Origin: Archangium sp.
Lineage (GTDB): Bacteria > Myxococcota > Myxococcia > Myxococcales > Myxococcaceae
DNA: 64,000 nt
Direction of reading: 5' to 3'
Assembly: GCA_030681645.1 (NCBI GenBank)
Contig: JAUXRX010000005.1
Coordinates: forward strand, 310,001-374,000
Program-made: the position numbers and the translations under genes
Notes under the pieces: generated by a model
Told to the model about the DNA's origin: nothing
Databases searched by the model: none
The model's input: the letters and a program-made list of their open reading frames with translations, nothing else
Shown here: positions 1-64,000 of the stretch, piece by piece
Position numbering within the stretch: the first letter of the stretch is position 1
Layout: each line of letters starts with the position of its first letter

Positions 1-1050
1 ATGAACGCGCGTCTGCGGCCCCGGTCACGCAGCGGCACCGAGAAGGCCGCGAAGAAAACCGGCCTGAGCGCCGCATCGGTGAATCACCTCCGCTCCATCG
101 TCCACCGCATCTTCGCGTTCGCGATCGAGAAGCGGGAGTGGATCGCCGAAAACCCGGCGGCGCGGGTCGCGAAGGAGAAGGTGGTGAAGCGCCACCCCAC
201 GCACCTGAGCTTTGAAGAGTTCGAGCGGCTGCTCGTGGAGCTGGACCCGAAGTGGCGCCCGCTCTTCGCCACGGCCGTCTACACCGGCATGCGCCAGGGC
301 GAGCTGCTCGGGCTGCGGAAGTCGGACGTCCTGTTCGACACCGGCATCATCAAGCTCGATCACACCAACACGAGCTCGACGACCAAGGACGAGAAGGACG
401 CCTGGATTCCCATGGCGGACGCGCTGCGTCCCTTCCTCCAGCACGCGTACGACACGAGCCCGTCTGCGCTCCTGTTCCCTCGCGAAGACGGCACCCCACA
501 CTCGCCGGACGTGGCCCTCGACAAGGTTCTTCGCCGTGCGCTCGGGCGAGCGGGCGTAGTGACGGGCTACACCCTCAAGTGCCGGAAGAAGCGCTGCGGC
601 TATTCCGTCGAGAGCCCCACGCCGGCATCGCCGATGTGCCCGAAGTGCAGCGGCATGAAGCTCTGGACCATTCCGCACCCGAAGCACGTCCGATTTCACG
701 ACATGCGTCATACGACCGCCACCTTGATGCTCAAGAACGACGTCCCGATGCAGCACGCCCAGAAGATCCTCCGCCACTCCGATCCGAGCCTCACGACCGA
801 CACCTACGGCCACCTCGATCTCGGCGACCTCCGGCGCGCCATCAACCGGATCCCCACGGTCGACGGCAGCCTCTTTCCGGCAAAGGAGAGCCCGCTTACG
901 GCGCCGGTACGGCGGACGGGCACTGCGGGCAAAACAAAGCCCCCGGAGCCTCTGGATTTCTCCAAGGACTCCGAGGGCTTTCACCAGTCGGGGAGACAGG
1001 ATTTGAACCTGCGACCCCTTGGTCCCGAACCAAGTGCTCTACCAGGCTGA
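1..1050 (+). CDS. Tyrosine recombinase/phage-type integrase, 5'-partial
   Basis: Site-specific recombinase of the tyrosine integrase family, expected to insert and excise a mobile element. The catalytic set is visible: Arg98 (TGMRQGEL), His233-Arg236 (HDMRH), His259 (LRHSD) and nucleophile Tyr269 (DTYGH). A four-Cys ribbon (Cys194, Cys199, Cys213, Cys216) is inserted in the catalytic domain ahead of HDMRH. The N-terminal core-binding domain is short and the frame is already open at base 1, so the true start is probably outside the window. The last ~20 codons are antisense to the tRNA-Pro gene and end QDLNLRPLGPEPSALPG, the usual read-through of an attachment site in a tRNA 3' end. Family assignment is secure; the extent of the element is not visible. 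Confidence 0.9.
   Translation: MNARLRPRSRSGTEKAAKKTGLSAASVNHLRSIVHRIFAFAIEKREWIAENPAARVAKEKVVKRHPTHLSFEEFERLLVELDPKWRPLFATAVYTGMRQGELLGLRKSDVLFDTGIIKLDHTNTSSTTKDEKDAWIPMADALRPFLQHAYDTSPSALLFPREDGTPHSPDVALDKVLRRALGRAGVVTGYTLKCRKKRCGYSVESPTPASPMCPKCSGMKLWTIPHPKHVRFHDMRHTTATLMLKNDVPMQHAQKILRHSDPSLTTDTYGHLDLGDLRRAINRIPTVDGSLFPAKESPLTAPVRRTGTAGKTKPPEPLDFSKDSEGFHQSGRQDLNLRPLGPEPSALPG
988..1050. other. Probable attachment site (att) of an integrated element in tRNA-Pro
   Basis: The integrase reading frame runs from the left straight into the 3' two-thirds of tRNA-Pro and stops inside it. Integrases next to tRNA genes commonly insert at the 3' end and rebuild an intact tRNA. The tRNA here is complete, so this is read as the right junction of the element. 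The matching direct repeat should lie to the left of the window. The exact core crossover cannot be placed from one junction. Confidence 0.7.
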
Positions 1051-1061
1051 GCCACTCCCCG
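988..1061 (-). tRNA. tRNA-Pro (anticodon CGG)
   Basis: The minus strand folds as a 74-nt cloverleaf. The acceptor stem is CGGGGAG paired with CTCCCCG, followed by discriminator A. The D stem is GCTC/GAGC. The anticodon arm is CTTGG-TTCGGGA-CCAAG, giving anticodon CGG for codon CCG. The T arm is GCAGG-TTCAAAT-CCTGT. CCA is not encoded. The 3' half overlaps the end of the integrase frame on the other strand, so it serves as the attachment site of the neighbouring element. Confidence 0.95.
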
Positions 1062-1077
1062 GTGTCCGACGAGGGGG

Positions 1078-1106
1078 CACGTATCGAATGGCCCTCGCGG
1101 TGTCAA
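1078..1106 (-). promoter_or_regulatory. Sigma-70-type promoter of tRNA-Pro
   Basis: The minus strand carries a perfect -35 hexamer TTGACA (1101-1106), a 17-nt spacer and a weak -10 TACGTG (1078-1083). This places transcription start about 10 nt before the tRNA 5' end at 1061. The -10 match is poor, so the call rests mainly on the -35 box and the spacing. Confidence 0.55.
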
Positions 1107-1259
1107 CGCAACTTCCAGCCGACACCTGATCAGCGACGGGCCGAACCGAGGGTCCTGACACCCGGTCGCGCTCTACCCGCAGGCCCGCCGCTGACCCACC
1201 CCCGGTCCACGAGATCCGCGGGGCTGGGGCTGGTGTGGGCATTGCTCCTGCCTACCCCC

Positions 1260-1661
1260 ATGACTGCGCGCAGACCGGTAGTGCTGATCTCCGACGACGA
1301 GCCCCTGGTGGTCGCGGCCTTCGCACGTGAGGCGAGGCGAGTGGGGATGGACACCGTCACCGACACCACCTCTGACGTGGTCACCCTGGCGCGCAAGCAC
1401 CAACCCGACGTCATCCTCCTCGACATGCGCCAGCGCATCGACGGGCGCGATCTCCTGCAGCGCCTCAAGCACGATCCCGAGACGTGCGACCTCAAGGTGA
1501 TCGTGCTCTCCGCGGTCGAAGATCAGTTCATGCGCCGGGTCTGCCTGGAGCTGGGCGCCGAGGACTACGCGGTCAAGCCCTTCGACCCCGCGTTCCTGCA
1601 CCGCGTCGCGCGCATCGCCGCGAGCTCGTCGAACTTCATGGGATCTTCGACAGCAGCCTGA
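1260..1661 (+). CDS. Single-domain response regulator (REC)
   Basis: 133-residue stand-alone receiver domain with no output domain. The acidic pocket is Asp12-Asp13, the phospho-acceptor is Asp55 (VILLDM), the switch Ser is Ser84 and the conserved Lys is Lys106 (VKPFDP). It would accept phosphate from a histidine kinase and act by protein contact, as CheY-type regulators do. No kinase gene is adjacent. The ATG at 1260 has no clear ribosome site; an in-frame GTG at 1233 is an alternative. The 3' end overlaps the convergent anti-sigma gene by 26 bases. Confidence 0.85.
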   Translation: MTARRPVVLISDDEPLVVAAFAREARRVGMDTVTDTTSDVVTLARKHQPDVILLDMRQRIDGRDLLQRLKHDPETCDLKVIVLSAVEDQFMRRVCLELGAEDYAVKPFDPAFLHRVARIAASSSNFMGSSTAA

Positions 1662-1884
1662 GCCGGCCGGCTTCGCTCAGGCCCTCTTCCGCGCGCACTT
1701 TCTGACGCAACGCGCCCACCACCGCCCCGAACTCCCCGCCGAACTTCGTGCACGCGTCGCAGCCCGAGAGGTGCGCGTCGATCTTCGCCTTCGCTTCGGC
1801 CGCCAGCTCGCCGTCGACGTAGTCCGACAGCTGCGCCAGCACCTCGAAACAGAACAGCCCGCCGACGCTTCGATTCTCAGCCAT
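1636..1884 (-). CDS. Small zinc-finger (ZAS-type) anti-sigma factor
   Basis: 82-residue soluble protein with the anti-sigma zinc motif HxxxCxxC (HLSGCDAC, about residues 38-45) after a helical start containing YVDGEL. ZAS proteins bind and hold their cognate ECF sigma factor, often releasing it on redox or metal stress. There is no membrane segment, so it should sense a cytoplasmic signal. The start codon overlaps the end of the ECF sigma gene by 8 bases, indicating translational coupling and a sigma/anti-sigma pair. Confidence 0.8.
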   Translation of the reverse strand: MAENRSVGGLFCFEVLAQLSDYVDGELAAEAKAKIDAHLSGCDACTKFGGEFGAVVGALRQKVRAEEGLSEAGRLRLLSKIP

Positions 1885-2452
1885 GGGCCGCTCCTTTCTT
1901 CACGCTCGCCACCAGCGCCAGGCGTGCCCGGTGCAGCCGGCTCTTCATCGCCGCCAGGGAAAGCCCCAGCACCTGCGCCGTCTCTTCGCCTGAAAGCTCC
2001 TCCAGCTCCCGCAAGGTGAGCACCTCGCGCGCCTCTTCATCAAGGGCCCCGAGCGCGCGCTCCAACACCTGCCGCTGCTCGAGCTCAGAGGCGAGCGCCT
2101 CGGGATCCATCGGGGCGCCCCAACCCGCCGCCAACCCCAGCTGCTCGAGCGAGCTGTCTTCCGCCGGCTCGTGGCGCGCCGCCGAACCCCGCCGCGACAT
2201 CAGCCAGCGCGACCGCGCGATCGACAACAACCAGCCCCGCGCCGTGCCTTCTCCCCGCCACGCGCCCAGGTGCTCGAGCGCGGTGATGAAGGTCTCCTGA
2301 GTGAGATCCTCGGCCTGCGCGTCGTCGCGGGCCAGCCGCCGCAGCAGCCGGTACACCGCGCCCTGGTGACGCTCGATCAGCTCGCGCCGCGCCGAGGCGT
2401 CGCCCCGCGCGGCGCGCAGCATCACCTCGTCCTGGGCGGGCCCCTGCTCCAT
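1877..2452 (-). CDS. ECF-family RNA polymerase sigma factor
   Basis: 191-residue sigma-70 family protein of the extracytoplasmic-function type. Region 2 spans about residues 20-95 (LTQETFITALEHL, then a Trp/Arg-rich -10 recognition helix). Region 4 spans about 130-185 (LDEEAREVLTLRELEEL, then a helix-turn-helix ending AAMKSRLHRAR). It directs RNA polymerase to a dedicated set of promoters and is expected to be restrained by the ZAS anti-sigma factor encoded just downstream. The gene starts 4 bases after a small membrane-protein gene, giving a three-gene operon. The target regulon is unknown. Confidence 0.88.
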   Translation of the reverse strand: MEQGPAQDEVMLRAARGDASARRELIERHQGAVYRLLRRLARDDAQAEDLTQETFITALEHLGAWRGEGTARGWLLSIARSRWLMSRRGSAARHEPAEDSSLEQLGLAAGWGAPMDPEALASELEQRQVLERALGALDEEAREVLTLRELEELSGEETAQVLGLSLAAMKSRLHRARLALVASVKKGAAHG

Positions 2453-2456
2453 CAGC

Positions 2457-2672
2457 TCAGGCTTGTACCCGCTTCGTGCCCTTCGTGCTCACGCCCAGCA
2501 GCGTGTAGATGGGGCAGCTGCCGATGGCGCCCGTGGCCAGCGGCACCAGGCCCAGCAGGCCCCACATCGTCTGCGGGCCGAACACCGTCAGGCTCAGCAG
2601 GAACAGGCCCAGCACCACCCGCAGCACCCGGTCGATCGTCGCTTCGTTGGTCGGCAGCAGTTTGTTCAGCAT
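2457..2672 (-). CDS. DUF2892-type small inner-membrane protein
   Basis: 71-residue protein with two hydrophobic segments: about residues 17-32, containing VVLGLFLLSL, and about 36-57, containing GLLGLVPLATG. A GSCPIYTLLG motif follows. This layout is typical of the DUF2892/YgaP-tail family, whose members are often linked to sulfur, rhodanese or stress functions. A GGGAG ribosome site lies ahead of the ATG at 2672. It is the first gene of the sigma/anti-sigma operon, so it may belong to the stress response that sigma factor controls. The specific function is unknown. Confidence 0.75.
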   Translation of the reverse strand: MLNKLLPTNEATIDRVLRVVLGLFLLSLTVFGPQTMWGLLGLVPLATGAIGSCPIYTLLGVSTKGTKRVQA

Positions 2673-2790
2673 GTCGTTCTCCCGTTGAAGGGCGACCGTT
2701 CATCGGCCGCGTTCAGGGAGAGGGATGCAGGCGGGTGCGTGGAGGATTCCCGGGAAAATGAGGCACGTGTTGCGCAGAGTTTGCGCTCGG

Positions 2791-2834
2791 GCCCCTCACC
2801 CCTGCCCTCTCCCCGCTTTCGCAGGGAGAGGGAG
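2791..2834. repeat. Family B repeat, copy 1
   Basis: Short copy of the dispersed repeat: CCCCTCACCCCTGCCCTCTC, then CCCGC, a short loop and GCAGGGAGAGGGAG. The two arms can pair as a hairpin. It lies between the start of the DUF2892 gene and the stop of the LETM1/TerB gene, so it may end transcription of neither or of one. Confidence 0.75.
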
Positions 2835-2835
2835 T

Positions 2836-4170
2836 TCAGTCCCGCTCGTCGGGCTCATCACGAAACGACGAGGGCAGCAGGTCGAACGGCAGCACCTTCG
2901 CCAGCGCGAGCAGGAGCAACACGCCTCCGGGCGCGGCGAAGATGGCCAGCGCCGGCACCGCCTTCGCCACGTCGATCAGCTGCTCTCGCATCGCCGCCTT
3001 CTCTTCGCGGCTCAGCTTCTGCCCCCGCGCCGCGCGCGCCAACAGCCTCGAGAGCTCTCCCGTCTCGCGGATCTCCCTGAGCAGCGCCCGGTAGTTCTTC
3101 TTCACCGAGGTCGACATCTCGTCGACCCACTGCTCGCCCATCACCTCGGCGCCTCCCGAGAGGCTGAACACGTCCACCACCGTGCGGTGCTTCGAATAGA
3201 ACTCGGCCACCTCGAGCTCGAGCGCGCGGATGTTCTCAGGCGTGAAGCCGAGCTGGGCCCCCAACGAGCCCGTCCATTCCACCTCGCGCGGGCTGCGCCG
3301 CCCGTCCACCAGCGAGGCGAGCAGCGTCTGCTCGAGAATGAAGCGCCGCATGTCGCGGCTGCGGATGCCCGCGGTGAGCCGCTTGTGCGCCACCGGCTTC
3401 TCGAAGGCCTTCCTCGCGAAGTCGCGCGTCTGATCCGCCAGGTCGTCCGGCAGCCGCAGGTCGTCGATCTGCCTCAGGATGGCGCGCCGCGCCGGGAAAC
3501 CGGGTTTGCGCTCGGCGCTCACCAGCCCCACCAGCACCTCCACCAGCCGCGCCTTCTGCTGCGCGGCGAAGGCGAGCCGTCGCTCCACCGCCTCGCGGGG
3601 GAAGTGGCTGCGCGAGAAGTAGGCGATGGCCGCCCGGCCGAAGAGGTTCGCGTCGGCGTAGACGGCGCCGTTGTGCAGCACCAGGCCGTAGTACGGGTCG
3701 GCGCCCAGCGAGAGCGCGCGCTCTTCCATCGCCTCTTCCACCTTGAGCCACAGCTTCTGCGGCAACGGCCACTGCTTGGTGGCGCGCTCGATGCGGCGGT
3801 GAATGTCTTCGGCGTCGTCCAGCCGGTGGCTCAGCGCCGCGAAGAGGAGCAGCACCTGCTCGGGCCTGGGCCCCGGCGCGGCCTCCACCAGCGTGGCCAC
3901 GTCGAGCGCGATGCGGGTGAAGACGCGCAGCACCGCGAGGAAGAGCTGCTCTTCGGGGCCGAAGGTCTGATCGCCCGGGGTGGGCGCGTTGGGCGTGCCG
4001 AAGAGCAGGCCGGACTCGCGGAGGATGCCGCGCAGGTAGCGGCGGGCCCGGCCCACTCCCGGCTTGAGGAGCGTCGCCTCACGGAACGAGTTGCTCTCCG
4101 CGTCGGGGCGGTACTTCGTGACTCCTTCGCGGATGAGCTGCTCGAGCCAGCCCTTCTTCCCCAACGCCAT
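2836..4170 (-). CDS. LETM1-like/TerB-like domain protein
   Basis: 444-residue protein with no signal peptide. A mostly helical N-terminal part leads to a TerB-like helical segment (about residues 280-330, with LLASLVDGRRSPREVEW). A LETM1-type ribosome-binding-like region (about 375-440) follows, with helices rich in Arg/Glu, then IFAAPGGVLLLLALAKVLPF as the hydrophobic motif and a short acidic tail. In eukaryotes LETM1 acts in mitochondrial K+/H+ or Ca2+ exchange; bacterial relatives are uncharacterised membrane-associated proteins. It stands alone between two repeats. Domain reading is from motif recognition only; the function is open. Confidence 0.65.
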   Translation of the reverse strand: MALGKKGWLEQLIREGVTKYRPDAESNSFREATLLKPGVGRARRYLRGILRESGLLFGTPNAPTPGDQTFGPEEQLFLAVLRVFTRIALDVATLVEAAPGPRPEQVLLLFAALSHRLDDAEDIHRRIERATKQWPLPQKLWLKVEEAMEERALSLGADPYYGLVLHNGAVYADANLFGRAAIAYFSRSHFPREAVERRLAFAAQQKARLVEVLVGLVSAERKPGFPARRAILRQIDDLRLPDDLADQTRDFARKAFEKPVAHKRLTAGIRSRDMRRFILEQTLLASLVDGRRSPREVEWTGSLGAQLGFTPENIRALELEVAEFYSKHRTVVDVFSLSGGAEVMGEQWVDEMSTSVKKNYRALLREIRETGELSRLLARAARGQKLSREEKAAMREQLIDVAKAVPALAIFAAPGGVLLLLALAKVLPFDLLPSSFRDEPDERD

Positions 4171-4215
4171 GGCTGGGCCTGCGGTTAACAGGGAGGCGCA
4201 GGTGGTGCCAGTACA

Positions 4216-4240
4216 CCCCTCGACTGCGCTCGGGGTGAGC
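4216..4240. repeat. Family A palindromic repeat, copy 1
   Basis: CCCCTCGACTGCGCTCGGGG followed by TGAGC: one of eight copies of a ~25-bp imperfect palindrome in the window. This copy is intergenic, between the PilZ gene and the LETM1/TerB gene. Confidence 0.8.
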
Positions 4241-4255
4241 GGCCTGGGGCTCTGC

Positions 4256-4684
4256 TCAGGCTGAGAGCTGACTCAGCTCGACGCCTCGCACCAGGGGGGG
4301 CTGCTCGTCGTCGAACCACTGCGCGATGGCCAGCTCGGCCTCGACGTCGAGATCGATGAAGACCACGCTCACCTGCGTTCCTTTCGGCAGCCCACGGCGC
4401 GCCACCACCACGGCGCTCGCGATGATCGGCCCCGCGTAGGTGGGGATGGTGAAGAGCAGCTCGACCGTGTCACCGGCCGGCGGCGCGGTGGTGACGAAGG
4501 ACGCTCCGCCCACGGAGAGATCTCCGGTGCAGGAGCGGCTCTTGCGGCCGGGCTCCCGCACGTCGAGGGCGATGTCTTTTCGGGGCGAGTCGCGCCGCTC
4601 GTCCTCACGGCGCTCACGCTTGCGGGTCAACGCCTCGGGGATCAGGGCTCGCGTGCGGCGGGACTTCGCTCGGCGATCAGTCAT
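4256..4684 (-). CDS. PilZ-domain protein (c-di-GMP binding)
   Basis: 142-residue protein with a very basic N-terminal ~30 residues, then a PilZ domain. The two ligand motifs are present: RxxxR within RRDSPRKD and DxSxxG as DLSVGG, 20-25 residues later. Such proteins bind cyclic di-GMP and change motility, polysaccharide export or transcription through protein partners. No enzymatic domain is attached. It is monocistronic, with a family A repeat upstream of the next gene and a family B repeat on the recA side. The partner is unknown. Confidence 0.82.
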   Translation of the reverse strand: MTDRRAKSRRTRALIPEALTRKRERREDERRDSPRKDIALDVREPGRKSRSCTGDLSVGGASFVTTAPPAGDTVELLFTIPTYAGPIIASAVVVARRGLPKGTQVSVVFIDLDVEAELAIAQWFDDEQPPLVRGVELSQLSA

Positions 4685-4734
4685 CGCTACACCGTGCCAC
4701 AGGGGTGTGGGGTGGGAAGTTTTTGGCGGTGTTG

Positions 4735-4868
4735 GCCCCTCACCCCGGCCCTCTCCCCGCTGTCTTCTGGGTCGCTTCGCCTTGGCGCATCTTCCGCTGC
4801 GCTTCAGATGCGCTGGTCCAGCGTTCCGCTGGACCGGCTTCGCTCCAGCAGGGAGAGGGAGACAGTTT
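4735..4868. repeat. Family B repeat, copy 2 (long form)
   Basis: About 134 bp framed by GGCCCTCTCCCCGC and GCAGGGAGAGGGAG. The interior contains GGGTCGCTTCGCC, GGCGCATCTTCC and the palindrome TCCAGCGTTCCGCTGGA. Its reverse complement is present at 25651-25780 with scattered mismatches. It fills the space between recA and the PilZ gene and could fold into a long hairpin after recA. Confidence 0.8.
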
Positions 4869-4874
4869 CTTCAG

Positions 4875-5954
<1,080 letters not shown>

Positions 5955-5993
5955 GTGGTGTGTTTCCCCTCTCGAACTGCGTTTGGTGTGCGT

Positions 5994-6022
5994 ACTGAAC
6001 AAGCGTTGCGTACCGCTGTCAA
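5994..6022 (-). promoter_or_regulatory. recA promoter
   Basis: Minus strand: -35 TTGACA (6017-6022, perfect), 17-nt spacer, -10 TTCAGT (5994-5999). This gives a leader of roughly 35 nt before the recA ATG at 5954. The LexA-like operator covers the spacer and the -10 box, so repressor binding would block polymerase. Confidence 0.65.
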
Positions 6023-6032
6023 CAACGCTTGT
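5999..6032 (-). promoter_or_regulatory. LexA-type operator / inverted repeat over the recA promoter
   Basis: A perfect 10-bp inverted repeat ACAAGCGTTG...CAACGCTTGT (6023-6032 and 5999-6008, 14-nt centre) spans the promoter. It runs into GTTCAG, the conserved half of the LexA box described for Myxococcus (ending GTTCAG). The upstream part of that 17-mer (CGCAACGCTT) fits the degenerate consensus with about three mismatches. SOS control of recA is well established elsewhere; its use here is inferred. Confidence 0.55.
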
Positions 6033-6056
6033 AGATCAGGGCACTGACATTGCTCG

Positions 6057-6518
6057 TCAGAACAGGCGCAGCAGGAACACCTCTGCGATGGCTCCCAGGC
6101 CGAATATGCCCAGCAATAACAGCCACTTGTTGCGCCTTCGAAGAAAAGCAGCCTCCCTGAACCAGGCCAGCTCGTCGGGGTGAATCTGGAGCGCCCAGGG
6201 GTAGCCGAGGGCGAGGAGCGTCTCGATGGCGACCTCGCGGGTGGGGGTGCCGTCGTCGCCGCGCACGTCGTTGAACGCGCCCTCGTCGAGCAGGCGCAGC
6301 AGCAGCTTCGCGTGCGCCTCCGTCGAGGGAAACGACGCCAGCGCGGCGTGCAGAGAGGCCACCGCGTCCCGCCCTTCCTGCCCGGGCGCGGACCTCGCGG
6401 TGAGCACCAGCGCCTCGAAGCGCTCGAGCCCTGAGACGGCCGGGGGAGCAGGAAACGGCGCGAGAGACGGGACCTCCGTCCCTTCCGCTGCCAGCCCGGT
6501 GGCCTGCACCCTCTCCAT
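6057..6518 (-). CDS. Hypothetical protein with C-terminal membrane anchor
   Basis: 153 residues, not recognised. The N-terminal third is Ala/Pro-rich, and the middle is helical with SLHAALASFPSTEAHAKLLL and LLDEGAFNDVRGDDGTPTRE. The end is a positively charged stop (RRRNK) followed by a single hydrophobic helix, LLLLGIFGLGAIAEVFLLRL. This looks like a tail-anchored or late single-pass protein with a cytoplasmic body. It is divergent from the large gene at 6602 across an 83-base gap. Confidence 0.55.
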   Translation of the reverse strand: MERVQATGLAAEGTEVPSLAPFPAPPAVSGLERFEALVLTARSAPGQEGRDAVASLHAALASFPSTEAHAKLLLRLLDEGAFNDVRGDDGTPTREVAIETLLALGYPWALQIHPDELAWFREAAFLRRRNKWLLLLGIFGLGAIAEVFLLRLF

Positions 6519-6601
6519 CGGCCGAAGTCTAGTCCTTCAGTTCAGGGACGCACTCGCCACAGTGGATCCCGCCCGCGCACACGGGCAGGATCCGCCCCTC
6601 C

Positions 6602-8203
6602 GTGGCCGCCCCGCAGCTTCCTGTCGAGCTCAGCCTGTCGATCGAGCGCTGCGCGGCCGCGCTGGGCGATGTGACGCGCCTCAAGGACGAGGTCACCGCG
6701 CTCAAGCAGAGCGGCGACGGCATGGCGCACTTCGCCTCTGCGCTGTTCGAGCTCGAGCTCGCGCGCGAGGGCGACAGCGAGAGCCGCAGCCACATCAGCC
6801 ACCTGGCCGAGGTGCTGCTGGTGTTCTGGCGCGACGGCAGCGGCGACGAGCTGTCGCGCCTCCACCCCTCGCTGCAGAGCCTGTGGCTGTCGGTGGCGCC
6901 GATGCTGGTGCAGTTCGAGATGCGCCGCTTCGACATGGCGCTGCTCGCCTGCTGGAAGAACAAGAACGACACGAAGGCGCTGGCGAAGGCGATCGCGGAC
7001 CTCGAGCCCACCGGCAACAAGCGCGTCGAGTTCGCGCGCTGCGTCTACCACCTCGAGCTGGCGCGCAAGGGCGTGGAGAGCAGCCGCGGCGAGTTCGCCA
7101 GGCGCGCCGGACTGCTCGCCGAGGCGTACCAGGACCCCTCGTTCGCCACCGACCTGGTGGGCCACGACGCGGGCCTCATTCACCTCTGGGGCGAGCTCAA
7201 ACCGTACCTCGACGAGTTCTTCGAGCACCTCGAAGAACAGGCCGCCCGCAAGCAGGAAGGCACCAAGAAGGTGCGCATTCCGTCGGTGCCGACGATCTCC
7301 GCGGTGCGGCCCGAGGTGAAGACCGACCCCGCGTTCGCGGCGCCCGACGTGGGCCGGGTGGCGCTCGGTGAGGGGCCCGAGATCCCCAGCTTCCGGTCGC
7401 TGGTGAACAAGGGCAAGCCGCTGGCCTCTCCGCCCAGCCGCCCGCAGAAGGCCGCCCCGCCCCCCGCGCCCGCGAACGCCACGCCGCCCGGTGGCTGGGT
7501 GCCCGACGCCGACGTGGAGTTCGAGGCCGAGGAGGTCGACCTGGGCACGGCGCCGCCTCCGCCTCCGCTCAACCTCACCCCGCCGGGCGCCTGGTTCCCT
7601 CCGAAGGACCCCGCGGCGGATCTCGAGATCATCGAGGCCGACTTCGAAGCGCCGCCTCCCCCGCCCCCTGCGATGACGCCCGCCGGTGGCGTGGCCGCGG
7701 CCGTGTCGTACGCGGAAGACATCGAGGTCGACTTCGAGCCCGACGAGGCCACGCTCGCCTTCTGGGACTACACCTTCGCCGCCCTGCAGCAGCCGCCGGT
7801 CGACGGGCAGAAGCCGCGCATGCTGGCCACCGAGAGCCGCACCGACCGCAAGCGCCTCACCACCTGGCTGGACGGCATGGGCAACCACCTCGCCGTGCCC
7901 GAGGCGCGCGCGTTCGGCGCCCTGGTGCGCCTGGTGCTCGCAGGCGAGACGAAGGAAAAGAGCCTGTTCGGCCAGGCCAACCCGCGCCGCAAGGAAGCGC
8001 TCGAGGCGGCCTTCTCGATGCTGGCCCCCACGCCCGAGGCCGCGGGGAAAGCGGCGGTGTGGTTCGAGCTCGACGGCACCGAGACGCGCGACTCGCTCTT
8101 CCGGGGGCTCGAGCTGCTCTACCCCTTCCTCGCCTTCTGCTGCCGCCACTCGCTCGATCCGCTCGCGCCCGCGGCGGTCGCGAAGTACCTCGAGCAGACC
8201 TGA
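6602..8203 (+). CDS. Hypothetical protein with Pro-rich acidic linker
   Basis: 533 residues, GTG start, no signal peptide and no recognised family. The N-terminal ~215 residues are helical, with paired segments of similar pattern (FASALFELELAREG and FARCVYHLELARKG), suggesting an internal duplication. Residues ~215-395 form a Pro-rich linker with three loose repeats of TPPGGW or a variant followed by an acidic Asp/Glu-Phe patch (VEFEAEEVDLG, LEIIEADFEAP, IEVDFEPDE). The C-terminal ~140 residues form another helical domain. The repeated acidic patches look like docking motifs for a partner protein. It is the gene before the ECF operon and reads in the same direction. Confidence 0.6.
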   Translation: MAAPQLPVELSLSIERCAAALGDVTRLKDEVTALKQSGDGMAHFASALFELELAREGDSESRSHISHLAEVLLVFWRDGSGDELSRLHPSLQSLWLSVAPMLVQFEMRRFDMALLACWKNKNDTKALAKAIADLEPTGNKRVEFARCVYHLELARKGVESSRGEFARRAGLLAEAYQDPSFATDLVGHDAGLIHLWGELKPYLDEFFEHLEEQAARKQEGTKKVRIPSVPTISAVRPEVKTDPAFAAPDVGRVALGEGPEIPSFRSLVNKGKPLASPPSRPQKAAPPPAPANATPPGGWVPDADVEFEAEEVDLGTAPPPPPLNLTPPGAWFPPKDPAADLEIIEADFEAPPPPPPAMTPAGGVAAAVSYAEDIEVDFEPDEATLAFWDYTFAALQQPPVDGQKPRMLATESRTDRKRLTTWLDGMGNHLAVPEARAFGALVRLVLAGETKEKSLFGQANPRRKEALEAAFSMLAPTPEAAGKAAVWFELDGTETRDSLFRGLELLYPFLAFCCRHSLDPLAPAAVAKYLEQT

Positions 8204-8263
8204 AGTGATTTGAGGCAGTTGGGCGGCCCGCAACTTCCCCCGTGCTCGTGGGTTCGAGACCTT

Positions 8264-8866
8264 GTGCAGGTAGAAGACGAAGACGCGAAGTGGATGCTGC
8301 AGGTCGCGAAGGGCGATCGCGCCGCCTTTGCGAGGCTCTTCGATCGACACCAGCAGCGGGTGGTGCGCTTCTGCCACCGCTTCGTGGGCGACGCGCACCG
8401 GGCGGAAGAGCTGGCCCAGGACGTCTTCGTGAAGCTGTACCGCAGCGCAGACAGGTACCAGCAGACGGCGCGGTTCCAGACGTTCCTCTTTCGCGTGGCC
8501 ACCAACACCTGCCTCAACGAGCTCCGGCGGCCGGGACGCGTGGCCGAGAAGGTGGAGGCAGCCGTGGACGACGACGAGGCGCCCGGGGCCCTGGAGCGGG
8601 CGAGCACGGGCGAGACCCCCGACCAGGTGCTGGAAGCGAAGGACGTGGAGAAGGCGCTGCAGGTCGCGCTGAAGAGCATGAGCGATCGCGAGCGGGCGGC
8701 GTTCACGATGTGCAGGTTCGAGGGCATGGCGTACCGCGACATCGCCGATGCGTTGGAGGCCACCGAGGCGGCCGTGAAGAGCCTCATTCACCGGGCGTCG
8801 TTGCAGGTGCTCAAGCACCTCGACGCGCTCAAGGCCGGCGACCTGCCGGCCGGGAGTGCAGCATGA
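8264..8866 (+). CDS. ECF-family RNA polymerase sigma factor
   Basis: About 200 residues. Region 2 includes FDRHQQRVVRFCHRFV and AEELAQDVFVKLYR. Region 4 includes MSDRERAAFTMCRFEGMAYRD (split here at about residue 145) and the helix-turn-helix EATEAAVKSLIHRA. The GTG at 8264 is chosen because family similarity begins at EDAKWMLQVAKGD; upstream in-frame TTG codons would add an unlikely Pro/Gly leader. The stop codon overlaps the next start as ATGA, coupling it to a membrane anti-sigma factor. With the DUF3106 and 54-residue genes it forms a four-gene operon resembling envelope-stress sigma systems. Confidence 0.85.
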   Translation: MQVEDEDAKWMLQVAKGDRAAFARLFDRHQQRVVRFCHRFVGDAHRAEELAQDVFVKLYRSADRYQQTARFQTFLFRVATNTCLNELRRPGRVAEKVEAAVDDDEAPGALERASTGETPDQVLEAKDVEKALQVALKSMSDRERAAFTMCRFEGMAYRDIADALEATEAAVKSLIHRASLQVLKHLDALKAGDLPAGSAA

Positions 8867-9312
8867 GTGATTTCCAGGAAGAGCTGACGGCGTACATCGA
8901 CGGCGAGCTGCCGCCCGAGAAGGTGCGCGAGCTCGAGGCCGCGCTGGCGAAAGATCCCCAGCTGCGGGCGCTCGAGCAGCGGCTGCGGCGCAGCATCGAC
9001 GCGGTGGAAGCGCTCCCGCTCCCCCAGACCTCACCGGCGCTGCGGCGCGCCGTGTTGGCCGCCATCGAAAAGCCCACGTTCTGGGAGAAGTGGTTCACCC
9101 TGCCCCGCCTGCTGCCCGTGGGGCTCGCGCTGGCGGCCGGGTTGACCGCGGTGGTGCTGTGGCCGCGAGAAGAGGCGCCTGCGCTCGACGAAGAGAAGCT
9201 GTTGCTCGCGCAGAACCTGGAAGTGGTCGAAGACCTGGACCTCGTGGATCTCGGCTCGGCGGAAGATCTCGACGTGGTGGCGCAGCTGCATGAGCTGGAG
9301 GTGACGCAATGA
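8863..9312 (+). CDS. Membrane-bound anti-sigma factor (zinc-less)
   Basis: 149 residues. The N-terminal anti-sigma fold starts LTAYIDGELPPEKVRELEA, the usual opening of RsiW/zf-HC2-like proteins, but the HxxxCxxC zinc motif is missing. A single membrane helix spans about residues 80-98 (LLPVGLALAAGLTAVVLW). The extracytoplasmic tail is strongly acidic, with EVVEDLDLVDLGSAEDL. It should hold the ECF factor at the membrane and release it on an envelope signal. Start and stop both overlap neighbours by 4 bases (ATGA). The acidic tail resembles the small protein encoded at 9767-9931. Confidence 0.75.
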   Translation: MSDFQEELTAYIDGELPPEKVRELEAALAKDPQLRALEQRLRRSIDAVEALPLPQTSPALRRAVLAAIEKPTFWEKWFTLPRLLPVGLALAAGLTAVVLWPREEAPALDEEKLLLAQNLEVVEDLDLVDLGSAEDLDVVAQLHELEVTQ

Positions 9313-9770
9313 GAGCGCTGATGCTGATGGTGATGACGGTGGGCGCGCTGGCCCACGCACAGGACTCGGCGGCAGACCGCTTCAACGCGCTGCCCGAGGC
9401 CGAGAAGCAGGCGCTGCGCGAGAAGTTGAAGGCCTTCAAGCAGCTGCCGCCCGAAGAGAAGCAGCGCATCAAGGAGAACCTGGCGCGCTTCAAGCAGCTC
9501 GCCCCGGAAGACCAGGAGCGGGTGCGCGAGAACCTGCGCGCGTTCACGAAGCTGTCGGCGGAAGATCGCCAGGAGCTGCGCGGCCGCATGGGTGAGTTCA
9601 GGAAGCTCGACCCCGAGCAGCGCCAGGAGCTGCGGCAGCGGATGCGGGGGTGGCTGCGCGCGAACCCGGAGAAGCGGGAGCAGATGCGGGAGAACCTGCG
9701 CAAGTGGCGCAGCCTGTCGCAGGAGCAGCGGCAGCAGCTGAGGGAGCGCGCGCGGGAGCGGCGGCGATGA
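9309..9770 (+). CDS. DUF3106-type secreted helical repeat protein
   Basis: 153 residues with an N-terminal signal peptide (cleavage likely after LAHAQ). The rest is a run of ~22-residue helical repeats of the type F-x-x-L-x-P-E-x-x-Q-x-L-R-E-x, with PPEEKQRIKENLARFKQL as one unit. Such DUF3106 proteins are periplasmic and occur in operons with ECF sigma/anti-sigma pairs. They recall Spy/CpxP-like chaperones with LTxxQ motifs, but that link is inference. The gene overlaps both neighbours by 4 bases. Confidence 0.75.
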   Translation: MRALMLMVMTVGALAHAQDSAADRFNALPEAEKQALREKLKAFKQLPPEEKQRIKENLARFKQLAPEDQERVRENLRAFTKLSAEDRQELRGRMGEFRKLDPEQRQELRQRMRGWLRANPEKREQMRENLRKWRSLSQEQRQQLRERARERRR

Positions 9771-9931
9771 CCACCGTGCTGGCCTGGGCGCTGTTGCTCG
9801 CGCTCGACGGGGGGAGTGACGCGGGCATGTCGCACGAGGACCAGGAGGTCATCGACAACCTCGAGCTCCTGCAGAACCTCGACAGCGCGGCGGACCTCGA
9901 GCTGCTGCAGGAGCTCTCGGTGGACCGGTAG
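9767..9931 (+). CDS. Small acidic secreted or anchored peptide, last gene of ECF operon
   Basis: 54-residue product: a short hydrophobic start (VLAWALLLAL), then an acidic tail with EVIDNLELLQNLDSAADLEL. The tail closely resembles the C-terminal extracytoplasmic tail of the anti-sigma factor at 8863-9312 (EVVEDLDLVDLGSAEDLDVV). It overlaps the DUF3106 gene by 4 bases (ATGA), which supports it being real despite its size. It might compete with or mimic the sensor tail of the anti-sigma factor; this is inference only. Confidence 0.6.
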   Translation: MTTVLAWALLLALDGGSDAGMSHEDQEVIDNLELLQNLDSAADLELLQELSVDR

Positions 9932-9937
9932 TGAGGA

Positions 9938-10016
9938 AGAAAAAGGGGACAGGCTGCTTTTGCTCGCCGTCCTCAAGGTCAGGAGGGAGAGCAAAAGCAG
10001 CCTGTCCCCTTTTTCT
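9938..10016. terminator. Perfect 28-bp inverted repeat, likely bidirectional terminator
   Basis: Arms 9938-9965 and 9989-10016 are exact reverse complements (AAAAAGGGGACAGGCTGCTT with flanks), around a 23-nt loop that can form a small inner stem. Each arm ends in a run of T on the outgoing strand, and the element sits between two converging operons. Both facts fit a two-way intrinsic terminator. The perfect arms are longer than needed, so a REP/MITE origin is possible. Confidence 0.7.
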
Positions 10017-10022
10017 CTTCCG

Positions 10023-10745
10023 TCAGTCGCAGGAGAACTTGTTGAACGCGTTGTTGCAGCGCTTCTTGCAGGCCTGCTCCTGCACGAACTTCTTCCCCAC
10101 GCACTTGAGCATCGTCTTCTTCGCGGTGTCGCAGGACAGCGTGCCCTCTTCCTCACACGGGTCGTCGAGCTCGGCCATCGAGGTGTCGCACTCGATCTGC
10201 TTGCCCACCGCGCGACACTTGTTCTGACCGCGGCACGAGGCGGCCGCGTACCACTTCGTTCCGTCACACAGCAGCAGCTGCAGCTTGTCCACGCTGCACT
10301 CGGCCTGGTCCTTCTCCTTGTTCTCCGCGGTGCACGGGTCGCCTGCCGAGCCCGCCACGTTCTCGCAACGAATGCCCTCGACGTTCGAGACGCAGAGCTT
10401 GCTGCAGGCCATGTGCTGCTTCCACGCGCCGCCCTCGCACTCGAGCCACTTCTTTCCGTCGCTCGAGCAGTCGTTCGCCTTCGCGCCCGGGCACGGCTCG
10501 CCGACCTCCTTGATGACGTCGCAGCTCACGTCGCCGACGACCTCCATGCAGCCGGTCGCGCTCTTCCGGCACTTCACCTTCTTGAAGGTGCCGTCGACGC
10601 AGACGATGGCGTTCTGCTTGTCGACGCAGGTGCCCTTGCCATGGCCGAAGATGGCGCCGGGCGTGCACGAGCCGCCTTCCTTCGGCTTGCTGCATCCCAC
10701 GGCGACGACGAGAGACGTCACGAAGAGACAGCGGGCGAGGTTCAT
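10023..10745 (-). CDS. Cys-rich lipoprotein
   Basis: About 240 residues. The ATG at 10745 is chosen because it gives a compact signal peptide with lipobox VAVGC, and it starts 10 bases after the stop of the LRR gene. The mature part carries more than twenty Cys in repeated short modules of the kind GEPCPGAKANDCSSDGKKWL and DDPCEEEGTLSCD. This suggests four or more disulfide-linked repeats. It is a surface or periplasmic lipoprotein of a type common in myxobacteria. No enzymatic motif is seen and the function is unknown. Confidence 0.75.
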   Translation of the reverse strand: MNLARCLFVTSLVVAVGCSKPKEGGSCTPGAIFGHGKGTCVDKQNAIVCVDGTFKKVKCRKSATGCMEVVGDVSCDVIKEVGEPCPGAKANDCSSDGKKWLECEGGAWKQHMACSKLCVSNVEGIRCENVAGSAGDPCTAENKEKDQAECSVDKLQLLLCDGTKWYAAASCRGQNKCRAVGKQIECDTSMAELDDPCEEEGTLSCDTAKKTMLKCVGKKFVQEQACKKRCNNAFNKFSCD

Positions 10746-10755
10746 TCGCAGCGAT

Positions 10756-12453
10756 TTAGTCGAAGGAAACCCGGTCACCCAGCACGGAGGTGAGCTTCGT
10801 CGCGCCCGCGTCGGTCAGCGCCCGGCACCACACGCGCGACACCACCACCGTGGTCTTCGCCTTCGGCAGCGGGCCCTTCTCGAGCAGCTCGACCATGGCG
10901 TCGTCGAAGGCCTGGCAGTGCAGCGTGAGCAGCTCGAGCGTGCCCAGCCGCGGCGCGACGAGGAGCTTCGAGAGCGCGTCGGTGGTGGCGTCGGGCCCGA
11001 GGCTGAGCGTCCACAGCCGCAGCGTCTTCGAGGCGGCGAAGCTGCGCCCCAGCTGGGGGCCATAGTTGTTCATGCCCTCGCGCACCTGCTCGAGGTGCGT
11101 CAGCGCCGGGTTCTCGAGCATCGCCTCGAGGCCCTGCACGCCCAGCCAGTTGTGACCCAGCGAGAGCACCTGCAGAGCCCGCACGTTCTTCGAGGCCGCG
11201 AAGCCCTTCGCGCCGGTGTTCTGGAACTTGTTGTGGCGCAGCGAGAGCTCTTCGACCTTCGCCAGCAGCGCGCTCCTGCCCAGCGCCGCGATGCCCGGGC
11301 CCTTGATGGCGTTGCCGTCGAGCTGCAGCAGCCGCACCCCGGTGAGCGCGGTGGTCTTGCTCAGCGCGGCCAACCCGTCGTCGCCCATGAGGTTGTTCGC
11401 GAGATCGAGCTCGGTGAGCTGGCCGAGCGCCTTCGTCTTCACCGCGGCGAGCGGCTCGAGCGCCTTCCCCTTGAGCCCGCACGAGGTGAGCACGAGGGCC
11501 TTGAGGGAGGGCAGCGCGAGCGCCTCGAAGAAGGGCACGAGCGCCTTCGCCCCGCTCGCGGTCGAGGTGAGGTCGAGGCTGACGAGGTGCTTCAGGTGCG
11601 GCGAGGTGGCGAGCGCGGCGGCGCCCGTGGGGCCCATGGTGTTGCGGGCGAAGCTGAGTTCCTTCACCGTGCTCAAGGCCTTCGAGCCCGCCAGCAGCAC
11701 CGTGCCCTTCACGCCGAGGTTGGCGGCGGCGAGCGTGAGGCGTTCCAGCTTCCACGGCAAGGCCGCGAGCCGCTCGGCGCCGGGCAGGCCGAGCTCGAGG
11801 CCCTCGAGCTCGAGGGTGCGCAGCTTCGGCAGCGGCAGCTTCAGCAGGCGATCGAGCTCTGGCGGCGTCACCGGCGTCTCGTTGCCGTAGAGCCGGAGCC
11901 GCTCGAGCTGCGGCGTCCAGTCGGCTTCCTCGAGCAACTGCAGCGCCTGCGCGCTCCATGGCAGCGAGAGCGAGGTGAGCGAGGTGAGGCCAGGCCCCAG
12001 CAGCTTTCGCGCGGTGGCGGCGTTGGCGTACTGGCTCACCTCGATGCGGTTCAGGCCTGCGCGGCGGGGAAAGGTGGTGACGAGCGGCGCGCCCGCGTCT
12101 CCGGTGAAGTCGAGCCAGGCGACCGGGCCGTCGAGCAGCTGGGCCACCTGGAGATCGCTCGAGTTCACCCGAGAGGGGATGGCGCGAAAGAAGCTGACGG
12201 GCGCGCGCATCGGCTGAGGGAGCGGCCTGCGCAGCCGGGCTCTCCAGCTCGGGCCGTGTCGCGCCTGGAGGCGCTCGAGGCGGCGGTGGCCGAGGCGGTG
12301 GGCGTCTTCCCCGGGGAAGGTGCTCTCGAGATCGAGCGCGAGGCGGATGGCCTCGCCCCAGGGATCGCCCTGCTCGAGCAGCGCGTCAGAGAGGACGCGC
12401 AGCACGGAGGGATCTCCTGGGTGATCGAGCAGCGGTTCCAGGAGCAAGTCCAT
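10756..12453 (-). CDS. Leucine-rich-repeat protein with TIGR02996-type N-terminus
   Basis: 565 residues. The N-terminal ~45 residues (LLDHPGDPSVLRVLSDALLE, then QGDPWGEAIRL) match the TIGR02996 repeat-companion domain found in myxobacteria and planctomycetes. The rest is a long series of ribonuclease-inhibitor-type leucine-rich repeats, for example LTELDLANNLMGDDGLAALS and VEELSLRHNKFQNTGAKGF. There is no signal peptide. LRR arcs bind protein partners, so this is probably an interaction protein. It is transcribed ahead of the Cys-rich lipoprotein with a 10-base gap. Confidence 0.8.
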   Translation of the reverse strand: MDLLLEPLLDHPGDPSVLRVLSDALLEQGDPWGEAIRLALDLESTFPGEDAHRLGHRRLERLQARHGPSWRARLRRPLPQPMRAPVSFFRAIPSRVNSSDLQVAQLLDGPVAWLDFTGDAGAPLVTTFPRRAGLNRIEVSQYANAATARKLLGPGLTSLTSLSLPWSAQALQLLEEADWTPQLERLRLYGNETPVTPPELDRLLKLPLPKLRTLELEGLELGLPGAERLAALPWKLERLTLAAANLGVKGTVLLAGSKALSTVKELSFARNTMGPTGAAALATSPHLKHLVSLDLTSTASGAKALVPFFEALALPSLKALVLTSCGLKGKALEPLAAVKTKALGQLTELDLANNLMGDDGLAALSKTTALTGVRLLQLDGNAIKGPGIAALGRSALLAKVEELSLRHNKFQNTGAKGFAASKNVRALQVLSLGHNWLGVQGLEAMLENPALTHLEQVREGMNNYGPQLGRSFAASKTLRLWTLSLGPDATTDALSKLLVAPRLGTLELLTLHCQAFDDAMVELLEKGPLPKAKTTVVVSRVWCRALTDAGATKLTSVLGDRVSFD

Positions 12454-12464
12454 CGATGAACCCT

Positions 12465-12491
12465 ACCGGGTCGAACGCTCGGCGACCCGGT
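12465..12491. terminator. 9-bp GC-rich inverted repeat, possible terminator or operator
   Basis: ACCGGGTCG (12465-12473) and CGACCCGGT (12483-12491) pair perfectly around a 9-nt loop. There is no T-run, so intrinsic termination is doubtful. It lies just upstream of the LRR gene start and downstream of the PEGA gene, in a 179-base gap that otherwise shows nothing recognisable. Confidence 0.35.
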
Positions 12492-12632
12492 TCACATTGG
12501 CACCATGACTGCACCGACACAGGGCCGCTCGAGGGTGGTGACGCGGGTCCCCGCGAGTGTCCGGAGATTGAGCTGCTGGATGCGACCCACGATCGAGCCG
12601 GCTTCGTCTGCCGATGCAGACGATTCAGAAGC

Positions 12633-13640
12633 TCACGGGACGCGGAGTCTGACGCCGACCGTGGCGGTGAACGCCGTGGGGCTGTTCACCGGCCAGATGA
12701 AGTGGTGCCGGCCGCCGATGATGGCGTACCCGCCGATCCACTTGAACGGGTAGTACTCGACGCCTCCACCGCCGCCGAGGCCCAGCCCGAACCCGGTGGG
12801 CAGGAAGTTGAGCGGCAGCCCGACCTCGAGGATCGCGTTGAGCGAGTCGAGCAGGGGGAGGGCGAACTGGAACCGGGGGGTCACCCCGAAGTTCGGGAAC
12901 AGGCGCACGAAGAGCCCGATGCGGAACCAGCTCAGCTCGATCCCGCCGCCCAGCTCGAGGCCACCGGTGACGAAGCCCGTGGGCGCAGGCTCGACCATGC
13001 CGCGCAGATCTCCGAAGGGCCGCAGCGGACGCGGCTCGAGCAGCCCACCCCCCGCGGCGGGAGCGGCAGCGCCCTGCACCCACTCCACCCGCGTCTCGCG
13101 GCGGGGGCGCACCTGCAGCTCGACCGACTGCGACGGGCCTTCACCCCAGCGCGCCTCGAGCTTGTGCTTGCCCGCGGGCGCCGCGATCGTCTGCGGGGCC
13201 ACGCCGGCGGCCTTGCCGTCGAGCACCAGCGTCGCCCCGGGGGGCGTGGACCCGATCACGAGCGAGCCGGTCAGCCGCGCGCGCACCGACTCGAGCAGCC
13301 TCACCACCGTGGGATCGACGCGGGCGGGATCGAGCGTGGTGTCGGGGTTGGCGTCGAGCGCGAGCGCGAAGGCTTCCTCGGCGCGGGCGAAGTCCTGCCG
13401 GGCGGCCAGGCACTGGGCGCGCAGCAGCTGCACCTTCTCCATCGTCGTGGGCTCGCCGCCGTCGATGGCGGCCGCGTCGAGCATCTTGAGCGCGCCGTCG
13501 AAGTCACCCTGGTTGAAGAGCTTCTGGCCCTGCTCGAGCTTCGGCGCGTCAGCGCGCGCGGCCTTCGTGACCGGACCCGTCAGGAGCAGTGCAATGAGCG
13601 GAACCGCGGCAGACAGCATGGGCAGGGGCTTTCGGACCAC
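12633..13640 (-). CDS. Exported TPR/PEGA protein with beta-rich C-terminus
   Basis: 335 residues. A signal peptide (about residues 1-30, LIALLLTGPVTKAARA) is followed by TPR-like helices (EQGQKLFNQGDFDGALKMLD). A PEGA-like domain (about 125-175, SLVIGSTPPGATLVLDGKAA) comes next. The C-terminal ~150 residues are Gly/aromatic-rich with alternating hydrophobics (GGGVEYYPFKWIGGYAIIGG), suggesting an outer-membrane beta-barrel. Proteins of this layout are common in myxobacteria next to Ser/Thr kinases, as here, 32 bases from a kinase stop. Function not known. Confidence 0.7.
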   Translation of the reverse strand: MVRKPLPMLSAAVPLIALLLTGPVTKAARADAPKLEQGQKLFNQGDFDGALKMLDAAAIDGGEPTTMEKVQLLRAQCLAARQDFARAEEAFALALDANPDTTLDPARVDPTVVRLLESVRARLTGSLVIGSTPPGATLVLDGKAAGVAPQTIAAPAGKHKLEARWGEGPSQSVELQVRPRRETRVEWVQGAAAPAAGGGLLEPRPLRPFGDLRGMVEPAPTGFVTGGLELGGGIELSWFRIGLFVRLFPNFGVTPRFQFALPLLDSLNAILEVGLPLNFLPTGFGLGLGGGGGVEYYPFKWIGGYAIIGGRHHFIWPVNSPTAFTATVGVRLRVP

Positions 13641-13672
13641 ACCCGCCCTGATCCCTCAAGGAAAGAAAATCC

Positions 13673-15349
13673 TCAGGGCACCAATTCGAGCCGCACCACC
13701 ACGGCCCGCCCGCCCGCCACGCGGATCTCCCGCGACAGCGACCTGAAGCCCGGGCGCTCGATCAACACCTGGTACCTGCCCACGGGGAGATCGAGCAGCA
13801 GCGGGGTGCGGCCGCGGGGCACGCCGTCGATCGACACCTGCGCCCAATAGGGCTCGCCGCCGTGGGTGGTGATCACGTTGACCCGCCCCTTCTTCTTGCC
13901 CGGCTGCTTCTTGATCACGGGGTTGGGCTCGACGGCGAGCATCGTGCCTGCGTCGACCTCGGGCTCCTCGGCGCCCGCGTCGAGCCCCTCGGCGACCTGG
14001 ACCACGGCCGCGTCGGGGAACGCGGCGAAGTCGGTCGCGGCGTCGTCGATCGCGGCGACCGCGGCAACGCCCGCATCCACCGGCGCCATGGGCGCAATCA
14101 CCACGGGGCCCTCGTCGGGCCTGAGCGCGAAGTAGAGGCCGGTGCCCACCACCGCCAGCACCAGCACACCGAGCAACGCCCAGGGCCGCCGGCTCGCGTG
14201 CAGGGCCGCCGAGAGCTCGCCCGTGCTCGGGTCGATCTTTCCCGCGACGACGGGGAGCGCGGCCGAAGACACCTTCGACGACTGGAGCTTGCGCAGGCTC
14301 GGCGCGGTGCTGGTCGGCACCTGCGGTACGGGGCCCGAGACCACCGGCAGCGACGACTTCGAGCTCTTCGCTTCCAGGTACGCGGCCTCGAGGGCGGCGA
14401 CCAGCTCGGCGGCGGTGTTGTAGCGATCGTCGGGTTTCTTCGAGAGCGCCTTCTTCACCACGTCGGCGACGGGCCGGGGAATCCACGGCGCGCGGTCGAG
14501 GATCTCGGGTACCGGCGCGTGCGCCTGCAGCTGAATGAGCCGCAGCTCGGAGTCGGCCTCGAAGGGCAGCGTGCCGGTGAGGCACTCGAAGAGCACCACC
14601 GCCAGGGCGTAGAGATCGACGCGATGGTCGACGTCCTTGAGGCCGAGCGCCTGCTCGGGGGCCATGTAGTGCGGCGTGCCCATCACCATGCCGGTGCGGG
14701 TGATGCCGGTGGTGGCGCTCTTCTGCCGGAGGATGCCGAAGTCGAGGATCGTCGCCAGCCCTTCGGGCGAGACGAAGATGTTGGCGGCCTTGATGTCGCG
14801 GTGAATGAAGCCCTGGCCGTGCAGGTAATCGAGCCCGAGCGCGAGCTGGCGCATGAGCTTGAGCGTCTCGTCGGCGGTGAAGCCGCCCTTGGCGCGCAGG
14901 CGGCCCACCAGGGAATCGCCCTGCAGGAGCTTCATCACGATGAAGGGGCGGCCCTCGTGCCGGCCGACGTCGTAGATGGGGATGATGTTCGGGTGATCGA
15001 GCTTGGCGGTGAGGCGGGCCTCGCGCTCGAAGCGCTCGAGCACCTCGGCGTCGTTGACCAGGGCCGCGGCCAGCAGCTTCACCGCCACCTTGCGATCGAG
15101 CTCGGAGTCGTGGGCGATGAACACCGTGCCCATGCCGCCTTCGCCGATCTTGTCTTCCAGCCGGTAGCGCCCCAGCAGCACGTCGTGGGTGCGCACGGGG
15201 AGCACCGTCTTCTCTTCACGGAAGCTCACCGGCTTGAGGCCCCGGTTGGACACGCTCGTCTGCGGCATGGCTGCGCGCACGGCCATTCCGCACGCGGCGC
15301 AGGACTGTGCGCCTTCGGGGAGTGGGGAACCGCACGACGAGCACGTCAC
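13673..15349 (-). CDS. Ser/Thr protein kinase with zinc ribbon, membrane helix and PEGA tail
   Basis: About 558 residues. An N-terminal four-Cys ribbon (TCSSCG and CAACG) precedes a Hanks-type kinase domain (about 60-325): GEGGMGTVF, VAVKLL, HRDIKAANI, DFGI and an APE-type loop. A single membrane helix lies near residue 400 (LLGVLVLAVVGTGLYFAL), and an external PEGA domain (about 490-555) follows. The cytoplasmic kinase would phosphorylate proteins in response to a signal on the PEGA side. The GTG at 15349 opening MTCSSCG is chosen; a GTG at 15382 is possible. It is divergent from a second kinase gene at 15421. Confidence 0.88.
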   Translation of the reverse strand: MTCSSCGSPLPEGAQSCAACGMAVRAAMPQTSVSNRGLKPVSFREEKTVLPVRTHDVLLGRYRLEDKIGEGGMGTVFIAHDSELDRKVAVKLLAAALVNDAEVLERFEREARLTAKLDHPNIIPIYDVGRHEGRPFIVMKLLQGDSLVGRLRAKGGFTADETLKLMRQLALGLDYLHGQGFIHRDIKAANIFVSPEGLATILDFGILRQKSATTGITRTGMVMGTPHYMAPEQALGLKDVDHRVDLYALAVVLFECLTGTLPFEADSELRLIQLQAHAPVPEILDRAPWIPRPVADVVKKALSKKPDDRYNTAAELVAALEAAYLEAKSSKSSLPVVSGPVPQVPTSTAPSLRKLQSSKVSSAALPVVAGKIDPSTGELSAALHASRRPWALLGVLVLAVVGTGLYFALRPDEGPVVIAPMAPVDAGVAAVAAIDDAATDFAAFPDAAVVQVAEGLDAGAEEPEVDAGTMLAVEPNPVIKKQPGKKKGRVNVITTHGGEPYWAQVSIDGVPRGRTPLLLDLPVGRYQVLIERPGFRSLSREIRVAGGRAVVVRLELVP

Positions 15350-15420
15350 GACAGACGATTCTAGTCCGAACGGGAGGGTCACGGCTCGGATTGCTGGTCG
15401 CCCGGGGGGGAAGCCCAGCT

Positions 15421-16371
15421 ATGATTCCCCGCTTCCCGACCATGGAACAGCCCCGAACCATCGAGGTACCGAGCCGCCGCTTCGGGAAATACCTGGTGCG
15501 CTCGCGCCTGGGCCAGGGCGGGCAGGCCGAGGTGTTCCTGGCCGAGGCGGTCGACGACAAGGGCGACCAGGTCAACGTGGCGCTCAAGATGATGCGGCAG
15601 GGCGCGGCCGAGGAGAAGTTCGCCGACGAGGCCGACCTGATGGGCCTGCTCTCGCACCCGAACCTGGTGCGCATGATGGAGCACGGCGTCGCGTTTGGCC
15701 GCCCGTTCATCGCGATGGAATTCCTCATCGGCGGCGACCTGTCGGAAGTGATGGCCGCGCACCGCCGCGCGATGAAGGGCTTCCCCATGGGCATGGGGGT
15801 GCACGTGTGCCTCGAGGTGCTCAAGGCGCTGGCGTACTTCCACCGCGCGACCACCAGGTCGGGCAGCGCGCTCAACCTCATCCATTCCGACGTGAACCCG
15901 TCGAACGTCTTCTTCTCGGGTGAAGGCGACGTGAAGCTGGGCGACTTCGGGGTGGCCTCGAGCACGCACGTGGACATCGGGCCGCAGGCGGGCACGGCGG
16001 CGGGCAAGCTCTCGTACCTCTCACCCGAGCAGACGCGCGGCGAGACGCTCACCCCCGCGTCGGACCTGTGGGCGGTGGGGGTGATGCTGCACGAGGTGGT
16101 GGTGGGGTATCACCCGTTCCAGAAAGACGGGGCGACCGAGCAGCAGATCATGGCGTCGATCCGCGCGCCGAAGCTGACCATTCCCGACTACGTGGAGAAG
16201 CCGCTGGCGGCGATCATCACCAAGGCGCTCACGCCCGATCTGAAGGGCCGCTTCAAGTCAGCGGGCGAGTTCGCGGGGCCGCTGTTCGGGTACGCGCTCG
16301 ACAACAACCTGATTCCCTCGAGGCACGAGACGCAGCTGTGGCTGGAGAGCGTGCTGGGGCTACTGGTCTAA
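15421..16371 (+). CDS. Ser/Thr protein kinase, soluble, variant catalytic loop
   Basis: 316 residues, essentially a lone kinase domain. Glycine loop GQGGQAEVF, Lys in VALKMM, catalytic loop HSDVNPSN in place of HRDxKxxN, DFGV, then a Ser-Pro-Glu for the APE region (LSPEQTRGE). The catalytic Asp and metal Asn are kept, but Arg and Lys are replaced. HRDVxPxN-like loops are frequent in myxobacterial kinases, so activity is likely. No membrane segment or sensor domain. The ATG at 15421 is used; an ATG at 15442 would remove seven residues. Confidence 0.85.
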   Translation: MIPRFPTMEQPRTIEVPSRRFGKYLVRSRLGQGGQAEVFLAEAVDDKGDQVNVALKMMRQGAAEEKFADEADLMGLLSHPNLVRMMEHGVAFGRPFIAMEFLIGGDLSEVMAAHRRAMKGFPMGMGVHVCLEVLKALAYFHRATTRSGSALNLIHSDVNPSNVFFSGEGDVKLGDFGVASSTHVDIGPQAGTAAGKLSYLSPEQTRGETLTPASDLWAVGVMLHEVVVGYHPFQKDGATEQQIMASIRAPKLTIPDYVEKPLAAIITKALTPDLKGRFKSAGEFAGPLFGYALDNNLIPSRHETQLWLESVLGLLV

Positions 16372-16400
16372 CTGAAGTCGAAGAAGACTGGGCGGGCCCG

Positions 16401-16808
16401 TCAGGTGAGCATTCCCGCGTCGAATGCCGCCCAGTCGCCGCCCTGGAGCAGCTCCAAAGTCAGTTCAAACGAGTAGGCGGAGCCGATCGCGAACACTCGG
16501 CTGTCGCTCTTTCGGATGGCGTATCCAATGGTGCCGATCTGAAAGCAGGGCACGAACCAGCACGACGCCGATTCGACGGCTTCCTTCAGCTTCAGCTGAA
16601 AGTGTTCTGGAAGGGCGTTGATCGCGGAGACGGCGACCTTCAGGCGTTCCGCATCTGCGCCTGAAAATCCGAAGCGGTCCATCGCCTGTTTCTCAGTCTG
16701 ATGCCTGCGCGCTTCGATCTCGGCCCACTGGCGATCGCATTGGGAGTGGTCTCCGACACCGTAGTCTCGGCCGCACATCCCGCATTCGTTTGTCGGAGCA
16801 GAAGTCAC
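16401..16808 (-). CDS. Hypothetical protein with N-terminal Cys cluster
   Basis: 135 residues, not recognised. The start has a possible zinc site, CGMCGRDYGVGDHSQC (about residues 9-24). The middle is helical (SAINALPEHFQLKLKEAVES) and the end is mixed, with FAIGSAYSFELTLELLQGGD. GC and codon use look slightly lower than in the flanking genes, which could mean recent acquisition. It is convergent with the kinase gene upstream and 58 bases from hflX. No function proposed. Confidence 0.5.
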   Translation of the reverse strand: MTSAPTNECGMCGRDYGVGDHSQCDRQWAEIEARRHQTEKQAMDRFGFSGADAERLKVAVSAINALPEHFQLKLKEAVESASCWFVPCFQIGTIGYAIRKSDSRVFAIGSAYSFELTLELLQGGDWAAFDAGMLT

Positions 16809-16866
16809 GGGTCACACCTCCTACGCGACCAGCGGACACCAGGCTCGCTGCGGGAACTTGAAGAGG

Positions 16867-18570
16867 TCAGTCATCGCGAGCCAGCTTCTCCGCAACCCGC
16901 ACCGTCACCTGAGCCAACGCCGCAGCATCGGCGTCGGCGCCCTCCGAAAACAAGGTGTCCTCTGCCTTGAGCAGCAGTTCCTCGAAGCCGCGCCGCTCGA
17001 GCGCACTGACCGCGACCCCGCCCCGCTGACTCAAGAGCGCCCGCTCGAGGATCTTTTGCACGGCGTCGACCTTGTTCCACACCAACAACCGCGGTGTGCG
17101 CTCCAAACCGAGCGACGTGAGGATCTTCTCCACCGCCTCGATGTGTGAAGCGCGCGCGGGATCCGACGCGTCGACGACGTGCAGCAGCAACGACGCGTCC
17201 TCCAGTTCCTCGAGCGTGGCGCGGAAAGCCGCGACGAGGTCCTTCGGCAGGTCGCGAATGAAGCCCACGGTGTCGGTGATGATCACCTCGTGCTCGCGGG
17301 GAAAGCGCAGGCGCCGGCTGGTGGGGTCGAGGGTGGCGAAGAGCTTGTCCTCGACCAGCACGTCGGACTTCGTGAGCGCGTTGAGCAGCGTCGACTTCCC
17401 GGCGTTGGTGTAGCCGACGATGGAGATGACGGGCAGTTCCTTGCGGCTGCGCTGGCGGCGGCGGGTCTTCCGGTCACCCGACAGCTCGTCGATCTTCCGC
17501 TCGAGAAACGTAATGCGGTCGCGCGCGCGGCGGCGGTCGATCTCGAGCTTGGTCTCGCCGGGTCCACGGCCACCGACTCCACCTGCGCCGGACAGACGCG
17601 ACAGCGACTGATCCGACTGCACCAGCCGGGGCAGCAGGTACTTGAGCTGCGCCAATTCGACCTGGAGCTTCCCCTCACCCGAGCGCGCCCGCTGCGCGAA
17701 GATGTCGAGGATGAGCTGGGTGCGATCGAGCACGTTCAGGTTCGTCGCCTCGCCGATGTGGCGCGCCTGGGAGGGCGAGAGGTCCTTGTCGAAGATGAGC
17801 ACCTCGGCCAGCTTCTGCATGCCGCGGAGGTTGAGCTCGTCGAGCTTGCCGTGACCGATGAGGTACTTCGGGTCGGCCTGGCGGCGCATCTGCAGCACCT
17901 CGTCGACGACCTCCACCCCGGCGGTGCGGGCGAGTTCCTTGAGCTCGGCCAGCGACGACTCGGCGCCGGCGCGGTCCTGATCGAGGCACACGGCCACCAG
18001 CACGGCGCGCTCGCGATCGCCCACCTTGCGCACCCGGGCGGTCGCGGCGAGCTCGTCTTCGAGGGCCTCGACGGTGGCGATGAAGTCGGGGCCGTCGTCG
18101 TAGAGGTTGGGGAGCGTCTCGGTGCGCCACAGCTCGCCTTCCGAGTTCTCGGGCAGCAGGTGGGCGTAGTGCAGCACGCCGGGCAGGCCGTCTTCCTTCA
18201 CGCCGATGGCCGCGACCATGTCCAGGCGCAGCAGGGCGAGGTCGGTGAGGTCGTCGCGGGTGAGCGGCTCGCTCTTCAAGTGGGTGTGCACCAGGCGCAG
18301 GCCACGCAGGCGCACCTGGCCCGCGCGGGCCCGGCCGATGTCGGGCAGCTCGAGCTGGTGCGCGTTGCCCACCACCACCGCCTCGACGTTGCCCTTGCGG
18401 TTGAGCAGCACGCCGACCTGGCGGTTGGTCTCGAGCGAGAACTCGGTGAGGTGCCGCGCCAGCTCCGGGCTGACGATCTCGTGCACGGACACGTGGCGGC
18501 GCCAGGTGTTCTTGAGGTGCTTGAGCTCGCTGGGCTTGAGGCCCAGCACATTTCCCGATGGTTCGTTCAC
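16867..18570 (-). CDS. hflX: Ribosome-associated GTPase HflX
   Basis: 567 residues. The HflX family N-terminal domain ([14 protein letters not shown], with [16 protein letters not shown]) and coiled-coil linker ([20 protein letters not shown]) lead to the G domain: GYTNAGKST (G1), DTVGF (G3), NKVD (G4). HflX binds 50S/70S ribosomes and splits stalled ribosomes under stress. It is longer than the ~430-residue E. coli protein because of a ~190-residue N-terminal extension carrying its own alpha/beta fold, a form also seen in other phyla. It is divergent from the prepilin peptidase gene across about 30 bases. Confidence 0.95.
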
Positions 18571-18601
18571 AGGCTGGCTTTCTTGTTACCCTCTGCGCGT
18601 C

Positions 18602-19627
18602 TTGGACGCACTGATCACCATCTGGATAGCGGCCATCGGGCTGAGCGTGGGCAGCTTCCTGAACGTGGTCATCGCGCGGTTACCCAACGACGAGAGCGTG
18701 GTGCGCCCCCGCTCGAAGTGCCCGAAGTGTGGCCACCAGCTCCCCTGGTACGAGAACGTGCCGGTGCTCTCGTGGCTGTGGCTGCGCGGCAAGTGCTCGG
18801 GGTGCAAGGCGCCGATCTCGCCCCGCTACATCCTGGTCGAGCTGCTCACCGGCACCCTCTTCGTGGCGGCCACGGCCCGCTTCGGCTTCGACTGGCCGCT
18901 GGTCTCTGCGCTCACCTTCTTCACCTTCCTCATTCCTCTCATCTTCATCGACGCGGAGTACTGGATCCTGCCGTTCGAGCTGACGCTGCCGGCGATCGCG
19001 GCGGGGCTGTTGCTGGCGCTGCCCATGGGGAAGGACGCCTTCCTCTTCGCGCTCTATGGCGCGCTGGCGGCGTTCCTCACGTTCAGGGTGATGGAGATTG
19101 CGGGCTGGGCCGTCACGGGCCGCGAGGCGCTGGGCGCAGGCGACAAGTACCTGATGGCGATGATCGGCGCGCAGGTGGGGTGGAAGTCGCTCCTGGGCGT
19201 GATCCTCTTCTCTTCGCTTCAGGGCTCGGTGGTCGGGCTGGTGCGCATGCGGCTCACCGGGCGCGCCGGGCCTGCGACTCCTCCCTCGACTCCGCTCGGG
19301 ATGAACGGGGAGCCCGAACCCGAGGCCGAGGAAGAGGGTCCGAAGCGCGAGCCCTTCACGCCTGAGTTCTTGAAGCCCGGGTTGCCGGTGTGGAAGCGGT
19401 TGTTGGCCATTCCGTACACGATCTTCCTCCAGGACATCCCCGACTCGCCGCCACCCGACGAGACGACCGGGGAGATTCCTGACTGGGTGCCGCAGGCGAA
19501 CAACATTCCGTTCGGCCCGTGGATCGGGCTGGCCGGCATCGAGGTGATGCTGCTGGGCCCGTGGATCGTGCAGCGCCTGTCGGACACGCCCTGGCGGCTG
19601 CTCTCGGAGATCGTCTTCGGGCGCTGA
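18602..19627 (+). CDS. pilD: Prepilin peptidase / N-methyltransferase (type IV leader peptidase)
   Basis: 341 residues, TTG start. A membrane aspartyl protease that cuts leader peptides of type IV pilins and type II secretion pseudopilins and methylates the new N-terminus. Features: [12 protein letters not shown], a four-Cys cytoplasmic ribbon ([10 protein letters not shown] and CSGCKAPIS), and the catalytic Asp pair in [10 protein letters not shown] and GAGDKYLMA. The family's last membrane segment ([13 protein letters not shown]) is displaced by an ~80-residue hydrophilic insertion after GLVRMRL, which includes a translated family A repeat ([10 protein letters not shown]). The start is uncertain; no ATG or GTG lies in the right place. 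Confidence 0.88.
19283..19308. repeat. Family A palindromic repeat, copy 2 (inside pilD)
   Basis: CCCTCGACTCCGCTCGGGAT plus GAACGG, read in frame within the prepilin peptidase gene as PSTPLGMNG. It lies in the hydrophilic insertion between the last two membrane segments, a tolerant site. Confidence 0.85.
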
Positions 19628-19635
19628 GGTGTACC

Positions 19636-19683
19636 GGGCCCCTCACCCCGCCCTCTCCCCGCTTGCGCAGGGAGAGGGAGAAC
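19636..19683. repeat. Family B repeat, copy 3
   Basis: CCCCTCACCCCGCCCTCTCC, then CCGC, a 6-nt loop and GCAGGGAGAGGGAG. It sits in the 71-base gap between pilD and proB, so it forms a hairpin in the leader of proB or after pilD. Confidence 0.8.
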
Positions 19684-19698
19684 AGCAATGTCGCCACC

Positions 19699-20820
19699 GT
19701 GTCAGCCCAGGGAAGAAGCGCGCTCGAGAGCGCGAAGCGCGTGGTGGTGAAGATCGGCACCAACGCGCTCACCAACACCACCGGCCGGTTTCACCGCCCC
19801 CACTTCGAGCGCCTCGCCGGCGAGCTGCTGCTGCTGGCGAAGTCGCGCGAGCTCATCATCGTCTCCTCTGGCGCGATCGCGCTGGGCGTGGAGCGGCTCG
19901 GGCTGCCCGCCAAGCCCAGGGACATCCCCGGCAAGCAGGCGTGCGCGGCGGTAGGGCAGAGCCGGCTGATGCGCGCGTGGGAAGAGGCGCTTGACCCGCG
20001 CATCGTGGCGCAGGTGCTGCTCACCCACTCCGACGTGCAGGACAGGCGGCGCTACCTCAACGCGCGCCACGCGCTCGAGCGGCTCATCGCCGACGGCGTG
20101 GTGCCGGTGATCAACGAGAACGACACCGTCTCGGTGGACGAGATCAAGTTCGGCGACAACGACACGTTGGCGGGGCTGGTGGCCGGCCTGGTGAGCGCCG
20201 ACGCGCTGGTGATCTTGAGCGACGTCGAGGGGCTCTACGACGCCGACCCGCGCAAGCACCCAGACGCGAAGCTCATCGGCACGGTCGAGGTGGTGACGCG
20301 CGCGATGCTCGCGTCCGCGGGGGGCAGCGGTTCGAGCGTGGGCACCGGCGGCATGGCGACCAAGCTGCGCGCCGCGCAGCAGGTGACCGAGCTGGGCGTG
20401 CGCTGCGTGATCGCCGCGGGGCAGAAGCCGGGCACGCTCACCCGCGTCTTCGCAGGGGAAGACGAAGGGACGCTGTTCGAGCCGCAGCACGGCCGGCGTG
20501 ACGCGCGCCACGCGTGGATCGCGCACGCGCTCAAGCCGAAGGGCACGCTGGTGGTCGACGCGGGCGCGCGCGCGGCGGTGCTGGAGCGGAAGAAGAGCCT
20601 GCTCCCCTCGGGCATTCGCGAGGTGAAGGGCAACTTCTCGCACGGCGATCCGGTCGACCTGAGCGACGAGCGCGGCGACGTGTTCGCGCGCGGGCTGGCG
20701 GCGTACGGCGCAGACGAGCTGCGCAAGCTCGCGGGCAAGCGCACCACGCAAATAGAAGCGACGCTCGGCTATCGCGGGCTTGACGAGGCCGTGCATCGCG
20801 ACGATCTCGCGATGCTCTGA
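19699..20820 (+). CDS. proB: Glutamate 5-kinase
   Basis: 373 residues. Catalyses ATP + L-glutamate to L-glutamyl 5-phosphate, the first step of proline synthesis. The amino-acid kinase fold is clear: VVVKIGTNALT, IIVSSGAIALG, VINENDTVSVDEIKFGDN and VGTGGMATKLRAA. A C-terminal PUA domain (about residues 285-370) follows, with VDAGARAAVLERKKSLLPSG. The GTG at 19699 gives the family length (E. coli 367). proA, its usual partner, is not next to it; the following genes are unrelated. A family B hairpin is in its leader. Confidence 0.95.
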   Translation: MSAQGRSALESAKRVVVKIGTNALTNTTGRFHRPHFERLAGELLLLAKSRELIIVSSGAIALGVERLGLPAKPRDIPGKQACAAVGQSRLMRAWEEALDPRIVAQVLLTHSDVQDRRRYLNARHALERLIADGVVPVINENDTVSVDEIKFGDNDTLAGLVAGLVSADALVILSDVEGLYDADPRKHPDAKLIGTVEVVTRAMLASAGGSGSSVGTGGMATKLRAAQQVTELGVRCVIAAGQKPGTLTRVFAGEDEGTLFEPQHGRRDARHAWIAHALKPKGTLVVDAGARAAVLERKKSLLPSGIREVKGNFSHGDPVDLSDERGDVFARGLAAYGADELRKLAGKRTTQIEATLGYRGLDEAVHRDDLAML

Positions 20821-20934
20821 CGCGTCTCTCTTCACGGACGGAACGGCGAAATCGACCGCGTCAAGCGGCTCGAGGCCTTGTTTCAAAGCTGCGCACGCGG
20901 TTTCGTCTCTCTCGTCTCGCGGAGGGCCGACCGA

Positions 20935-21297
20935 ATGCAGCGTGCGACGGTACCAAGCGTGAAATCGATGGAAGAGGCCGGCGACGCGCTGCTCGAGCGC
21001 GCCATCGATCCCGAGCGATGGATGCTCCCCGGGCGCAGAGTGACGGTGGACAACACCTGCCGGGTGGGCTCGGTGCACGTCTGCGCGTCGGTGGACGTGA
21101 CCCCGACCCTCGAGACCTTCATCCGGGTGAGCTTCAAGGGGCCGAAGCTCTCGCCGATGCAGGCGGCCGAGCTGCTGGAACAGTTCACCAGCGTGCGCTT
21201 CACCTTCATCCCCAACATCGAGTGGTTCGTCGAGATCGACGCCCGGCAGTGGATTCACTTCTCCCGGCCGTACACCCGGCCCAGACTGCAGGCATGA
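20935..21297 (+). CDS. Hypothetical protein, first gene of the small secreted-protein cassette
   Basis: 120 residues, no signal peptide, not recognised. The ATG at 20935 is preferred to an upstream TTG because GGAGGG lies 9 bases before it. The sequence is alpha/beta-like (RVGSVHVCASVDVTPTLETF, then IRVSFKGPKLSPMQAAELLE). Its stop overlaps the next start as ATGA. By position it is the cytoplasmic member of a run of overlapping genes for exported and membrane proteins, so it may serve their regulation or assembly; that is inference. Confidence 0.6.
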   Translation: MQRATVPSVKSMEEAGDALLERAIDPERWMLPGRRVTVDNTCRVGSVHVCASVDVTPTLETFIRVSFKGPKLSPMQAAELLEQFTSVRFTFIPNIEWFVEIDARQWIHFSRPYTRPRLQA

Positions 21298-21623
21298 CCA
21301 GACTGGTTGGAGTCCTGGCGCTCCTGGCGAGCGCCGCGTGGGCTGACATTCCTCCCGCGGACACGAGCGGCTGCGGTGGCAAGACCGCGGGCGAGACCTG
21401 CAAGAAGGACGACGGCAGCGAGGGCAGCTGCGTGAAGGCGACCTGCTCGCGCAACGACTACAGCAACGGTCCTCCGCCCACCTCGGTGCAGTACGAGTGC
21501 CTCAAGTGTGGCGCGGCGGTGGCGGCGCCTGCCCCCGAGAAGAAGAACTCGTGCGCGGCGGTGCCTGCCGAGTCGGTGCTGGCGCTGCTGCTGGTCGTGC
21601 TCTCGAGGCGTCGCTCGCGGTGA
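21294..21623 (+). CDS. Small Cys-rich secreted protein with MYXO-CTERM-like tail
   Basis: 109 residues. A signal peptide ends ASAAWA, followed by mature ADIPPADTSGCGGKTAGETC. Six Cys lie in the body. The tail has a Cys near residue 87 (NSCAAVP), a ~14-residue hydrophobic stretch and a final RRRSR. This matches the MYXO-CTERM pattern (Cys, hydrophobic helix, Arg cluster), which in myxobacteria marks proteins for processing and surface anchoring. First of three related small proteins in tandem. Start and stop overlap neighbours (ATGA, GTGA). Confidence 0.7.
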   Translation: MTRLVGVLALLASAAWADIPPADTSGCGGKTAGETCKKDDGSEGSCVKATCSRNDYSNGPPPTSVQYECLKCGAAVAAPAPEKKNSCAAVPAESVLALLLVVLSRRRSR

Positions 21624-21940
21624 GGCGAGGCCTGCTGCTGCTCGGGGCCCTGACCTCGGCGGTGGCGCTGGCCGACGAGCTGCCGTCGAACGCCTGCTTC
21701 GGAGACCTGGCGAAGGGCGACGCGTGCCTCACCGACGACGGCACCTCGGGCACGTGCGTCGAGCAGGTCCATTCGTACGTCGACCAGGGGCAGACCCACA
21801 CCTACTCGGAGCTGATCTGCGTGCCGGCCGTGAGCGGGGCCGAGCGGAGAGCGCTGCCTTGGATGGGGGCCGGGCTCGCCTTCCTCGCGCTGTGCGTCGG
21901 CATCGCCACGCGCAAACCTCCTGTACAGTCGCCCGCGTGA
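21620..21940 (+). CDS. Small Cys-containing exported protein, paralogue 2
   Basis: 106 residues, GTG start overlapping the previous stop. A signal peptide ends VALADE, then ACFGDLAKGDACLTDDGTSG and TCVEQVHSY give the same Cys spacing as the flanking genes. A C-terminal hydrophobic helix (LPWMGAGLAFLALCVGIA) and a basic end (TRK) would anchor it. There is no Cys directly before this helix, so processing may differ from paralogue 1. It is followed by a third paralogue with a 4-base overlap. Confidence 0.65.
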   Translation: MRRGLLLLGALTSAVALADELPSNACFGDLAKGDACLTDDGTSGTCVEQVHSYVDQGQTHTYSELICVPAVSGAERRALPWMGAGLAFLALCVGIATRKPPVQSPA

Positions 21941-22272
21941 GACTCGTTCTGCTGATGGCAGTGCTCGCAGTGCCGGCGTTCGCGGACATCCTCCCTGAGG
22001 AGGTGGCGATCTGCCGGGACAAGCCCGCCGGCAGCGCATGCACCACGCCCGAGGGCGCGGCGGGCACGTGCTCCGAGATGACGGTGAGCCGGCCTGACTA
22101 CAGCGGGGGTATTCCGCCGAAGTACAAGCAGGTGAAGATGATGGGGTGCGTGGCGACGGCGAAGGGTTCGGCGCGCTCGGCGCTGCCGTGGGTCGGCGCG
22201 GGCCTGGGGTTCCTCGCGCTGGTGGCGGCGTTGGTGTTCAAGCCGCGGCGCCCCACCGCTTCGCCTGCATGA
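21937..22272 (+). CDS. Small Cys-containing exported protein, paralogue 3
   Basis: 111 residues, GTG start. A signal peptide ends VPAFA, and the mature start is DILPEEVAICRDKPAGSACT, then EGAAGTCSEMTVSR. It shares with paralogue 1 the stretch DYSxGxPPxxxQ and with paralogue 2 the anchor ALPWVGAGLGFLALVAALV followed by KPRRP. So the three genes form a family with a common plan: signal peptide, four spaced Cys, anchor helix, basic end. It overlaps the next membrane-protein gene by 4 bases. Confidence 0.65.
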   Translation: MRLVLLMAVLAVPAFADILPEEVAICRDKPAGSACTTPEGAAGTCSEMTVSRPDYSGGIPPKYKQVKMMGCVATAKGSARSALPWVGAGLGFLALVAALVFKPRRPTASPA

Positions 22273-23282
22273 GACCGGTGGCGTTGAGCTCCAGCCCGTG
22301 GCTGATCGACTCAGCCCGCGCGCAGCTGTACCGGGCGCTGCGGCCGTGGCTCGCGCCGCTCTACGCAGATCGTTCCCGCCGCGTGCTGTGGATGGGGCTG
22401 TTCTCGGTGAGCGTCTCGTTCGTGCTCACCCTGGTCGCGCCGTTGTGGCTGCTGGCGCTGGGCCCGGTGCTGCTGGGCGTGCCTCACCTCGTGGCCGACG
22501 CCCGGTACCTGGTGGTGCTGCCGAAGCTGCACGAGCGCGGCGCGTTGGCGGTGCTCGCGGCGCTGCCCCTCGTCGCCACCGGCTTCGGCGCGCCCGCGTT
22601 CATCAGCCTGCTCTCGCTGGTGCCCGCGGTGTTGATGGCGCGCGCGAGCCCGGGTCGCAAGGCCGTCGGGCTCACTGCGTGGGCCGCGCTCACCGCCGTC
22701 GCCTTCGCGTGGGAAACGCAGTTCCTCCTCGCCTTCCTGCACCTGCACAACCTCATCGCGCTGGGCTGGTGGTGGGCGCTGCGGCCGAGGACGAAGCAGG
22801 CGGCGTGGGTGCCGGCCGTGGTGCTGGCGGGCACTGCGTTCCTCCTCGCGGGAGGCGCGGAGCCGATCATCAGCGCGCTGGGCGGGTGGCAGGCCCCGGG
22901 CAGCGGCACCAGCTTCGCCGAGTTCGTCGAGACGGCCTCGCCCCCCGGGCTCGGAGCCAGCCTGGCGCTGCGCCTGGTGCTGTCGTTCGCGTTCCTGCAG
23001 TCGGTGCACTACGCGCTGTGGCTGCGCCTGGTGCCCGAAGACGCGCGGGTGCGCCCGGCGCCCCGCCCCTTCCGCGCCACGTGGGATGCGCTCGTGGCTG
23101 ACTTCGGGCTTCCGTTGCTCGCCGTGTTCGTGGGGCTGACGCTCTTCATCGCGCTGTGGGGGCTCGTGGACCTCGCGTCGGCGCGCTGGGGCTACCTGCG
23201 GCTCGCCGCGTTCCACGGGTATCTCGAGCTGGCCGTCGCCGCGCTGTTCCTGGTGGAACGAAAGCGACCGTCGGCGTGCTGA
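22269..23282 (+). CDS. Polytopic membrane protein with intramembrane His residues
   Basis: 337 residues with about nine hydrophobic segments. Several His lie within or next to membrane helices: GVPHLVADARYL, FLHLHNLIALGWWW, QSVHYALWLRL and AFHGYLELA. The first motif loosely resembles the GxPHxxxD motif of the Brp/Blh carotene-oxygenase family, where such His bind iron, but overall identity was not established. It is coupled by ATGA overlap to the small exported proteins upstream and overlaps the next membrane gene, so it probably works with them. Function unknown. Confidence 0.55.
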   Translation: MRPVALSSSPWLIDSARAQLYRALRPWLAPLYADRSRRVLWMGLFSVSVSFVLTLVAPLWLLALGPVLLGVPHLVADARYLVVLPKLHERGALAVLAALPLVATGFGAPAFISLLSLVPAVLMARASPGRKAVGLTAWAALTAVAFAWETQFLLAFLHLHNLIALGWWWALRPRTKQAAWVPAVVLAGTAFLLAGGAEPIISALGGWQAPGSGTSFAEFVETASPPGLGASLALRLVLSFAFLQSVHYALWLRLVPEDARVRPAPRPFRATWDALVADFGLPLLAVFVGLTLFIALWGLVDLASARWGYLRLAAFHGYLELAVAALFLVERKRPSAC

Positions 23283-23614
23283 CCGCGCTGTGGGGTTGGC
23301 TGGTGGCGTTCTTCTTCACGCAGCTCTTCGAGATGCCCATCTACTGGAAGGCGACGGGGAGCCTGCGGGTGGCCTTCCTCGCCAGCGCGATGACGCACCC
23401 GGTGGTGTGGTTCGTGTTTCCGGTGCTGATGGAGCACGGGCTGTCGTGGGGGTGGATGGTGGTCTTCGCAGAGCTGTTCGCGGTGCTGGCCGAGGCGGCG
23501 TGGCTTCGGTTCAACGCCGTGCCCCTCGCGCTCGCGGCGGCGTGGAGTCTGGGGGCGAACGCGTTCAGCGCCACGCTCGGGTTTGTCTTGCGGCACTATC
23601 TGGGCTTTCCGTAG
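23276..23614 (+). CDS. Small polytopic membrane protein
   Basis: 112 residues, GTG start overlapping the previous stop by 7 bases. Three to four membrane helices are visible, including LTALWGWLVAFFFTQLFEMP, THPVVWFVFPVLMEHG and VVFAELFAVLAEAAWL. The intramembrane motif ELFAVLAE and the charged EMPIYWK look conserved in kind, but the family was not recognised. Last gene of the cassette that begins at 20935. A family A repeat follows it. Confidence 0.55.
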   Translation: MLTALWGWLVAFFFTQLFEMPIYWKATGSLRVAFLASAMTHPVVWFVFPVLMEHGLSWGWMVVFAELFAVLAEAAWLRFNAVPLALAAAWSLGANAFSATLGFVLRHYLGFP

Positions 23615-23650
23615 CCGCGCGCCCCGGCGTGAACGGAACTGGCCGAATCC

Positions 23651-23676
23651 GTTCAGCCCGAGCGAAGTCGAGGGCC
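23651..23676. repeat. Family A palindromic repeat, copy 3
   Basis: GTTCAGCCCGAGCGAAGTCG followed by AGGGCC, intergenic between the convergent genes ending at 23614 and 23692. It could serve as a hairpin terminator for either. Confidence 0.8.
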
Positions 23677-23691
23677 CTTGCTCAACACAGC

Positions 23692-25293
23692 CTACTCGAG
23701 CAGTTTGTAGTACCGCAGCGGCTGGGCGACGTTCTTCACCGGCGTCTCGACCAGCGGGCCGAACTTGAGGCTCGTCATCGCCGGGTCCTTCGAGTTGGCG
23801 ATGGCCCGCATCGCGGTGTCCATCACCAGCGTCTCGCGGAACGTGCCCAGCGACTGCAGGCGCGCCGTCTGGTTCATGCCGGTGGAGAACGAGGTGTAGT
23901 TGCGGTTGGGGCCGAACAGGCCGCAGAAGCTGGGGGTCAGGTTGACGCCGATGGCCACGCCCAGACCGGGCATCTGGAGGATCTCCGAGAGCCTCGAGAT
24001 CTCCGGGTGCGCGCTCATGGTGTCCTTGGTGAAGCGCTGGATCTCGATGGCGGCCTTCAGGGTCGCGCTGGCCCGCGAGGTCGCGTCGTCCTTGAAGAAG
24101 GGCGGGCCGAACAGGCCGATCACGCAGTCGCCGACCATCTTGTCGAACACGCCGCCGTGCCGGTGGAGGATGCGCACCGCTTCTTCCGACCAGTCGTCGA
24201 CGAACTTGCCGATGCGCTCGGGGCGCTCGAGCACCTGCTCGCAGATGCGGGTGAAGCCGTTGATGTCGGCGAAGATGATGCCGACCTCCTCGGCGCGCGG
24301 GGCGAGGTAGGTGCGCTCGTAGTCGGGGTCGCGCAGCAGCTCGTCGATGGCCCGGCTGGCGAAGAACTGCGAGAGGTGAATGCGCTCGCGGTTGTAGTCG
24401 ATGAGGCGCTGGCTCAGCGTCGAGCCGAGCAGGCGCAGCAGCTCCATGGTGTACGACGAGAAGCCCTCGCCGCCGCTCCAGACCATGATCTTCCCCAGCG
24501 CGTGCGACTCGGCCACGCCGCTGATCAGCACCGTCTCGACGGCCTTGCGGTTGCCCAGGACCGTCTGCAACTGGCGGTCGTGCGGCATGATCAGGTTCTG
24601 CCCGTGCGCGCGGATGGCCGCGTCGAGCTCGGGGTCCTTGCGGCCGTTCGAAGAGAACTCGAGCTGGCCGTACTTGTACTGCCGGTAGTGCAGCGCGCCC
24701 GACTCGACGGCGTCGCGGTACATGAGGAGGAACCCGGGCACCTTCACCCGCTCGCACAGGGCCCGCACCGCGCCGTCCATGCCGGTCTCGAAGACGCGGT
24801 TGGAGAGCGAGTGGTTGATGGTGACCAGCACCTGGTGCTTCTCGGACGCGGTCTGCACGGACGCGAGCACCGTGTCGAGCTGCTCGGCCACGGTGTCGAG
24901 CAGGCGGCCCAGCTTCGCGGCGTCGGCGGTGCGATCGCCCTGGAAGAGCACCCCCATCGCGCCCACCTGGTGCCCCACCAGATCGAGGGCCTGGCTGCAG
25001 AGGGTGTCACCGGTCTCGAGCTTGCGCACGCCCCAGCGGGCGGCCTCGAGGTACGTGCCGGCGAAGACCCCGCCGAAGTCGCCGTGGTGAAAGGTGGCCT
25101 GGGCCAGCTCTTCGTCCAGCGTGCTCACCACCGCCCCCCTGGCGCCCAGCACCTCGAGCAGGGGTGGGAAGAGCCGCTTGAAGGTCTGCTGCAGGCTCTC
25201 GCGGGCCTTGAGCGATTCCTCGAGCAGATCGTCGACGACCCGGGAGACCTGCCTGAGCAGCTTGAGCTCTTCGAACGTGAGTTCGGCGTCCAT
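23692..25293 (-). CDS. Class III adenylate/guanylate cyclase with N-terminal sensor region
   Basis: 533 residues, no membrane segment. Residues ~1-180 contain a coiled start and a GAF-like region. A second alpha/beta sensor-like region spans ~180-310. The catalytic domain spans ~335-500. Metal-binding Asp occurs in IIFADINGFTRICE and VFDKMVGDCVIGLFG, and the transition-state Asn/Arg in NQTARL. The product would be cAMP or cGMP; substrate-choosing residues were not resolved. The gene is convergent with the membrane-protein cassette and divergent from a small secreted protein. Confidence 0.82.
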   Translation of the reverse strand: MDAELTFEELKLLRQVSRVVDDLLEESLKARESLQQTFKRLFPPLLEVLGARGAVVSTLDEELAQATFHHGDFGGVFAGTYLEAARWGVRKLETGDTLCSQALDLVGHQVGAMGVLFQGDRTADAAKLGRLLDTVAEQLDTVLASVQTASEKHQVLVTINHSLSNRVFETGMDGAVRALCERVKVPGFLLMYRDAVESGALHYRQYKYGQLEFSSNGRKDPELDAAIRAHGQNLIMPHDRQLQTVLGNRKAVETVLISGVAESHALGKIMVWSGGEGFSSYTMELLRLLGSTLSQRLIDYNRERIHLSQFFASRAIDELLRDPDYERTYLAPRAEEVGIIFADINGFTRICEQVLERPERIGKFVDDWSEEAVRILHRHGGVFDKMVGDCVIGLFGPPFFKDDATSRASATLKAAIEIQRFTKDTMSAHPEISRLSEILQMPGLGVAIGVNLTPSFCGLFGPNRNYTSFSTGMNQTARLQSLGTFRETLVMDTAMRAIANSKDPAMTSLKFGPLVETPVKNVAQPLRYYKLLE

Positions 25294-25352
25294 GTGGGAA
25301 AGAAAGTAGCAGAGAACATGAGGTGGCCAACGATCCGGCTACAATAGGTCTC

Positions 25353-25646
25353 ATGCTCCTCGCGACCGCTGCTGCTTTCGTGCTCTCGACCTCGGCTGGC
25401 ACCAAGCCGAACACCTACAACGAGCGCTGGCTCTGCGACCTCTGGGCCGGGGCGCAGTGCCACGCCACCAGCTGCCAGAAGGACGGCAAGGCCCGCTGCG
25501 AGGCGGTGTCCAAGCAGTGCGAGGGCACCAGCCGCACCACGACCGTCGACTCGGCCCGCGCCGAGAAGAAGGCCGCCTGCGCCCGCGCGCTGCTCAAGGA
25601 GAACTGCGGCGCGAACAAGCCTCCGGAGTGTGAAGGCCTGCTCTGA
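25353..25646 (+). CDS. Small Cys-rich exported protein
   Basis: 97 residues. The ATG at 25353 gives a short signal peptide (LLATAAAFVLSTSA); an upstream in-frame GTG is less likely. The mature part has nine Cys, for example CDLWAGAQCHATSCQKDGKA, with a charged helical middle. TACAAT at 25340-25345 resembles a -10 box immediately ahead of the start, which would give a nearly leaderless transcript. No family recognised. A long family B repeat follows the stop. Confidence 0.6.
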   Translation: MLLATAAAFVLSTSAGTKPNTYNERWLCDLWAGAQCHATSCQKDGKARCEAVSKQCEGTSRTTTVDSARAEKKAACARALLKENCGANKPPECEGLL

Positions 25647-25650
25647 CCTC

Positions 25651-25780
25651 GCTCCCTCTCCCTGCCGGAGCGGAGCCGGTCCAGCGGAACGCTGGACAAG
25701 CGCAACTGAAGCGAAGCGAAAGGTGCGCCAAGGCGAAGCGACCCGAAAGGCAGCGGGGAGAGGGTCGGGGTGAGGGGCCC
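25651..25780. repeat. Family B repeat, copy 4 (long form, inverted)
   Basis: About 130 bp, the reverse complement of copy 2 (4735-4868) with scattered mismatches. It starts CTCCCTCTCCCTGCC and ends GCGGGGAGAGGGTCGGGG. Inner palindrome TCCAGCGGAACGCTGGA is also kept. It fills most of the 179-base gap before the PEGA gene at 25826. Confidence 0.8.
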
Positions 25781-25825
25781 ACTGGGTAGATCCCCCGAGG
25801 CGAGTTCTGGGGTAGGACTTCAGCG

Positions 25826-27094
25826 ATGACTCGCCTGTTGATCGCGCTGACCTCGCTGCTCTCCCTGGTGGCCTTTGCCCAGGGTGAAGCGCCGCCCCCC
25901 GCCGCCGCCCCCGCAGTGAAGCCGAAGCTGACGGTGATGCCCTTCGCCGCGCTCACCGGAGACGTGCCCCAGCGAGCCGGAGCCAAGGCCGTGGGCATGC
26001 TCACCACCGAGTTCAAGAGCGCCGATTCCTTCGCGCTGGTCGACGGGAAGAAGGAGAAGGCCGCCGGCGGCGCCGACGAAGCCCTCGAGAAGGCCCGCAA
26101 GGAAGTGAACGACGCGAAGGAGCTGCGCGGGAAGAAGAAGTTCCGCCTCGCAGAAGAGGCGCTGCAGCGCGCCCTCACCGCCTACAAGTCGGCGCCCGGC
26201 GCCCTGGCCGAGGTGGGCGAGGTGGTCGACGCCTACGCCCTGCTGGCGGCCGTTCAGTACAACACCGGCCGCGACGAAGACGGCGCGAAGAGCCTCAACC
26301 AGGCGCTGACGATGGCGCCCGAGCGCGAGCTGCCCCTGGCCCAGACGTCGGCCCTGTTCGCGCGCGTGGTGACCGATGCGCGCAAGGTGCTCAAGGACGG
26401 CCCCAAGGGCTCGCTCATGCTCGAGTCGGCGCCTTCGAACGCGCCGGTGCTGCTCGACGGCCTGTCCCTGGGCTCGACGCCGCTGTCGGTGAAGGACGTG
26501 CCCCCGGGCCTGCACTTCTGGAAGGCGACCCTGCCCTCGGGCGAGGCGCTGGGTGGCGTGGTCGAGGTGGTGGGCGGCAAGCAGGCGATGGCGAAGGCGA
26601 GCTCGGCGAGCAAGGACCCCGAGTCGCGGCTGCTGTCGTCGCTGGCGCAGAACAAGCTCGACGCCGACCTGGTGGCGGCGGCCCGGGAGCACGCGAAGTC
26701 GGCCGAGGCGGACCTGGTGGTGTTCGGCGCGCTCTCGAAGGAAGGCAAGGGCCTGGCGCTCGACACCTTCCTCTTCGCGGCGTCGACCGGTGACGTGCGG
26801 CGCATGGCGCGCGCGTCGTTCGACACCGAGCTGCTGTCGGCGGGCATGGAGTTCTTCAACCTGGCCGGCGAGCTGGCCAAGCACGGCGACAAGGTGGGCG
26901 AAGCGGTGAAGGTGCCGTCGTCGGTGTCGATGACGTTGATCACCGGCGGGGCCTCGAAGCTGGCCGAGGCGAAGTACGGCGTGGTGCCGGGCAAGGAAGG
27001 GCTCGAGGGCCTCGAGACGCCGGAGCCCACGAAGGAAGACGGTCCGCGCAAGCCGCTGGAACAGAAGCGCCGCGCTCCGCTCAAGAGGCAGTGA
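25826..27094 (+). CDS. Exported PEGA-domain protein
   Basis: 422 residues. A signal peptide (LLIALTSLLSLVAFAQ) is followed by a Pro/Ala linker and an alpha/beta segment beginning KPKLTVMPFAALTGDVPQRA, which recalls the opening of periplasmic GNA1162/TolB-like proteins. Helical TPR-like repeats (about 90-185) precede a PEGA domain (about 190-250, SLMLESAPSNAPVLLDGLSL). A second alpha/beta region and a charged tail close it. Probably a periplasmic or surface scaffold. The stop overlaps the gluQRS start as GTGA, so the two are translationally coupled even though their roles look unrelated. Confidence 0.65.
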   Translation: MTRLLIALTSLLSLVAFAQGEAPPPAAAPAVKPKLTVMPFAALTGDVPQRAGAKAVGMLTTEFKSADSFALVDGKKEKAAGGADEALEKARKEVNDAKELRGKKKFRLAEEALQRALTAYKSAPGALAEVGEVVDAYALLAAVQYNTGRDEDGAKSLNQALTMAPERELPLAQTSALFARVVTDARKVLKDGPKGSLMLESAPSNAPVLLDGLSLGSTPLSVKDVPPGLHFWKATLPSGEALGGVVEVVGGKQAMAKASSASKDPESRLLSSLAQNKLDADLVAAAREHAKSAEADLVVFGALSKEGKGLALDTFLFAASTGDVRRMARASFDTELLSAGMEFFNLAGELAKHGDKVGEAVKVPSSVSMTLITGGASKLAEAKYGVVPGKEGLEGLETPEPTKEDGPRKPLEQKRRAPLKRQ

Positions 27095-27993
27095 CCTCGC
27101 CCACTCACCGGGGGCGCTTCGCGCCCAGCCCAACGGGCCGTCTCCATCTCGGCAACCTGCGCAGCGCCCTGCTGGGCTGGCTCTGGGCGAGGTCCTCCTC
27201 GGGAGAGTTCCTCCTCCGCATCGAGGATCTCGATCCCGATCGCAGCAAGGCTGTCTTCACCGACGGCATCTTCGAAGACCTCGAGTGGCTCGGCCTCGAC
27301 TGGGATGGCCCCGTCTGGCGCCAGTCGGAACGAGGGGAGCTCTACGACGAAGCGATCTCCCGCCTGTCGCAGAGTGGCCGCGCCTACCGCTGCTGGTGCA
27401 GCCGGGCGGAAGTGGCGCGCGCGGCCTCCGCGCCCCACGCAGGAGAAGAAGGTCCGGTCTACCCGGGCACCTGTCGCGAGGGGGCAACCCCGAAGCCGGG
27501 CCGGGAACCCTCCTGGCGCTTCGCCGTCGAGCCGGGCACCGAACGCTTCACCGACGCGGTCCACGGAGAGGTGACCCAGGACGTCGCGCGAGACGTGGGC
27601 GACTTCGTGATCAAGCGCATCGACGGCGTGGCGAGCTACCAGCTGGCCGTGGTGGTGGACGACGCGCTCTCGGGCATCACCCACGTGCTGCGCGGGGAAG
27701 ACCTGCTGGCCTCGACCGCGCGTCAGCTGCAGCTCCAGCGCGCGCTGGGCTACCCGGCGCCGACGTACGCGCACGTGCCGCTGTTGATGCAGGCCGACGG
27801 AAAGCGGCTGGCGAAGCGCGACGGGGCCTCGACGGTGGCGGGCCTGCGTGAGCTCGGCTGGCCGGCAGAGAAGGTCATCGGTCAGCTCGCGGCGTGGAGT
27901 GGACTGGGTGACGGCACCCCCGTGAAGGCGCGGGAGCTGATCAGCGGCTTCTCGCTCGCCCGGGTGAAGCGGACCGCGACGGTGGTCGGGTGA
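27091..27993 (+). CDS. gluQ: Glutamyl-Q tRNA(Asp) synthetase
   Basis: 300 residues. Attaches glutamate to the queuosine base in the anticodon of tRNA(Asp), a wobble-base modification. It is a glutamyl-tRNA synthetase catalytic domain without the anticodon-binding half. HIGH-type motif is HLGN in RFAPSPTGRLHLGNLRSALL, and the KMSKS counterpart is KRLAKRDGAS. Zinc ligands are in CWCSRAE and PGTCRE. Length fits GluQRS (~300) and not GltX (~470). GTG start overlapping the PEGA gene; the stop overlaps the next gene likewise. Confidence 0.93.
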   Translation: MTSPTHRGRFAPSPTGRLHLGNLRSALLGWLWARSSSGEFLLRIEDLDPDRSKAVFTDGIFEDLEWLGLDWDGPVWRQSERGELYDEAISRLSQSGRAYRCWCSRAEVARAASAPHAGEEGPVYPGTCREGATPKPGREPSWRFAVEPGTERFTDAVHGEVTQDVARDVGDFVIKRIDGVASYQLAVVVDDALSGITHVLRGEDLLASTARQLQLQRALGYPAPTYAHVPLLMQADGKRLAKRDGASTVAGLRELGWPAEKVIGQLAAWSGLGDGTPVKARELISGFSLARVKRTATVVG

Positions 27994-28457
27994 GGCGCGA
28001 GCTCCTCATCGCGGCGGCGGTGCTGGTGCCGTTCGGGGTGCTCGTCGCCGCCGGGTTCTATTTTTCGCCTGAGCCAGCCCCGTTCATCCCGAGCGAAGTC
28101 GAGAAACCGTTCATCCCGAGCGAAGTCGAGGGACCGTCGGCCCAGTTGCCCCTCGACTCCGCTCGGGGTGAACGGTCACCGGTGTTCCCGCCCGGACTCG
28201 CCGCCCCGCTGACGGCTGTCCTGCCCGAGGTGAAGCGCTGCTTCGCCGACCAGCACCTCAAGCAACTGCACGAGGTCCGCGTGCGCTTCACCCCCACCCG
28301 CGACGGGGGCTTCGACCGGGTGGAGGTCGACGAGCAGAACCCGTACCTCCAGGCCTGCCTCGAAGACGTGTTCGCCGAGGTCGCCTGGCACCCGTCAGGG
28401 CCTGAGACGTACACCCCCGCTGAGCACACCTTCAGCTTCGGGCCCTCCCCCGACTGA
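27990..28457 (+). CDS. Membrane-anchored small protein carrying three translated family A repeats
   Basis: 155 residues, GTG start. One N-terminal membrane helix (LLIAAAVLVPFGVLVAAGFY) is followed by a 32-residue stretch that is almost entirely three family A repeats: PFIPSEVEKP, PFIPSEVEGP and LPLDSARGERS. The conserved body (about residues 75-150) resembles the AgmX/PglI C-terminal or TonB-like fold, with VLPEVKRCFADQHL, VRVRFTPTRDGGFDRVEV and LQACLEDVFAEV. The repeats lengthen the linker between anchor and domain. Coupled to gluQRS by overlap. Confidence 0.6.
   Translation: MRRELLIAAAVLVPFGVLVAAGFYFSPEPAPFIPSEVEKPFIPSEVEGPSAQLPLDSARGERSPVFPPGLAAPLTAVLPEVKRCFADQHLKQLHEVRVRFTPTRDGGFDRVEVDEQNPYLQACLEDVFAEVAWHPSGPETYTPAEHTFSFGPSPD
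28082..28173. repeat. Family A palindromic repeats, copies 4-6 (cluster inside a gene)
   Basis: Three copies: 28082-28107 and 28109-28134 are direct neighbours in the same orientation (GTTCATCCCGAGCGAAGTCG), and 28149-28173 is inverted. All are read in frame in the membrane protein at 27990-28457, the first two as PFIPSEVE, the third as LDSARGE. Confidence 0.9.
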
Positions 28458-28477
28458 CATAGAGTCAACGCCCTCAA

Positions 28478-29311
28478 ATGCCTGCGGTCGTCGAACCTCT
28501 GGGTCCCACGCATGTCGCCGCGCTGCGGACGATGTTGTCACGCGACACGACCCACAACATGTACCTCCTGGGGTTGATGGAGGAGTTCGGCGTCGTCTCG
28601 GGGCCCATGCGCGCGCCCTTCACCTTCTACGGGCGCTTCTTCGATGACGAGCTGACGGCGGCGCTCTTCGTGGGGGGCAGCGGCGGGCTGGTGGTGCCCT
28701 CGGCCTCGAGCCCGATTCACATCGGCGACATCGCCAAGAAGCTCGCCGGGAAGATCGAGATCCGCTCGGCGATCGGCGAGCAGAGCGTGGTCGACTCGCT
28801 CATCCGCCACTTCAGCGTGACGCCGAAGTTCATCAAGTCGCAGAAGCTGTTCTCGGTCTCGCCCAACGACCTGGGGCCCTTCACCAACCCCCTGCTCCGC
28901 CCCGCGACCGCCGCCGATCTCCCGCAGCTCGTGCCGATGGCCGCGGCCTGCGTGAAGGAGATGGTGAAGCGCGACCCGCTCGAAGAAGACGCGGTGGGCT
29001 TCGAGCTGCGGGTGCGCCAGCGGGTGCACTCGCACCGCACCTACGTGCTCGAGGAGAAGGGCAAGCTGGTCTTCAAGCTCGACGTGGGCAGCCGCTCGCA
29101 GTTCGGCGCAGAGCTCGAAGGGCTCTACACCGCCCCCGAAGAGCGCCACCACGGCCACGCGACGCTGTGCCTGGGGCAGATCTCGCGCTTCCTCATGTCG
29201 TCCCTGCCGCGGCTCACCGTGCGCATCGACGACGAGGCGACGCACTTCGCGAGCATCGCGCGCAAGGTGGGCTACCTGCAGGGCCGGGCGCAGAAGCTGC
29301 TCTGGGTCTGA
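28478..29311 (+). CDS. GNAT-family N-acetyltransferase with DUF4081-like N-terminus
   Basis: 277 residues. The N-terminal ~135 residues resemble the DUF4081 region (NMYLLGLMEEFG early on, as in the family). The C-terminal ~140 residues form a GNAT domain, with the acetyl-CoA-binding region GLYTAPEERHHGHATLCLGQ and a final IARKVGYLQGRAQKLL. Substrate unknown; DUF4081/GNAT proteins are uncharacterised. No overlap with neighbours, so it is probably transcribed alone or after the gluQRS group. Confidence 0.75.
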   Translation: MPAVVEPLGPTHVAALRTMLSRDTTHNMYLLGLMEEFGVVSGPMRAPFTFYGRFFDDELTAALFVGGSGGLVVPSASSPIHIGDIAKKLAGKIEIRSAIGEQSVVDSLIRHFSVTPKFIKSQKLFSVSPNDLGPFTNPLLRPATAADLPQLVPMAAACVKEMVKRDPLEEDAVGFELRVRQRVHSHRTYVLEEKGKLVFKLDVGSRSQFGAELEGLYTAPEERHHGHATLCLGQISRFLMSSLPRLTVRIDDEATHFASIARKVGYLQGRAQKLLWV

Positions 29312-29381
29312 AGCCGACGCAACGCCCAGCTGGTCGGCTGGGCAATCACCCCGCCTCGCGGCTACGCTTGATCAGCTGTCA

Positions 29382-31901
29382 ATGAGGGGCCACGTGTCGG
29401 AAGTGTCCTGCCGTGCATTCTCGTTCTTCACCGCTGCCCACAAGGCGGGGCTGATCTCGCTCGACGAGCTGCTCGCAGGGCAGCCGCTTTCGCGCGAAGT
29501 GCTGGAGGACGCCGGCAACCGCGTGCCCTGGGACCAGTGGGTCACCCTCTGCGACCGGTTCGCCGCGATGCTGCCCAGCGAAGACGCGCTGTGCGAGACC
29601 GGTTCCTTCGTGCTGAGCGAGGGCTTCAGCGGCTACCTGGGGAAGGTGGTTGGCCTCTTCACCGACGCCGCGCAGATCTACGAGGTGTTGGCGAAGTGGG
29701 GCGGCCCATCGCTCTACCGGAGCGTCACGTTCAGCACGGACACCACGCAGCCCGGGGTCCTCACCTTCACCGCCGAGCTGCTCCCCGGCTTCCGGCCCTG
29801 CCGCTCGTGGTTCCTCATGGCCGAGGGAGCCCTCACCCGCATTCCCTTCTTCGCGGGGCTCCCCGATTCCCTGGTCGAACGCGTCACCGTCACCGGGCAG
29901 GGCGGTGTCTGGCGGGTCAGGCCTCCAGCGTCGGGCTCGCTGGGCTCGTCGTTCCGCCGCATGTGGACCGCCCTGTCTGCGCCCGACGCCATCTTCAACG
30001 AACTCTTCGCGCAGCAGGTGCAGCTCCAGCGAGCCTTCGACGAGATGCGACGTTCGGCGAAGACCTTCCGCAACGCCCTCGACGCGCTCCCGCTCCTGGT
30101 TGCCGTGCACGAAGAAGGGCTGCTTCGCTACGCCAACCCCGCCTTCGCCGCCTTCTTCGGCCGCCCGCCCGCCGAGTTGGAAGGCACCCGCCTCGAGGCG
30201 CTCTTCCCCGACAGCCAGCGGGCGCTGCTGGCCGCTGCGACCACCACCGCCCTGTCGCTCCTGGTCAACGGGGGGGCCACCCCGCGCCAGCTGGAGGCGT
30301 GCAGCGCGGGCGCGGTGGAGTTCGACGGCAAGCCCGCCACCCTCTTCTTCGCGCGCGACGTCACGGTCGAACGGGAAGCCGAACAGCGCGCGACGCGCAG
30401 CGAGGCGACGCTCGAGGCGGTGATCGGCGCCTTCCCCGACCTCGTGCTCCGCTTCGGGCGCGACGGCACCCTGCTCTCGGTACACGGCGGCACCTCGGTG
30501 CGGGAAACCGCGCTCCTCACCACGCTGGTGGGCCGGACGTGGGCGGACGTGCTCGAGCGCTTCGGGGACTCGGGGATCGAGCCCCGGAGGCAGCTGGTGA
30601 CCGACCTCGAGGAATCAATGGCCACCGGCCTTCCCCGCGAGCGCCTCTACCAGCCGGCCGCGGCGGGAGGCCGGGCGCGAGAACTGCTGGTGCGCTTCGT
30701 GCCGCTCGCCCTGGGCAAGGAGGTCATCGTCATCACGCACGATCAGACCCGGCAAAAAGACGTGGAGCGCCGGCTGGAGATCGCCGAGCGCATGGCGTCG
30801 CTGGGCTCGCTCGCCGCGGGCGTGGCGCATGAGATCAACAACCCGCTCACCTGGGTGATGGGAAACGTCGCCACGCTCCAGGCGCAGCTGGCGGACGGGT
30901 CGTCGAAGGAAGACGTGCTGACGCTGCTGGCCGAGGTCAACGACGGGTGCGCGCGCATTCGCGACACGGTGGGGCGCATGCGCGACTTCAGCCGCGTTCA
31001 GCAGGCCTCGCAGCGGCGGGTGGTCGTCGCCGAGCTGGTGGACCGCGCCGCCCGCATGACGCACACCGAGGTGCGGCACCGGGCCCGCCTCGAGCTCGAC
31101 CTCACGCCCGGCCTGCAGGTGCTGGGCGACCCGACCGAGCTGGGCCAGGTGATCGTCAACCTGCTGGTGAACGCGGCGCAGGCGATGCCCGAGGGCGCTG
31201 CCCCCGAGCGCCACCGCATCCGGCTGCGCTCCTTCGCCGAGGGCGAGCGCGTCGTCATCGAGATCACGGACGACGGCGCAGGCATTCGGCCGGAACACCT
31301 GCCGCGCCTCTTCGATCCATTCTTCACCACCCGGCACCACGCAGCGGGGACCGGCCTGGGGCTCGCCATCTCCCATCGCATCGTCGCGGCCCACGGCGGC
31401 GGCATCGAGGTGAAGAGCGAGCCGGGCAAGACCACCTTCCAGGTGAAGCTGCCCTTGCAGCCCATCACGCCCGAGCAGCCCGTGGTCGAGGCCACGCTGC
31501 CGGTGGCGAGCCGCCGCGCCACGGTGCTGGTCATCGACGACGAACCCCTGGTGGGGAAATCCATCAGCCGGATGCTGCGTGATCACGACGTGGTGGTGAC
31601 GGCCGACGGGAACGAGGCCCTCGCGCGCCTGCGGGACGGCGAGCTGCCGGACCTCGTGTTGTGCGACCTCATGATGCCCGGCCTCACCGGCATGGAGCTC
31701 TACGAGCGCCTCTCCGAGGTGAGGGAAGAGGTGCTGCCACGCCTGGCCTTCATGTCGGGCGGCGCGTTCACCCCGGGCGCGGAGCAGTTCGTCAACAGCC
31801 ACCCGGTGACGGTGCTGACCAAGCCGTTCGACCGGCGCACCCTCGACGCGCTGGTGGCCCAGGTGCTGGCCACGGGCGCCACCGCGAGTGCCGGGCGGTG
31901 A
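29382..31901 (+). CDS. Hybrid sensor histidine kinase / response regulator, soluble
   Basis: 839 residues without a membrane segment. Residues ~1-195 are a conserved-looking input region (FTAAHKAGLISLDELLAGQP, then VPWDQWVTLCDRFA) reminiscent of AraC-type or heme-NO-like sensor starts. A PAS domain spans about 225-320 and a second PAS-like region 340-455. HisKA follows with phospho-His483 (GVAHEINNPLTWV), then HATPase (N, G1 DDGAGI, G2 GTGLGL). A C-terminal receiver has Asp762 (LVLCDLMMPG) and Lys in LTKPFD. It should autophosphorylate on a cytoplasmic signal. No cognate output gene is adjacent. Confidence 0.88.
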   Translation: MRGHVSEVSCRAFSFFTAAHKAGLISLDELLAGQPLSREVLEDAGNRVPWDQWVTLCDRFAAMLPSEDALCETGSFVLSEGFSGYLGKVVGLFTDAAQIYEVLAKWGGPSLYRSVTFSTDTTQPGVLTFTAELLPGFRPCRSWFLMAEGALTRIPFFAGLPDSLVERVTVTGQGGVWRVRPPASGSLGSSFRRMWTALSAPDAIFNELFAQQVQLQRAFDEMRRSAKTFRNALDALPLLVAVHEEGLLRYANPAFAAFFGRPPAELEGTRLEALFPDSQRALLAAATTTALSLLVNGGATPRQLEACSAGAVEFDGKPATLFFARDVTVEREAEQRATRSEATLEAVIGAFPDLVLRFGRDGTLLSVHGGTSVRETALLTTLVGRTWADVLERFGDSGIEPRRQLVTDLEESMATGLPRERLYQPAAAGGRARELLVRFVPLALGKEVIVITHDQTRQKDVERRLEIAERMASLGSLAAGVAHEINNPLTWVMGNVATLQAQLADGSSKEDVLTLLAEVNDGCARIRDTVGRMRDFSRVQQASQRRVVVAELVDRAARMTHTEVRHRARLELDLTPGLQVLGDPTELGQVIVNLLVNAAQAMPEGAAPERHRIRLRSFAEGERVVIEITDDGAGIRPEHLPRLFDPFFTTRHHAAGTGLGLAISHRIVAAHGGGIEVKSEPGKTTFQVKLPLQPITPEQPVVEATLPVASRRATVLVIDDEPLVGKSISRMLRDHDVVVTADGNEALARLRDGELPDLVLCDLMMPGLTGMELYERLSEVREEVLPRLAFMSGGAFTPGAEQFVNSHPVTVLTKPFDRRTLDALVAQVLATGATASAGR

Positions 31902-31958
31902 TTCAGTCGGACCCGAGCGGGCGATCGTCTCCGCAGCGCCCTTCTCGCGGCTGATGGG

Positions 31959-32600
31959 TCAGTGAATGGCGGCGCGCAGCGGCAACGCGGCGATCAACGC
32001 CGCTTCCCCCGTGAGCAGCTCGGCGAGGCGGGTGTTCACCACGTCGCCGGGAGCGATCTCCCTGGCGAGGCGGAGGAACAGCTTCTGGTGCCCGTCTTCA
32101 CTGGTCGCCAGCTCTGCGTAGAACTTCTTGAGCGCCACGTCGGTCAGCCCCTCGGCCAGTAACGCCAGCCGCTCGGCGCTGCGGGCTTCGATGATGCCTG
32201 CCACCAGGAACCGATCGAGCTGCCGGTCTTTCTGGCCGTTGCGCATCAACTTCTGCAGGCCCTGCGCGTAGGGATCGCCGCCGTCACGCCCGAGGATGAG
32301 GCCGCGGTCTTCCATGATCTGCAGCACCCGGGCGAGGTGGGCGGCTTCTTCTCTCGCGAGGCGCGCCATCTGGGCCGGGAGCCCCGGTACTTCGGGGAAC
32401 GCTTGCAGGAGCGAGAGCGCGTTCGCTGCGGCTTTCTTCTCGCAATGCGCGTGATCGATGAGCACTTCGTCGAAGCGTGAAAGCGCGAGGGTGAGCCACG
32501 CGGGGTCCGTGGCCCGGTGCAGGGTGATCTCGTCTGAGTTCAGTTTGCCCTCCCCGACCCTCTGCTCCCCTTCTTCCTGGGTCGCTTCGCCTCGGCGCAT
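31959..32600 (-). CDS. miaE: tRNA 2-methylthio-N6-isopentenyladenosine hydroxylase
   Basis: About 213 residues. A diiron enzyme that hydroxylates ms2i6A-37 in tRNA. The ferritin-like four-helix metal sites are visible: FDEVLIDHAHCEKKAAANAL, REEAAHLARVL, AGIIEARSAERLALL and LATSEDGHQKLFL. The ATG at 32600 and the first ~18 codons (MRRGEATQEEGEQRVGEG) lie inside a family B repeat and do not look like family sequence. A CTG at 32543 directly after GGGGAGGGCAAA is a possible native start. Expected partner enzymes MiaA and MiaB are not in the window. Confidence 0.9.
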   Translation of the reverse strand: MRRGEATQEEGEQRVGEGKLNSDEITLHRATDPAWLTLALSRFDEVLIDHAHCEKKAAANALSLLQAFPEVPGLPAQMARLAREEAAHLARVLQIMEDRGLILGRDGGDPYAQGLQKLMRNGQKDRQLDRFLVAGIIEARSAERLALLAEGLTDVALKKFYAELATSEDGHQKLFLRLAREIAPGDVVNTRLAELLTGEAALIAALPLRAAIH

Positions 32601-32630
32601 CTTCGGCTCCGCTCCGGGGGAGAGGGAGAC
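32546..32630. repeat. Family B repeat, copy 5 (overlaps miaE start)
   Basis: Shortened long-form copy: CCTCCCCGACCCTCTGCTCC, then GGGTCGCTTCGCC, GGCGCATCTTC and GGGGGAGAGGGAG. It lies between miaE and the M16 protease gene and supplies the upstream ATG of miaE. The inner 17-bp palindrome of copies 2 and 4 is missing. Confidence 0.75.
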
Positions 32631-32636
32631 TCACGC

Positions 32637-35348
<2,712 letters not shown>

Positions 35349-35516
35349 GAGGTTGGCCTGCTTTCCGGGTGGTGAAGTGATGCGCGGGTGCGGAGACAAC
35401 ACCCGGAAGCCCCTGCGTCAACGAGAAGGTGGAGGGTGAGGTCGCAGCTCGCTGCCGCTCGGGCGGCGGCCCTCGCCGAGGACCTCCGCGCGACCCCTCT
35501 CAGCTAACCTGAAGCC

Positions 35517-36377
35517 ATGACTCGGCCCGCCCGCATCGCCGCCCTGGGAGTGGTCTCCTTCACCCTCTTCTATGGAGTCTCCTGGCTGCGGCGCCCCTCG
35601 CCCGACGAGCTGACGCCCGCCGATGCGCAGGCGGTGCTCGAGCGGAGCGTGACGCGGGTGAAGAAGGGCGGCCCCAACCAGCTGCACATGCGCCGGCTCT
35701 ATTTCACGGCCGAGCCGTTCGCGAAGGCCGGCGAGGCCGACGTACACGTGGTGCGGGCGGCGGCGCTGCTGCACGACGCGACCAAGGAAGATGGCAAGGG
35801 CGAGCCGAAGGAGCGCTTCTGCATTCATGGCGAGGAAGGCGGCGCGTGGGCCGGGCAGGTGCTGCCCGAGCTGGGGAAGAGCGCTGATTTCTCCCGCCGC
35901 GTCGCCGCCGCCATCGTCGAGCACATGGGCCCGTGCGGCCACAACGACGCGTGGAACGACGCGCGCTTCCTCACCAAGTTCTGCCAGCGCGTCTACCCGA
36001 AGCCGACCAGCGCCGAGGCGCGCGTGCTCTACGACCTCGACATGCTCGACCTGATGACGGTCGAGGGCGTGGTGAAGGTGGTCGAGCTGCGGCAGAAGAA
36101 CCCGGAGTTCGAGCGCGAGCCGCTGAAGGACTCCGCGCTCACCGGCAGGGACAGCGCATGGAAGAGCGTCAACGACGCACAGCAGACCCTGCTCACGAGC
36201 GCCGCGCAGGGCTGTGGGGCGGCGCTGGTCGCGCACACGAAGCGCTTCCTCGACCGGGTCGACTGGGACTCGGTGAAGGACGTGACGGCGTTCAAGGCGG
36301 CCGCCGAGGGTTTCCTCTCGCAGACGCCGCGACCGGACTGCCTGGCAAGCGCGCCTCCGGGGGAAGACGTGGACTGA
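35517..36377 (+). CDS. HD-domain protein with N-terminal membrane anchor
   Basis: 286 residues. An N-terminal hydrophobic segment (IAALGVVSFTLFYGVSWL) is followed by an HD-superfamily fold. Metal residues are HMRRLYFTAE, LLHDATKE, IHGEEGG, IVEHMGPCGH and YDLDMLDLM. HD proteins are metal-dependent phosphohydrolases, often acting on nucleotides; the substrate is not evident. The anchor suggests a periplasmic or membrane-facing position, which is unusual for nucleotide hydrolases. It lies 48 bases upstream of allantoinase in the same direction, and a role in purine breakdown is possible but unproven. Confidence 0.65.
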   Translation: MTRPARIAALGVVSFTLFYGVSWLRRPSPDELTPADAQAVLERSVTRVKKGGPNQLHMRRLYFTAEPFAKAGEADVHVVRAAALLHDATKEDGKGEPKERFCIHGEEGGAWAGQVLPELGKSADFSRRVAAAIVEHMGPCGHNDAWNDARFLTKFCQRVYPKPTSAEARVLYDLDMLDLMTVEGVVKVVELRQKNPEFEREPLKDSALTGRDSAWKSVNDAQQTLLTSAAQGCGAALVAHTKRFLDRVDWDSVKDVTAFKAAAEGFLSQTPRPDCLASAPPGEDVD

Positions 36378-36425
36378 GAGCCCGGGCGTGCCATCTTCCC
36401 GCCGCGTGACGAAGGAGCGCATCGA

Positions 36426-37763
36426 ATGAGAGTCTTTCGCAGCCGCCGGGTGGTGACGGCCGAGGGCATTCGCCCCGCGACCGTGCACGTGCACGGCGAG
36501 ATCATCCACGCGCTGGCGGACTACGACGCGCTGCCCGCCGGGGCCGAGCGCATCGACGTGGGCGAAGCCGTGCTGATGCCCGGCGTGGTGGACACGCACG
36601 TGCACGTGAACGAGCCGGGCCGCACCGAGTGGGAAGGCTTCCGCACGGCCACGCGCGCGGCGGCGAGCGGCGGCGTCACCACGCTGGTCGACATGCCGCT
36701 CAACTCCATTCCCCCCACGACCACCGCCGAGGCGCTGCGCAAGAAGCGGCAGGAAGCGGCGGGCCAGTGCCTCATCGACGTCGGCTTCTGGGGCGGCGTG
36801 GTGCCGGGCAACGTGAAGGAGCTGGAGGGCCTGGTGCGCGAGGGCGCGCGCGGCTTCAAGGCCTTCATGTGCTTCTCGGGCGTCGACGAGTTCCCCGGCG
36901 TGCTCGAGGACGATCTCCACCCGGCGATGATGGAGCTGCGCCGCTTGAGCCGCCCGCTGCTGGTGCACGCAGAGGTCGAGGGCCCCATCGACGCGGTGGC
37001 GCCACACCTCGCCGGGAAGGACCCGCGCGCGTACCTGACCTACCTGCAGTCGCGCCCGCCGGCCGCGGAAGAAGAGGCGATTCGGCTGGTGTCGCGCCTG
37101 TGCCGTGAGACGCGCGCGCGCACGCACGTCGTCCATCACTCCGCGGCGAGTGCGCTGCCGCTGATCCGCCACGCGCGCGCCGAAGGCCTGCCCTTCACCG
37201 CCGAGACGTGCCCGCACTACCTGCACTTCGCCGCCGAAGACATTCGCGACGGGGCCACGGCGTTCAAGTGCGCCCCGCCCATTCGCGAGGGGAGCAACCG
37301 CGAGCTGCTCTGGGCCGCGCTCGGGGAAGGCGTGCTCGAGCTGGTGGCGTCGGATCATTCGCCCTGCACGCCCGCGCTCAAGAAGCAGGAACTGGGCGAC
37401 TTCATGGCCGCGTGGGGCGGCATCAGCGGGCTGCAGCTGGGGCTCAGCGTCACCTGGAGCGGGGCGCGCGCGCGCGGGTATTCGCTCTCGCAGGTGGTGA
37501 GGTGGATGTGTGAAGCGCCGGCGCGGCTGGCGGGCCTCGAGAAGAAGAAGGGCCACATCGCCCCCGGTTACGACGCGGACCTGGTGGTGTTCGAGCCCGA
37601 GGCCGCGTTCAAGGTCGACGTGCAGCGCATCGAGCACAAGCACAAGCTGACGCCCTACGCCGACGCGGGGCTGACCGGCGTGGTCACCTCGACGTACGTG
37701 CGGGGTCAGCGCGTCTTCCACCTGGGCGAACACGCCCGTGAACTGAAGGGACAATTCCTGTGA
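36426..37763 (+). CDS. allB: Allantoinase
   Basis: 445 residues. Hydrolyses allantoin to allantoate in purine breakdown. Amidohydrolase fold with a binuclear zinc site: DTHVHVNEPGRTEWEGF (first His pair), GFKAFMCFSG (Lys to be carbamylated), LLVHAEVEG, AETCPHYLHF and VASDHSPC (catalytic Asp). Length matches E. coli AllB (453). The stop overlaps the following GTG start (GTGA), coupling it to the allantoicase fusion, which uses its product. Confidence 0.95.
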   Translation: MRVFRSRRVVTAEGIRPATVHVHGEIIHALADYDALPAGAERIDVGEAVLMPGVVDTHVHVNEPGRTEWEGFRTATRAAASGGVTTLVDMPLNSIPPTTTAEALRKKRQEAAGQCLIDVGFWGGVVPGNVKELEGLVREGARGFKAFMCFSGVDEFPGVLEDDLHPAMMELRRLSRPLLVHAEVEGPIDAVAPHLAGKDPRAYLTYLQSRPPAAEEEAIRLVSRLCRETRARTHVVHHSAASALPLIRHARAEGLPFTAETCPHYLHFAAEDIRDGATAFKCAPPIREGSNRELLWAALGEGVLELVASDHSPCTPALKKQELGDFMAAWGGISGLQLGLSVTWSGARARGYSLSQVVRWMCEAPARLAGLEKKKGHIAPGYDADLVVFEPEAAFKVDVQRIEHKHKLTPYADAGLTGVVTSTYVRGQRVFHLGEHARELKGQFL

Positions 37764-39247
37764 GCCAGCCTCCTGACTTCGTCGACTACCCCGATCTCGC
37801 CGCCGAGCGCGTGGGGGGCGCGGCGCTGAGCACCAACGACGACTTCTTCGCCGAGAAGGAGAACCTCCTCAAAGCCCACGAGGCGGTGTGGACGGACCAC
37901 GAGTACACGCACAAGGGCAAGTGGATGGACGGCTGGGAATCGCGCCGCCGCCGCGAGCCCGGCTCCGACTGGTGCGTGGTGCGCCTGGGCCTGCCCGGCG
38001 TGCTCAAGGGCTTCGTGGTGGACACGAAGTGGTTCCGCGGCAACTTCCCCGAGTCCTGCTCCATCGAGGCCGCGTCGCTCAAGGGGCCGCTCGACCTCAG
38101 GGAATCGGAGAGGGCCGAGTGGGTCGAGCTGGTGCCGAAGGCGAAGCTCCAGGGCGACTCGAAGAACTACTTCGCGGTGGCCGACGAACGGCGCTTCACG
38201 CACGTGCGGCTCAACATCTTCCCCGACGGCGGCGTGGCGCGGCTGCGGGTGCACGGCGAGGTGGTGCCCGACTGGAACAGGCTGCGCGCGTTCGGCGGGC
38301 TGGTCGACCTCGCGGCGCTGGAGAACGGCGCCTACGTGCTGGCGTGCAGCGACATGTTCTTCGGCTCGCGGCACAACCTGATCAAGCCGGACCGCGCGGT
38401 GAACATGGGCGACGGCTGGGAAACGAAGCGCCGCCGGGGCCCGGGCCACGACTGGTCGCTGGTGCGGCTGGCCGCGGCCGGCACGGTGCAGCGCCTCGAG
38501 GTCGACACCACGCACTTCAAGGGCAACGCACCCGGCCGCTGTCTCATCGAGGCGTGCACGGGCCCCCGCGACGCGAAGCCCGACGCGCTCACGGGCTGGC
38601 GCACGGTGGTGGAAAGCCCGCTCCAGCCGCACACGCGCCACCTGTTCGACGAGCAGCTGCGTCGGGTGGGGCCGGTGACGCACGTGCGGCTCTCGGTGTT
38701 CCCCGACGGCGGCGTGGCCCGGCTGCGGGTGTGGGGCGAGCTGAGCGAGGCGGTGCACCCGGGGCTGGCGCGCCTCAACGCGCTGTCGACCGACGCGGCG
38801 GCGACCGAGTTCCTCAAGGCGTGCGGCTCGAAGAAGTGGGCGACGGCGATGGCCTGGGCGCGGCCCTTCGAGAACGTGCCGGCGCTGATGCGGGTGGCCG
38901 AGCGCGAGTGGTGGAAGGTGAGCGAGGTCGACTTCCTCGAGGCGTTCGGCGCGCACCCGCGCATCGGCGACAAGGGGGGCAAGTGGTCGACGCAGGAGCA
39001 GTCAGCCGCTTCCGCCGCGGCGCTCGGCACGCTGGAGAAGCTGAGGGCGCAGAACGACGCGTACTTCGGCAAGCACGGCTTCATCTTCATCGTCTGTGCG
39101 ACGGGTAAGTCGGCGGACGAGATGCTCGGCCTGCTCGAGGCCAGGCTTCCGAACGATCGCGCCGCCGAGATCCGCACCGCGGCCGAGGAGCAGGCGAAGA
39201 TCACCCAACTGCGCTTGAACAAGTGGCTGGACGAGCACGCGACATAA
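37760..39247 (+). CDS. Fusion: allantoicase + OHCU decarboxylase
   Basis: 495 residues, GTG start. Residues ~1-330 are an allantoicase with its usual two repeated halves, each with the signature WESRRRREPGSDW or WETKRRRGPGHDW followed by VKxxFPDGGVARLRV-type ends. It cuts allantoate to ureidoglycolate and urea. Residues ~335-495 are a 2-oxo-4-hydroxy-4-carboxy-5-ureidoimidazoline (OHCU) decarboxylase, with FGAHPRIGDK (catalytic His), EQSAASAA, NDAYFGKHGFIFIVCATGKS and KITQLRLNKWL. That enzyme makes S-allantoin. So one chain holds steps on both sides of allantoinase. No stop or frameshift separates the halves. Confidence 0.92.
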   Translation: MSQPPDFVDYPDLAAERVGGAALSTNDDFFAEKENLLKAHEAVWTDHEYTHKGKWMDGWESRRRREPGSDWCVVRLGLPGVLKGFVVDTKWFRGNFPESCSIEAASLKGPLDLRESERAEWVELVPKAKLQGDSKNYFAVADERRFTHVRLNIFPDGGVARLRVHGEVVPDWNRLRAFGGLVDLAALENGAYVLACSDMFFGSRHNLIKPDRAVNMGDGWETKRRRGPGHDWSLVRLAAAGTVQRLEVDTTHFKGNAPGRCLIEACTGPRDAKPDALTGWRTVVESPLQPHTRHLFDEQLRRVGPVTHVRLSVFPDGGVARLRVWGELSEAVHPGLARLNALSTDAAATEFLKACGSKKWATAMAWARPFENVPALMRVAEREWWKVSEVDFLEAFGAHPRIGDKGGKWSTQEQSAASAAALGTLEKLRAQNDAYFGKHGFIFIVCATGKSADEMLGLLEARLPNDRAAEIRTAAEEQAKITQLRLNKWLDEHAT

Positions 39248-39251
39248 GAGA

Positions 39252-39297
39252 CTGTCTCCCTCTCCCCGAGGGGAGAGGGTCGGGGAGAGGGCAAACA
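39252..39297. repeat. Family B repeat, copy 6 (minimal form)
   Basis: CTCCCTCTCCCCGAGGGGAG forms a tight hairpin and is followed by AGGGTCGGGGAGAGGGC. It lies between the fusion gene and the HIU hydrolase gene, 15 bases before the latter's start codon, so it may lower or tune read-through into that gene. Confidence 0.7.
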
Positions 39298-39312
39298 CCC
39301 CAGGGAGCCACC

Positions 39313-39645
39313 ATGATCACCACCCACATCCTCGACACCACGCTGGGCAAACCGGCCCGCGGAGTCCCCATTCACCTCGAGAGACAATCCGGCGCCGACT
39401 GGAAGCTGATCGGCACCGGCCAGACCGACGACGACGGGCGGCTCAAGACGCTCACCCCACCCGGCCCGGTCGAGCCCGGCACCTGGCGCATCCGCTTCGA
39501 CACGAAGCAATACTTCGCGGCGACGGGCACGAAGGGCTTCTACCCGCACGTCGAAGTGGTCTTCGAGATCGTGGACGGCGCGGCGCACTACCACGTGCCG
39601 TTGCTGCTCAACCCGTGGGGCTACTCGACCTACCGCGGCAGCTGA
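39313..39645 (+). CDS. uraH: 5-Hydroxyisourate hydrolase (transthyretin-like)
   Basis: 110 residues. Converts 5-hydroxyisourate to OHCU, the substrate of the decarboxylase half of the preceding gene. Transthyretin-like fold with the family start THILDTTLGKPARGVPIHLE (catalytic His) and diagnostic C-terminal YRGS, preceded by HYHVPLLLNPWGYSTY. No signal peptide, so it acts in the cytoplasm. GGAG ribosome site 6 bases before the ATG. Urate oxidase is not in the window. Confidence 0.95.
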   Translation: MITTHILDTTLGKPARGVPIHLERQSGADWKLIGTGQTDDDGRLKTLTPPGPVEPGTWRIRFDTKQYFAATGTKGFYPHVEVVFEIVDGAAHYHVPLLLNPWGYSTYRGS

Positions 39646-40053
39646 CTACGGCATCAACAGTGGAATGACCTGGCGGCCGTTTCGCCGGTAGACGCGAAAA
39701 TCGGAGTCGAGCGTCGCGACCACTGCACTGGAAATCAGCTCGCTCAGGCGCACCAGACAGGCGTCGGCGAACGACATCGGCACCGAGGTGTACCGGGTCA
39801 TGAGGCTCATCAGCGCCCGGGGCTCTGGCGCCAGCGACACCAGCTCGAGTGAGTCGTCGGCGAGCATTCCGCGCAGGGCCCTCGAGCCCTTCTCAGAGGA
39901 CCGGAGCAGGAAGAAGGCCTCGCTCAGGACCGCCTCGCAGGTGACGACCCGGGCCCTGACGCGAAGCGCCTCGATCGCCCAGCGGTGATGGCGCTCGCGC
40001 GGCACGAGCAGCGCGACGAGCGGGCCGGTGTCCAGCAACAACGTGCCGCTCAA
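39646..40053 (-). CDS. vapC: PIN-domain toxin, VapC-like
   Basis: 135 residues. PIN-domain ribonuclease with the expected acidic residues: LLDTGPLVALL (first Asp), EAVLSEAFFLL (Glu), MSFADACLVRL (Asp) and TLDSDFRVY (Asp). VapC toxins cleave RNA, often tRNA(fMet) or rRNA loops, and are held by an antitoxin encoded upstream. The gene overlaps the antitoxin gene by 4 bases (ATGA) and abuts the HIU hydrolase stop on the other strand. Confidence 0.88.
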   Translation of the reverse strand: MSGTLLLDTGPLVALLVPRERHHRWAIEALRVRARVVTCEAVLSEAFFLLRSSEKGSRALRGMLADDSLELVSLAPEPRALMSLMTRYTSVPMSFADACLVRLSELISSAVVATLDSDFRVYRRNGRQVIPLLMP

Positions 40054-40283
40054 CGCCCGTAGCCCTTCATGTGCTTCGGGTTGGTGAGGATGTCTGCAGG
40101 GACGTCGTCAGCGGCGCCGACGTGCTGGCTGATGCGGTCGATGAAGGTCTCCCCACCCTGGTCCGCGGTGAGCAACTCGAGCGCTTCCCGCACCAGCGCC
40201 GAGCGCGACAGGTGTCGCTTCTTTGCGAGCCGGGTGACGCGGGCGCTCAACTGGCGAGGCAGCTTGATGGTCAGGCTCTCCAT
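40050..40283 (-). CDS. vapB: Ribbon-helix-helix antitoxin of VapC-like pair
   Basis: 77 residues from the ATG at 40283, which has AGGAGGAAGACC directly upstream; an in-frame start further up is less likely. RHH DNA-binding fold: SLTIKLPRQLSARVTRLAKK, SRSALVREALELL. The C-terminal half (DRISQHVGAADDVPADILTN) would wrap the toxin. As with other pairs, it probably represses its own operon together with the toxin. Confidence 0.82.
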   Translation of the reverse strand: MESLTIKLPRQLSARVTRLAKKRHLSRSALVREALELLTADQGGETFIDRISQHVGAADDVPADILTNPKHMKGYGR

Positions 40284-40381
40284 GGTCTTCCTCCTCTGGC
40301 AGGAGCGTAAGACCAATGAGAAGCGGCTTCAAGGCGATGACAGAAACGAACTCCGCGGCGACGGGCTACCGGGGCAGCTGA

Positions 40382-40855
40382 TCAGAGCGCGCGCCAGGGA
40401 CGCTGGATCTCCAGGACGACGGACTCGAGCGGCACCGAGAGCTCGAGCAGCTTCGTCTGCACCGGCTCGAGCGCGCTGGCCTTCCACACCCCGACCCGGA
40501 GAAAACCAGTCGTCTCGTCGAAGTCGAAGCTGCTGGTGCCCGGCACTGAAAGCACGTCGGCTGCCCCATTCTTGACGCTCTCGCTGCTCTGTCCTCTCGC
40601 GGGGCGGGTGTTCAGCGCCGGAGCCGTGTCCCCGAAGATGGCCGTCAGGCTCGCCGCTGCGGGACCCCGCTGGGCCTCGTCGAAGATGAAGACGACCAGC
40701 GCACCGGCCTCGGAGTGGAAGCCGCCGAAGCTGGGCGTCTCCTTCGTCACCCGGAGGAGTTGAAGCGTAAAGGGATCGAGACTCTCCCCTTCAGCGGGCT
40801 GGGCTGGCGCGCACGCCTGCAGCGCGAAGACCAAGGCGAGGATCGGTCGGTGCAT
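40382..40855 (-). CDS. Putative lipoprotein
   Basis: 157 residues from the ATG at 40855, chosen because it begins a signal peptide with lipobox LQACAPAQ. The body has alternating strands (SEAGALVVFIFDEAQRGPAA and FLRVGVWKASALEPVQTKLL), suggesting a beta-sandwich. No family recognised. It is downstream of the DUF6986 gene on the same strand with a 58-base gap. Confidence 0.55.
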   Translation of the reverse strand: MHRPILALVFALQACAPAQPAEGESLDPFTLQLLRVTKETPSFGGFHSEAGALVVFIFDEAQRGPAAASLTAIFGDTAPALNTRPARGQSSESVKNGAADVLSVPGTSSFDFDETTGFLRVGVWKASALEPVQTKLLELSVPLESVVLEIQRPWRAL

Positions 40856-40913
40856 CGCCAGTCCATACCACGCCCCGCATTTCCTTCGACCAGGAGCGGC
40901 CGCCGCCAGTCGA

Positions 40914-42227
40914 TCACGGCACCAGGCGGCGGTTGCGGGCGATGACGGCAAACGACCGACTGCGGAGCTCCTCCACAGTCAGCCCCGTCTCCGCGACCTC
41001 TTCCTCCGTGAGCGCGCCGCACGCGAGCCCGCGCAGGAAGTAGTTGAGCAGCCCCTGCCCCGTCGCCGCGTCGTCGAAGCTGTCGCCCACCACGGTGGCC
41101 TGGCCGAGGCGCTTGACGAAGTTCGACAACCGCTCGATGGCCGGCGCGAGGCTCTCGAGGAAGAAGGCGAACACCGTGCCGTAGCGCGCCACCAGCTGGG
41201 CCGGGTGCAAGTCCCACCCCTGGTAGAAGCCGCCGCCCAGCGAGTGGCGGATGTCGTCGACCGACGCGAGCCACGCCCCGTGCACCACCCGGCGGTTCTC
41301 CTCGCGCTGCGCCTCGGTGAGCGAGGCCCACTTGTGCGGGCCGATGGGCAGCTGGGTGGTCGCGCCGTCGCTCAGGAACACGCCCGTGCCCGCGAAGGCG
41401 AGCTTCATGAGCGACTTGGCGAACTCGCACGAGGGGTGACGCATGCCCTGCAGCGCGGCGGTGACGTCGATCGACGCGGTGTAGTCGTAGGTGCCGAAGT
41501 GCGCGGCCTGCAGCCGCCCGTCGGCCGCCGCGTGGAGCTGCGGGAGCAGGTGCCGGCCCTCTGCGTCGATCAGCCCCTGCGCGGCCTCCACCATGAACTC
41601 GACGCGCAGCGACCTCGCGGGGAACGACAGCTTGCGCTCGAGCTCGTCGAGCACGCCCACGAAGAGCTTCACCTGCGCCACCGACACCACCTTGGGCAGG
41701 GTGATCAGGATCGGCCGCTTCAGCTCGGTGAGGAAGAGATCGAGCGTGCGAATGGCGCGCGCCCCCAGCTCGGCCGACATCGGCTTGATGCGGATGCCGA
41801 TGAAGGCGGGCAGCAGGTCTTCGGCGAAGCCCCGCGCGACCTGCCGGGCCGCCTCGAGCGCGTGCCCATCTTCTTCCTCGTCGGTGCGGTGGCCGTAGCC
41901 GTCTTCGAAGTCGATGCGGAAGTCTTCCACCGGCTCGCGCTCGAGCTTCGCCACCACCCGGGGGTACACGCGCGCCGCCAATTCGTCGCTCAGGTCGAGC
42001 GCCTCGGCGAACGAGAGCGCGTCGGGGGCGTAGGTGGCGAGCGCCTGCCGGGCGAGGGTGCCCAGCTTCTGCGCGGTCTCCGCCTTGAACAGGTGCGCCC
42101 CGCCGTAGACGACGTGCAGCGGCTGGCGCGCGCTCGACTCGCCCGGGAAACGCGCGGCGAAGGCGGCCTGCGCCGACGTCAAACCATCTTGCAGCGTTCT
42201 CATCGTCTGAGAGTCGAGAGAGGTCAT
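40914..42227 (-). CDS. DUF6986 family protein (HpcH/HpaI aldolase-like fold)
   Basis: 437 residues. Matches the family often annotated as phosphoenolpyruvate kinase/aldolase-like (DUF6986): RIDFEDGYGHRTDEEEDGHA, FIGIRIKPMSAEL, LPKVVSVAQV, FMVEAAQGLIDAEG, HFGTYDYTASIDVTAA and GGGFYQGWDLHPAQL. The fold belongs to the citrate-lyase/HpcH aldolase superfamily. In other bacteria such genes lie beside allantoicase and uricase genes, and here it is 2-5 kb from the ureide genes, so a role in using glyoxylate or ureidoglycolate is plausible. The reaction has not been shown. Confidence 0.75.
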   Translation of the reverse strand: MTSLDSQTMRTLQDGLTSAQAAFAARFPGESSARQPLHVVYGGAHLFKAETAQKLGTLARQALATYAPDALSFAEALDLSDELAARVYPRVVAKLEREPVEDFRIDFEDGYGHRTDEEEDGHALEAARQVARGFAEDLLPAFIGIRIKPMSAELGARAIRTLDLFLTELKRPILITLPKVVSVAQVKLFVGVLDELERKLSFPARSLRVEFMVEAAQGLIDAEGRHLLPQLHAAADGRLQAAHFGTYDYTASIDVTAALQGMRHPSCEFAKSLMKLAFAGTGVFLSDGATTQLPIGPHKWASLTEAQREENRRVVHGAWLASVDDIRHSLGGGFYQGWDLHPAQLVARYGTVFAFFLESLAPAIERLSNFVKRLGQATVVGDSFDDAATGQGLLNYFLRGLACGALTEEEVAETGLTVEELRSRSFAVIARNRRLVP

Positions 42228-42304
42228 CTTTCTCCTTCTACTTGTTGCGCGCAGCCGAGGCCCGAAGTGTCATCCGCGCACACCTCGCAGCCCAGGAGTT
42301 CCCC

Positions 42305-43024
42305 ATGCCGAAGGTCCAGCGCAACACCACCCAGGCCGTCACCCCGCAGCCCACGAAGCCGAAGACCACCGTGCCTGCGAAGCCGCAGCCCGCCACCTCG
42401 AGCACCGGGTGGGTGAAGCCCGCCACCGGCGGCACCGTGGGCGGCGCGTCGATCGACACCAAGACCGCGCGCACCGCGTTCTGGCACTCGCCGTACACCA
42501 ACGCCGACGCGAAGGCGGCGCAGAAGGCGTTCGGCCTGCCCAACCTCAACGCGGCGAAGGAGTTCATCGGCCGGGCGGTGATCACCCGCAACGAGGGCCC
42601 GCTGCAGCAGAAGGGCATCAGCCGCGCCCGCTACGACAACCACGACTGCACGGTGGCCTTCTCGCGCAGCCCGTACACCGACGCCGACGCTCGCCAGGCG
42701 CTCTCGAAGATGCCCTTCCTCAAGAACGTCGCCGAGGCGAAGGAGTACATCGGCCTCAAGATCGTCAACAAGACGGAAGACATCCTCCAGGAGGTCGGCG
42801 TCACCCGCTCGAAGTTCGACAGCCACGACATGATGGCCGCGTTCAAGCGCTCGGGGTACTCGGCCGCCGACGTCGACCAGGCGAAGAAGAAGTTCGACTT
42901 CCTCAAGGGCGCCACCACCCAGGAAGTGAAGGAGTACATGGGGCTCAAGGTGCTCAACGACTACACCTCGATGATGACCGAGGCGGGCATCACTGCCGGC
43001 CGCGATCGCCACGAGATCAAGTGA
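42305..43024 (+). CDS. Triple-repeat protein upstream of amidoligase
   Basis: 239 residues, not recognised. A ~48-residue Thr/Pro/Lys-rich start (TPQPTKPKTTVPAKPQPATS) is followed by three tandem ~62-residue repeats. Unit 1 has AFWHSPYTNADAKAAQKAF and AAKEFIGRAVITRNEG. Unit 2 has AFSRSPYTDADARQALSKM and EAKEYIGLKIVNKTED. Unit 3 has AFKRSGYSAADVDQAKKKF and EVKEYMGLKVLND. Each ends near [RS]xxxDxHD. There is no signal peptide. The stop overlaps the amidoligase start (GTGA), so the two are made together; this protein may be the ligase substrate or partner. Confidence 0.65.
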   Translation: MPKVQRNTTQAVTPQPTKPKTTVPAKPQPATSSTGWVKPATGGTVGGASIDTKTARTAFWHSPYTNADAKAAQKAFGLPNLNAAKEFIGRAVITRNEGPLQQKGISRARYDNHDCTVAFSRSPYTDADARQALSKMPFLKNVAEAKEYIGLKIVNKTEDILQEVGVTRSKFDSHDMMAAFKRSGYSAADVDQAKKKFDFLKGATTQEVKEYMGLKVLNDYTSMMTEAGITAGRDRHEIK

Positions 43025-44028
43025 AGGTTCGGCGGCCCCTCGACTCCGCTCGGGGTGAACGGGTCGGACTCGAACTGGAGCTGCTCGCACCTCCAGGGAA
43101 GACACGCTTCGACCTGGCGCGCGCTCTCGCGAAACGAGCGGGGGGCGCGCTTCGTCTTGCCTTCAAGTACCACGGCCAGGGCGAGCTCCCCGACGGGCGG
43201 CCCGACTGCCAGCTCACCCCCACGGCGCGCGTGCTGGTGCGTGGGAAGTGGTTCTGCTCGGTCGTCGATGATCCCACCATCGTCGACGAGCTGGCGCCGA
43301 CTGACGAGAAGCTGCGAATCGCGAGGACCGACGACGTGCGCCTCGCCGCGTGGATCGAACGCAACTGCCACGCCCGGTTCGCTGGTCCCTCGACTCCGCT
43401 CGGGATGAACGGTGCTGCCTTCGCTTCGCTGGTGAAGACCTTTGCGGCGAAGGAAGAAGAAGACGGCTTCGTCGATCCCTGGGGCCTGCCGCTGGTGCGC
43501 TGGCACGAGGTGTCTGCCGAGCGCGCGCGGGTGTGCGAGGTGGTGCTGCGTCCCCTCGGCCGCAAGGCGCTCGCCCCTACCCTGCGCCGGGTGCTGAAGC
43601 TCGCCTCGTCACTGGGCTTCACGGTGCCCGTCGAGGCGGCGATTCACGCGCACTTCGACGCCGCGCCATTTCGTTCCACGCGTGCGTTGCGGCGGCTGGT
43701 GCTCGATTGGACCGAGCAGCGCACCTCGCTGCTGCGCGTGCTCGAGCCCAACCCGCGCTGCCGCAAGCTGGGCCCCTTTCCACCCGACGTGGTGCGGGTG
43801 GCGCAGGCCGCGACCGACGACCTGCCCTTCGAGACGCTGGCCGCGGGGCTGCTGCTCGGTGGGCTGCACCGCGCGGTGGACCTCAACCTGCTGGGCCTGG
43901 TGGAGCGCTACCCGAAGCAGCCGACCATCGAGGTGCGCTGCCTGCCCGGGTCGCTCGACGCCGACGCGACGCTGGGCCGGCTCGCCCACGCCGAGGCCTT
44001 CCTGGCCGACGTCACATCCTCCGCTTGA
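43021..44028 (+). CDS. Amidoligase-family protein (COOH-NH2 ligase-like)
   Basis: 335 residues, GTG start. Pattern of the putative amidoligase family (Amidoligase_2): GLELELLAP at the start, WFCSVVDDPTI, EVVLRPLGRKALAP, VEAAIHAHFD (the GxHVHV region), and near the end DLNLLGLVERYPKQPTIEVR. This glutamine-synthetase-like fold joins carboxylates to amines with ATP. Two family A repeats are translated within it, RPLDSARGERV at the very start and PSTPLGMNG near residue 125. The natural start may therefore be blurred. The 3' end overlaps the convergent dehydrogenase by 17 bases. Substrate unknown. Confidence 0.72.
   Translation: MKVRRPLDSARGERVGLELELLAPPGKTRFDLARALAKRAGGALRLAFKYHGQGELPDGRPDCQLTPTARVLVRGKWFCSVVDDPTIVDELAPTDEKLRIARTDDVRLAAWIERNCHARFAGPSTPLGMNGAAFASLVKTFAAKEEEDGFVDPWGLPLVRWHEVSAERARVCEVVLRPLGRKALAPTLRRVLKLASSLGFTVPVEAAIHAHFDAAPFRSTRALRRLVLDWTEQRTSLLRVLEPNPRCRKLGPFPPDVVRVAQAATDDLPFETLAAGLLLGGLHRAVDLNLLGLVERYPKQPTIEVRCLPGSLDADATLGRLAHAEAFLADVTSSA
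43036..43060. repeat. Family A palindromic repeat, copy 7 (amidoligase N-terminus)
   Basis: CCCCTCGACTCCGCTCGGGG plus TGAAC, read as PLDSARGE immediately after the amidoligase start codon. Confidence 0.85.
43387..43410. repeat. Family A palindromic repeat, copy 8 (inside amidoligase)
   Basis: CCCTCGACTCCGCTCGGGAT plus GAAC, read in frame as PSTPLGMN in a loop region near residue 125 of the amidoligase. Confidence 0.85.
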
Positions 44029-45055
44029 TCAGCACCTTGAGGGCCTTCTCGGGCCCCGCGTTCGCGAAGGTGTCCCACGCGCGCGGCATCTCGTCGAAGC
44101 CGTACTCGTGGGTGATCAGGTGCCGCGGGGTGATCAGGCCCTTTCCGATCAGCTTGAAGAGCTGGTGAATGCTCGAGGTGTCGACCAGCCCGGTGGTGAT
44201 GGTCACGTTCTTTCCCCAGAGCTTGTCGAGCTTGAGCGGAACGCCCTGCCCGTGCACCCCCACGTTCGCGAGGTGACCGCCCGGAGCGACGATGTCCTGG
44301 CAGAGCTCGAAGGTGGCGGGCAGGCCCACGGCCTCGATGGCCACGTCGACACCCTTGCCGCTCATCACCGCGAGCACCTTCTCGGCCCCGCGCCCGTCGT
44401 GCGAGTTGACCACCCGGTTCGCGCCGAACTTCCTCGCGAGCCCCAGTCGGTGATCGTCGACGTCGACCACGATCAGCTCGGAGGGTGAGAACAGCTTCGC
44501 GGTGAGCAGCGCCGCCAGGCCCACCGGGCCCGCGCCGACGATGCAGACGCTGTCGCCCGGCTTGATGGCGCTCTTGAGCACGCCCACCTCGAAGCCCGTG
44601 GGGAGGATGTCGCTGAGCATCACCGCGCCGTCCGGATCGACGCCGTTGGGCACCAGGTAGAGGCTGTTGTCTGCGTGGGGAATGCGCACGTACTCGGCGT
44701 GCGTGCCGTCGATCAGGTGGCCCAGCTGCCAGCCTCCGGTCACGCAGTGCGAGAGCAGCCCCTTCTTGCAGGCCTCGCACCGCCCGCACGAGGTGATGCA
44801 CGAGATCAGCACCCGATCGCCGTTCCTGAACTGCGTGATGCCGGGGCCGACCTCTTCCACCAGGCCCACGCCTTCGTGGCCCAGAATGCGCCCGGCGCTC
44901 ACCGTGGGCACGTCGCCCTTGAGGATGTGGAGATCGGTGCCGCAGATGCTGGTGGCGAGCAGCCGGACGATCGCGTCGGTCGGCTCCTTGAGGGTCGGCT
45001 TCTGCTTCTCCTCCCAGCTCCGCTTGCCGGGTGCGTGGTAGACGAGTGCCTTCAT
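44012..45055 (-). CDS. Zinc-dependent alcohol dehydrogenase (MDR family)
   Basis: 347 residues from the ATG at 45055 (MKALVYHAPGK), the family-typical start. Catalytic zinc site: SICGTDLHI (Cys), GHEGVGLVEEVG (His-Glu). The structural zinc Cys cluster is CITSCGRCEACKKGLLSHC. Rossmann motif GAGPVGLAALL, with Asp in VVDVDDHRL indicating NAD preference. Similar to threonine/formaldehyde/isopropanol dehydrogenases; the substrate cannot be chosen. It overlaps the amidoligase 3' end by 17 bases on the other strand. Confidence 0.9.
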   Translation of the reverse strand: MKALVYHAPGKRSWEEKQKPTLKEPTDAIVRLLATSICGTDLHILKGDVPTVSAGRILGHEGVGLVEEVGPGITQFRNGDRVLISCITSCGRCEACKKGLLSHCVTGGWQLGHLIDGTHAEYVRIPHADNSLYLVPNGVDPDGAVMLSDILPTGFEVGVLKSAIKPGDSVCIVGAGPVGLAALLTAKLFSPSELIVVDVDDHRLGLARKFGANRVVNSHDGRGAEKVLAVMSGKGVDVAIEAVGLPATFELCQDIVAPGGHLANVGVHGQGVPLKLDKLWGKNVTITTGLVDTSSIHQLFKLIGKGLITPRHLITHEYGFDEMPRAWDTFANAGPEKALKVLIKRRM

Positions 45056-45135
45056 GAGCTGAGGGGAACGCAAGAGCGGCTCCAGCCAGGGGCGCCCGCT
45101 TTCACTCGGGTTTTGGGCGGGCGGCGGCCAGGCGG

Positions 45136-45174
45136 TCCATCAACCTGGGCGCCCGCTCCATCAATCTGAGCGCC
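45136..45174. repeat. Two 18-bp direct repeats upstream of a histidine kinase
   Basis: TCCATCAACCTGGGCGCC (45136-45153) and TCCATCAATCTGAGCGCC (45157-45174) differ at two positions and are spaced 21 bp start to start, two helical turns. This suits a tandem regulator site in the 187-base gap ahead of the gene at 45243, but no regulator is identified. Confidence 0.4.
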
Positions 45175-45242
45175 TCCCGCCCCCCAAACGGCCGCGACAC
45201 CGAACGCGCGCCACCGGCACGCATGGTGCAGCCGGGGGCGCC

Positions 45243-47897
45243 ATGACAGCCACCAGGAAACTCATCGGCTGGCTCGTGAGCGCGGCATTGCTGGTCGCTG
45301 TGATGGTGACCGTGTCGTTCTGGAGCTTCCGGCAGATCGAACAGACCGCTGCTGCACGCCAGCGAACCAACGCGGTGCTGAGCCGCACCGAGGAGCTGAT
45401 GCGATCGCTCGTCGATGCCGAGACGAGCCAGCGCGGCTTCCTCCTCACCGGCGACGAGGCCTTCCTGGGTCCGTACGTGAAGGTGCGCGAGCAGATTCCC
45501 GGAGAGCTGGTCGCGCTGCGCGAGCTCGGTGGGCCCGGCCGGCAGCACCTCGACCGCGTCGCGCCGCTGATCACCGCCAAGCTGAACTTCTTCGGCAGGA
45601 ACGTCGAGCTCAGACGCGCCGGCGATCTCTCGGCCGCGCTGGAGAACGTCCGCGGCGCCGAGGGCATGGCGCTGATGGACTCGATTCGAACCGAGCTGGG
45701 CACCTTCGCGCGGGAGGTGCAGCTCGATCGCGACGAGCGCGAGGCCGCCTTCCAGTCGAGCCTGCGGGGGCTCTACGCCACCCTCGTCGTCACCAGCCTG
45801 CTCACCCTGGTGCTCGCGCTGCTCTTCGCCTGGTTGATCCACCGGGAGACCGCGCAGCGGCTGCAGAACGAGCTGCACCTGGTGACGCGCCGTTCGCTCG
45901 AGGCAGAGGAGAAGACGAGTGCCGCGCTGCAGAGGGCGAACGAAACCCTGCAGCTGAGCGAAGACAAGCTGGCGGTGACCCTCGATTCCATCGGCGACGC
46001 GGTGATCGCCACTGACGCGCAGGCCCGGGTGACGATCATCAACCCGGAAGCAGCGAGGCTCACCGGGTGGACCCGCGCCGAGGCCCTGGGCCGCAACATC
46101 AACGAGATCTTCCACATCATCAGTGAAGAGACGCGGTTGCCTTCCAAAGTGCCCGTCGACGCAGCGCTGGCCCGGGGCACCACCCAGGGCCTGGCCAACC
46201 ACACGCTGCTGGTCGCCCGCAACGGGTCCGAGTGCGCCATCGCCGACAGCTGCGCGCCGATCCGCGCGCGCGGAGGCCCGGTGGTCGGGGCGGTGCTGGT
46301 GTTTCGCGACGTCTCGAAGGATCACGCCACCCAGCTCGCCCTGCGCGACCTGCAGTTCTACACGCGCTCGCTCATCGAATCGAACGTCGACGCGCTGATG
46401 ACGACGGACGCCCACGGCATCATCACCGACGCCAACGCACCGATGGAGGCGCTCACCGGCTGGGCGCGCGCCGAGCTGATCGGCAGCGCCTTCAAGACCC
46501 ACTTCACCGACCCGGTGCGAGCCGAGGAAGGCATCGCGCTCGTGCTCAGGGACAACAAGGTCTCGGACTACGAGCTCACCGCCCACGCCCGGGGCGGCGC
46601 GCTGACGGTGGTGTCGTACAACGCGACCACCTTCCACGATCGCAACGGCAAGCTGCAGGGCGTCTTCGCCGCGGCGCGCGACGTGACCGAGCGCAAGCGC
46701 CTGGACCTCGCCTTGCGCGAGAAGAACACCGAGTTGGAGAAGGCGACCGCGCTGGCCGAGCAGGCGAGCCGCGCGAAGTCAGACTTCCTCTCGAGCATGA
46801 GCCACGAGCTGCGCAGCCCGCTCAACGCGATCCTGGGCTTCGCACAGCTGCTCGAGTCTGACGCGCCGCCGCCCACGGCCAACCAGGCGGTGGGCATCGC
46901 GCAGATCCTCAAGGCGGGCTGGCACCTGCTCACGTTGATCAACGAGATCCTCGATCTGGCCAAGATCGAGTCGGGCCAGGTGCCCCTCTCGCAGGAGCCG
47001 GTGTCGCTGGGCGAGGTGCTCGTCGAGTGCCAGGGCATGGTCGGCCCCCAGGCCCAGGTGCGTGGCATTCGCCTGGCCTTCCCCCCCGTCTCGGCGGCCC
47101 GGTTCGTCAGGGCCGATCGCACCCGGCTCAAGCAGGTGCTGATCAACCTCCTGTCGAACGCGATCAAGTACAACTCGGACGGCGGCACGGTGACGGTCAC
47201 GGTGGTGCTCCGCACGCCTGAGCTGGTGCGGGTGAGCATCACCGACACCGGAGCGGGCCTCAGCCCCGAGCAGGTGGGGCAGCTCTTCCAGGCCTTCAAC
47301 CGGCTGGGCCAGGAGAGCGGCGGCGAAGAAGGCACGGGCATCGGCCTGGTGGTCTCGCGGCGGTTGATCGAGCTGATGGGTGGCACGATCGGCGTGGAGA
47401 GCACGCAGGGCGCCGGGAGCGTGTTCTGGTTCGAGCTGGCGGCCATCGACGGCCCGCACCTGTCGGACGAGGAGTCGCTGCTCGCCCGCATGCCCGAGGC
47501 GCCGTCGGCCGTCCCGCAGCGCACGGTGCTCTACGTCGAGGACAACCCGGCGAACCTGATGCTGGTGCAGCAGATCATCGCGAGGCTCCCACTCATCCGG
47601 CTGCTGACCGCGACGGACGGGTACAGCGGGGTCGAGATCGCGCGCGCCTCGCTCCCCGACGTGATCCTGATGGACATCAACCTGCCCGGCATCAACGGCA
47701 TCGAGGCGATGCGCATTCTGCGCACCGACCCGGCGACGGCGAAGATCCCGGTGCTGGCGCTCAGCGCGAACGCGCTGCCACGCGACGTCGAGAAGGGCAT
47801 CGAGGCCGGGTTCTTCCGGTACATCACCAAGCCCATCAAGGTGAACGAGTTCCTCCAGTCGCTGAACCTCGCGCTGGACGAGCGGGCCAGCCTCTGA
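45243..47897 (+). CDS. CHASE3-PAS hybrid sensor histidine kinase / response regulator
   Basis: 884 residues. TM1 (about 8-29), a periplasmic CHASE3 domain (LVDAETSQRGFLLTGDEAFL) and TM2 (about 181-201) form the sensor. Two PAS domains follow (about 235-350, with VTLDSIGDAVIATDAQARVT; about 370-490). HisKA has phospho-His521 (SSMSHELRSPLN) and HATPase_c ends GTGIGLVVS. The C-terminal receiver (about 760-880) has Asp811 (VILMDINLPG) and Lys in ITKPIK. It should sense an external signal and relay phosphate to an unlinked phosphotransfer protein; none is nearby. Confidence 0.92.
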   Translation: MTATRKLIGWLVSAALLVAVMVTVSFWSFRQIEQTAAARQRTNAVLSRTEELMRSLVDAETSQRGFLLTGDEAFLGPYVKVREQIPGELVALRELGGPGRQHLDRVAPLITAKLNFFGRNVELRRAGDLSAALENVRGAEGMALMDSIRTELGTFAREVQLDRDEREAAFQSSLRGLYATLVVTSLLTLVLALLFAWLIHRETAQRLQNELHLVTRRSLEAEEKTSAALQRANETLQLSEDKLAVTLDSIGDAVIATDAQARVTIINPEAARLTGWTRAEALGRNINEIFHIISEETRLPSKVPVDAALARGTTQGLANHTLLVARNGSECAIADSCAPIRARGGPVVGAVLVFRDVSKDHATQLALRDLQFYTRSLIESNVDALMTTDAHGIITDANAPMEALTGWARAELIGSAFKTHFTDPVRAEEGIALVLRDNKVSDYELTAHARGGALTVVSYNATTFHDRNGKLQGVFAAARDVTERKRLDLALREKNTELEKATALAEQASRAKSDFLSSMSHELRSPLNAILGFAQLLESDAPPPTANQAVGIAQILKAGWHLLTLINEILDLAKIESGQVPLSQEPVSLGEVLVECQGMVGPQAQVRGIRLAFPPVSAARFVRADRTRLKQVLINLLSNAIKYNSDGGTVTVTVVLRTPELVRVSITDTGAGLSPEQVGQLFQAFNRLGQESGGEEGTGIGLVVSRRLIELMGGTIGVESTQGAGSVFWFELAAIDGPHLSDEESLLARMPEAPSAVPQRTVLYVEDNPANLMLVQQIIARLPLIRLLTATDGYSGVEIARASLPDVILMDINLPGINGIEAMRILRTDPATAKIPVLALSANALPRDVEKGIEAGFFRYITKPIKVNEFLQSLNLALDERASL

Positions 47898-48080
47898 GGG
47901 CTCAGCGCAGCTCGTCGGCGCCGAGGTCCCGCGCCCGCGTCGTGCCGGAAGCCGTCGATGTCGAAACACCTCCGCCCGTCGTCCCGCCTCCGCTGCCCGT
48001 CGCGCTGGCGGAGTGAGCCACCGGTATCGAGGCCGTCCTGCGCTGGTGATTTCCCGGCGCCTCGCGGATAGACCGGGGCC

Positions 48081-48938
48081 GTGGCAACCGTCCTCGACGA
48101 ACTCATCAAGCTGCTCTCGCTGGAGCGCATCGAAGAAAACCTCTACCGCGGCCAGAGCCAGGACCTGGGCTGGGGCACGGTGTACGGCGGGCAGGTGATT
48201 GGCCAGGCGCTCTTCGCGGCGCTGCACACCGTGCCGGCCGATCGCCAGGTGCATTCGCTGCACGCGTATTTCCTGCGGCCGGGCGACGTGAGCGCGCCCA
48301 TCGTCTACGACGTCGATCGCTCGCGCGACGGCTCGTCGTTCACCACCCGGCGGGTGAAGGCGATTCAGCACGGGCACCCGATCTTCGACATGTCGGCGAG
48401 CTTCCAGAAGGTCGAGCCCGGGTTCGATCACCAGGCCGACATGCCGAAGGTGCCGCCGCCGGAAGAGGTGCCGACCGACCAGGAGCGCCTCGCCGCGCAG
48501 GGCGACAAGCTGCCCGAGTTCATGCGCGGCCGCGCGCTGGCGGATCGCCCCATCGAGATCCGCACCGTGGGCGAGCCCGACGTGTTCCTCGCGGGCAAGC
48601 ACCCGCCCGAGCGGTTCGTGTGGCTCAAGGCCACGCATCAACTGCCCGACACGCCGGGGCTGCACCAGGCGCTGCTCGCGTACGCGTCAGACTTCTCGTT
48701 CATCACCACCTCGCTCAAGCCCCACGGCGTGACCTGGCTGACGCCCGGCATGCAGGTGGCGAGCGTCGATCACGCGGTGTGGTTCCACGCGCCCTTCCGC
48801 GCAGACGAGTGGCTCTTGCACGTGATGGAGAGCCCACGCGCGTCAGGGGCGCGCGGCCTCGTGCTCGGGCGCATCTACTCGCGTGACGGGAAGCTGGTCG
48901 CGTCGACCGCGCAGCAGGGGCTGATCAGGAAACGGTGA
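48081..48938 (+). CDS. tesB: Acyl-CoA thioesterase II
   Basis: 285 residues, GTG start, matching E. coli TesB length (286). Hydrolyses acyl-CoA to free acid and CoA. Double hot-dog fold: YRGQSQDLGWGTVYGGQVIG in the first half, DFSFITTSLKPHG and HAVWFHAPFRADEWLL in the second. The catalytic Asp/Thr lie in that DFSFITT region, and the Gln is in STAQQGLIR. It ends 1 base before the convergent collagen-like gene. The 183-base gap upstream holds nothing I recognise. Confidence 0.93.
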   Translation: MATVLDELIKLLSLERIEENLYRGQSQDLGWGTVYGGQVIGQALFAALHTVPADRQVHSLHAYFLRPGDVSAPIVYDVDRSRDGSSFTTRRVKAIQHGHPIFDMSASFQKVEPGFDHQADMPKVPPPEEVPTDQERLAAQGDKLPEFMRGRALADRPIEIRTVGEPDVFLAGKHPPERFVWLKATHQLPDTPGLHQALLAYASDFSFITTSLKPHGVTWLTPGMQVASVDHAVWFHAPFRADEWLLHVMESPRASGARGLVLGRIYSRDGKLVASTAQQGLIRKR

Positions 48939-48939
48939 G

Positions 48940-49614
48940 TCAGGGGCTCAGCCACTGCACGGTGAAGGTGCCAGCGACGTTGGCGAGATCGGCCGAGACA
49001 TACGCCCGCAGGTCGTCTCCTGCCGCAAGCGCAACCACGGCCGAAAAACTGGCGAGGGTGTTGACGCCCGCCAGGGCCGGTACGCGGGCGCCGGCGTAGA
49101 AGAAGTTGCCGTTGTGCATCGGTGCGAACCACAGGTTTTCACCCGCGCCGAGGCCCGTCACGAGAGCGTAGCCGTCGACGCGGTAGAGACCGGCGACGTT
49201 CGCGACGATGCGATCGGTCGAGGCGATGGTCAGCCCTCCGCGGACGAACGACTGGTTCAGCACCGGAGTGCCGGTCCCGCTGGCGCTCTGCACTCCGAGC
49301 GTGGCCTGCAGAATGGGAATGGAGCCCGGGCCAAACGCGGCAGGGCTGGCGATGGCCCCGGCAGCGAGCTGAGGATTGGGGAAGTTGCCGGACAGCGCAC
49401 CTCCAGCAGGTCCGGTCGCCGGCCCCACCGGCCCTTGTGCGCCCATTGCGCCCTGTGCGCCCTGTGCGCCCATCGCACCCATCGCGCCCTGTGCACCCGT
49501 CGCGCCCTGCGCACCCGCGGGTCCGGCGGGCCCCACGGGACCTGGAGTGCCCGTGCAGCCGAAGACGAAGGTGACCATGACGACAAGGAAGAAACGGACT
49601 CGCGCGAGCGCCAT
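48940..49614 (-). CDS. Collagen-like lipoprotein
   Basis: 224 residues. A signal peptide with lipobox VFGCTGTP leads to about 14 Gly-X-Y triplets (GPVGPAGPAGAQGATGAQGA onwards). A C-terminal ~130-residue domain (VANVAGLYRVDGYALVTG, then VAGTFTVQWLSP) follows, with a C1q/TNF-like beta pattern as in other bacterial collagen-like trimers. The Gly-X-Y segment would form a short triple helix lifting the heads off the membrane. No neighbour in its direction. Confidence 0.78.
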   Translation of the reverse strand: MALARVRFFLVVMVTFVFGCTGTPGPVGPAGPAGAQGATGAQGAMGAMGAQGAQGAMGAQGPVGPATGPAGGALSGNFPNPQLAAGAIASPAAFGPGSIPILQATLGVQSASGTGTPVLNQSFVRGGLTIASTDRIVANVAGLYRVDGYALVTGLGAGENLWFAPMHNGNFFYAGARVPALAGVNTLASFSAVVALAAGDDLRAYVSADLANVAGTFTVQWLSP

Positions 49615-49657
49615 GGGCGGAAGATCCCACGATCCGCCCAGTGGTAAAGACTTTCCG

Positions 49658-49692
49658 CGCCCTCCCCCGACTCTCCTCCGGGAGAGGGAGAC
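49658..49692. repeat. Family B repeat, copy 7 (minimal form)
   Basis: CGCCCTCCCCCGACTCTCCT then CCGGGAGAGGGAGAC: a short hairpin-forming copy in the 85-base gap between the collagen-like and OmpH-like genes. Confidence 0.6.
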
Positions 49693-49699
49693 AATGCGC

Positions 49700-50029
49700 T
49701 CAGAGCTTCAGCGGCCCGCCGGCGTCGACCTTCTTGATCAACGCCTTGGTCACGTCGTCGCCCTTGCCCCAGAGCACCGCGCTCTTGTCGAGCACCGCGT
49801 CGGCCTTCTTCTCTTTCGCGATTTCAGCCAGCAGCGGCCTGGCCCGGGCAAAGAGCGCCTCACGGAGCGAGTCGCGCTGGTTCTGCAGCTTGCCCAGGAG
49901 GGCCTGACGCTCCTCATCGGGCAGCTTCTTCGCCTCGTTCCAGGTCTTCTCGAGCGCTTTGGCGGCCTCGGCCCCGACCTTGCTGGTGTCGAGGAGCGCC
50001 GTGAGATCGACGACGAGGAGGGTGGCCAT
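49700..50029 (-). CDS. OmpH/Skp-like small protein without signal peptide
   Basis: 109 residues from the ATG at 50029 (MATLLVVDLTALLDTSKVGA). The plan resembles OmpH/Skp periplasmic chaperones: a short strand with VVDLxxxLxxSxxGxxA, then a long charged coiled helix (LGKLQNQRDSLREALFARAR) and a final strand ending LIKKVDAGG. Skp proteins carry a signal peptide; this one has none, so it is probably cytoplasmic or the true start is different. It is divergent from the gene at 50071. Confidence 0.55.
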   Translation of the reverse strand: MATLLVVDLTALLDTSKVGAEAAKALEKTWNEAKKLPDEERQALLGKLQNQRDSLREALFARARPLLAEIAKEKKADAVLDKSAVLWGKGDDVTKALIKKVDAGGPLKL

Positions 50030-50070
50030 TTGCGCAACTCCGGGGTGTTCGGGGTTAAGGTCATCACCAT

Positions 50071-51174
50071 ATGCCTGTGAACGGGATTGGAAGTCCATCA
50101 GCACCTCGCGTCGTTGGTCCCACTGCGAAGACCGAGCCCACCGCTCCGGTTGCCCCCCAGGCGCCCGCGCAGAGCAACGGCTGGGCCGCCGGCACCAACA
50201 ACCAGCGCCCCCTCGACCTCTCCCTGCCGAAGCACGTCAGCAGCGACGCCGACATCCGCGCGTCCATGCCGAACCCGGTGCGCGCCCAGCTCGAGGCCGC
50301 GCTCAACACCTACACCTCGAAGATCGAGACCACGCTCGGCCACGACGCCATGAGCATGGCCCGCGGCCGCACGCCGGTGCGCGAGGGCGACACCCTCACC
50401 GCCGCCCAGCAGACCGAGCTGCAGAACGCCTCGACCGACTTCCTCAAGAGCATCCCCATCGGCGCCTTGAGCCCTGAGCTCGCCGCCGGCATCACCCAGA
50501 AGCTGAAAGACGCCGGCCTCGAGACGCGCGACGTCGCCAGCACGAAGCTGGGCGACCTCGGCAACATCGGCGGCGACATCGCCAGGGACCTGATCAAGGA
50601 CCTCAAGGCCGCTTCCCCCACGGCGTACTACTCGCTCGCTGGTGGCCTCGCGGCCGCGGCCGGCGTGGTCGCGTGGACCGGCGGCAGCGCCAAGCTCGCC
50701 AGCCTCGGCATCAAGCCCGAGGTGAAGCAGAAGTTCTTCGACGACAAGCTCGAGGTGAAGCTCGGCGGCGAGTGGGACGCGCACTTCAAGAACTTCAAGG
50801 CCACCGGCACCGTCACCGGCCGCGTCGACCTGGGCGACGCAGGGCGGCTCTCGGCCTCGGTCACCGGAAACTCCGCGACCGGCTTCGACAACGCGCGCAT
50901 GCAGTACGACTTCAACCGCCCCAACCTGAACCTGTCCGCCTACGCCACCGCCAACCGCGACGGCATGGAGACGGTCGGCGGCAACCTCGCGTACCGGCCC
51001 AACGACAACCTGAGCCTGTCCGCCGGCATCAACCACAACTTCCAGACCGACCGCACCACCGCCACCGCCGAAGCCGCGTGGAAGGTGAACAAGAACGTCG
51101 ACTTCGCCCTCTCTGCGAGCCACGACTCGCAGGGTGACTCGCGCGTCGGCGCGGGCGTTCGCATCCGCTTCTGA
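50071..51174 (+). CDS. Hypothetical protein with Pro-rich start and beta-repeat C-terminus
   Basis: 367 residues, not recognised, no signal peptide. The first ~45 residues are Pro/Ala/Thr-rich, a start similar in kind to the repeat protein at 42305. A helical middle (about 50-185) holds the amphipathic stretch YYSLAGGLAAAAGVVAWTGG. The C-terminal ~160 residues are alternating strands ending in aromatic/charged pairs (LEVKLGGEWDAHFKNFKATG, LSLSAGINHNFQTDRTTATA and final GAGVRIRF). That resembles an outer-membrane barrel with a C-terminal Phe. How it would be exported is unclear. Coupled to the next gene (TGATG). Confidence 0.55.
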   Translation: MPVNGIGSPSAPRVVGPTAKTEPTAPVAPQAPAQSNGWAAGTNNQRPLDLSLPKHVSSDADIRASMPNPVRAQLEAALNTYTSKIETTLGHDAMSMARGRTPVREGDTLTAAQQTELQNASTDFLKSIPIGALSPELAAGITQKLKDAGLETRDVASTKLGDLGNIGGDIARDLIKDLKAASPTAYYSLAGGLAAAAGVVAWTGGSAKLASLGIKPEVKQKFFDDKLEVKLGGEWDAHFKNFKATGTVTGRVDLGDAGRLSASVTGNSATGFDNARMQYDFNRPNLNLSAYATANRDGMETVGGNLAYRPNDNLSLSAGINHNFQTDRTTATAEAAWKVNKNVDFALSASHDSQGDSRVGAGVRIRF

Positions 51175-52790
51175 TGTTCGGAAGAAGAGCCCCCCTCCTC
51201 GGGCTCCTCCTCGTTCTCTCGTGCCGCACCCCTCCGGCTCCCGTGCCGGAGCCCGTGGAGGAGCCGCCTCCGCCCGTCGTGGTGGAAGAGGCCCCACCTC
51301 CCCCGCTGCCCAGCCGCACCATCGACCTCGACCCCGACGCGGGCTCGCTCTCGAAGCTGCGCCGCGAGCTCATCTTCGACGGCGGCCTCCCGCTCGCCGA
51401 CGCGCAGACCTTCCCCGACACGTACTCCGAGCACGACGGCGTCTTCACCTTCCGCGGAGGGCCGCGGCGCACGGGCGGGGCGTGGGGGGTGATTCCCCGC
51501 GAGCCGCACGAACTCTCCATCGCGTGGGTGGTCTCCACCGAGCAGAGCAAGCCACCCTGGCTCGGCGGCAGCGGGTGGACGGGCCAGCCCGCCATCGTCC
51601 GCTGGCCCGCGGTGGTGCGGCACTCGATGACCAGGCTGGGCGCCCTGCGGCAACGCGACGCCTTCGTCGAGGTCATCCAGGGTTCGCTCGACGGCAACGT
51701 GCACTTCATCGATCTCGAGACGGGCAAGCGCTCGCGCCCCATGCTGCACACCGGCAACCCCATCAAGGGCAGCGTCTCGCTCGATCCCCGCGGCTACCCG
51801 CTGCTCTTCGTGGGCCAGGGCATTCCCGAGAACCGCCCCATCGGCCTGCGCGTGTTCGAGCTGATCAACGACACCGAGGTCTTCTTCCTCCCCGGCAGCG
51901 ACAAGGCCGCCCCCCGCAGGGGCTGGGGCGCCTTCGATTCGTCGGGCCTGCTCAACCGCGCCACCGACACCTACGTGGTGGGCGGCGAGAACGGGCTGCT
52001 CTACCTGCTGCGGCTGCACACCAACTTCGATCCCCTCGCGCTCACCCTGCACGTCGCCCCCGAGGTCGCGCGCTATCGCTACAAGTCCCCCGGCAACGCG
52101 CACTTCGGCATCGAGAACTCGCTCTCGGCGCTGCAGAACCTCGCCTTCTTCGCCGACAACGGCGGCACCCTGCAGGCGGTCGACCTGCGCACCATGACCC
52201 CGCGCTGGAAGTTCGAGGCGGGCGACGACACCGACGCCACCATCGCCCTCGAGCTCGAGCCCTCGGGCCCCAAGCTCTACACCGGCACCGAGGTCGACAA
52301 GACGGGCCCGAAGGGCAGGACCTGGCTGCGCCGCCTCGACGGCCTCACCGGCAAGCCCGAGTGGCAGAAGAGCTACGCGTGCCAGGGCGCGAGCGGGCCG
52401 CCCAAGAAGATCGACTCCGGCGTCTTCGCCACGCCCACCCCCGGCACCGGAGAGGTCGACGACCTCGTCTTCTACGTGCTGGCGCGCTGCCCCGGCCCGG
52501 AAGACGGGGTGATGGTCGCCCTCGAGAAGAAGACCGGCAGGGAAGCGTGGCGCTACGAGTTCCCGCGCCACAGCTGGTCCAGCCCCGTGCTGCTCACCGA
52601 CGAAGACGGCCGGGCGTACCTGCTCCACGGCGGCATCGGCGGCGTGGTGCGCCTGCTCGAGGCGCGCACCGGCCTCGAGGTGGCGAAGGTGCAGCTCGAA
52701 GGCGACATCGAGTCGTCGCCCGCGGTGTTCAACGGGCGCGCGGTGCTGGGCACCCGGGCCAATCGCATCTACGGCATCGACATCAGGTGA
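51174..52790 (+). CDS. Lipoprotein with PQQ-like beta-propeller
   Basis: 538 residues. Signal peptide with lipobox VLSCRTPP, then a Pro-rich spacer of about 45 residues. The rest reads as a PQQ-like/quinoprotein propeller, with blades having G-x-x-Y-x-L-D-x-x-T-G-like ends, for example GSLDGNVHFIDLETGKRSRP, NGGTLQAVDLRTMTPRWKFE and GGIGGVVRLLEARTGLEVAK. PQQ-cofactor residues were not established, so it is likely a scaffold like BamB. ATG overlaps the previous stop by 1 base. Convergent with the giant lipoprotein gene. Confidence 0.75.
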   Translation: MFGRRAPLLGLLLVLSCRTPPAPVPEPVEEPPPPVVVEEAPPPPLPSRTIDLDPDAGSLSKLRRELIFDGGLPLADAQTFPDTYSEHDGVFTFRGGPRRTGGAWGVIPREPHELSIAWVVSTEQSKPPWLGGSGWTGQPAIVRWPAVVRHSMTRLGALRQRDAFVEVIQGSLDGNVHFIDLETGKRSRPMLHTGNPIKGSVSLDPRGYPLLFVGQGIPENRPIGLRVFELINDTEVFFLPGSDKAAPRRGWGAFDSSGLLNRATDTYVVGGENGLLYLLRLHTNFDPLALTLHVAPEVARYRYKSPGNAHFGIENSLSALQNLAFFADNGGTLQAVDLRTMTPRWKFEAGDDTDATIALELEPSGPKLYTGTEVDKTGPKGRTWLRRLDGLTGKPEWQKSYACQGASGPPKKIDSGVFATPTPGTGEVDDLVFYVLARCPGPEDGVMVALEKKTGREAWRYEFPRHSWSSPVLLTDEDGRAYLLHGGIGGVVRLLEARTGLEVAKVQLEGDIESSPAVFNGRAVLGTRANRIYGIDIR

Positions 52791-52885
52791 AGGCGGTCAG
52801 CGCGAAGCTGAGGAAGGTGAACACGATCGCAATGCGCTGCATGAGACTCCGAGGTCGAGGCGAGGGTGAAGCTGACGGGTCGAGG

Positions 52886-55800
52886 TCACTGCTCGACGCA
52901 GTAGAGCCCGAAAGAACCGGTGCACGGGTTCATGTTCCCGTTCACGTCGAAGAAGTTGCCTGACGATGACTGGGTGCGGCCCACCCGGGTGAAGCCACTG
53001 CTCGATGTCCAGTTCAAGCAGGTCTCGGAATTCACGCCGGCCGTGTTCGGGTCTGGCGCGCCCGTCCACGCCAGCTCGCCTCCTGAAGACGGAATGATGA
53101 AGGTGCCGTTGGCGTTCTGCCAGATGCCGCTGGTGAGGTTCTTCACCTTGATCTCCGCGCCCGTCCCGATGCGTGTGCCGTCGACGCGCTGGTACGTGGT
53201 GGTGTCGGACAGGAGCGCGTTGGTCGCGGCCGACGCCCCCGTCGAAGCGAGCAGCGCCCGGTAGTTGGTCCCGATGCCCGCTGCGCTCGCCTGCGCCGAG
53301 CAACTGTTGTTCGCCCCCGACAGCCCGCTGGGCATCGGCACGGGCGTGGTCCGGAAGATGCGCTTGTTGCCGAAGGGGATGCTGGTCCCCAGCGAGGTGT
53401 TCGACATGTTGCCCAGGCAGAGCACGCGCGTATTCCCGTTGCTGCAGAAGTGCGAGCCACCGATGTCGCTCCAGAAGCTGGGGCCGCCGGTGGGGATGCC
53501 GCGGTTGACGGCGACCGTATTGCTGGTCCAGTTCACGCAATCGCTCATCGTGGCGCCGCCCGTGGAGTTCGCCCCCGTCCAGATGTTGTCGCCCACCCCT
53601 GGAATCTGCCGGCCCGTCTCGTCCAGCGAGATGGGGTAGCGGATGGAGTTCGCCAGCATCTGGGCCTTGCTCGTGGCGAACACGTTGCCGTCGGGGCGCC
53701 GCTGGCCTCCCGTCGCCGTCAGCCGATCCACCGCGCGGTTGGTCACCGTCGAGACCCACGCGACGTAGCCCGTGCCTCCGCTGTTGTTGATGCCGGCGTC
53801 GCTCGCGTGCACGTTGCAGAGCGCGTCGTAGGGGTTGGGCGTGCCGGTGAAGCCCAGGTTGGCGGGAATGACGCCGCTGGTGACGAACGCGAGGTTGCCG
53901 AATGTCGAGAAGTTGGGCACGGCCGTGACCGACGCGTTCATCGGGAGCAGGGTACACGCGGCCCCCATCGTGAGAGGGGTGCACTCCGCCGGGGCCGACC
54001 ACCTCGCGAAGTGGATCCCCGAGCCGTTCGACGTCCGGGCCCTCAGCGCAGGGCGCGCCCCGTTGGCATAGAGCGCCGAGCACTGCGTGGGAGTGGCCTG
54101 GGTGCACCCGCGAATCTGCCCATCGGTGGTGTCGACCCAGCCCGTGGTGGTCGACGGCGTGACGGTGAGCCGCCACATGCCCACGCCCGTGACGGTGATG
54201 GTCGCGCTCACACCCGTTCCGCTCACCGTCAGGGTGCGGTTGAAGGCGCCGGCCGCGGGCGGCAGGAAGGCGAAGCGCACCGTGCAGGTCCCCAGGGGCG
54301 CGAGCACCTGGTTGTTGCACGTGTCGGAAGCCACCGTGTACTCGGCAGGCCGGGTCGTGGTGAGGGTCGCCGTGGGCACGTCGCCGGCGTTGGTGAGCGT
54401 CCAGTCGTAGCTGGGAGCACTCGTGCCCACCTCCACGCCGCCGAAGCCGTGGCTCGAGGTCGCGGGCGTGAGCAGCGCCGGCCGCTGAGACACCCCGGTG
54501 AGCGTGAGCGAAGGTGAGCCGCCCGGCGTGGCGGTCGCGGTGAGCAGCGCCGACTTGTTTCCCTGCGGCAGCGAGGCGGTGAAACGGATGGTGAGGTTGC
54601 AGCTGCCGCCGGGTGCCAGCGTGTTCCCCACCGCGCAATCACCCGCGGCGCCGGGGGTCACGTTCTGAAAATCGGTGCCCGGCAATGAGAAGGCGAGCGG
54701 GCCCGAGGTCGACTGGCCGCTGTTGCCCACCACGAAGACGCGCGACGCGGTGCCGGGGATGATGACGTTGCCGAAGCTGCTCGTGCTCACCGGCGTGAGG
54801 GTGAGATTGGCGGGCGTGAGGCCCGTTCCCGTCAGCATCGCCACCACGTTGCCGCCCGGCGTGCCCGTCACGCTGAGGTTGGCCGAGCGCGCCCCGGCGG
54901 CCTGCGGCGTGAACGCGAGCCGAAGCGCGCAGCTCGTCAACCCCGGGAGCGCGAGGTTACGGCAGTCGCCCGCCTGCGGCAGCACCACGAAGTCGCTGGT
55001 GCTGATCATCGCGTTGAGCGCGCCGCTGGTCTGATCGCCGTTGTTCGTGATGGTGACCGAGACGCTCGTGCCGCCCGTCGAACCCACCGTGGTGGGGCTG
55101 AAGCTCGCGCTCCCCGGCGAGATGGACAACGACGCCGGCGCCTGCGCGTTGCCGGTGACGCTGCCCGACGCCACGCCGCCGGTGGTCGCAGACACCTGGA
55201 CGAAGGCGCTCTGCTGGCCGCGCGTCGTGGTGCCTGGCGTGAAGGTGACGTTGATGGTGCAGGTCGCCCCGGGCCCCAGCGCCGTGGTGCAGTTGTGGGT
55301 CTGCGCGAAGCCCTGGCCCGCCCCGCCGATGGTCACCGTGGGCACCGTGGTGGCCGACGAGCCGGTGTTGCTCACCGTGAAGCTCTGCGCCGGGCTGGTC
55401 TGGCCCTGCACCACGTCTCCGAAGTCGAGGCTCGCGGGCGCGACGCGCAGCGCGCCGGGGGTGACGCCGTTGCCCACGAAGCTCGCGCTCTGCGTGCCGC
55501 CCGGCGCGGCCTGCACCTGCACCGAGCCGCTCTTCGCGCCCACCGTCGCGGGCTGGAAGCGCACCACGAAGTCGCAGCTCGCGCCGCCAGCGAGGGCGCC
55601 GGAGCAGGTGGTGCTCATGAGGGAGAAGTCGGCGCCCATGGGCGTGACGGAGACCGGCCCGCTCGTCCCCTGCCCCACGTTGGTGACCCCAAAGGCCACG
55701 GTCTGCGTCGCGCCGGTCGCCACGTCGCCGAAGTTCACCGTCCCCATCGGGCTCAACGAGAGCGACGCGGGCGTCAGCCCCGTGCCTCCCAGCGGAATGA

Positions 55801-57064
55801 CCACCGGCACCAGCCCCGTACCGCTCACCGTGAGCGTGCCGTTGCGCGAGCCGGTGCCCAGCGGGTGGAAGCGCAGGGTCACCACGCACGTGCCCATCGC
55901 GGCCACGGTGGCCGTGTCGCAGGTGTCGCTGGAGATGAGGAAGTCGCCCGCGTTGGTGCCGGCGAGGGTGGTGGTCAGCGCGGGCGAAGTCGCGCCACCC
56001 GAGTTGGTGATGGTGAAGGCCACGGGGGCGCTGTCCTGCCCCTGCACCGTCGAGGCGAAGACGCCGGGCGTGGGAAGACCCGCCAGCGCGGGCGGGCTCA
56101 ACCCGGTCCCGCTGAGGGACGCGGTGGGCGCGCCGCCGGGCGTGGCCTGCGCGGTGACGGTGGCCGTCTTGCTCCCCGCGGCGGACGGCGCGAACACCAG
56201 GGAGAAGGTGCACTGCGACATCGGGGCGAGGGCGCCGGTGCAGCCGTTGGTGAGGATGAAATCCGACGCGTTGGCGCCAGACGGGGTCACGCTCACCACC
56301 CCCGAGGGTGTGCCGCCCACGTTGCGGAGAGTGAAGGTCTGCATCGCCGACGAGCTGCCTGCCACCACGCTGCCGAAGGCCTGGGTCATCGGGCTCAGCT
56401 CGAGGGTGGCCGGGAGCGAGCCATTGCCCGTCAACCCCAGGCTGATGGCGCCGCCAGGGTTGCCGCTCACGTCGAGTGACGCAGTGGCCGCGCCGAGCAT
56501 GGTGGGGGCGAACGCGATGCCCACGTCGCAGCTGCCGCCCGCACCGAGCGTGCCGGTGCAGGTGTTGGTGGCGATGCCGAAGGCCGAGGCGTTGGCGCCG
56601 CCCAGCATCACCGAGAGCGTGCCGGACGCGCTGGTGGACGAGTTGGTGATGGTGAAGGTGAAGGTCGACGAGACCGCGCCCGTGGCGACGTCGCCGAAGT
56701 CGTGCGTGGCCGGCGCCGCCCCGAGGCCTCCGTCGGTCTCGATCACCCCGGCGTCGTCGGTGCCTCCGTCGAGGCCTCCGTCGTCGACCGTGCCACCGCC
56801 ACCGCCCGACCCGCCGCCGAGCGAACCACCACCGCCGCCCACGCCTCCGCCTCCACCGCCACCGCCACTGCCGCCGCCGACGTCTCCACCTCCCGTGCCA
56901 CCGCCACCGCCACTGCCACCGCCACCATCACTGGCGACGCACTTCCCTTCGACGCAGCTCTGCCCACCCGGACAGTTGTCGGTGGTCTCGCAGGGGGCAC
57001 CGGTGAACACGGGCTGGCAGCCCGCAAGCAGCAGGAAGCACGGCAGCAGAATGGGAGTCTTCAC
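52886..57064 (-). CDS. Giant lipoprotein: Gly-rich stalk, eight HYDIN/ASH-type repeats, two DUF1554-like domains
   Basis: 1392 residues. Lipobox LLAGCQPV, then a disulfide module GAPCETTDNCPGGQSC shared with the lipoproteins at 59057 and 61713. A Gly/Ser stalk follows (about 48-115). Eight ~100-residue choice-of-anchor-D/ASH repeats come next, each opening like HDFGDVATGA or LDFGDVVQGQ and ending with a single Cys and GTGLTPA. The C-terminal ~330 residues hold two DUF1554/lectin-like modules (PYDALCNVHASDAG; NNSCSAQASAAGIGTNYRAL). A long surface fibre or adhesin is likely. Last gene of the surface operon, 34 bases after the tail-fibre-like gene. Confidence 0.82.
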   Translation of the reverse strand: MKTPILLPCFLLLAGCQPVFTGAPCETTDNCPGGQSCVEGKCVASDGGGGSGGGGGTGGGDVGGGSGGGGGGGGVGGGGGSLGGGSGGGGGTVDDGGLDGGTDDAGVIETDGGLGAAPATHDFGDVATGAVSSTFTFTITNSSTSASGTLSVMLGGANASAFGIATNTCTGTLGAGGSCDVGIAFAPTMLGAATASLDVSGNPGGAISLGLTGNGSLPATLELSPMTQAFGSVVAGSSSAMQTFTLRNVGGTPSGVVSVTPSGANASDFILTNGCTGALAPMSQCTFSLVFAPSAAGSKTATVTAQATPGGAPTASLSGTGLSPPALAGLPTPGVFASTVQGQDSAPVAFTITNSGGATSPALTTTLAGTNAGDFLISSDTCDTATVAAMGTCVVTLRFHPLGTGSRNGTLTVSGTGLVPVVIPLGGTGLTPASLSLSPMGTVNFGDVATGATQTVAFGVTNVGQGTSGPVSVTPMGADFSLMSTTCSGALAGGASCDFVVRFQPATVGAKSGSVQVQAAPGGTQSASFVGNGVTPGALRVAPASLDFGDVVQGQTSPAQSFTVSNTGSSATTVPTVTIGGAGQGFAQTHNCTTALGPGATCTINVTFTPGTTTRGQQSAFVQVSATTGGVASGSVTGNAQAPASLSISPGSASFSPTTVGSTGGTSVSVTITNNGDQTSGALNAMISTSDFVVLPQAGDCRNLALPGLTSCALRLAFTPQAAGARSANLSVTGTPGGNVVAMLTGTGLTPANLTLTPVSTSSFGNVIIPGTASRVFVVGNSGQSTSGPLAFSLPGTDFQNVTPGAAGDCAVGNTLAPGGSCNLTIRFTASLPQGNKSALLTATATPGGSPSLTLTGVSQRPALLTPATSSHGFGGVEVGTSAPSYDWTLTNAGDVPTATLTTTRPAEYTVASDTCNNQVLAPLGTCTVRFAFLPPAAGAFNRTLTVSGTGVSATITVTGVGMWRLTVTPSTTTGWVDTTDGQIRGCTQATPTQCSALYANGARPALRARTSNGSGIHFARWSAPAECTPLTMGAACTLLPMNASVTAVPNFSTFGNLAFVTSGVIPANLGFTGTPNPYDALCNVHASDAGINNSGGTGYVAWVSTVTNRAVDRLTATGGQRRPDGNVFATSKAQMLANSIRYPISLDETGRQIPGVGDNIWTGANSTGGATMSDCVNWTSNTVAVNRGIPTGGPSFWSDIGGSHFCSNGNTRVLCLGNMSNTSLGTSIPFGNKRIFRTTPVPMPSGLSGANNSCSAQASAAGIGTNYRALLASTGASAATNALLSDTTTYQRVDGTRIGTGAEIKVKNLTSGIWQNANGTFIIPSSGGELAWTGAPDPNTAGVNSETCLNWTSSSGFTRVGRTQSSSGNFFDVNGNMNPCTGSFGLYCVEQ

Positions 57065-57098
57065 GGAGTGCCTCGACGGTCTCGGCCAGAGCGCAGGA

Positions 57099-59036
57099 TC
57101 AGGGAATCAGGTTGTAGCAAAGGACGGTGAAGTTCGGCCCGGTGAAGCTGGACATCTTGCAGATCACGCCGGGGTTGCCGCCGTAGGCCGTGACCTGGGA
57201 AACGGCCGTCGAGCCGATCCACGGGAAGGTCACCGTGTAGTTGCCGACCGAGTTCCGCACCACCGCGACCGTGCCGGTGCTCGAGCCCGTCGCGTAGAAG
57301 CTGCTGCCGGTCACGGGGATGTTGCAGCTCGAGCTGAGGCAATACACGTAGACCGCGCCATAGGTGTTCCCCACCCCCTGGACGCTGATGTTGAAGTAGC
57401 TGTCGACGGGCGCAGGCGAGACGCAGTTCGGCGTGCCGTCGTTGCCGATGCCCCGGAGGATCTGCCCGCTGCCGCAGCTCGGCGGCGTCGCCCAGACCTG
57501 CGTGCCCATGGGCAGGTCGCCGGGGGTGAGGGTGCCCGCGGTCAACGGTCCGCCCGCGGTGGTCTGCTTGATCACCTGGCCCGGCCCACCGCTCGACGAG
57601 AGCGAGGCGCCCGTGCCGCCGTTGGCCACGCCGACGGTGCCCGAGCTGATGTCGCTGCCCAGGTGCGTGTGCGCGGGGAGATCGGACGGGGCGATGGTGC
57701 CGACGGTCAGCGGTGCACCTGCGCTGCTCTGCTTGACGAACTGGCGCACCCCACCCGTCGCGGCCAGCGTCGCGCCGGTGCCCCCGTTGGCCAGCGGGAC
57801 CGTGCCGGTGAGGCTGATGATCGGGGCGGCGCCTCCGCTGCTGCTGATGGCGCCACTGCCCGTCACGCTGGTCACCACGCCGCTGCCCACGTCGTCGGGC
57901 AGACACCGCCAGATGCCGCCGCTCATCTTGTAGACGTCGCCATCGGTGGTGCACGGCGCGAGGCTGACCGCGTTGCCCGCCACGGTGATGGGTGAGTTCC
58001 CCGTGGGCGCTGAGTCGTTGTCGGGCGCGCAGGCCCACGATCCGGCGACCATCTTGTAGACGTGGCCGGCCGTGGGGCAGACCGCCAGCGAGAGGCTGGG
58101 CGTGGTGCCACCCGAGCTGGCGATGGGCGCGGTGCCACCGACCGAGGTGACGCCGGCGGCCGGGGGGCTCGCGCAGCTCCACGTGCCGCCCGCGCCGGCG
58201 ACGAGCACCTGGTTGAGGGCGCAGCTCTGCAGGCTGAACTGGTTGGCGCCGCTCAGGGTGAGGCCGCCGTTGGTGAGCGCGGTGTAGGTGGTGTTGGTGT
58301 CGGTCGCGCAGATGACGCTGCCGCTGGCGGCGATGCCCACGACCTTGTCGCTGCCCGTGCAGGCGAGCACCGGCCCCAGCGGGAGATAGGTGCCGGTGTG
58401 GGCGTGATCGCTGCGCGCCGCGGTCACCGCCGCGCCGCTGCCGGCGAAGCTCACCGCGAGGCTGACGTTGCCCGTCGCGCCACCGCCGGTGAGGCCTGCG
58501 CCCGCGGTGATGTTGGTGATGCTCGTCATGCCTGCGTCGTTCGCCCCGCCCGTGGCCGCGCACACCACGGTGCCGTCGGCGTTGATCGCCTGGATCGCGG
58601 CGCCCGCGCCGCAGCCCGTGCCGACGCGCCGCTGAATGAGCGCGGGCGTGAGGGTACCGACCTGGCCGGCCACGGTGCTGCGCAGCGCGTACGGCACGCT
58701 CACCACCGGGGTGCGGGGCGCGAGCACCTGCGTACCCACCGTCACCTCGAGATACAGCGTCTGGCCGTCGAAGATGGTCTCGGTGAGCGGGGTGGCTGCA
58801 CCCAGCTCGACGTTCACCGCCCCGTCGACCACCGCGATGCCGTTGCGGGTCTCGGTCCAGATGTCGGTGCCCCCCACCACCGTGGGGTAGAGCTTGAAGA
58901 CGAAGTCGCGGTTGCCCTGCACCGGCGCGCCCGCGTCGACCAGCCGCGCCGTGAAGCTGAGCTTCGTGGGCACGCCCTGCGCGAACGCGGCGGAAGAGAG
59001 CAAAGCGGCAACGACGAGAGAGCGAAACATCAGCAT
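57099..59036 (-). CDS. Exported tail-fibre-like protein, copy 1
   Basis: 645 residues. The ATG at 59036 is chosen because GGAG lies 6 bases upstream and it opens a signal peptide (FRSLVVAALLSSAAFAQG); an in-frame ATG at 59060 overlaps the previous stop. The conserved N-terminal domain (about 25-150) contains SFTARLVDAGAPVQGNRDF. Repeats like phage tail fibres follow, with GTVGVANGGTGASL and DLPAHTHLGSDISSG, then a C-terminal ~100-residue Tyr/Gly-rich head. About half is near-identical to the gene at 59962, so it arose by tandem duplication. Confidence 0.75.
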   Translation of the reverse strand: MLMFRSLVVAALLSSAAFAQGVPTKLSFTARLVDAGAPVQGNRDFVFKLYPTVVGGTDIWTETRNGIAVVDGAVNVELGAATPLTETIFDGQTLYLEVTVGTQVLAPRTPVVSVPYALRSTVAGQVGTLTPALIQRRVGTGCGAGAAIQAINADGTVVCAATGGANDAGMTSITNITAGAGLTGGGATGNVSLAVSFAGSGAAVTAARSDHAHTGTYLPLGPVLACTGSDKVVGIAASGSVICATDTNTTYTALTNGGLTLSGANQFSLQSCALNQVLVAGAGGTWSCASPPAAGVTSVGGTAPIASSGGTTPSLSLAVCPTAGHVYKMVAGSWACAPDNDSAPTGNSPITVAGNAVSLAPCTTDGDVYKMSGGIWRCLPDDVGSGVVTSVTGSGAISSSGGAAPIISLTGTVPLANGGTGATLAATGGVRQFVKQSSAGAPLTVGTIAPSDLPAHTHLGSDISSGTVGVANGGTGASLSSSGGPGQVIKQTTAGGPLTAGTLTPGDLPMGTQVWATPPSCGSGQILRGIGNDGTPNCVSPAPVDSYFNISVQGVGNTYGAVYVYCLSSSCNIPVTGSSFYATGSSTGTVAVVRNSVGNYTVTFPWIGSTAVSQVTAYGGNPGVICKMSSFTGPNFTVLCYNLIP

Positions 59037-59056
59037 GTGGGACTCCGGAGATTGGT

Positions 59057-59575
59057 TCATCGCTGCACCGCCGCGGCACCCGTCAACTCGAGGGTGCCAC
59101 CCGTCATCGTCGTTCTGGGGGTGATGTGGCCCACCTGGAGGTCGAGCGTGAGCGTGCCGCCCTGCGCGCGCCCGCTGGCCGAGGTGAGCTCGGACGTCTG
59201 CGGGAGCGCGCTGCCGCTGCCCCCGCCTGTCGCGCCGCCGCCACCGCCCGTGGTCCCGCCGCCGCCGCCCGTGGTCCCCCCGCCGCCGCCCATGGCGCCG
59301 CCTCCGCCCGCGCCGCCGCCCGTGGTGCCTCCGCCGCCGCCGGTGGTGCCACCGCCGCCACCGGCCGCGCCACCGCCTCCGCCCCCCGCGCCTCCGCCGG
59401 CCACTCCGCCACCGGATCCTCCGCCCATGCCCATGCCCTCGGCGCACTTGCCGCCCACGCAGACCTGGCCGCCGGGACAGTTGGCGTCGGTCTCACACGG
59501 TGCACCGGTCGCCACGGGCACACAGCCCGCGGCCAGCACGAGCCACGGCACCAACGACAGGATGTGGATTCTCAA
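59057..59575 (-). CDS. Gly-rich lipoprotein, copy 1
   Basis: 172 residues. Lipobox LAAGCVPV, then the Cys module GAPCETDANCPGGQVCVGGK. About 75 residues of almost pure Gly with Ala/Thr follow, then a ~45-residue end (SGRAQGGTLTLDLQVGHITP) that repeats in the gene at 61713. Gly run and Cys module suggest a flexible anchor for a partner protein. The stop overlaps an upstream-start option of the tail-fibre-like gene by ATGA, so the two are coupled. Confidence 0.75.
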   Translation of the reverse strand: MRIHILSLVPWLVLAAGCVPVATGAPCETDANCPGGQVCVGGKCAEGMGMGGGSGGGVAGGGAGGGGGGAAGGGGGTTGGGGGTTGGGAGGGGAMGGGGGTTGGGGGTTGGGGGATGGGSGSALPQTSELTSASGRAQGGTLTLDLQVGHITPRTTMTGGTLELTGAAAVQR

Positions 59576-59617
59576 GCGCCCCCTCTTCGGTAGTGCGTCA
59601 GCATAGCCTCGAGTCTT

Positions 59618-59962
59618 CTACTGCGGCAGCTGGCCCAGCTTGCCCAGGTTGAGGAGCAGCAGCTCCCCCGTGTCGGTGTTCAGGCGCACACAATAGAAGT
59701 CGGCTTGTTCGCTGCTCGCCGCCGTGGCGCAGGCCGTGTGAAAACGCCCCGCCGGCCCCTGCCCCGAGGCCGTGGGCCCGTTCGACTGGGGCAACCTGGC
59801 GAGGTCGACCCGCAGCACGTCGCCCGAGCGGGTGTCGGTGCGAACGCAGTGCACCTGCCGCGAGGTGGCCGTGCTGGCGGAGTGGCAGGACAGTTCGAAG
59901 GCCGGTCTCTCCCCGCCCCCGGGGCCCGGGCAACCGGCACCCAGCAGCACCCCGAGCAGCAT
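59618..59962 (-). CDS. Small lipoprotein between the duplicated modules
   Basis: 114 residues. The ATG at 59962 shares a base with the previous stop (TGATG) and opens a signal peptide with lipobox LGAGCPGP; an upstream GTG at 59980 would overlap by 19 bases. The mature part contains two similar halves, HCVRTDTRSGDVLRVDLARL and YCVRLNTDTGELLLLNLGKL, each after a Cys-containing segment. No family recognised. It has no counterpart after the other duplicate, so it is specific to this copy or was lost from the other. Confidence 0.6.
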   Translation of the reverse strand: MLLGVLLGAGCPGPGGGERPAFELSCHSASTATSRQVHCVRTDTRSGDVLRVDLARLPQSNGPTASGQGPAGRFHTACATAASSEQADFYCVRLNTDTGELLLLNLGKLGQLPQ

Positions 59963-61692
59963 CAGTTGACTTCGCAGCACCGGGCCTCGGCGGTGATGCC
60001 GTTCACCACCGACTTGCGGCAGTAGAAGCCGTTTCCCTGGAAGCGGATCTCATCGACGCTGCCGGTGTTCGTGGTGTTGTTGCAGCCGCCTCCGGTCACG
60101 ATGGTGCCGGCGGGGCAGGTCGCGGTCGCGAACGCGGCGGTCGAGATGCCCGCAACCGACACCGTCGAGCACGAGAGCGCATGGGTGTGGTTGCTGCGGG
60201 CGACGTTGTCGAAGGTGCCGGTGCCGGCGTAGTTGACGCAGGTGGCCGTTCCGTCCTGCCCGACGCTGCGCAGGAAGCCGCCGGCACACGAGAGCGGGTT
60301 CGCCGCCGTCCGCCGCTGCACGCTGGTGTCGACGGCGAGGCTGGGGTTGGTGGGTGTGCCGCCGAGCGCGATGCCGCCCCCGAGCACCGAGCCGAGCGCG
60401 ACCACGTCACCCAGGTGCGCCTCGGGGGTGTCGTTGTCGGCCGCGCAGCCCCAGGCCGTGCCGCCCGGGTTCATCTTGTAGATCTGCCCGGCGCCGCAGT
60501 TGGTGAGGCTCACCGCGCTGCCCGCGACGGCGATGGGCGCGTTGCCCGTGTAGGGCACGTCGTTGTCGGCCGAGCACGCCCACCCCCCGCCGGCCATCTT
60601 GTAGATCTGCCCGGCGGCGCAGGTGGTGAGGCTCACCGCGTTGCCCGTGACGCTGACGGGCGCGTTGCCGGTGTAGGGCACGTCGTTGTCGGCCGAGCAG
60701 GTCCACACCCCGCCGGCCATCTTGTAGATCTGCCCCGCGCCGCACGCGATCAGCGAAATGGCCGGGGTCGCCCCGCCCGAGCTGGCGATGGGCGCGGTGC
60801 CGCCGACCGAGCTGACGTTGGCCGGGGTGGCGCAGCTCCACGTGCCGCCTGAGCCCGCGACGAGCACCTGGCTGAGCGCGCAGCTCTGCAGGCTGAACTG
60901 GTTCGAACCGGACAGTGTGAGGCCCCCGTTGGCGAGCGCGGTGTAGCTGGTGTTGGTGTCAGCCGCGCAGATGACGCTGCCGCTGCCGTTGAGGCCCACC
61001 ACCTTGTCCGTGCCGGTGCAGGCCAGCACCGGGCCGAGGGGGAGATAGGTGCCGGTGTGACTGTGATCGCTGCGCGCCGCGGTGACCGCCGCGCCGCTGC
61101 CCGCGTAGCTCACGGCGAGGGTCACGTTGCCCGTCGCGCCGCCGCCGGTGAGGCCGGCCCCCGCGGTGATGTTGGTGATGGTGGTCACCCCGGCGTCGTT
61201 CGCCCCGCCGGTGGCCGCGCACACCACGGTGCCGTCGGCGTTGATGGCTTGAATGGCCGCGCCGGCGCCGCACGCGGTGGCGACGCGCTGCTGAATCTGC
61301 GCGGGGGTGAGCGAGCCCACCTGACCAGCCACCGCGCTGCGCACGGCGTAGGGCACGCTCACCACCGGCGTGCGTGGCGTGAGCACCTGCCCGCCGACCG
61401 TGACCTCGAGGTACAGGGTCTGGCCGTCGAAGATGGTGTCGTCCAGCGGCGTCGAGGCGCCCAGCTGCAGGTTCACCGCGCCGTCGACCACCGCGACGGT
61501 GTTGCGGGTCTCCGACCAGATCTCGGTGCCGGCCACCACCGTGGGGAAGAGCCTGAAGATGAAGTCACGGTTGCCCTGCACCGGCGCCCCCGCGTCGACG
61601 AGGCGCGCGGTGAAGCTCACCTGGGTGGGCACGGCCTGGGCTGACGCGAGGCTCGCGACGAGCAGTGAAACCGCGAGAAACGATCTCGTCAT
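59962..61692 (-). CDS. Exported tail-fibre-like protein, copy 2
   Basis: 576 residues. The start at 61692 is fixed by GGAG 6 bases upstream and a signal peptide (SFLAVSLLVASLASAQ). The N-terminal domain (SFTARLVDAGAPVQGNRDF) and the following ~250 residues nearly match the gene at 57099. Distinct middle: three runs of the module CxAGQIYKMxGGxWxCSADND (for example CGAGQIYKMAGGVWTCSADN). The C-terminal head (CPAGTIVTGGGCNNT, ending EARCCEVN) differs from copy 1. Probably a trimeric surface fibre with swapped tip. Confidence 0.75.
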   Translation of the reverse strand: MTRSFLAVSLLVASLASAQAVPTQVSFTARLVDAGAPVQGNRDFIFRLFPTVVAGTEIWSETRNTVAVVDGAVNLQLGASTPLDDTIFDGQTLYLEVTVGGQVLTPRTPVVSVPYAVRSAVAGQVGSLTPAQIQQRVATACGAGAAIQAINADGTVVCAATGGANDAGVTTITNITAGAGLTGGGATGNVTLAVSYAGSGAAVTAARSDHSHTGTYLPLGPVLACTGTDKVVGLNGSGSVICAADTNTSYTALANGGLTLSGSNQFSLQSCALSQVLVAGSGGTWSCATPANVSSVGGTAPIASSGGATPAISLIACGAGQIYKMAGGVWTCSADNDVPYTGNAPVSVTGNAVSLTTCAAGQIYKMAGGGWACSADNDVPYTGNAPIAVAGSAVSLTNCGAGQIYKMNPGGTAWGCAADNDTPEAHLGDVVALGSVLGGGIALGGTPTNPSLAVDTSVQRRTAANPLSCAGGFLRSVGQDGTATCVNYAGTGTFDNVARSNHTHALSCSTVSVAGISTAAFATATCPAGTIVTGGGCNNTTNTGSVDEIRFQGNGFYCRKSVVNGITAEARCCEVN

Positions 61693-61712
61693 GGAATGCT
61701 CCGGGGTGAAGT

Positions 61713-62249
61713 TCATCGCTGCACCGCCGCCGCACCCGTCACCTCGAGGGTGCCGCCCGTCATCTTCGTCCTGGGGGTCACGTGGCCGACCTGGAGATCG
61801 AGCGTGAGCGTGCCGCCCTGCGCCCGCCCGCCCGCCGAGATCAGCTCGGTGGCCTGGGGAAGGGAGGCACCGCTGCCGCCGCCGGTGGCGCCACCGCCGC
61901 CGCCCGTGGCCCCGCCGCCGCCGCCCATGTTTCCACCGCCGCCGCCCGTGCTGCCGCCTCCGCCGCCGGTCAGGCCGCCGCCTCCACCCGCGCCGCCCCC
62001 TCCTCCGCCGCCCACGCCACCGGCCGTGCCTCCGCCCGCGCCCCCGCCTTCGCCGCCACCCGTGGTCCCGCCGCCGCCCCCTGCTGAGCCGCCGCCCGAG
62101 CCGCCGCCCATGCCCACCCCCTCGGCGCACTTACCCGCGACGCACACCTGCCCGCCGGGACAGTTCGCGTCGGTCTCACAGGGTGCGCCGGTGACGGCGG
62201 GAATGCAGCCCGCCAGCAGGGCGAGCGAGACCCAGAGTCGTCTGGTCAT
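61713..62249 (-). CDS. Gly-rich lipoprotein, copy 2
   Basis: 178 residues from the ATG at 62249, preceded by GGAAGG. Lipobox LLAGCIPA, Cys module GAPCETDANCPGGQVCVAGK, ~80-residue Gly-rich stalk, and the same C-terminal block as copy 1 (SAGGRAQGGTLTLDLQVGHV, ending TGAAAVQR). The Gly run is built from GGC/GGT triplets, so its length may vary between strains by slippage. It starts 11 bases after the stop of the TPR/PEGA gene. Confidence 0.75.
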   Translation of the reverse strand: MTRRLWVSLALLAGCIPAVTGAPCETDANCPGGQVCVAGKCAEGVGMGGGSGGGSAGGGGGTTGGGEGGGAGGGTAGGVGGGGGGGAGGGGGLTGGGGGSTGGGGGNMGGGGGATGGGGGATGGGSGASLPQATELISAGGRAQGGTLTLDLQVGHVTPRTKMTGGTLEVTGAAAVQR

Positions 62250-62260
62250 GGAGCCTTCCT

Positions 62261-63214
62261 TCACTTCTCGAGGAAGAAGAGGACCACCGCCGTGGCCAGC
62301 GCGACGCCCGCGACCCCGTAGGCCACGTTCGCGCCGGTGGCCATTCCACCCGAGGCCGCCTTCGCCGCGTCGAACTCCGCCTGCACCGTCGCCGGGTCGT
62401 GCTGCACCTTGGTGAACTTGTCCATCTCACCCTGTGCGGCCACGCCCAGGCCGATGCCGGCGCCGAGGCTGGCGACCGCCACGCCGCCCGCCACGTAGGT
62501 CCACAACCGGCCCTTCTTCGTCTCCACCGGCGCGACCACCACCGGGGGCATGGGCGGCGGCGTGCCGGGGTCGTCCTTCTTCGGCTCGACCTTCGGGGCA
62601 TCGGAAGCGACGGGATCCTTCACCGGATCCTTCGCCGGTTCCTTGCTCACCGGCCGCAACGAGATGGTCATCTCGGTGGCGCGGGTGGTCTGCATCACGA
62701 ATGAGCGGTCGACCTTCTCGAAGCCCTCGGCGGACACGCTCAGCGAGTGGTTGCCGGCGATCAGCTCGACCGAGACGGGCGAGGTGCCCAGCTCCTTGCC
62801 GTCGACGCTGATGCGCGCCGAGGGGGGATCGGCGAACACCATGAGCTGCTGCATTCCCTTCTCGCGCAGGCGCCGCTCGAGGTTGGCGATCGCGTCGGAC
62901 ACCGTCTCCTTGTCCTTCGCGTCGGGCGCCAGGCGCAGGTAGTCGCGAAACGCGCGCAGGGCCTTGGCGGTCTCGCCCAGCTGCTCCCAGCACTTGCCGA
63001 TGTTGAAGTAGATGACCGGGTGCGGGCGCACCGTGTAGGCCTCCTCGAACTTGGCGATCGCCTCGGCGTAGCGGGCCTGCTTGTAGAGCTTCTGGCCCCA
63101 CTGAAAGAGGTCCTTCGCCTTCTTCACGTCACCGCTCTCTGCGGCCCCAGGGGCAGCCTTCTTGGGGGCGGGGGGAGCGGCGAGCATCAGGGCGATCAGG
63201 AGGGCTGGGATCAT
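62261..63214 (-). CDS. Exported TPR/PEGA protein with C-terminal membrane helix
   Basis: 317 residues. Short signal peptide (ALLIALMLAAP), two TPR-like helices pairs (LFQWGQKLYKQARYAEAIAK; IGKCWEQLGETAKALRAFRD). A PEGA domain spans about 125-185 (FADPPSARISVDGKELG), then a Lys/Asp/Pro linker. Two hydrophobic segments follow near residues 235-255 and 295-312. Layout matches other PEGA proteins in this window (12633, 25826). It is 5 bases after the kinase stop, so it is in the same transcript and may be a kinase partner. Confidence 0.72.
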   Translation of the reverse strand: MIPALLIALMLAAPPAPKKAAPGAAESGDVKKAKDLFQWGQKLYKQARYAEAIAKFEEAYTVRPHPVIYFNIGKCWEQLGETAKALRAFRDYLRLAPDAKDKETVSDAIANLERRLREKGMQQLMVFADPPSARISVDGKELGTSPVSVELIAGNHSLSVSAEGFEKVDRSFVMQTTRATEMTISLRPVSKEPAKDPVKDPVASDAPKVEPKKDDPGTPPPMPPVVVAPVETKKGRLWTYVAGGVAVASLGAGIGLGVAAQGEMDKFTKVQHDPATVQAEFDAAKAASGGMATGANVAYGVAGVALATAVVLFFLEK

Positions 63215-63219
63215 GGCGG

Positions 63220-64000
63220 TCAGAACGGCGAGTCCTTCAGGTCTTCTTCCTGCGTGTACGGATCTTCGGCGAGGCCGGGGTTCGGCTTCTTGGTCAGCCC
63301 GGGCGTGCCGGCCTTCTTTTCCTTCTCGAGCTCGATCGGAATCGTCTGCTCGGAGTCGAAGCGCACCTTGCGGGTGATGCTCTTGTAGCCCTTGGCGGTG
63401 AAGGTCAGCTCGGTCACCTCGGCGGGCGCGCGCTGGAGCGAGAGGGGCGTGACCCCGAGGAGAATGTCGCCCTCGGAGACGTCGACCTTCTCGGGAACGC
63501 TGGTGAAGTTGAGCTTGATCTTGTCGGCGACGACGGGCTTGTCGACCACCGGCTTCTCCACGGGTTTCTCCACCACCACCACCGGCTTCTCCACCACCAC
63601 CGGCGGCGGCTCCGGCCTGAGCACGACCACGCCCACCGCGATGGCCAGCAGCACCACCACCACGCCCAGCACCAGGGGCAGCTTGCTCTTCTGCAGCGGC
63701 GGCAGCGGCTCTTCGATGCCGGTGGTGCTCGAGGCGGTGACGCCCTGCACCTTGCCCGACGCGCGCACCAGCGAGACGCCCGATTGGGGTGCCTGGGGGG
63801 TGGCCGTCCTGGGGTAGCCACCCGAGACGCGCTTGAGCGACGGGTCGTTCGACTTGAGGCGCGCCCAGAGGTTGTCGAGGACTTCGATCACCTCTTCCAT
63901 CGTCTGCGGGCGGGCGGTGAGCTCCTTCTCGAGCATCTGGAAGACGAGCCGCTCGAGCTCTTCGGGCACGCTCTGCAGCGGGCCGGGCTCGATCGGCGGG
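63220..64000 (-). CDS. Ser/Thr protein kinase, C-terminal part (continues beyond window)
   Basis: The last 259 residues of a protein whose start lies past the window edge. It opens with the end of a kinase domain (LERLVFQMLEKELTARPQTM), then a linker, one membrane helix (LVLGVVVVLLAIAVGVVVL), a Pro/Val/Lys repeat (VVVEKPVVVVEKPVEKPVVD) and a PEGA-like external domain (KLNFTSVPEKVDVSEGDILL). The tail plan matches the complete kinase at 13673, supporting the reading. The kinase catalytic residues are not visible. It heads the minus-strand surface operon. Confidence 0.78.
   Translation of the reverse strand, partial: PPIEPGPLQSVPEELERLVFQMLEKELTARPQTMEEVIEVLDNLWARLKSNDPSLKRVSGGYPRTATPQAPQSGVSLVRASGKVQGVTASSTTGIEEPLPPLQKSKLPLVLGVVVVLLAIAVGVVVLRPEPPPVVVEKPVVVVEKPVEKPVVDKPVVADKIKLNFTSVPEKVDVSEGDILLGVTPLSLQRAPAEVTELTFTAKGYKSITRKVRFDSEQTIPIELEKEKKAGTPGLTKKPNPGLAEDPYTQEEDLKDSPF

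Follow-up and report, generated by a model that had tools for sequence, protein, structure and literature searches.

We describe a new family of short REP-like repeats in an Archangium genome, eight copies of which lie in the window (the whole 64,000-nt stretch analysed here, positions 310,001 to 374,000 of contig JAUXRX010000005.1, here C35). It behaves like known intragenic REPs and like the palindromic elements of Rickettsia, to which it is likened by description. The family, made up of single units and inverted dimers, is probably non-autonomous and mobile-like, and probably spread under selection for reading frame and protein fold. Copies enter coding genes in any open frame, and the survivors sit in linkers, loops and termini that tolerate insertions and deletions. 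For most copies, the orthologue comparisons place this spread after the divergence from genus mates.

The repeat unit and its distribution

Copies from a 1.63-Mb sample of the host genome (10.24 Mb, 69% GC; the host is a soil bacterium) were aligned to give the 28-nt consensus CCGTTCAYCCCGAGCGNAGTCGAGGGRC, and 139 copies in this sample fit the unit within 6 mismatches of 26. The tag region has the consensus CCGTTCA, with T as the fourth base in 106 of 142 copies and C in 23 of 142. A 16-base core occurs exactly 479 times in the genome (227 + 252), the reversed control 0 times, in keeping with the dispersed family proposed in a preliminary description of the window. The same description called the unit a palindrome of about 25 bp, which holds in part. 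A single unit is a weak palindrome with a bulged stem of the form YCCC..GGGR, and folded as DNA it does no better than its shuffles. However, positions 8 and 27 covary (C-G in 75, T-A in 35 and G-C in 9 of the 139 copies), with a mutual information of 0.62 compared with 0.17 for the next pair (93 distinct units). Thus the outer stem is real despite the weak fold of the single unit.

The sample comprises 70 singles, 27 pairs and 5 triples. Among 37 close pairs, 18 are +-, 9 are -+ and 10 are direct, so that head-to-head dimers predominate. A head-to-head pair with a conserved 21-base spacer core forms an 80-bp element, and the spacer GGCGCCCAGGCTCGCAGGAAG (at most 2 mismatches) was found 40 times in the host genome and once across eight other genomes. 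The 80-bp head-to-head form is therefore amplified, about 40-fold, in this species only. The tail-to-tail (TT-type) form is common to the host genome and genus mate G003, with many copies there.

In a survey of the phylum, 51 of 195 genomes had any match, and five, the host genome included, had at least 50 copies of a wider core. Copy number ranges from 0 to 503 across one genus, with 71 exact cores in G003 and 23 in G004. The host, G003, G014, G037 and G042 are repeat-rich, and the genus mates G001, G002 and G005 are repeat-poor. In G042, which shares the order but not the family of the host, 11 of 62 exact core matches were called in genes, and in G003 7 of 27, as counted in stretches chosen around copies and with the gene model of the host genome. 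The consensus around the core in G042 (L233-L252) extends the unit to CCGCTCATCCCGAGCGCAGTCGAGGGACGAGCGG, a far more complete palindrome than that of the host genome, and six 14-bp GAGCGGAGTCGAGG units stand head-to-tail in a row at G088:C301:7194-7278. Rfam matched nothing within window positions 23000-29000 up to an E-value of 0.1. Our literature search found no report of the repeat CCGTTCAYCCCGAGCGNAGTCGAGGGRC in myxobacteria, and the core strings matched unrelated papers.

Copies within and between genes

In the window, the core CCCTCGACTCCGCTCGGG with at most 3 mismatches has 8 matches, compared with a shuffle mean of 0.49 and none of 100 shuffles reaching 8. As first described, six of the eight lie in frame within genes. 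The prepilin peptidase gene pilD (ORF 18206-19627) has one unit at 19281..19308 on the minus strand, which reads PSTPLGMNG and lies in a variable linker following the A24 domain. The gene at 27990..28457 (plus strand) encodes a small membrane protein that, in the orthologue alignment, consists of a hydrophobic N-terminal segment, a linker and a conserved C-terminal part. It holds three units, as read from its translation: one at 28080..28107 (+), reading PFIPSEVEK; its direct repeat at 28107..28134 (+), with a spacing of 27 nt, reading PFIPSEVEG; and an inverted one at 28148..28175 (-), reading LDSARGE. The amidoligase gene at 43021..44028 (plus strand; Pfam match to Amidoligase_2, PF12224) holds two, both on the minus strand. 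By translation and orthologues, the first (43035..43062) reads LDSARGE at the N-terminus, after the start codon and ahead of the conserved domain; the second (43385..43412) reads PSTPLGMNG inside the gene, where aligned orthologues are 9-14 residues shorter. The remaining two copies are intergenic, one at 4215..4242 (-), the other at 23649..23676 (+), which is the 3' arm of a tail-to-tail element that G003 carries as well.

Other repeats share the window. A repeat of about 110-130 bp at 25652-25783 has dozens of copies in genus mates G003 and G004, the stretches 15063-15176 and 30763-30870 each turn up more than once in genus-mate genomes, at several loci, and 57000-62200 holds paralogous genes with tandem units of 123 nt and 21 nt.

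The window is atypical, since genome-wide most copies lie outside genes. In the 1.63-Mb sample, of which 86% was called as coding, a strict, start-optimising caller placed 33 of the 139 copies in genes, 4 across a gene end and 102 outside; counting a hit by either of two callers raised the in-gene number to 59 of 139. These calls come from an in-house script, and the in-gene share ranges from 24 to 42% with the choice of start. Because the strict caller sets the start of the 27990 gene at 28230 and that of the amidoligase at 43231, it misses four window copies inside genes, which the orthologue alignments restore. The first description was thus right that copies exist within genes, but insertion into genes is a minority fate, and coding DNA holds far fewer copies than its extent would predict.

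Both orientations and several frames are read, as had been noted from the window. Among the 33 in-gene copies of the strict caller, 10 are in sense frame 0, 4 in sense frame 1, 5 in sense frame 2, 8 in antisense frame 1 and 6 in antisense frame 2. All five open frames are therefore used, and antisense frame 0, which holds a TGA, has none of the 33.

Neighbouring copies are inverted between genes, and direct and in register inside genes. Each of the ten direct close pairs is placed in a gene by one or both callers, nine with a spacing that is a multiple of three; the tenth (C35:236206, spacing 62) is in a gene by the longest-ORF caller only and is probably intergenic. Among the 27 inverted pairs, 19 have at least one member outside genes, and a single pair is intragenic according to both callers (direct versus inverted by gene location, Fisher p = 1.3e-4).

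Two further kinds of bias were considered and set aside. Elements of the IS200/IS605 type show a lagging-strand bias; here the orientation of singles relative to the GC skew shows none (39 of 70). A bias toward promoters or terminators was too weak to be of use, at 0.41 intergenic copies per kb in convergent, 0.35 in codirectional and 0.28 in divergent regions. At C35:225275-225396 (L122), a duplication of about 66 bp adjoins a copy, so that the gene downstream has its beginning twice.

Orthologous sites and the linkers that hold copies

For 16 sites in 14 genes, we aligned orthologues drawn from as many as five genus mates. The preliminary description had stated that its reading would be refuted by the same residues in orthologues that lack the palindrome. 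This refutation failed: in 42 of 42 comparisons the unit was absent, the closest stretch at a site having at least 9 mismatches of 26, and in 3 of the 42 the orthologue was mostly gap. Most insertions are therefore lineage-specific, with respect to relatives that are about 70-90% identical and include no strain-level pair of empty and filled sites.

The reverse comparison began from three in-gene copies of G003. Two are absent from the host genome, G004 and G005; one of them adds 21 nt, and the other, the second copy at L259, adds only 3 nt, as if a resident linker had been overwritten, which would be consistent with either insertion or copying over. At the third site a longer form of the unit is present in the host genome too, and G004 and G005 are without it, so not every copy is lineage-specific.

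The aligned sites had no consistent target-site duplication. The net change in length at a site ranges from about -4 to +27 residues, and the simple fixed-length insertion implied at first is thus not general. The amidoligase is +27 to +42 nt longer than its orthologues, with G003 reading RNC-AGN-FAAL at the site. A NuoE-NuoF fusion has about 20 extra residues inside its 2Fe-2S domain, a secretory protein has 19 more residues at the unit site, and the signal peptide of a lipoprotein is nine codons (+27 nt) longer than in G002. Changes are smaller in the gene at C8:85908 (+4 to +5 residues) and in pilD (-3 to +8 residues). An Hsp70-family protein holds two units at one site inside its HSP70 match; most of the remaining sites follow a Pfam domain or separate two of them.

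This spread of lengths bears on whether in-gene copies are mainly replacements, written over a resident linker by template switching or gene conversion with no dedicated transposase. The small or zero changes at C8:85908, pilD and the second copy of G003 L259 would be expected of replacement, as would the lack of a RAYT partner and the ~66-bp duplication beside the copy at C35:225.3 kb. On the other hand, the lipoprotein, amidoligase, NuoEF and secretory protein have clear gains of unit length or larger, and the species-specific 80-bp dimer, with its ~40-fold amplification, looks like a transposing unit. We consider replacement possible but unlikely as the main route.

The first description held that copies are tolerated in loops and linkers, and the alignments agree. 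Among sites with two or more relatives, 11 of 11 have, no more than 6 columns away, an indel by which those relatives differ among themselves, where random positions in these alignments would give 4.8; at 3 of the 11 (in the membrane protein and the two nudix linkers) a relative also holds a second repeat family, which itself adds indels there. All 11 testable sites are thus in linkers or loops that, judged from these alignments, are prone to indels. A few added or swapped residues in flexible linkers are apparently harmless, and in the aligned genes sister species appear to fill such linkers with nothing or with another repeat.

The other repeat is a second hairpin (CCCTCTCCC..GGGAGAGGG type), found at four unit sites in some genus mate: in the linker of the 27990 membrane protein (G002 and G004), in both linkers of an adenosine-deaminase/NUDIX fusion (G004) and at C6:278054 (G003). 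Across all orthologues, the 5,223 nt at the sites contain it 6 times, and the remaining 38,319 nt of those orthologous coding sequences contain it once (p = 1.9e-5). Unrelated repeats therefore land in the same linkers. A comparable case is recB, in which two Xanthomonas species carry different REPs at about one site (Di Nocera et al. 2013, PMC3733652). The second hairpin family (CCCTCACCCC..CCCTCTCCC) is also seen at window positions 2790, 4734 and 19636; it is rare here and common in genus mates. In the host genome, this family (family B) gave 21 pattern matches, weak ones included, compared with 11 for the control.

A more far-reaching suggestion is that linkers of bacterial proteins are shared landing pads, where unrelated hairpin families independently and repeatedly write in different species by RAYT-free copy-over, selection filtering only frame and fold, so that linker sequence would be largely supplied by repeats. 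We regard this as unlikely.

Mobilisation and relation to known repeats

The host genome has one Y1_Tnp (PF01797, RAYT-like) gene, at C48:229-552. Its contig carries the spacer of the 80-bp dimer, so the gene belongs to the host genome and is not a contaminant. It is not flanked by the unit, and across 30 Y1_Tnp loci (this one and 29 from related genomes, with up to 1.5 kb fetched on each side and the upstream flank of the host locus missing at the contig edge) we found no flanking unit, only chance matches with 2 mismatches. G003 and G004, which both bear the repeat, gave no Y1_Tnp match, and the consensus of copies has no GTAG tag. The RAYT-type transposase that the preliminary description had envisaged is therefore not supported as the mobiliser. 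The mobile-repeat interpretation is otherwise mostly supported.

The C48 gene, or a lost relative of it, could still have moved the unit in trans. The gene exists, the dimer spacer lies on its contig and one flank is lost at the contig edge, but the unit-free flanks of the 30 loci, the repeat-bearing genomes with no Y1_Tnp match and the missing GTAG tag make this very unlikely. Finally, uptake-type signals would also be expected to have high copy number and to be tolerated in linkers, but the idea that the unit is a functional motif for uptake, segregation or recombination, gained by point mutation and selection and not as inserted DNA, is highly improbable given the 28-bp unit with its species-specific dimer spacer, the many sites with residues that orthologues lack, the range of 0 to 503 copies among species within one genus and the lack of strand bias.

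For the family as a mobile-like, non-autonomous repeat, we suspect that new copies may arise through an enzyme that recognises the hairpin, or through template switching there. Selection would then purge copies that are out of frame, contain a stop or disrupt the fold. In genes, short in-frame tandem duplications may subsequently enlarge the linker.

Rickettsia palindromic elements are in-frame coding repeats in unrelated genes that are tolerated in the protein. The Archangium unit shares in-frame copies in coding genes that are absent from orthologues, a likeness of description and not of sequence; it differs in its free-living host with a far larger genome, in its mostly extragenic copies, and in using five frames and both orientations. 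GTAG REPs and REPtrons are likewise imperfect palindromes, mostly extragenic and with inverted (BIME-like) dimers, whereas the present family lacks the GTAG tag and a unit-flanked RAYT gene. MITEs have terminal inverted repeats and a target-site duplication; the 80-bp dimer has inverted ends, and the aligned sites have no consistent duplication.

The CGTC-tagged REPs, as described by Di Nocera et al. 2013 (PMC3733652), have an unpaired CGTC (TGTC/CCTC) end tag, a stem of 8-9 bp starting with AT and a loop of 4-5. On that account, the shared features are short high-copy hairpins that are mostly intergenic, with head-to-head dimers common and some copies in frame in genes. Those REPs have no associated transposase; for the present family, the search covered Y1_Tnp and gave no gene flanked by the unit. 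The tag differs, being CGTTC/CGCTC here and not CGTC, as do the stem (4 + 2 bp with a bulge, not 8-9 bp starting with AT) and the loop (about 6 nt here).

The family extends coding palindromic repeats to the large genomes of free-living myxobacteria. A high-copy REP-like family with no RAYT partner is a place to look for another mobiliser. Its in-gene copies supply a natural map of insertion tolerance, and the convergence of two families on the same sites provides countable evidence for repeat insertion driving the evolution of linkers.

Follow-up and report, generated by a model that had tools for sequence, protein, structure and literature searches.

A triple-repeat protein and a divergent Amidoligase_2 protein encoded by a lineage-restricted gene pair in Myxococcota: a candidate protein-modification module

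Amidoligase_2 enzymes join acids to amines and, to our knowledge, few of them have a proven substrate. Protein ligation is known from PafA, which has a glutamine synthetase (GS)-like fold and joins a protein tag (Pup) to Lys residues, and the graspetides are produced by ATP-grasp ligases acting on precursors, some of which hold repeated cores. For amidoligases of the family considered here, cell-wall modification or secondary-metabolite synthesis has been suggested (PMC10580990).

The gene pair described in this work is located in the window, that is, the whole stretch of 64,000 nucleotides of Archangium sp. DNA that was analysed. It encodes a triple-repeat protein (P0001) and a divergent Amidoligase_2 protein (P0002), and shows the following features:

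42305..43024, + strand: triple-repeat protein P0001, 239 aa, from the ATG at 42305 to the last base of the stop codon at 43024
42305..42448, + strand: N-terminal leader of P0001, 48 residues, low-complexity (pLDDT <50 for residues 1-48)
42476..42655, + strand: repeat 1 of P0001, residues 58-117, with K85; the most conserved unit (AFWHSPYTNADA invariant)
42656..42838, + strand: repeat 2 of P0001, residues 118-178, with K146
42839..43021, + strand: repeat 3 of P0001, residues 179-239, with K209
43021..43024, + strand: GTGA overlap of the P0001 stop and the P0002 start, 4 nt
43021..44028, + strand: divergent Amidoligase_2 protein P0002, 335 aa (GTG start at 43021, core from VGLELEL at 43063)
43037-43062, + strand: REP-type element 1 in the ligase ORF, 26 bp, between the start codon and VGLELEL (N-terminal extension absent from relatives)
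43387-43412, + strand: REP-type element 2 in the ligase ORF, 26 bp, in frame (encodes a loop absent from relatives)

As judged from its sequence and predicted structure, P0001 is a previously undescribed protein made of three similar helical units. The first residues of the units are 58, 118, and 179, and any two units share an identity of 31-42%. They are not a product of chance, since an HMM of the unit scores 95-101 bits on each of them. The three repeats reported in a first-pass annotation of this DNA are thus confirmed, although the length of ~62 residues given there has to be corrected to 60-61 aa in the window; in other genera, the unit reaches up to 69 aa. Each unit is predicted to fold into four helices (with an overall pTM of only 0.40), while residues 1-48 are modelled as disordered. 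No significant match to the repeat was obtained in Pfam, NCBIfam, PHROGs, PADLOC, PDB sequences, PDB folds, or the viral folds of BFVD, in agreement with the earlier remark that no described system holds it.

Across 30 units of the family, only four positions are invariant, namely F59, K85, G89, and G104 in the numbering of repeat 1, and S62 shows a single exception. The conserved Lys that had drawn attention at first reading is therefore present once per repeat in all 30 units (K85, K146, and K209 in P0001). Conservation between genera amounts to 56% for repeat 1, and to 44 and 47% for the other two. All ten family members carry a short N-terminal leader rich in Pro, Ser, Thr, and Gln, the start of which is loosely common to the ten and most clearly recognized as MPxRTTAAQxVxPR in the genera g5 and g18. 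The C-termini vary (IK, LP, IP, DR, GR, or RS), with RHEIP versus GWGR between genera.

The motifs by which the second gene had been recognized as an amidoligase (GLELEL, VEAAIHAHFD, and QPTIEVR) are all found in P0002. This protein matches the Amidoligase_2 profile PF12224 at 29.7 bits (cut-off 22; E=7e-7), with residues 13-317 of 335 aligned to model positions 3-234 of 245, a match above the curated cut-off that makes it a full-length member, and Pfam returned no other family for it. Residues G16, E18, E20, H209, H211, D213, E304, and R306 are invariant in nine ligase members. In a profile comparison with canonical Amidoligase_2 proteins of the same bacterial family, HxHxD, E-V/I-V..P, LNL, and TIExR align (probability 90), while the GxExE of P0002 falls outside the aligned stretch. 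P0002 retains the GxExE, HxHxD, and ExR residues, for which a role in metal and ATP binding is expected; the loss of ATP-binding residues, which had been named as an argument against a ligation pair, is not what was found, as the motifs shared with canonical members are conserved. The structure of P0002 is predicted with confidence (pLDDT 89.7, pTM 0.85). No PDB chain was matched by the P0002 profile, and a Foldseek search of the model against the PDB gave nothing at E <= 0.001, with glutamine synthetase at rank 13.

The same genome encodes a canonical Amidoligase_2/cyclotransferase locus (G000:C37), whose PF12224 protein has HxHxD and TIExR in common with P0002. However, canonical members score ~200 bits against PF12224 and P0002 ~30 bits. 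Furthermore, canonical copies adjoin gamma-glutamylcyclotransferase-like genes, whereas P0002 adjoins the repeat protein instead, and none of the genomes examined showed a gamma-glutamylcyclotransferase gene beside the pair. The ordinary Amidoligase_2 loci of the family, considered as possible paralogues of the pair, were set aside as a different system associated with cyclotransferases.

The likeness to Pup and PafA (PMC3511204) lies in a small protein dedicated to a ligase, which in P0002 would be related to GS. In contrast to Pup, P0001 is folded according to its model, repeated three-fold, and not conserved at the C-terminus. The conserved C-terminal Glu/Gln is absent, and the neighbours of the pair are unrelated, with no proteasome-type genes nearby. 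Graspetides (PMC8939145) resemble this locus in the possession of a leader and repeated segments next to a gene for an ATP-dependent amide-forming enzyme. Nevertheless, their ligase is of the ATP-grasp type and P0002 belongs to Amidoligase_2, and graspetide cores are short and acidic, while the P0001 repeats are 60-residue units predicted to be helical.

The pair is real and new, and is confined to one lineage, in which a few uncultured myxobacteria carry it. Among 195 Myxococcota genomes, the repeat profile detects 10 genomes of three genera in one family, and the ligase profile gives strong matches in the same 10 plus G014. Repeat gene and this amidoligase subfamily co-occur in all 10, with the ligase directly after the repeat gene in nine of them and 2 kb away in the other (G002), where two other genes lie in between. 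The order is identical for every repeat gene, so that the pair does recur in other Myxococcota, a point that the first-pass annotation had named as a check, and a widespread repeat protein devoid of amidoligase, which would have spoken against a functional link, was not encountered. The GTGA overlap had also been taken as evidence of translational coupling; this holds for the window and for the relatives G004 and G005, which share the overlap, but not elsewhere, where the genes are separated by ~7-20 nt, ~85 nt, or the 2 kb already mentioned. When 84,980 species were scanned with a nucleotide pattern, nine loci were obtained, all in Myxococcales-type metagenome assemblies labelled Archangium, Myxococcus, Myxococcaceae, Archangiaceae, or Myxococcales, and no relatives of the pair were found in viral contigs, plasmids, or phages. 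Two further matches were discarded: one in G028 to the single-unit profile (E=0.002 in the 195 genomes), which falls inside an NHL-type protein and was taken as chance, and a sub-threshold Rfam match at the locus to a trypanosome snoRNA.

The genes surrounding the pair, with names read from their translations, are an aldolase and a thioesterase in g1 and EI24, LptB, and RpoN in g5, with a different context in g18. Since these neighbourhoods differ by genus, the pair is kept as a unit. The main splits of the protein trees of repeat protein and ligase agree, and within g1 the dN/dS values (0.20-0.48) show purifying selection on the two genes. Between genera, dN/dS of the repeat gene exceeds 1; positive selection was not accepted as the reason, and we attribute the value to a strong codon bias that restrains synonymous change. 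Two other genes of these regions deserve mention. In G005, a C39-like/C70-like cysteine peptidase (L028:5796-6581) is encoded two genes downstream of the pair. At 50071-51174, the window encodes a protein of 367 aa whose start is rich in Pro, Ser, and Thr and whose C-terminus may be of the outer-membrane type (Pfam matches are sub-threshold only), and a gene resembling it sits near the pair in G002.

Codon usage separates the two genes. With ribosomal genes as the reference and 704 genes sampled, the P0001 gene has a codon adaptation index (CAI) of 0.893, above all sampled genes (ribosomal mean 0.74, the ribosomal reference genes themselves not being at the top of the ranking), versus 0.587 for the P0002 gene, which is exceeded by 83% of the sample and thus belongs to the bottom fifth. 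When amino-acid content is corrected for, the P0001 gene keeps the first place per codon, but 5% of the genes surpass it by z-score, a measure that also rises with gene length. The repeat gene is better adapted than the ligase gene in the seven relatives where both could be scored (7/7). Although codon adaptation reflects expression only indirectly, an abundant repeat protein and a scarce ligase would fit a substrate and its enzyme.

According to these data, it is plausible that the ligase modifies the repeat protein. The reading that we favour, tentatively and at a confidence somewhat short of probable, is a two-gene module in which an abundant, soluble helical-repeat protein would be modified by a dedicated, weakly expressed amidoligase. 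P0002 would activate a carboxylate with ATP and join it to amines of the repeat protein, the likeliest acceptor being the Lys that is invariant in every unit (K85, K146, and K209); alternatively, it could join a small amine to a conserved Asp or Glu. The product would be a decorated protein, or one cross-linked by isopeptide bonds, and the N-terminal leader might serve as a docking site for the ligase. The more specific version, a leader-guided modification of the invariant Lys once per repeat by this dedicated enzyme, with a cross-linked protein material or isopeptide-linked chains as the outcome, is unlikely as a whole. The invariant Lys may have a structural role, which is presumably also that of the invariant Phe and Gly. 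Ligation at a conserved C-terminus is improbable because this end differs between genera, and a C-terminal carrier or tag mechanism was rejected for the same lack of conservation. Against the module reading stand the REP insertions in the window ligase and the 2 kb that separate the genes in one genome. Should P0001 indeed be modified by the ligase, this would represent a new kind of bacterial protein ligation. Genome context supplies a candidate partner for an Amidoligase_2 protein, with a named residue per repeat, and the pair is small enough for expression and assay in E. coli.

The repeat protein could instead act as a carrier, scaffold, or activator, with the amidoligase using it, or another target such as the cell wall, as the base on which a small peptide or metabolite is built, in the manner of carrier-protein and peptide-scaffold systems. 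The high predicted abundance of the repeat protein is compatible with such a role, as are the functions suggested for the amidoligase family (PMC10580990) and the pairing of the canonical copy of this genome with gamma-glutamylcyclotransferases, which is expected for small-molecule chemistry. We nevertheless regard this explanation as somewhat unlikely, given that no additional biosynthetic, protease, or release gene is conserved beside the pair, and that a carrier or tag should have a conserved C-terminal carboxylate, which the repeat proteins lack.

A repeat protein that is exported or antagonistic, and that the amidoligase activates or protects, is a still less likely explanation, which draws on the leader found in all ten members (modelled as disordered in the window protein) and on the genome G014. 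This genome encodes two related ligases, each convergent with a different partner gene. One partner (L033:1547-2779, 410 aa) holds two weak repeat-like units, which at 11.9 bits score higher than all of 2000 shuffles, together with a PdaC-like region that stays under the Pfam cut-off; the second (L034:3106-7086, 1326 aa) combines DUF4781 with a Fic domain whose motif is apparently intact (HPFQDGNGRTAR). The starts of both (MASRI and MPSRI) resemble the leader of the repeat proteins, and the corresponding pattern, M[PA]x[RK][IVT], is present in two of 694 other proteins. However, this likeness was spotted post hoc and the window protein does not have the exact form, there are no recognizable secretion genes nearby, the repeat protein shows no toxin domain, and neither P0001 nor P0002 has a match in PADLOC. 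A search with the N-terminus of the L033 partner recovered its own locus (E=8e-108) and otherwise borderline matches (E 0.002-0.01). The idea of a general leader common to many proteins was also examined, over ~0.84 Mb of the genome that holds the window, and rejected, as such starts occur in nine proteins only and with no common signal.

A shared operon that serves expression alone, the two genes being biochemically unconnected, would accommodate the poor codon adaptation of the ligase, its two REP insertions, and the 2 kb distance in one genome, but is made very unlikely by the strict 10/10 co-occurrence over several neighbourhoods.

The 26-bp REP-type element (CCCTCGACTNCGCTCGGGNTGAACGG) has further copies in the window at 28080-28175 and elsewhere. 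It occurs 328 times in this genome and 35 times in G003, while G004 has a single copy and the remaining three congeners lack it. In ~0.84 Mb sampled, six of 32 copies lie inside called genes, even though 89% of this sequence is coding; the ligase was shortened by the gene caller, and the copy at 43037 is for this reason missing from those six. Two such elements have lengthened the N-terminus and one loop of the window ligase, where the residues that they encode are modelled as disordered (1-10) or with low confidence (121-130), and these insertions suggest that the enzyme tolerates disruption. Some REP-type copies are intragenic and are translated as short peptides, somewhat like the Rickettsia palindromic elements. 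Another ORF of the window (27990-28457, 155 aa) contains three copies in its N-terminal part.
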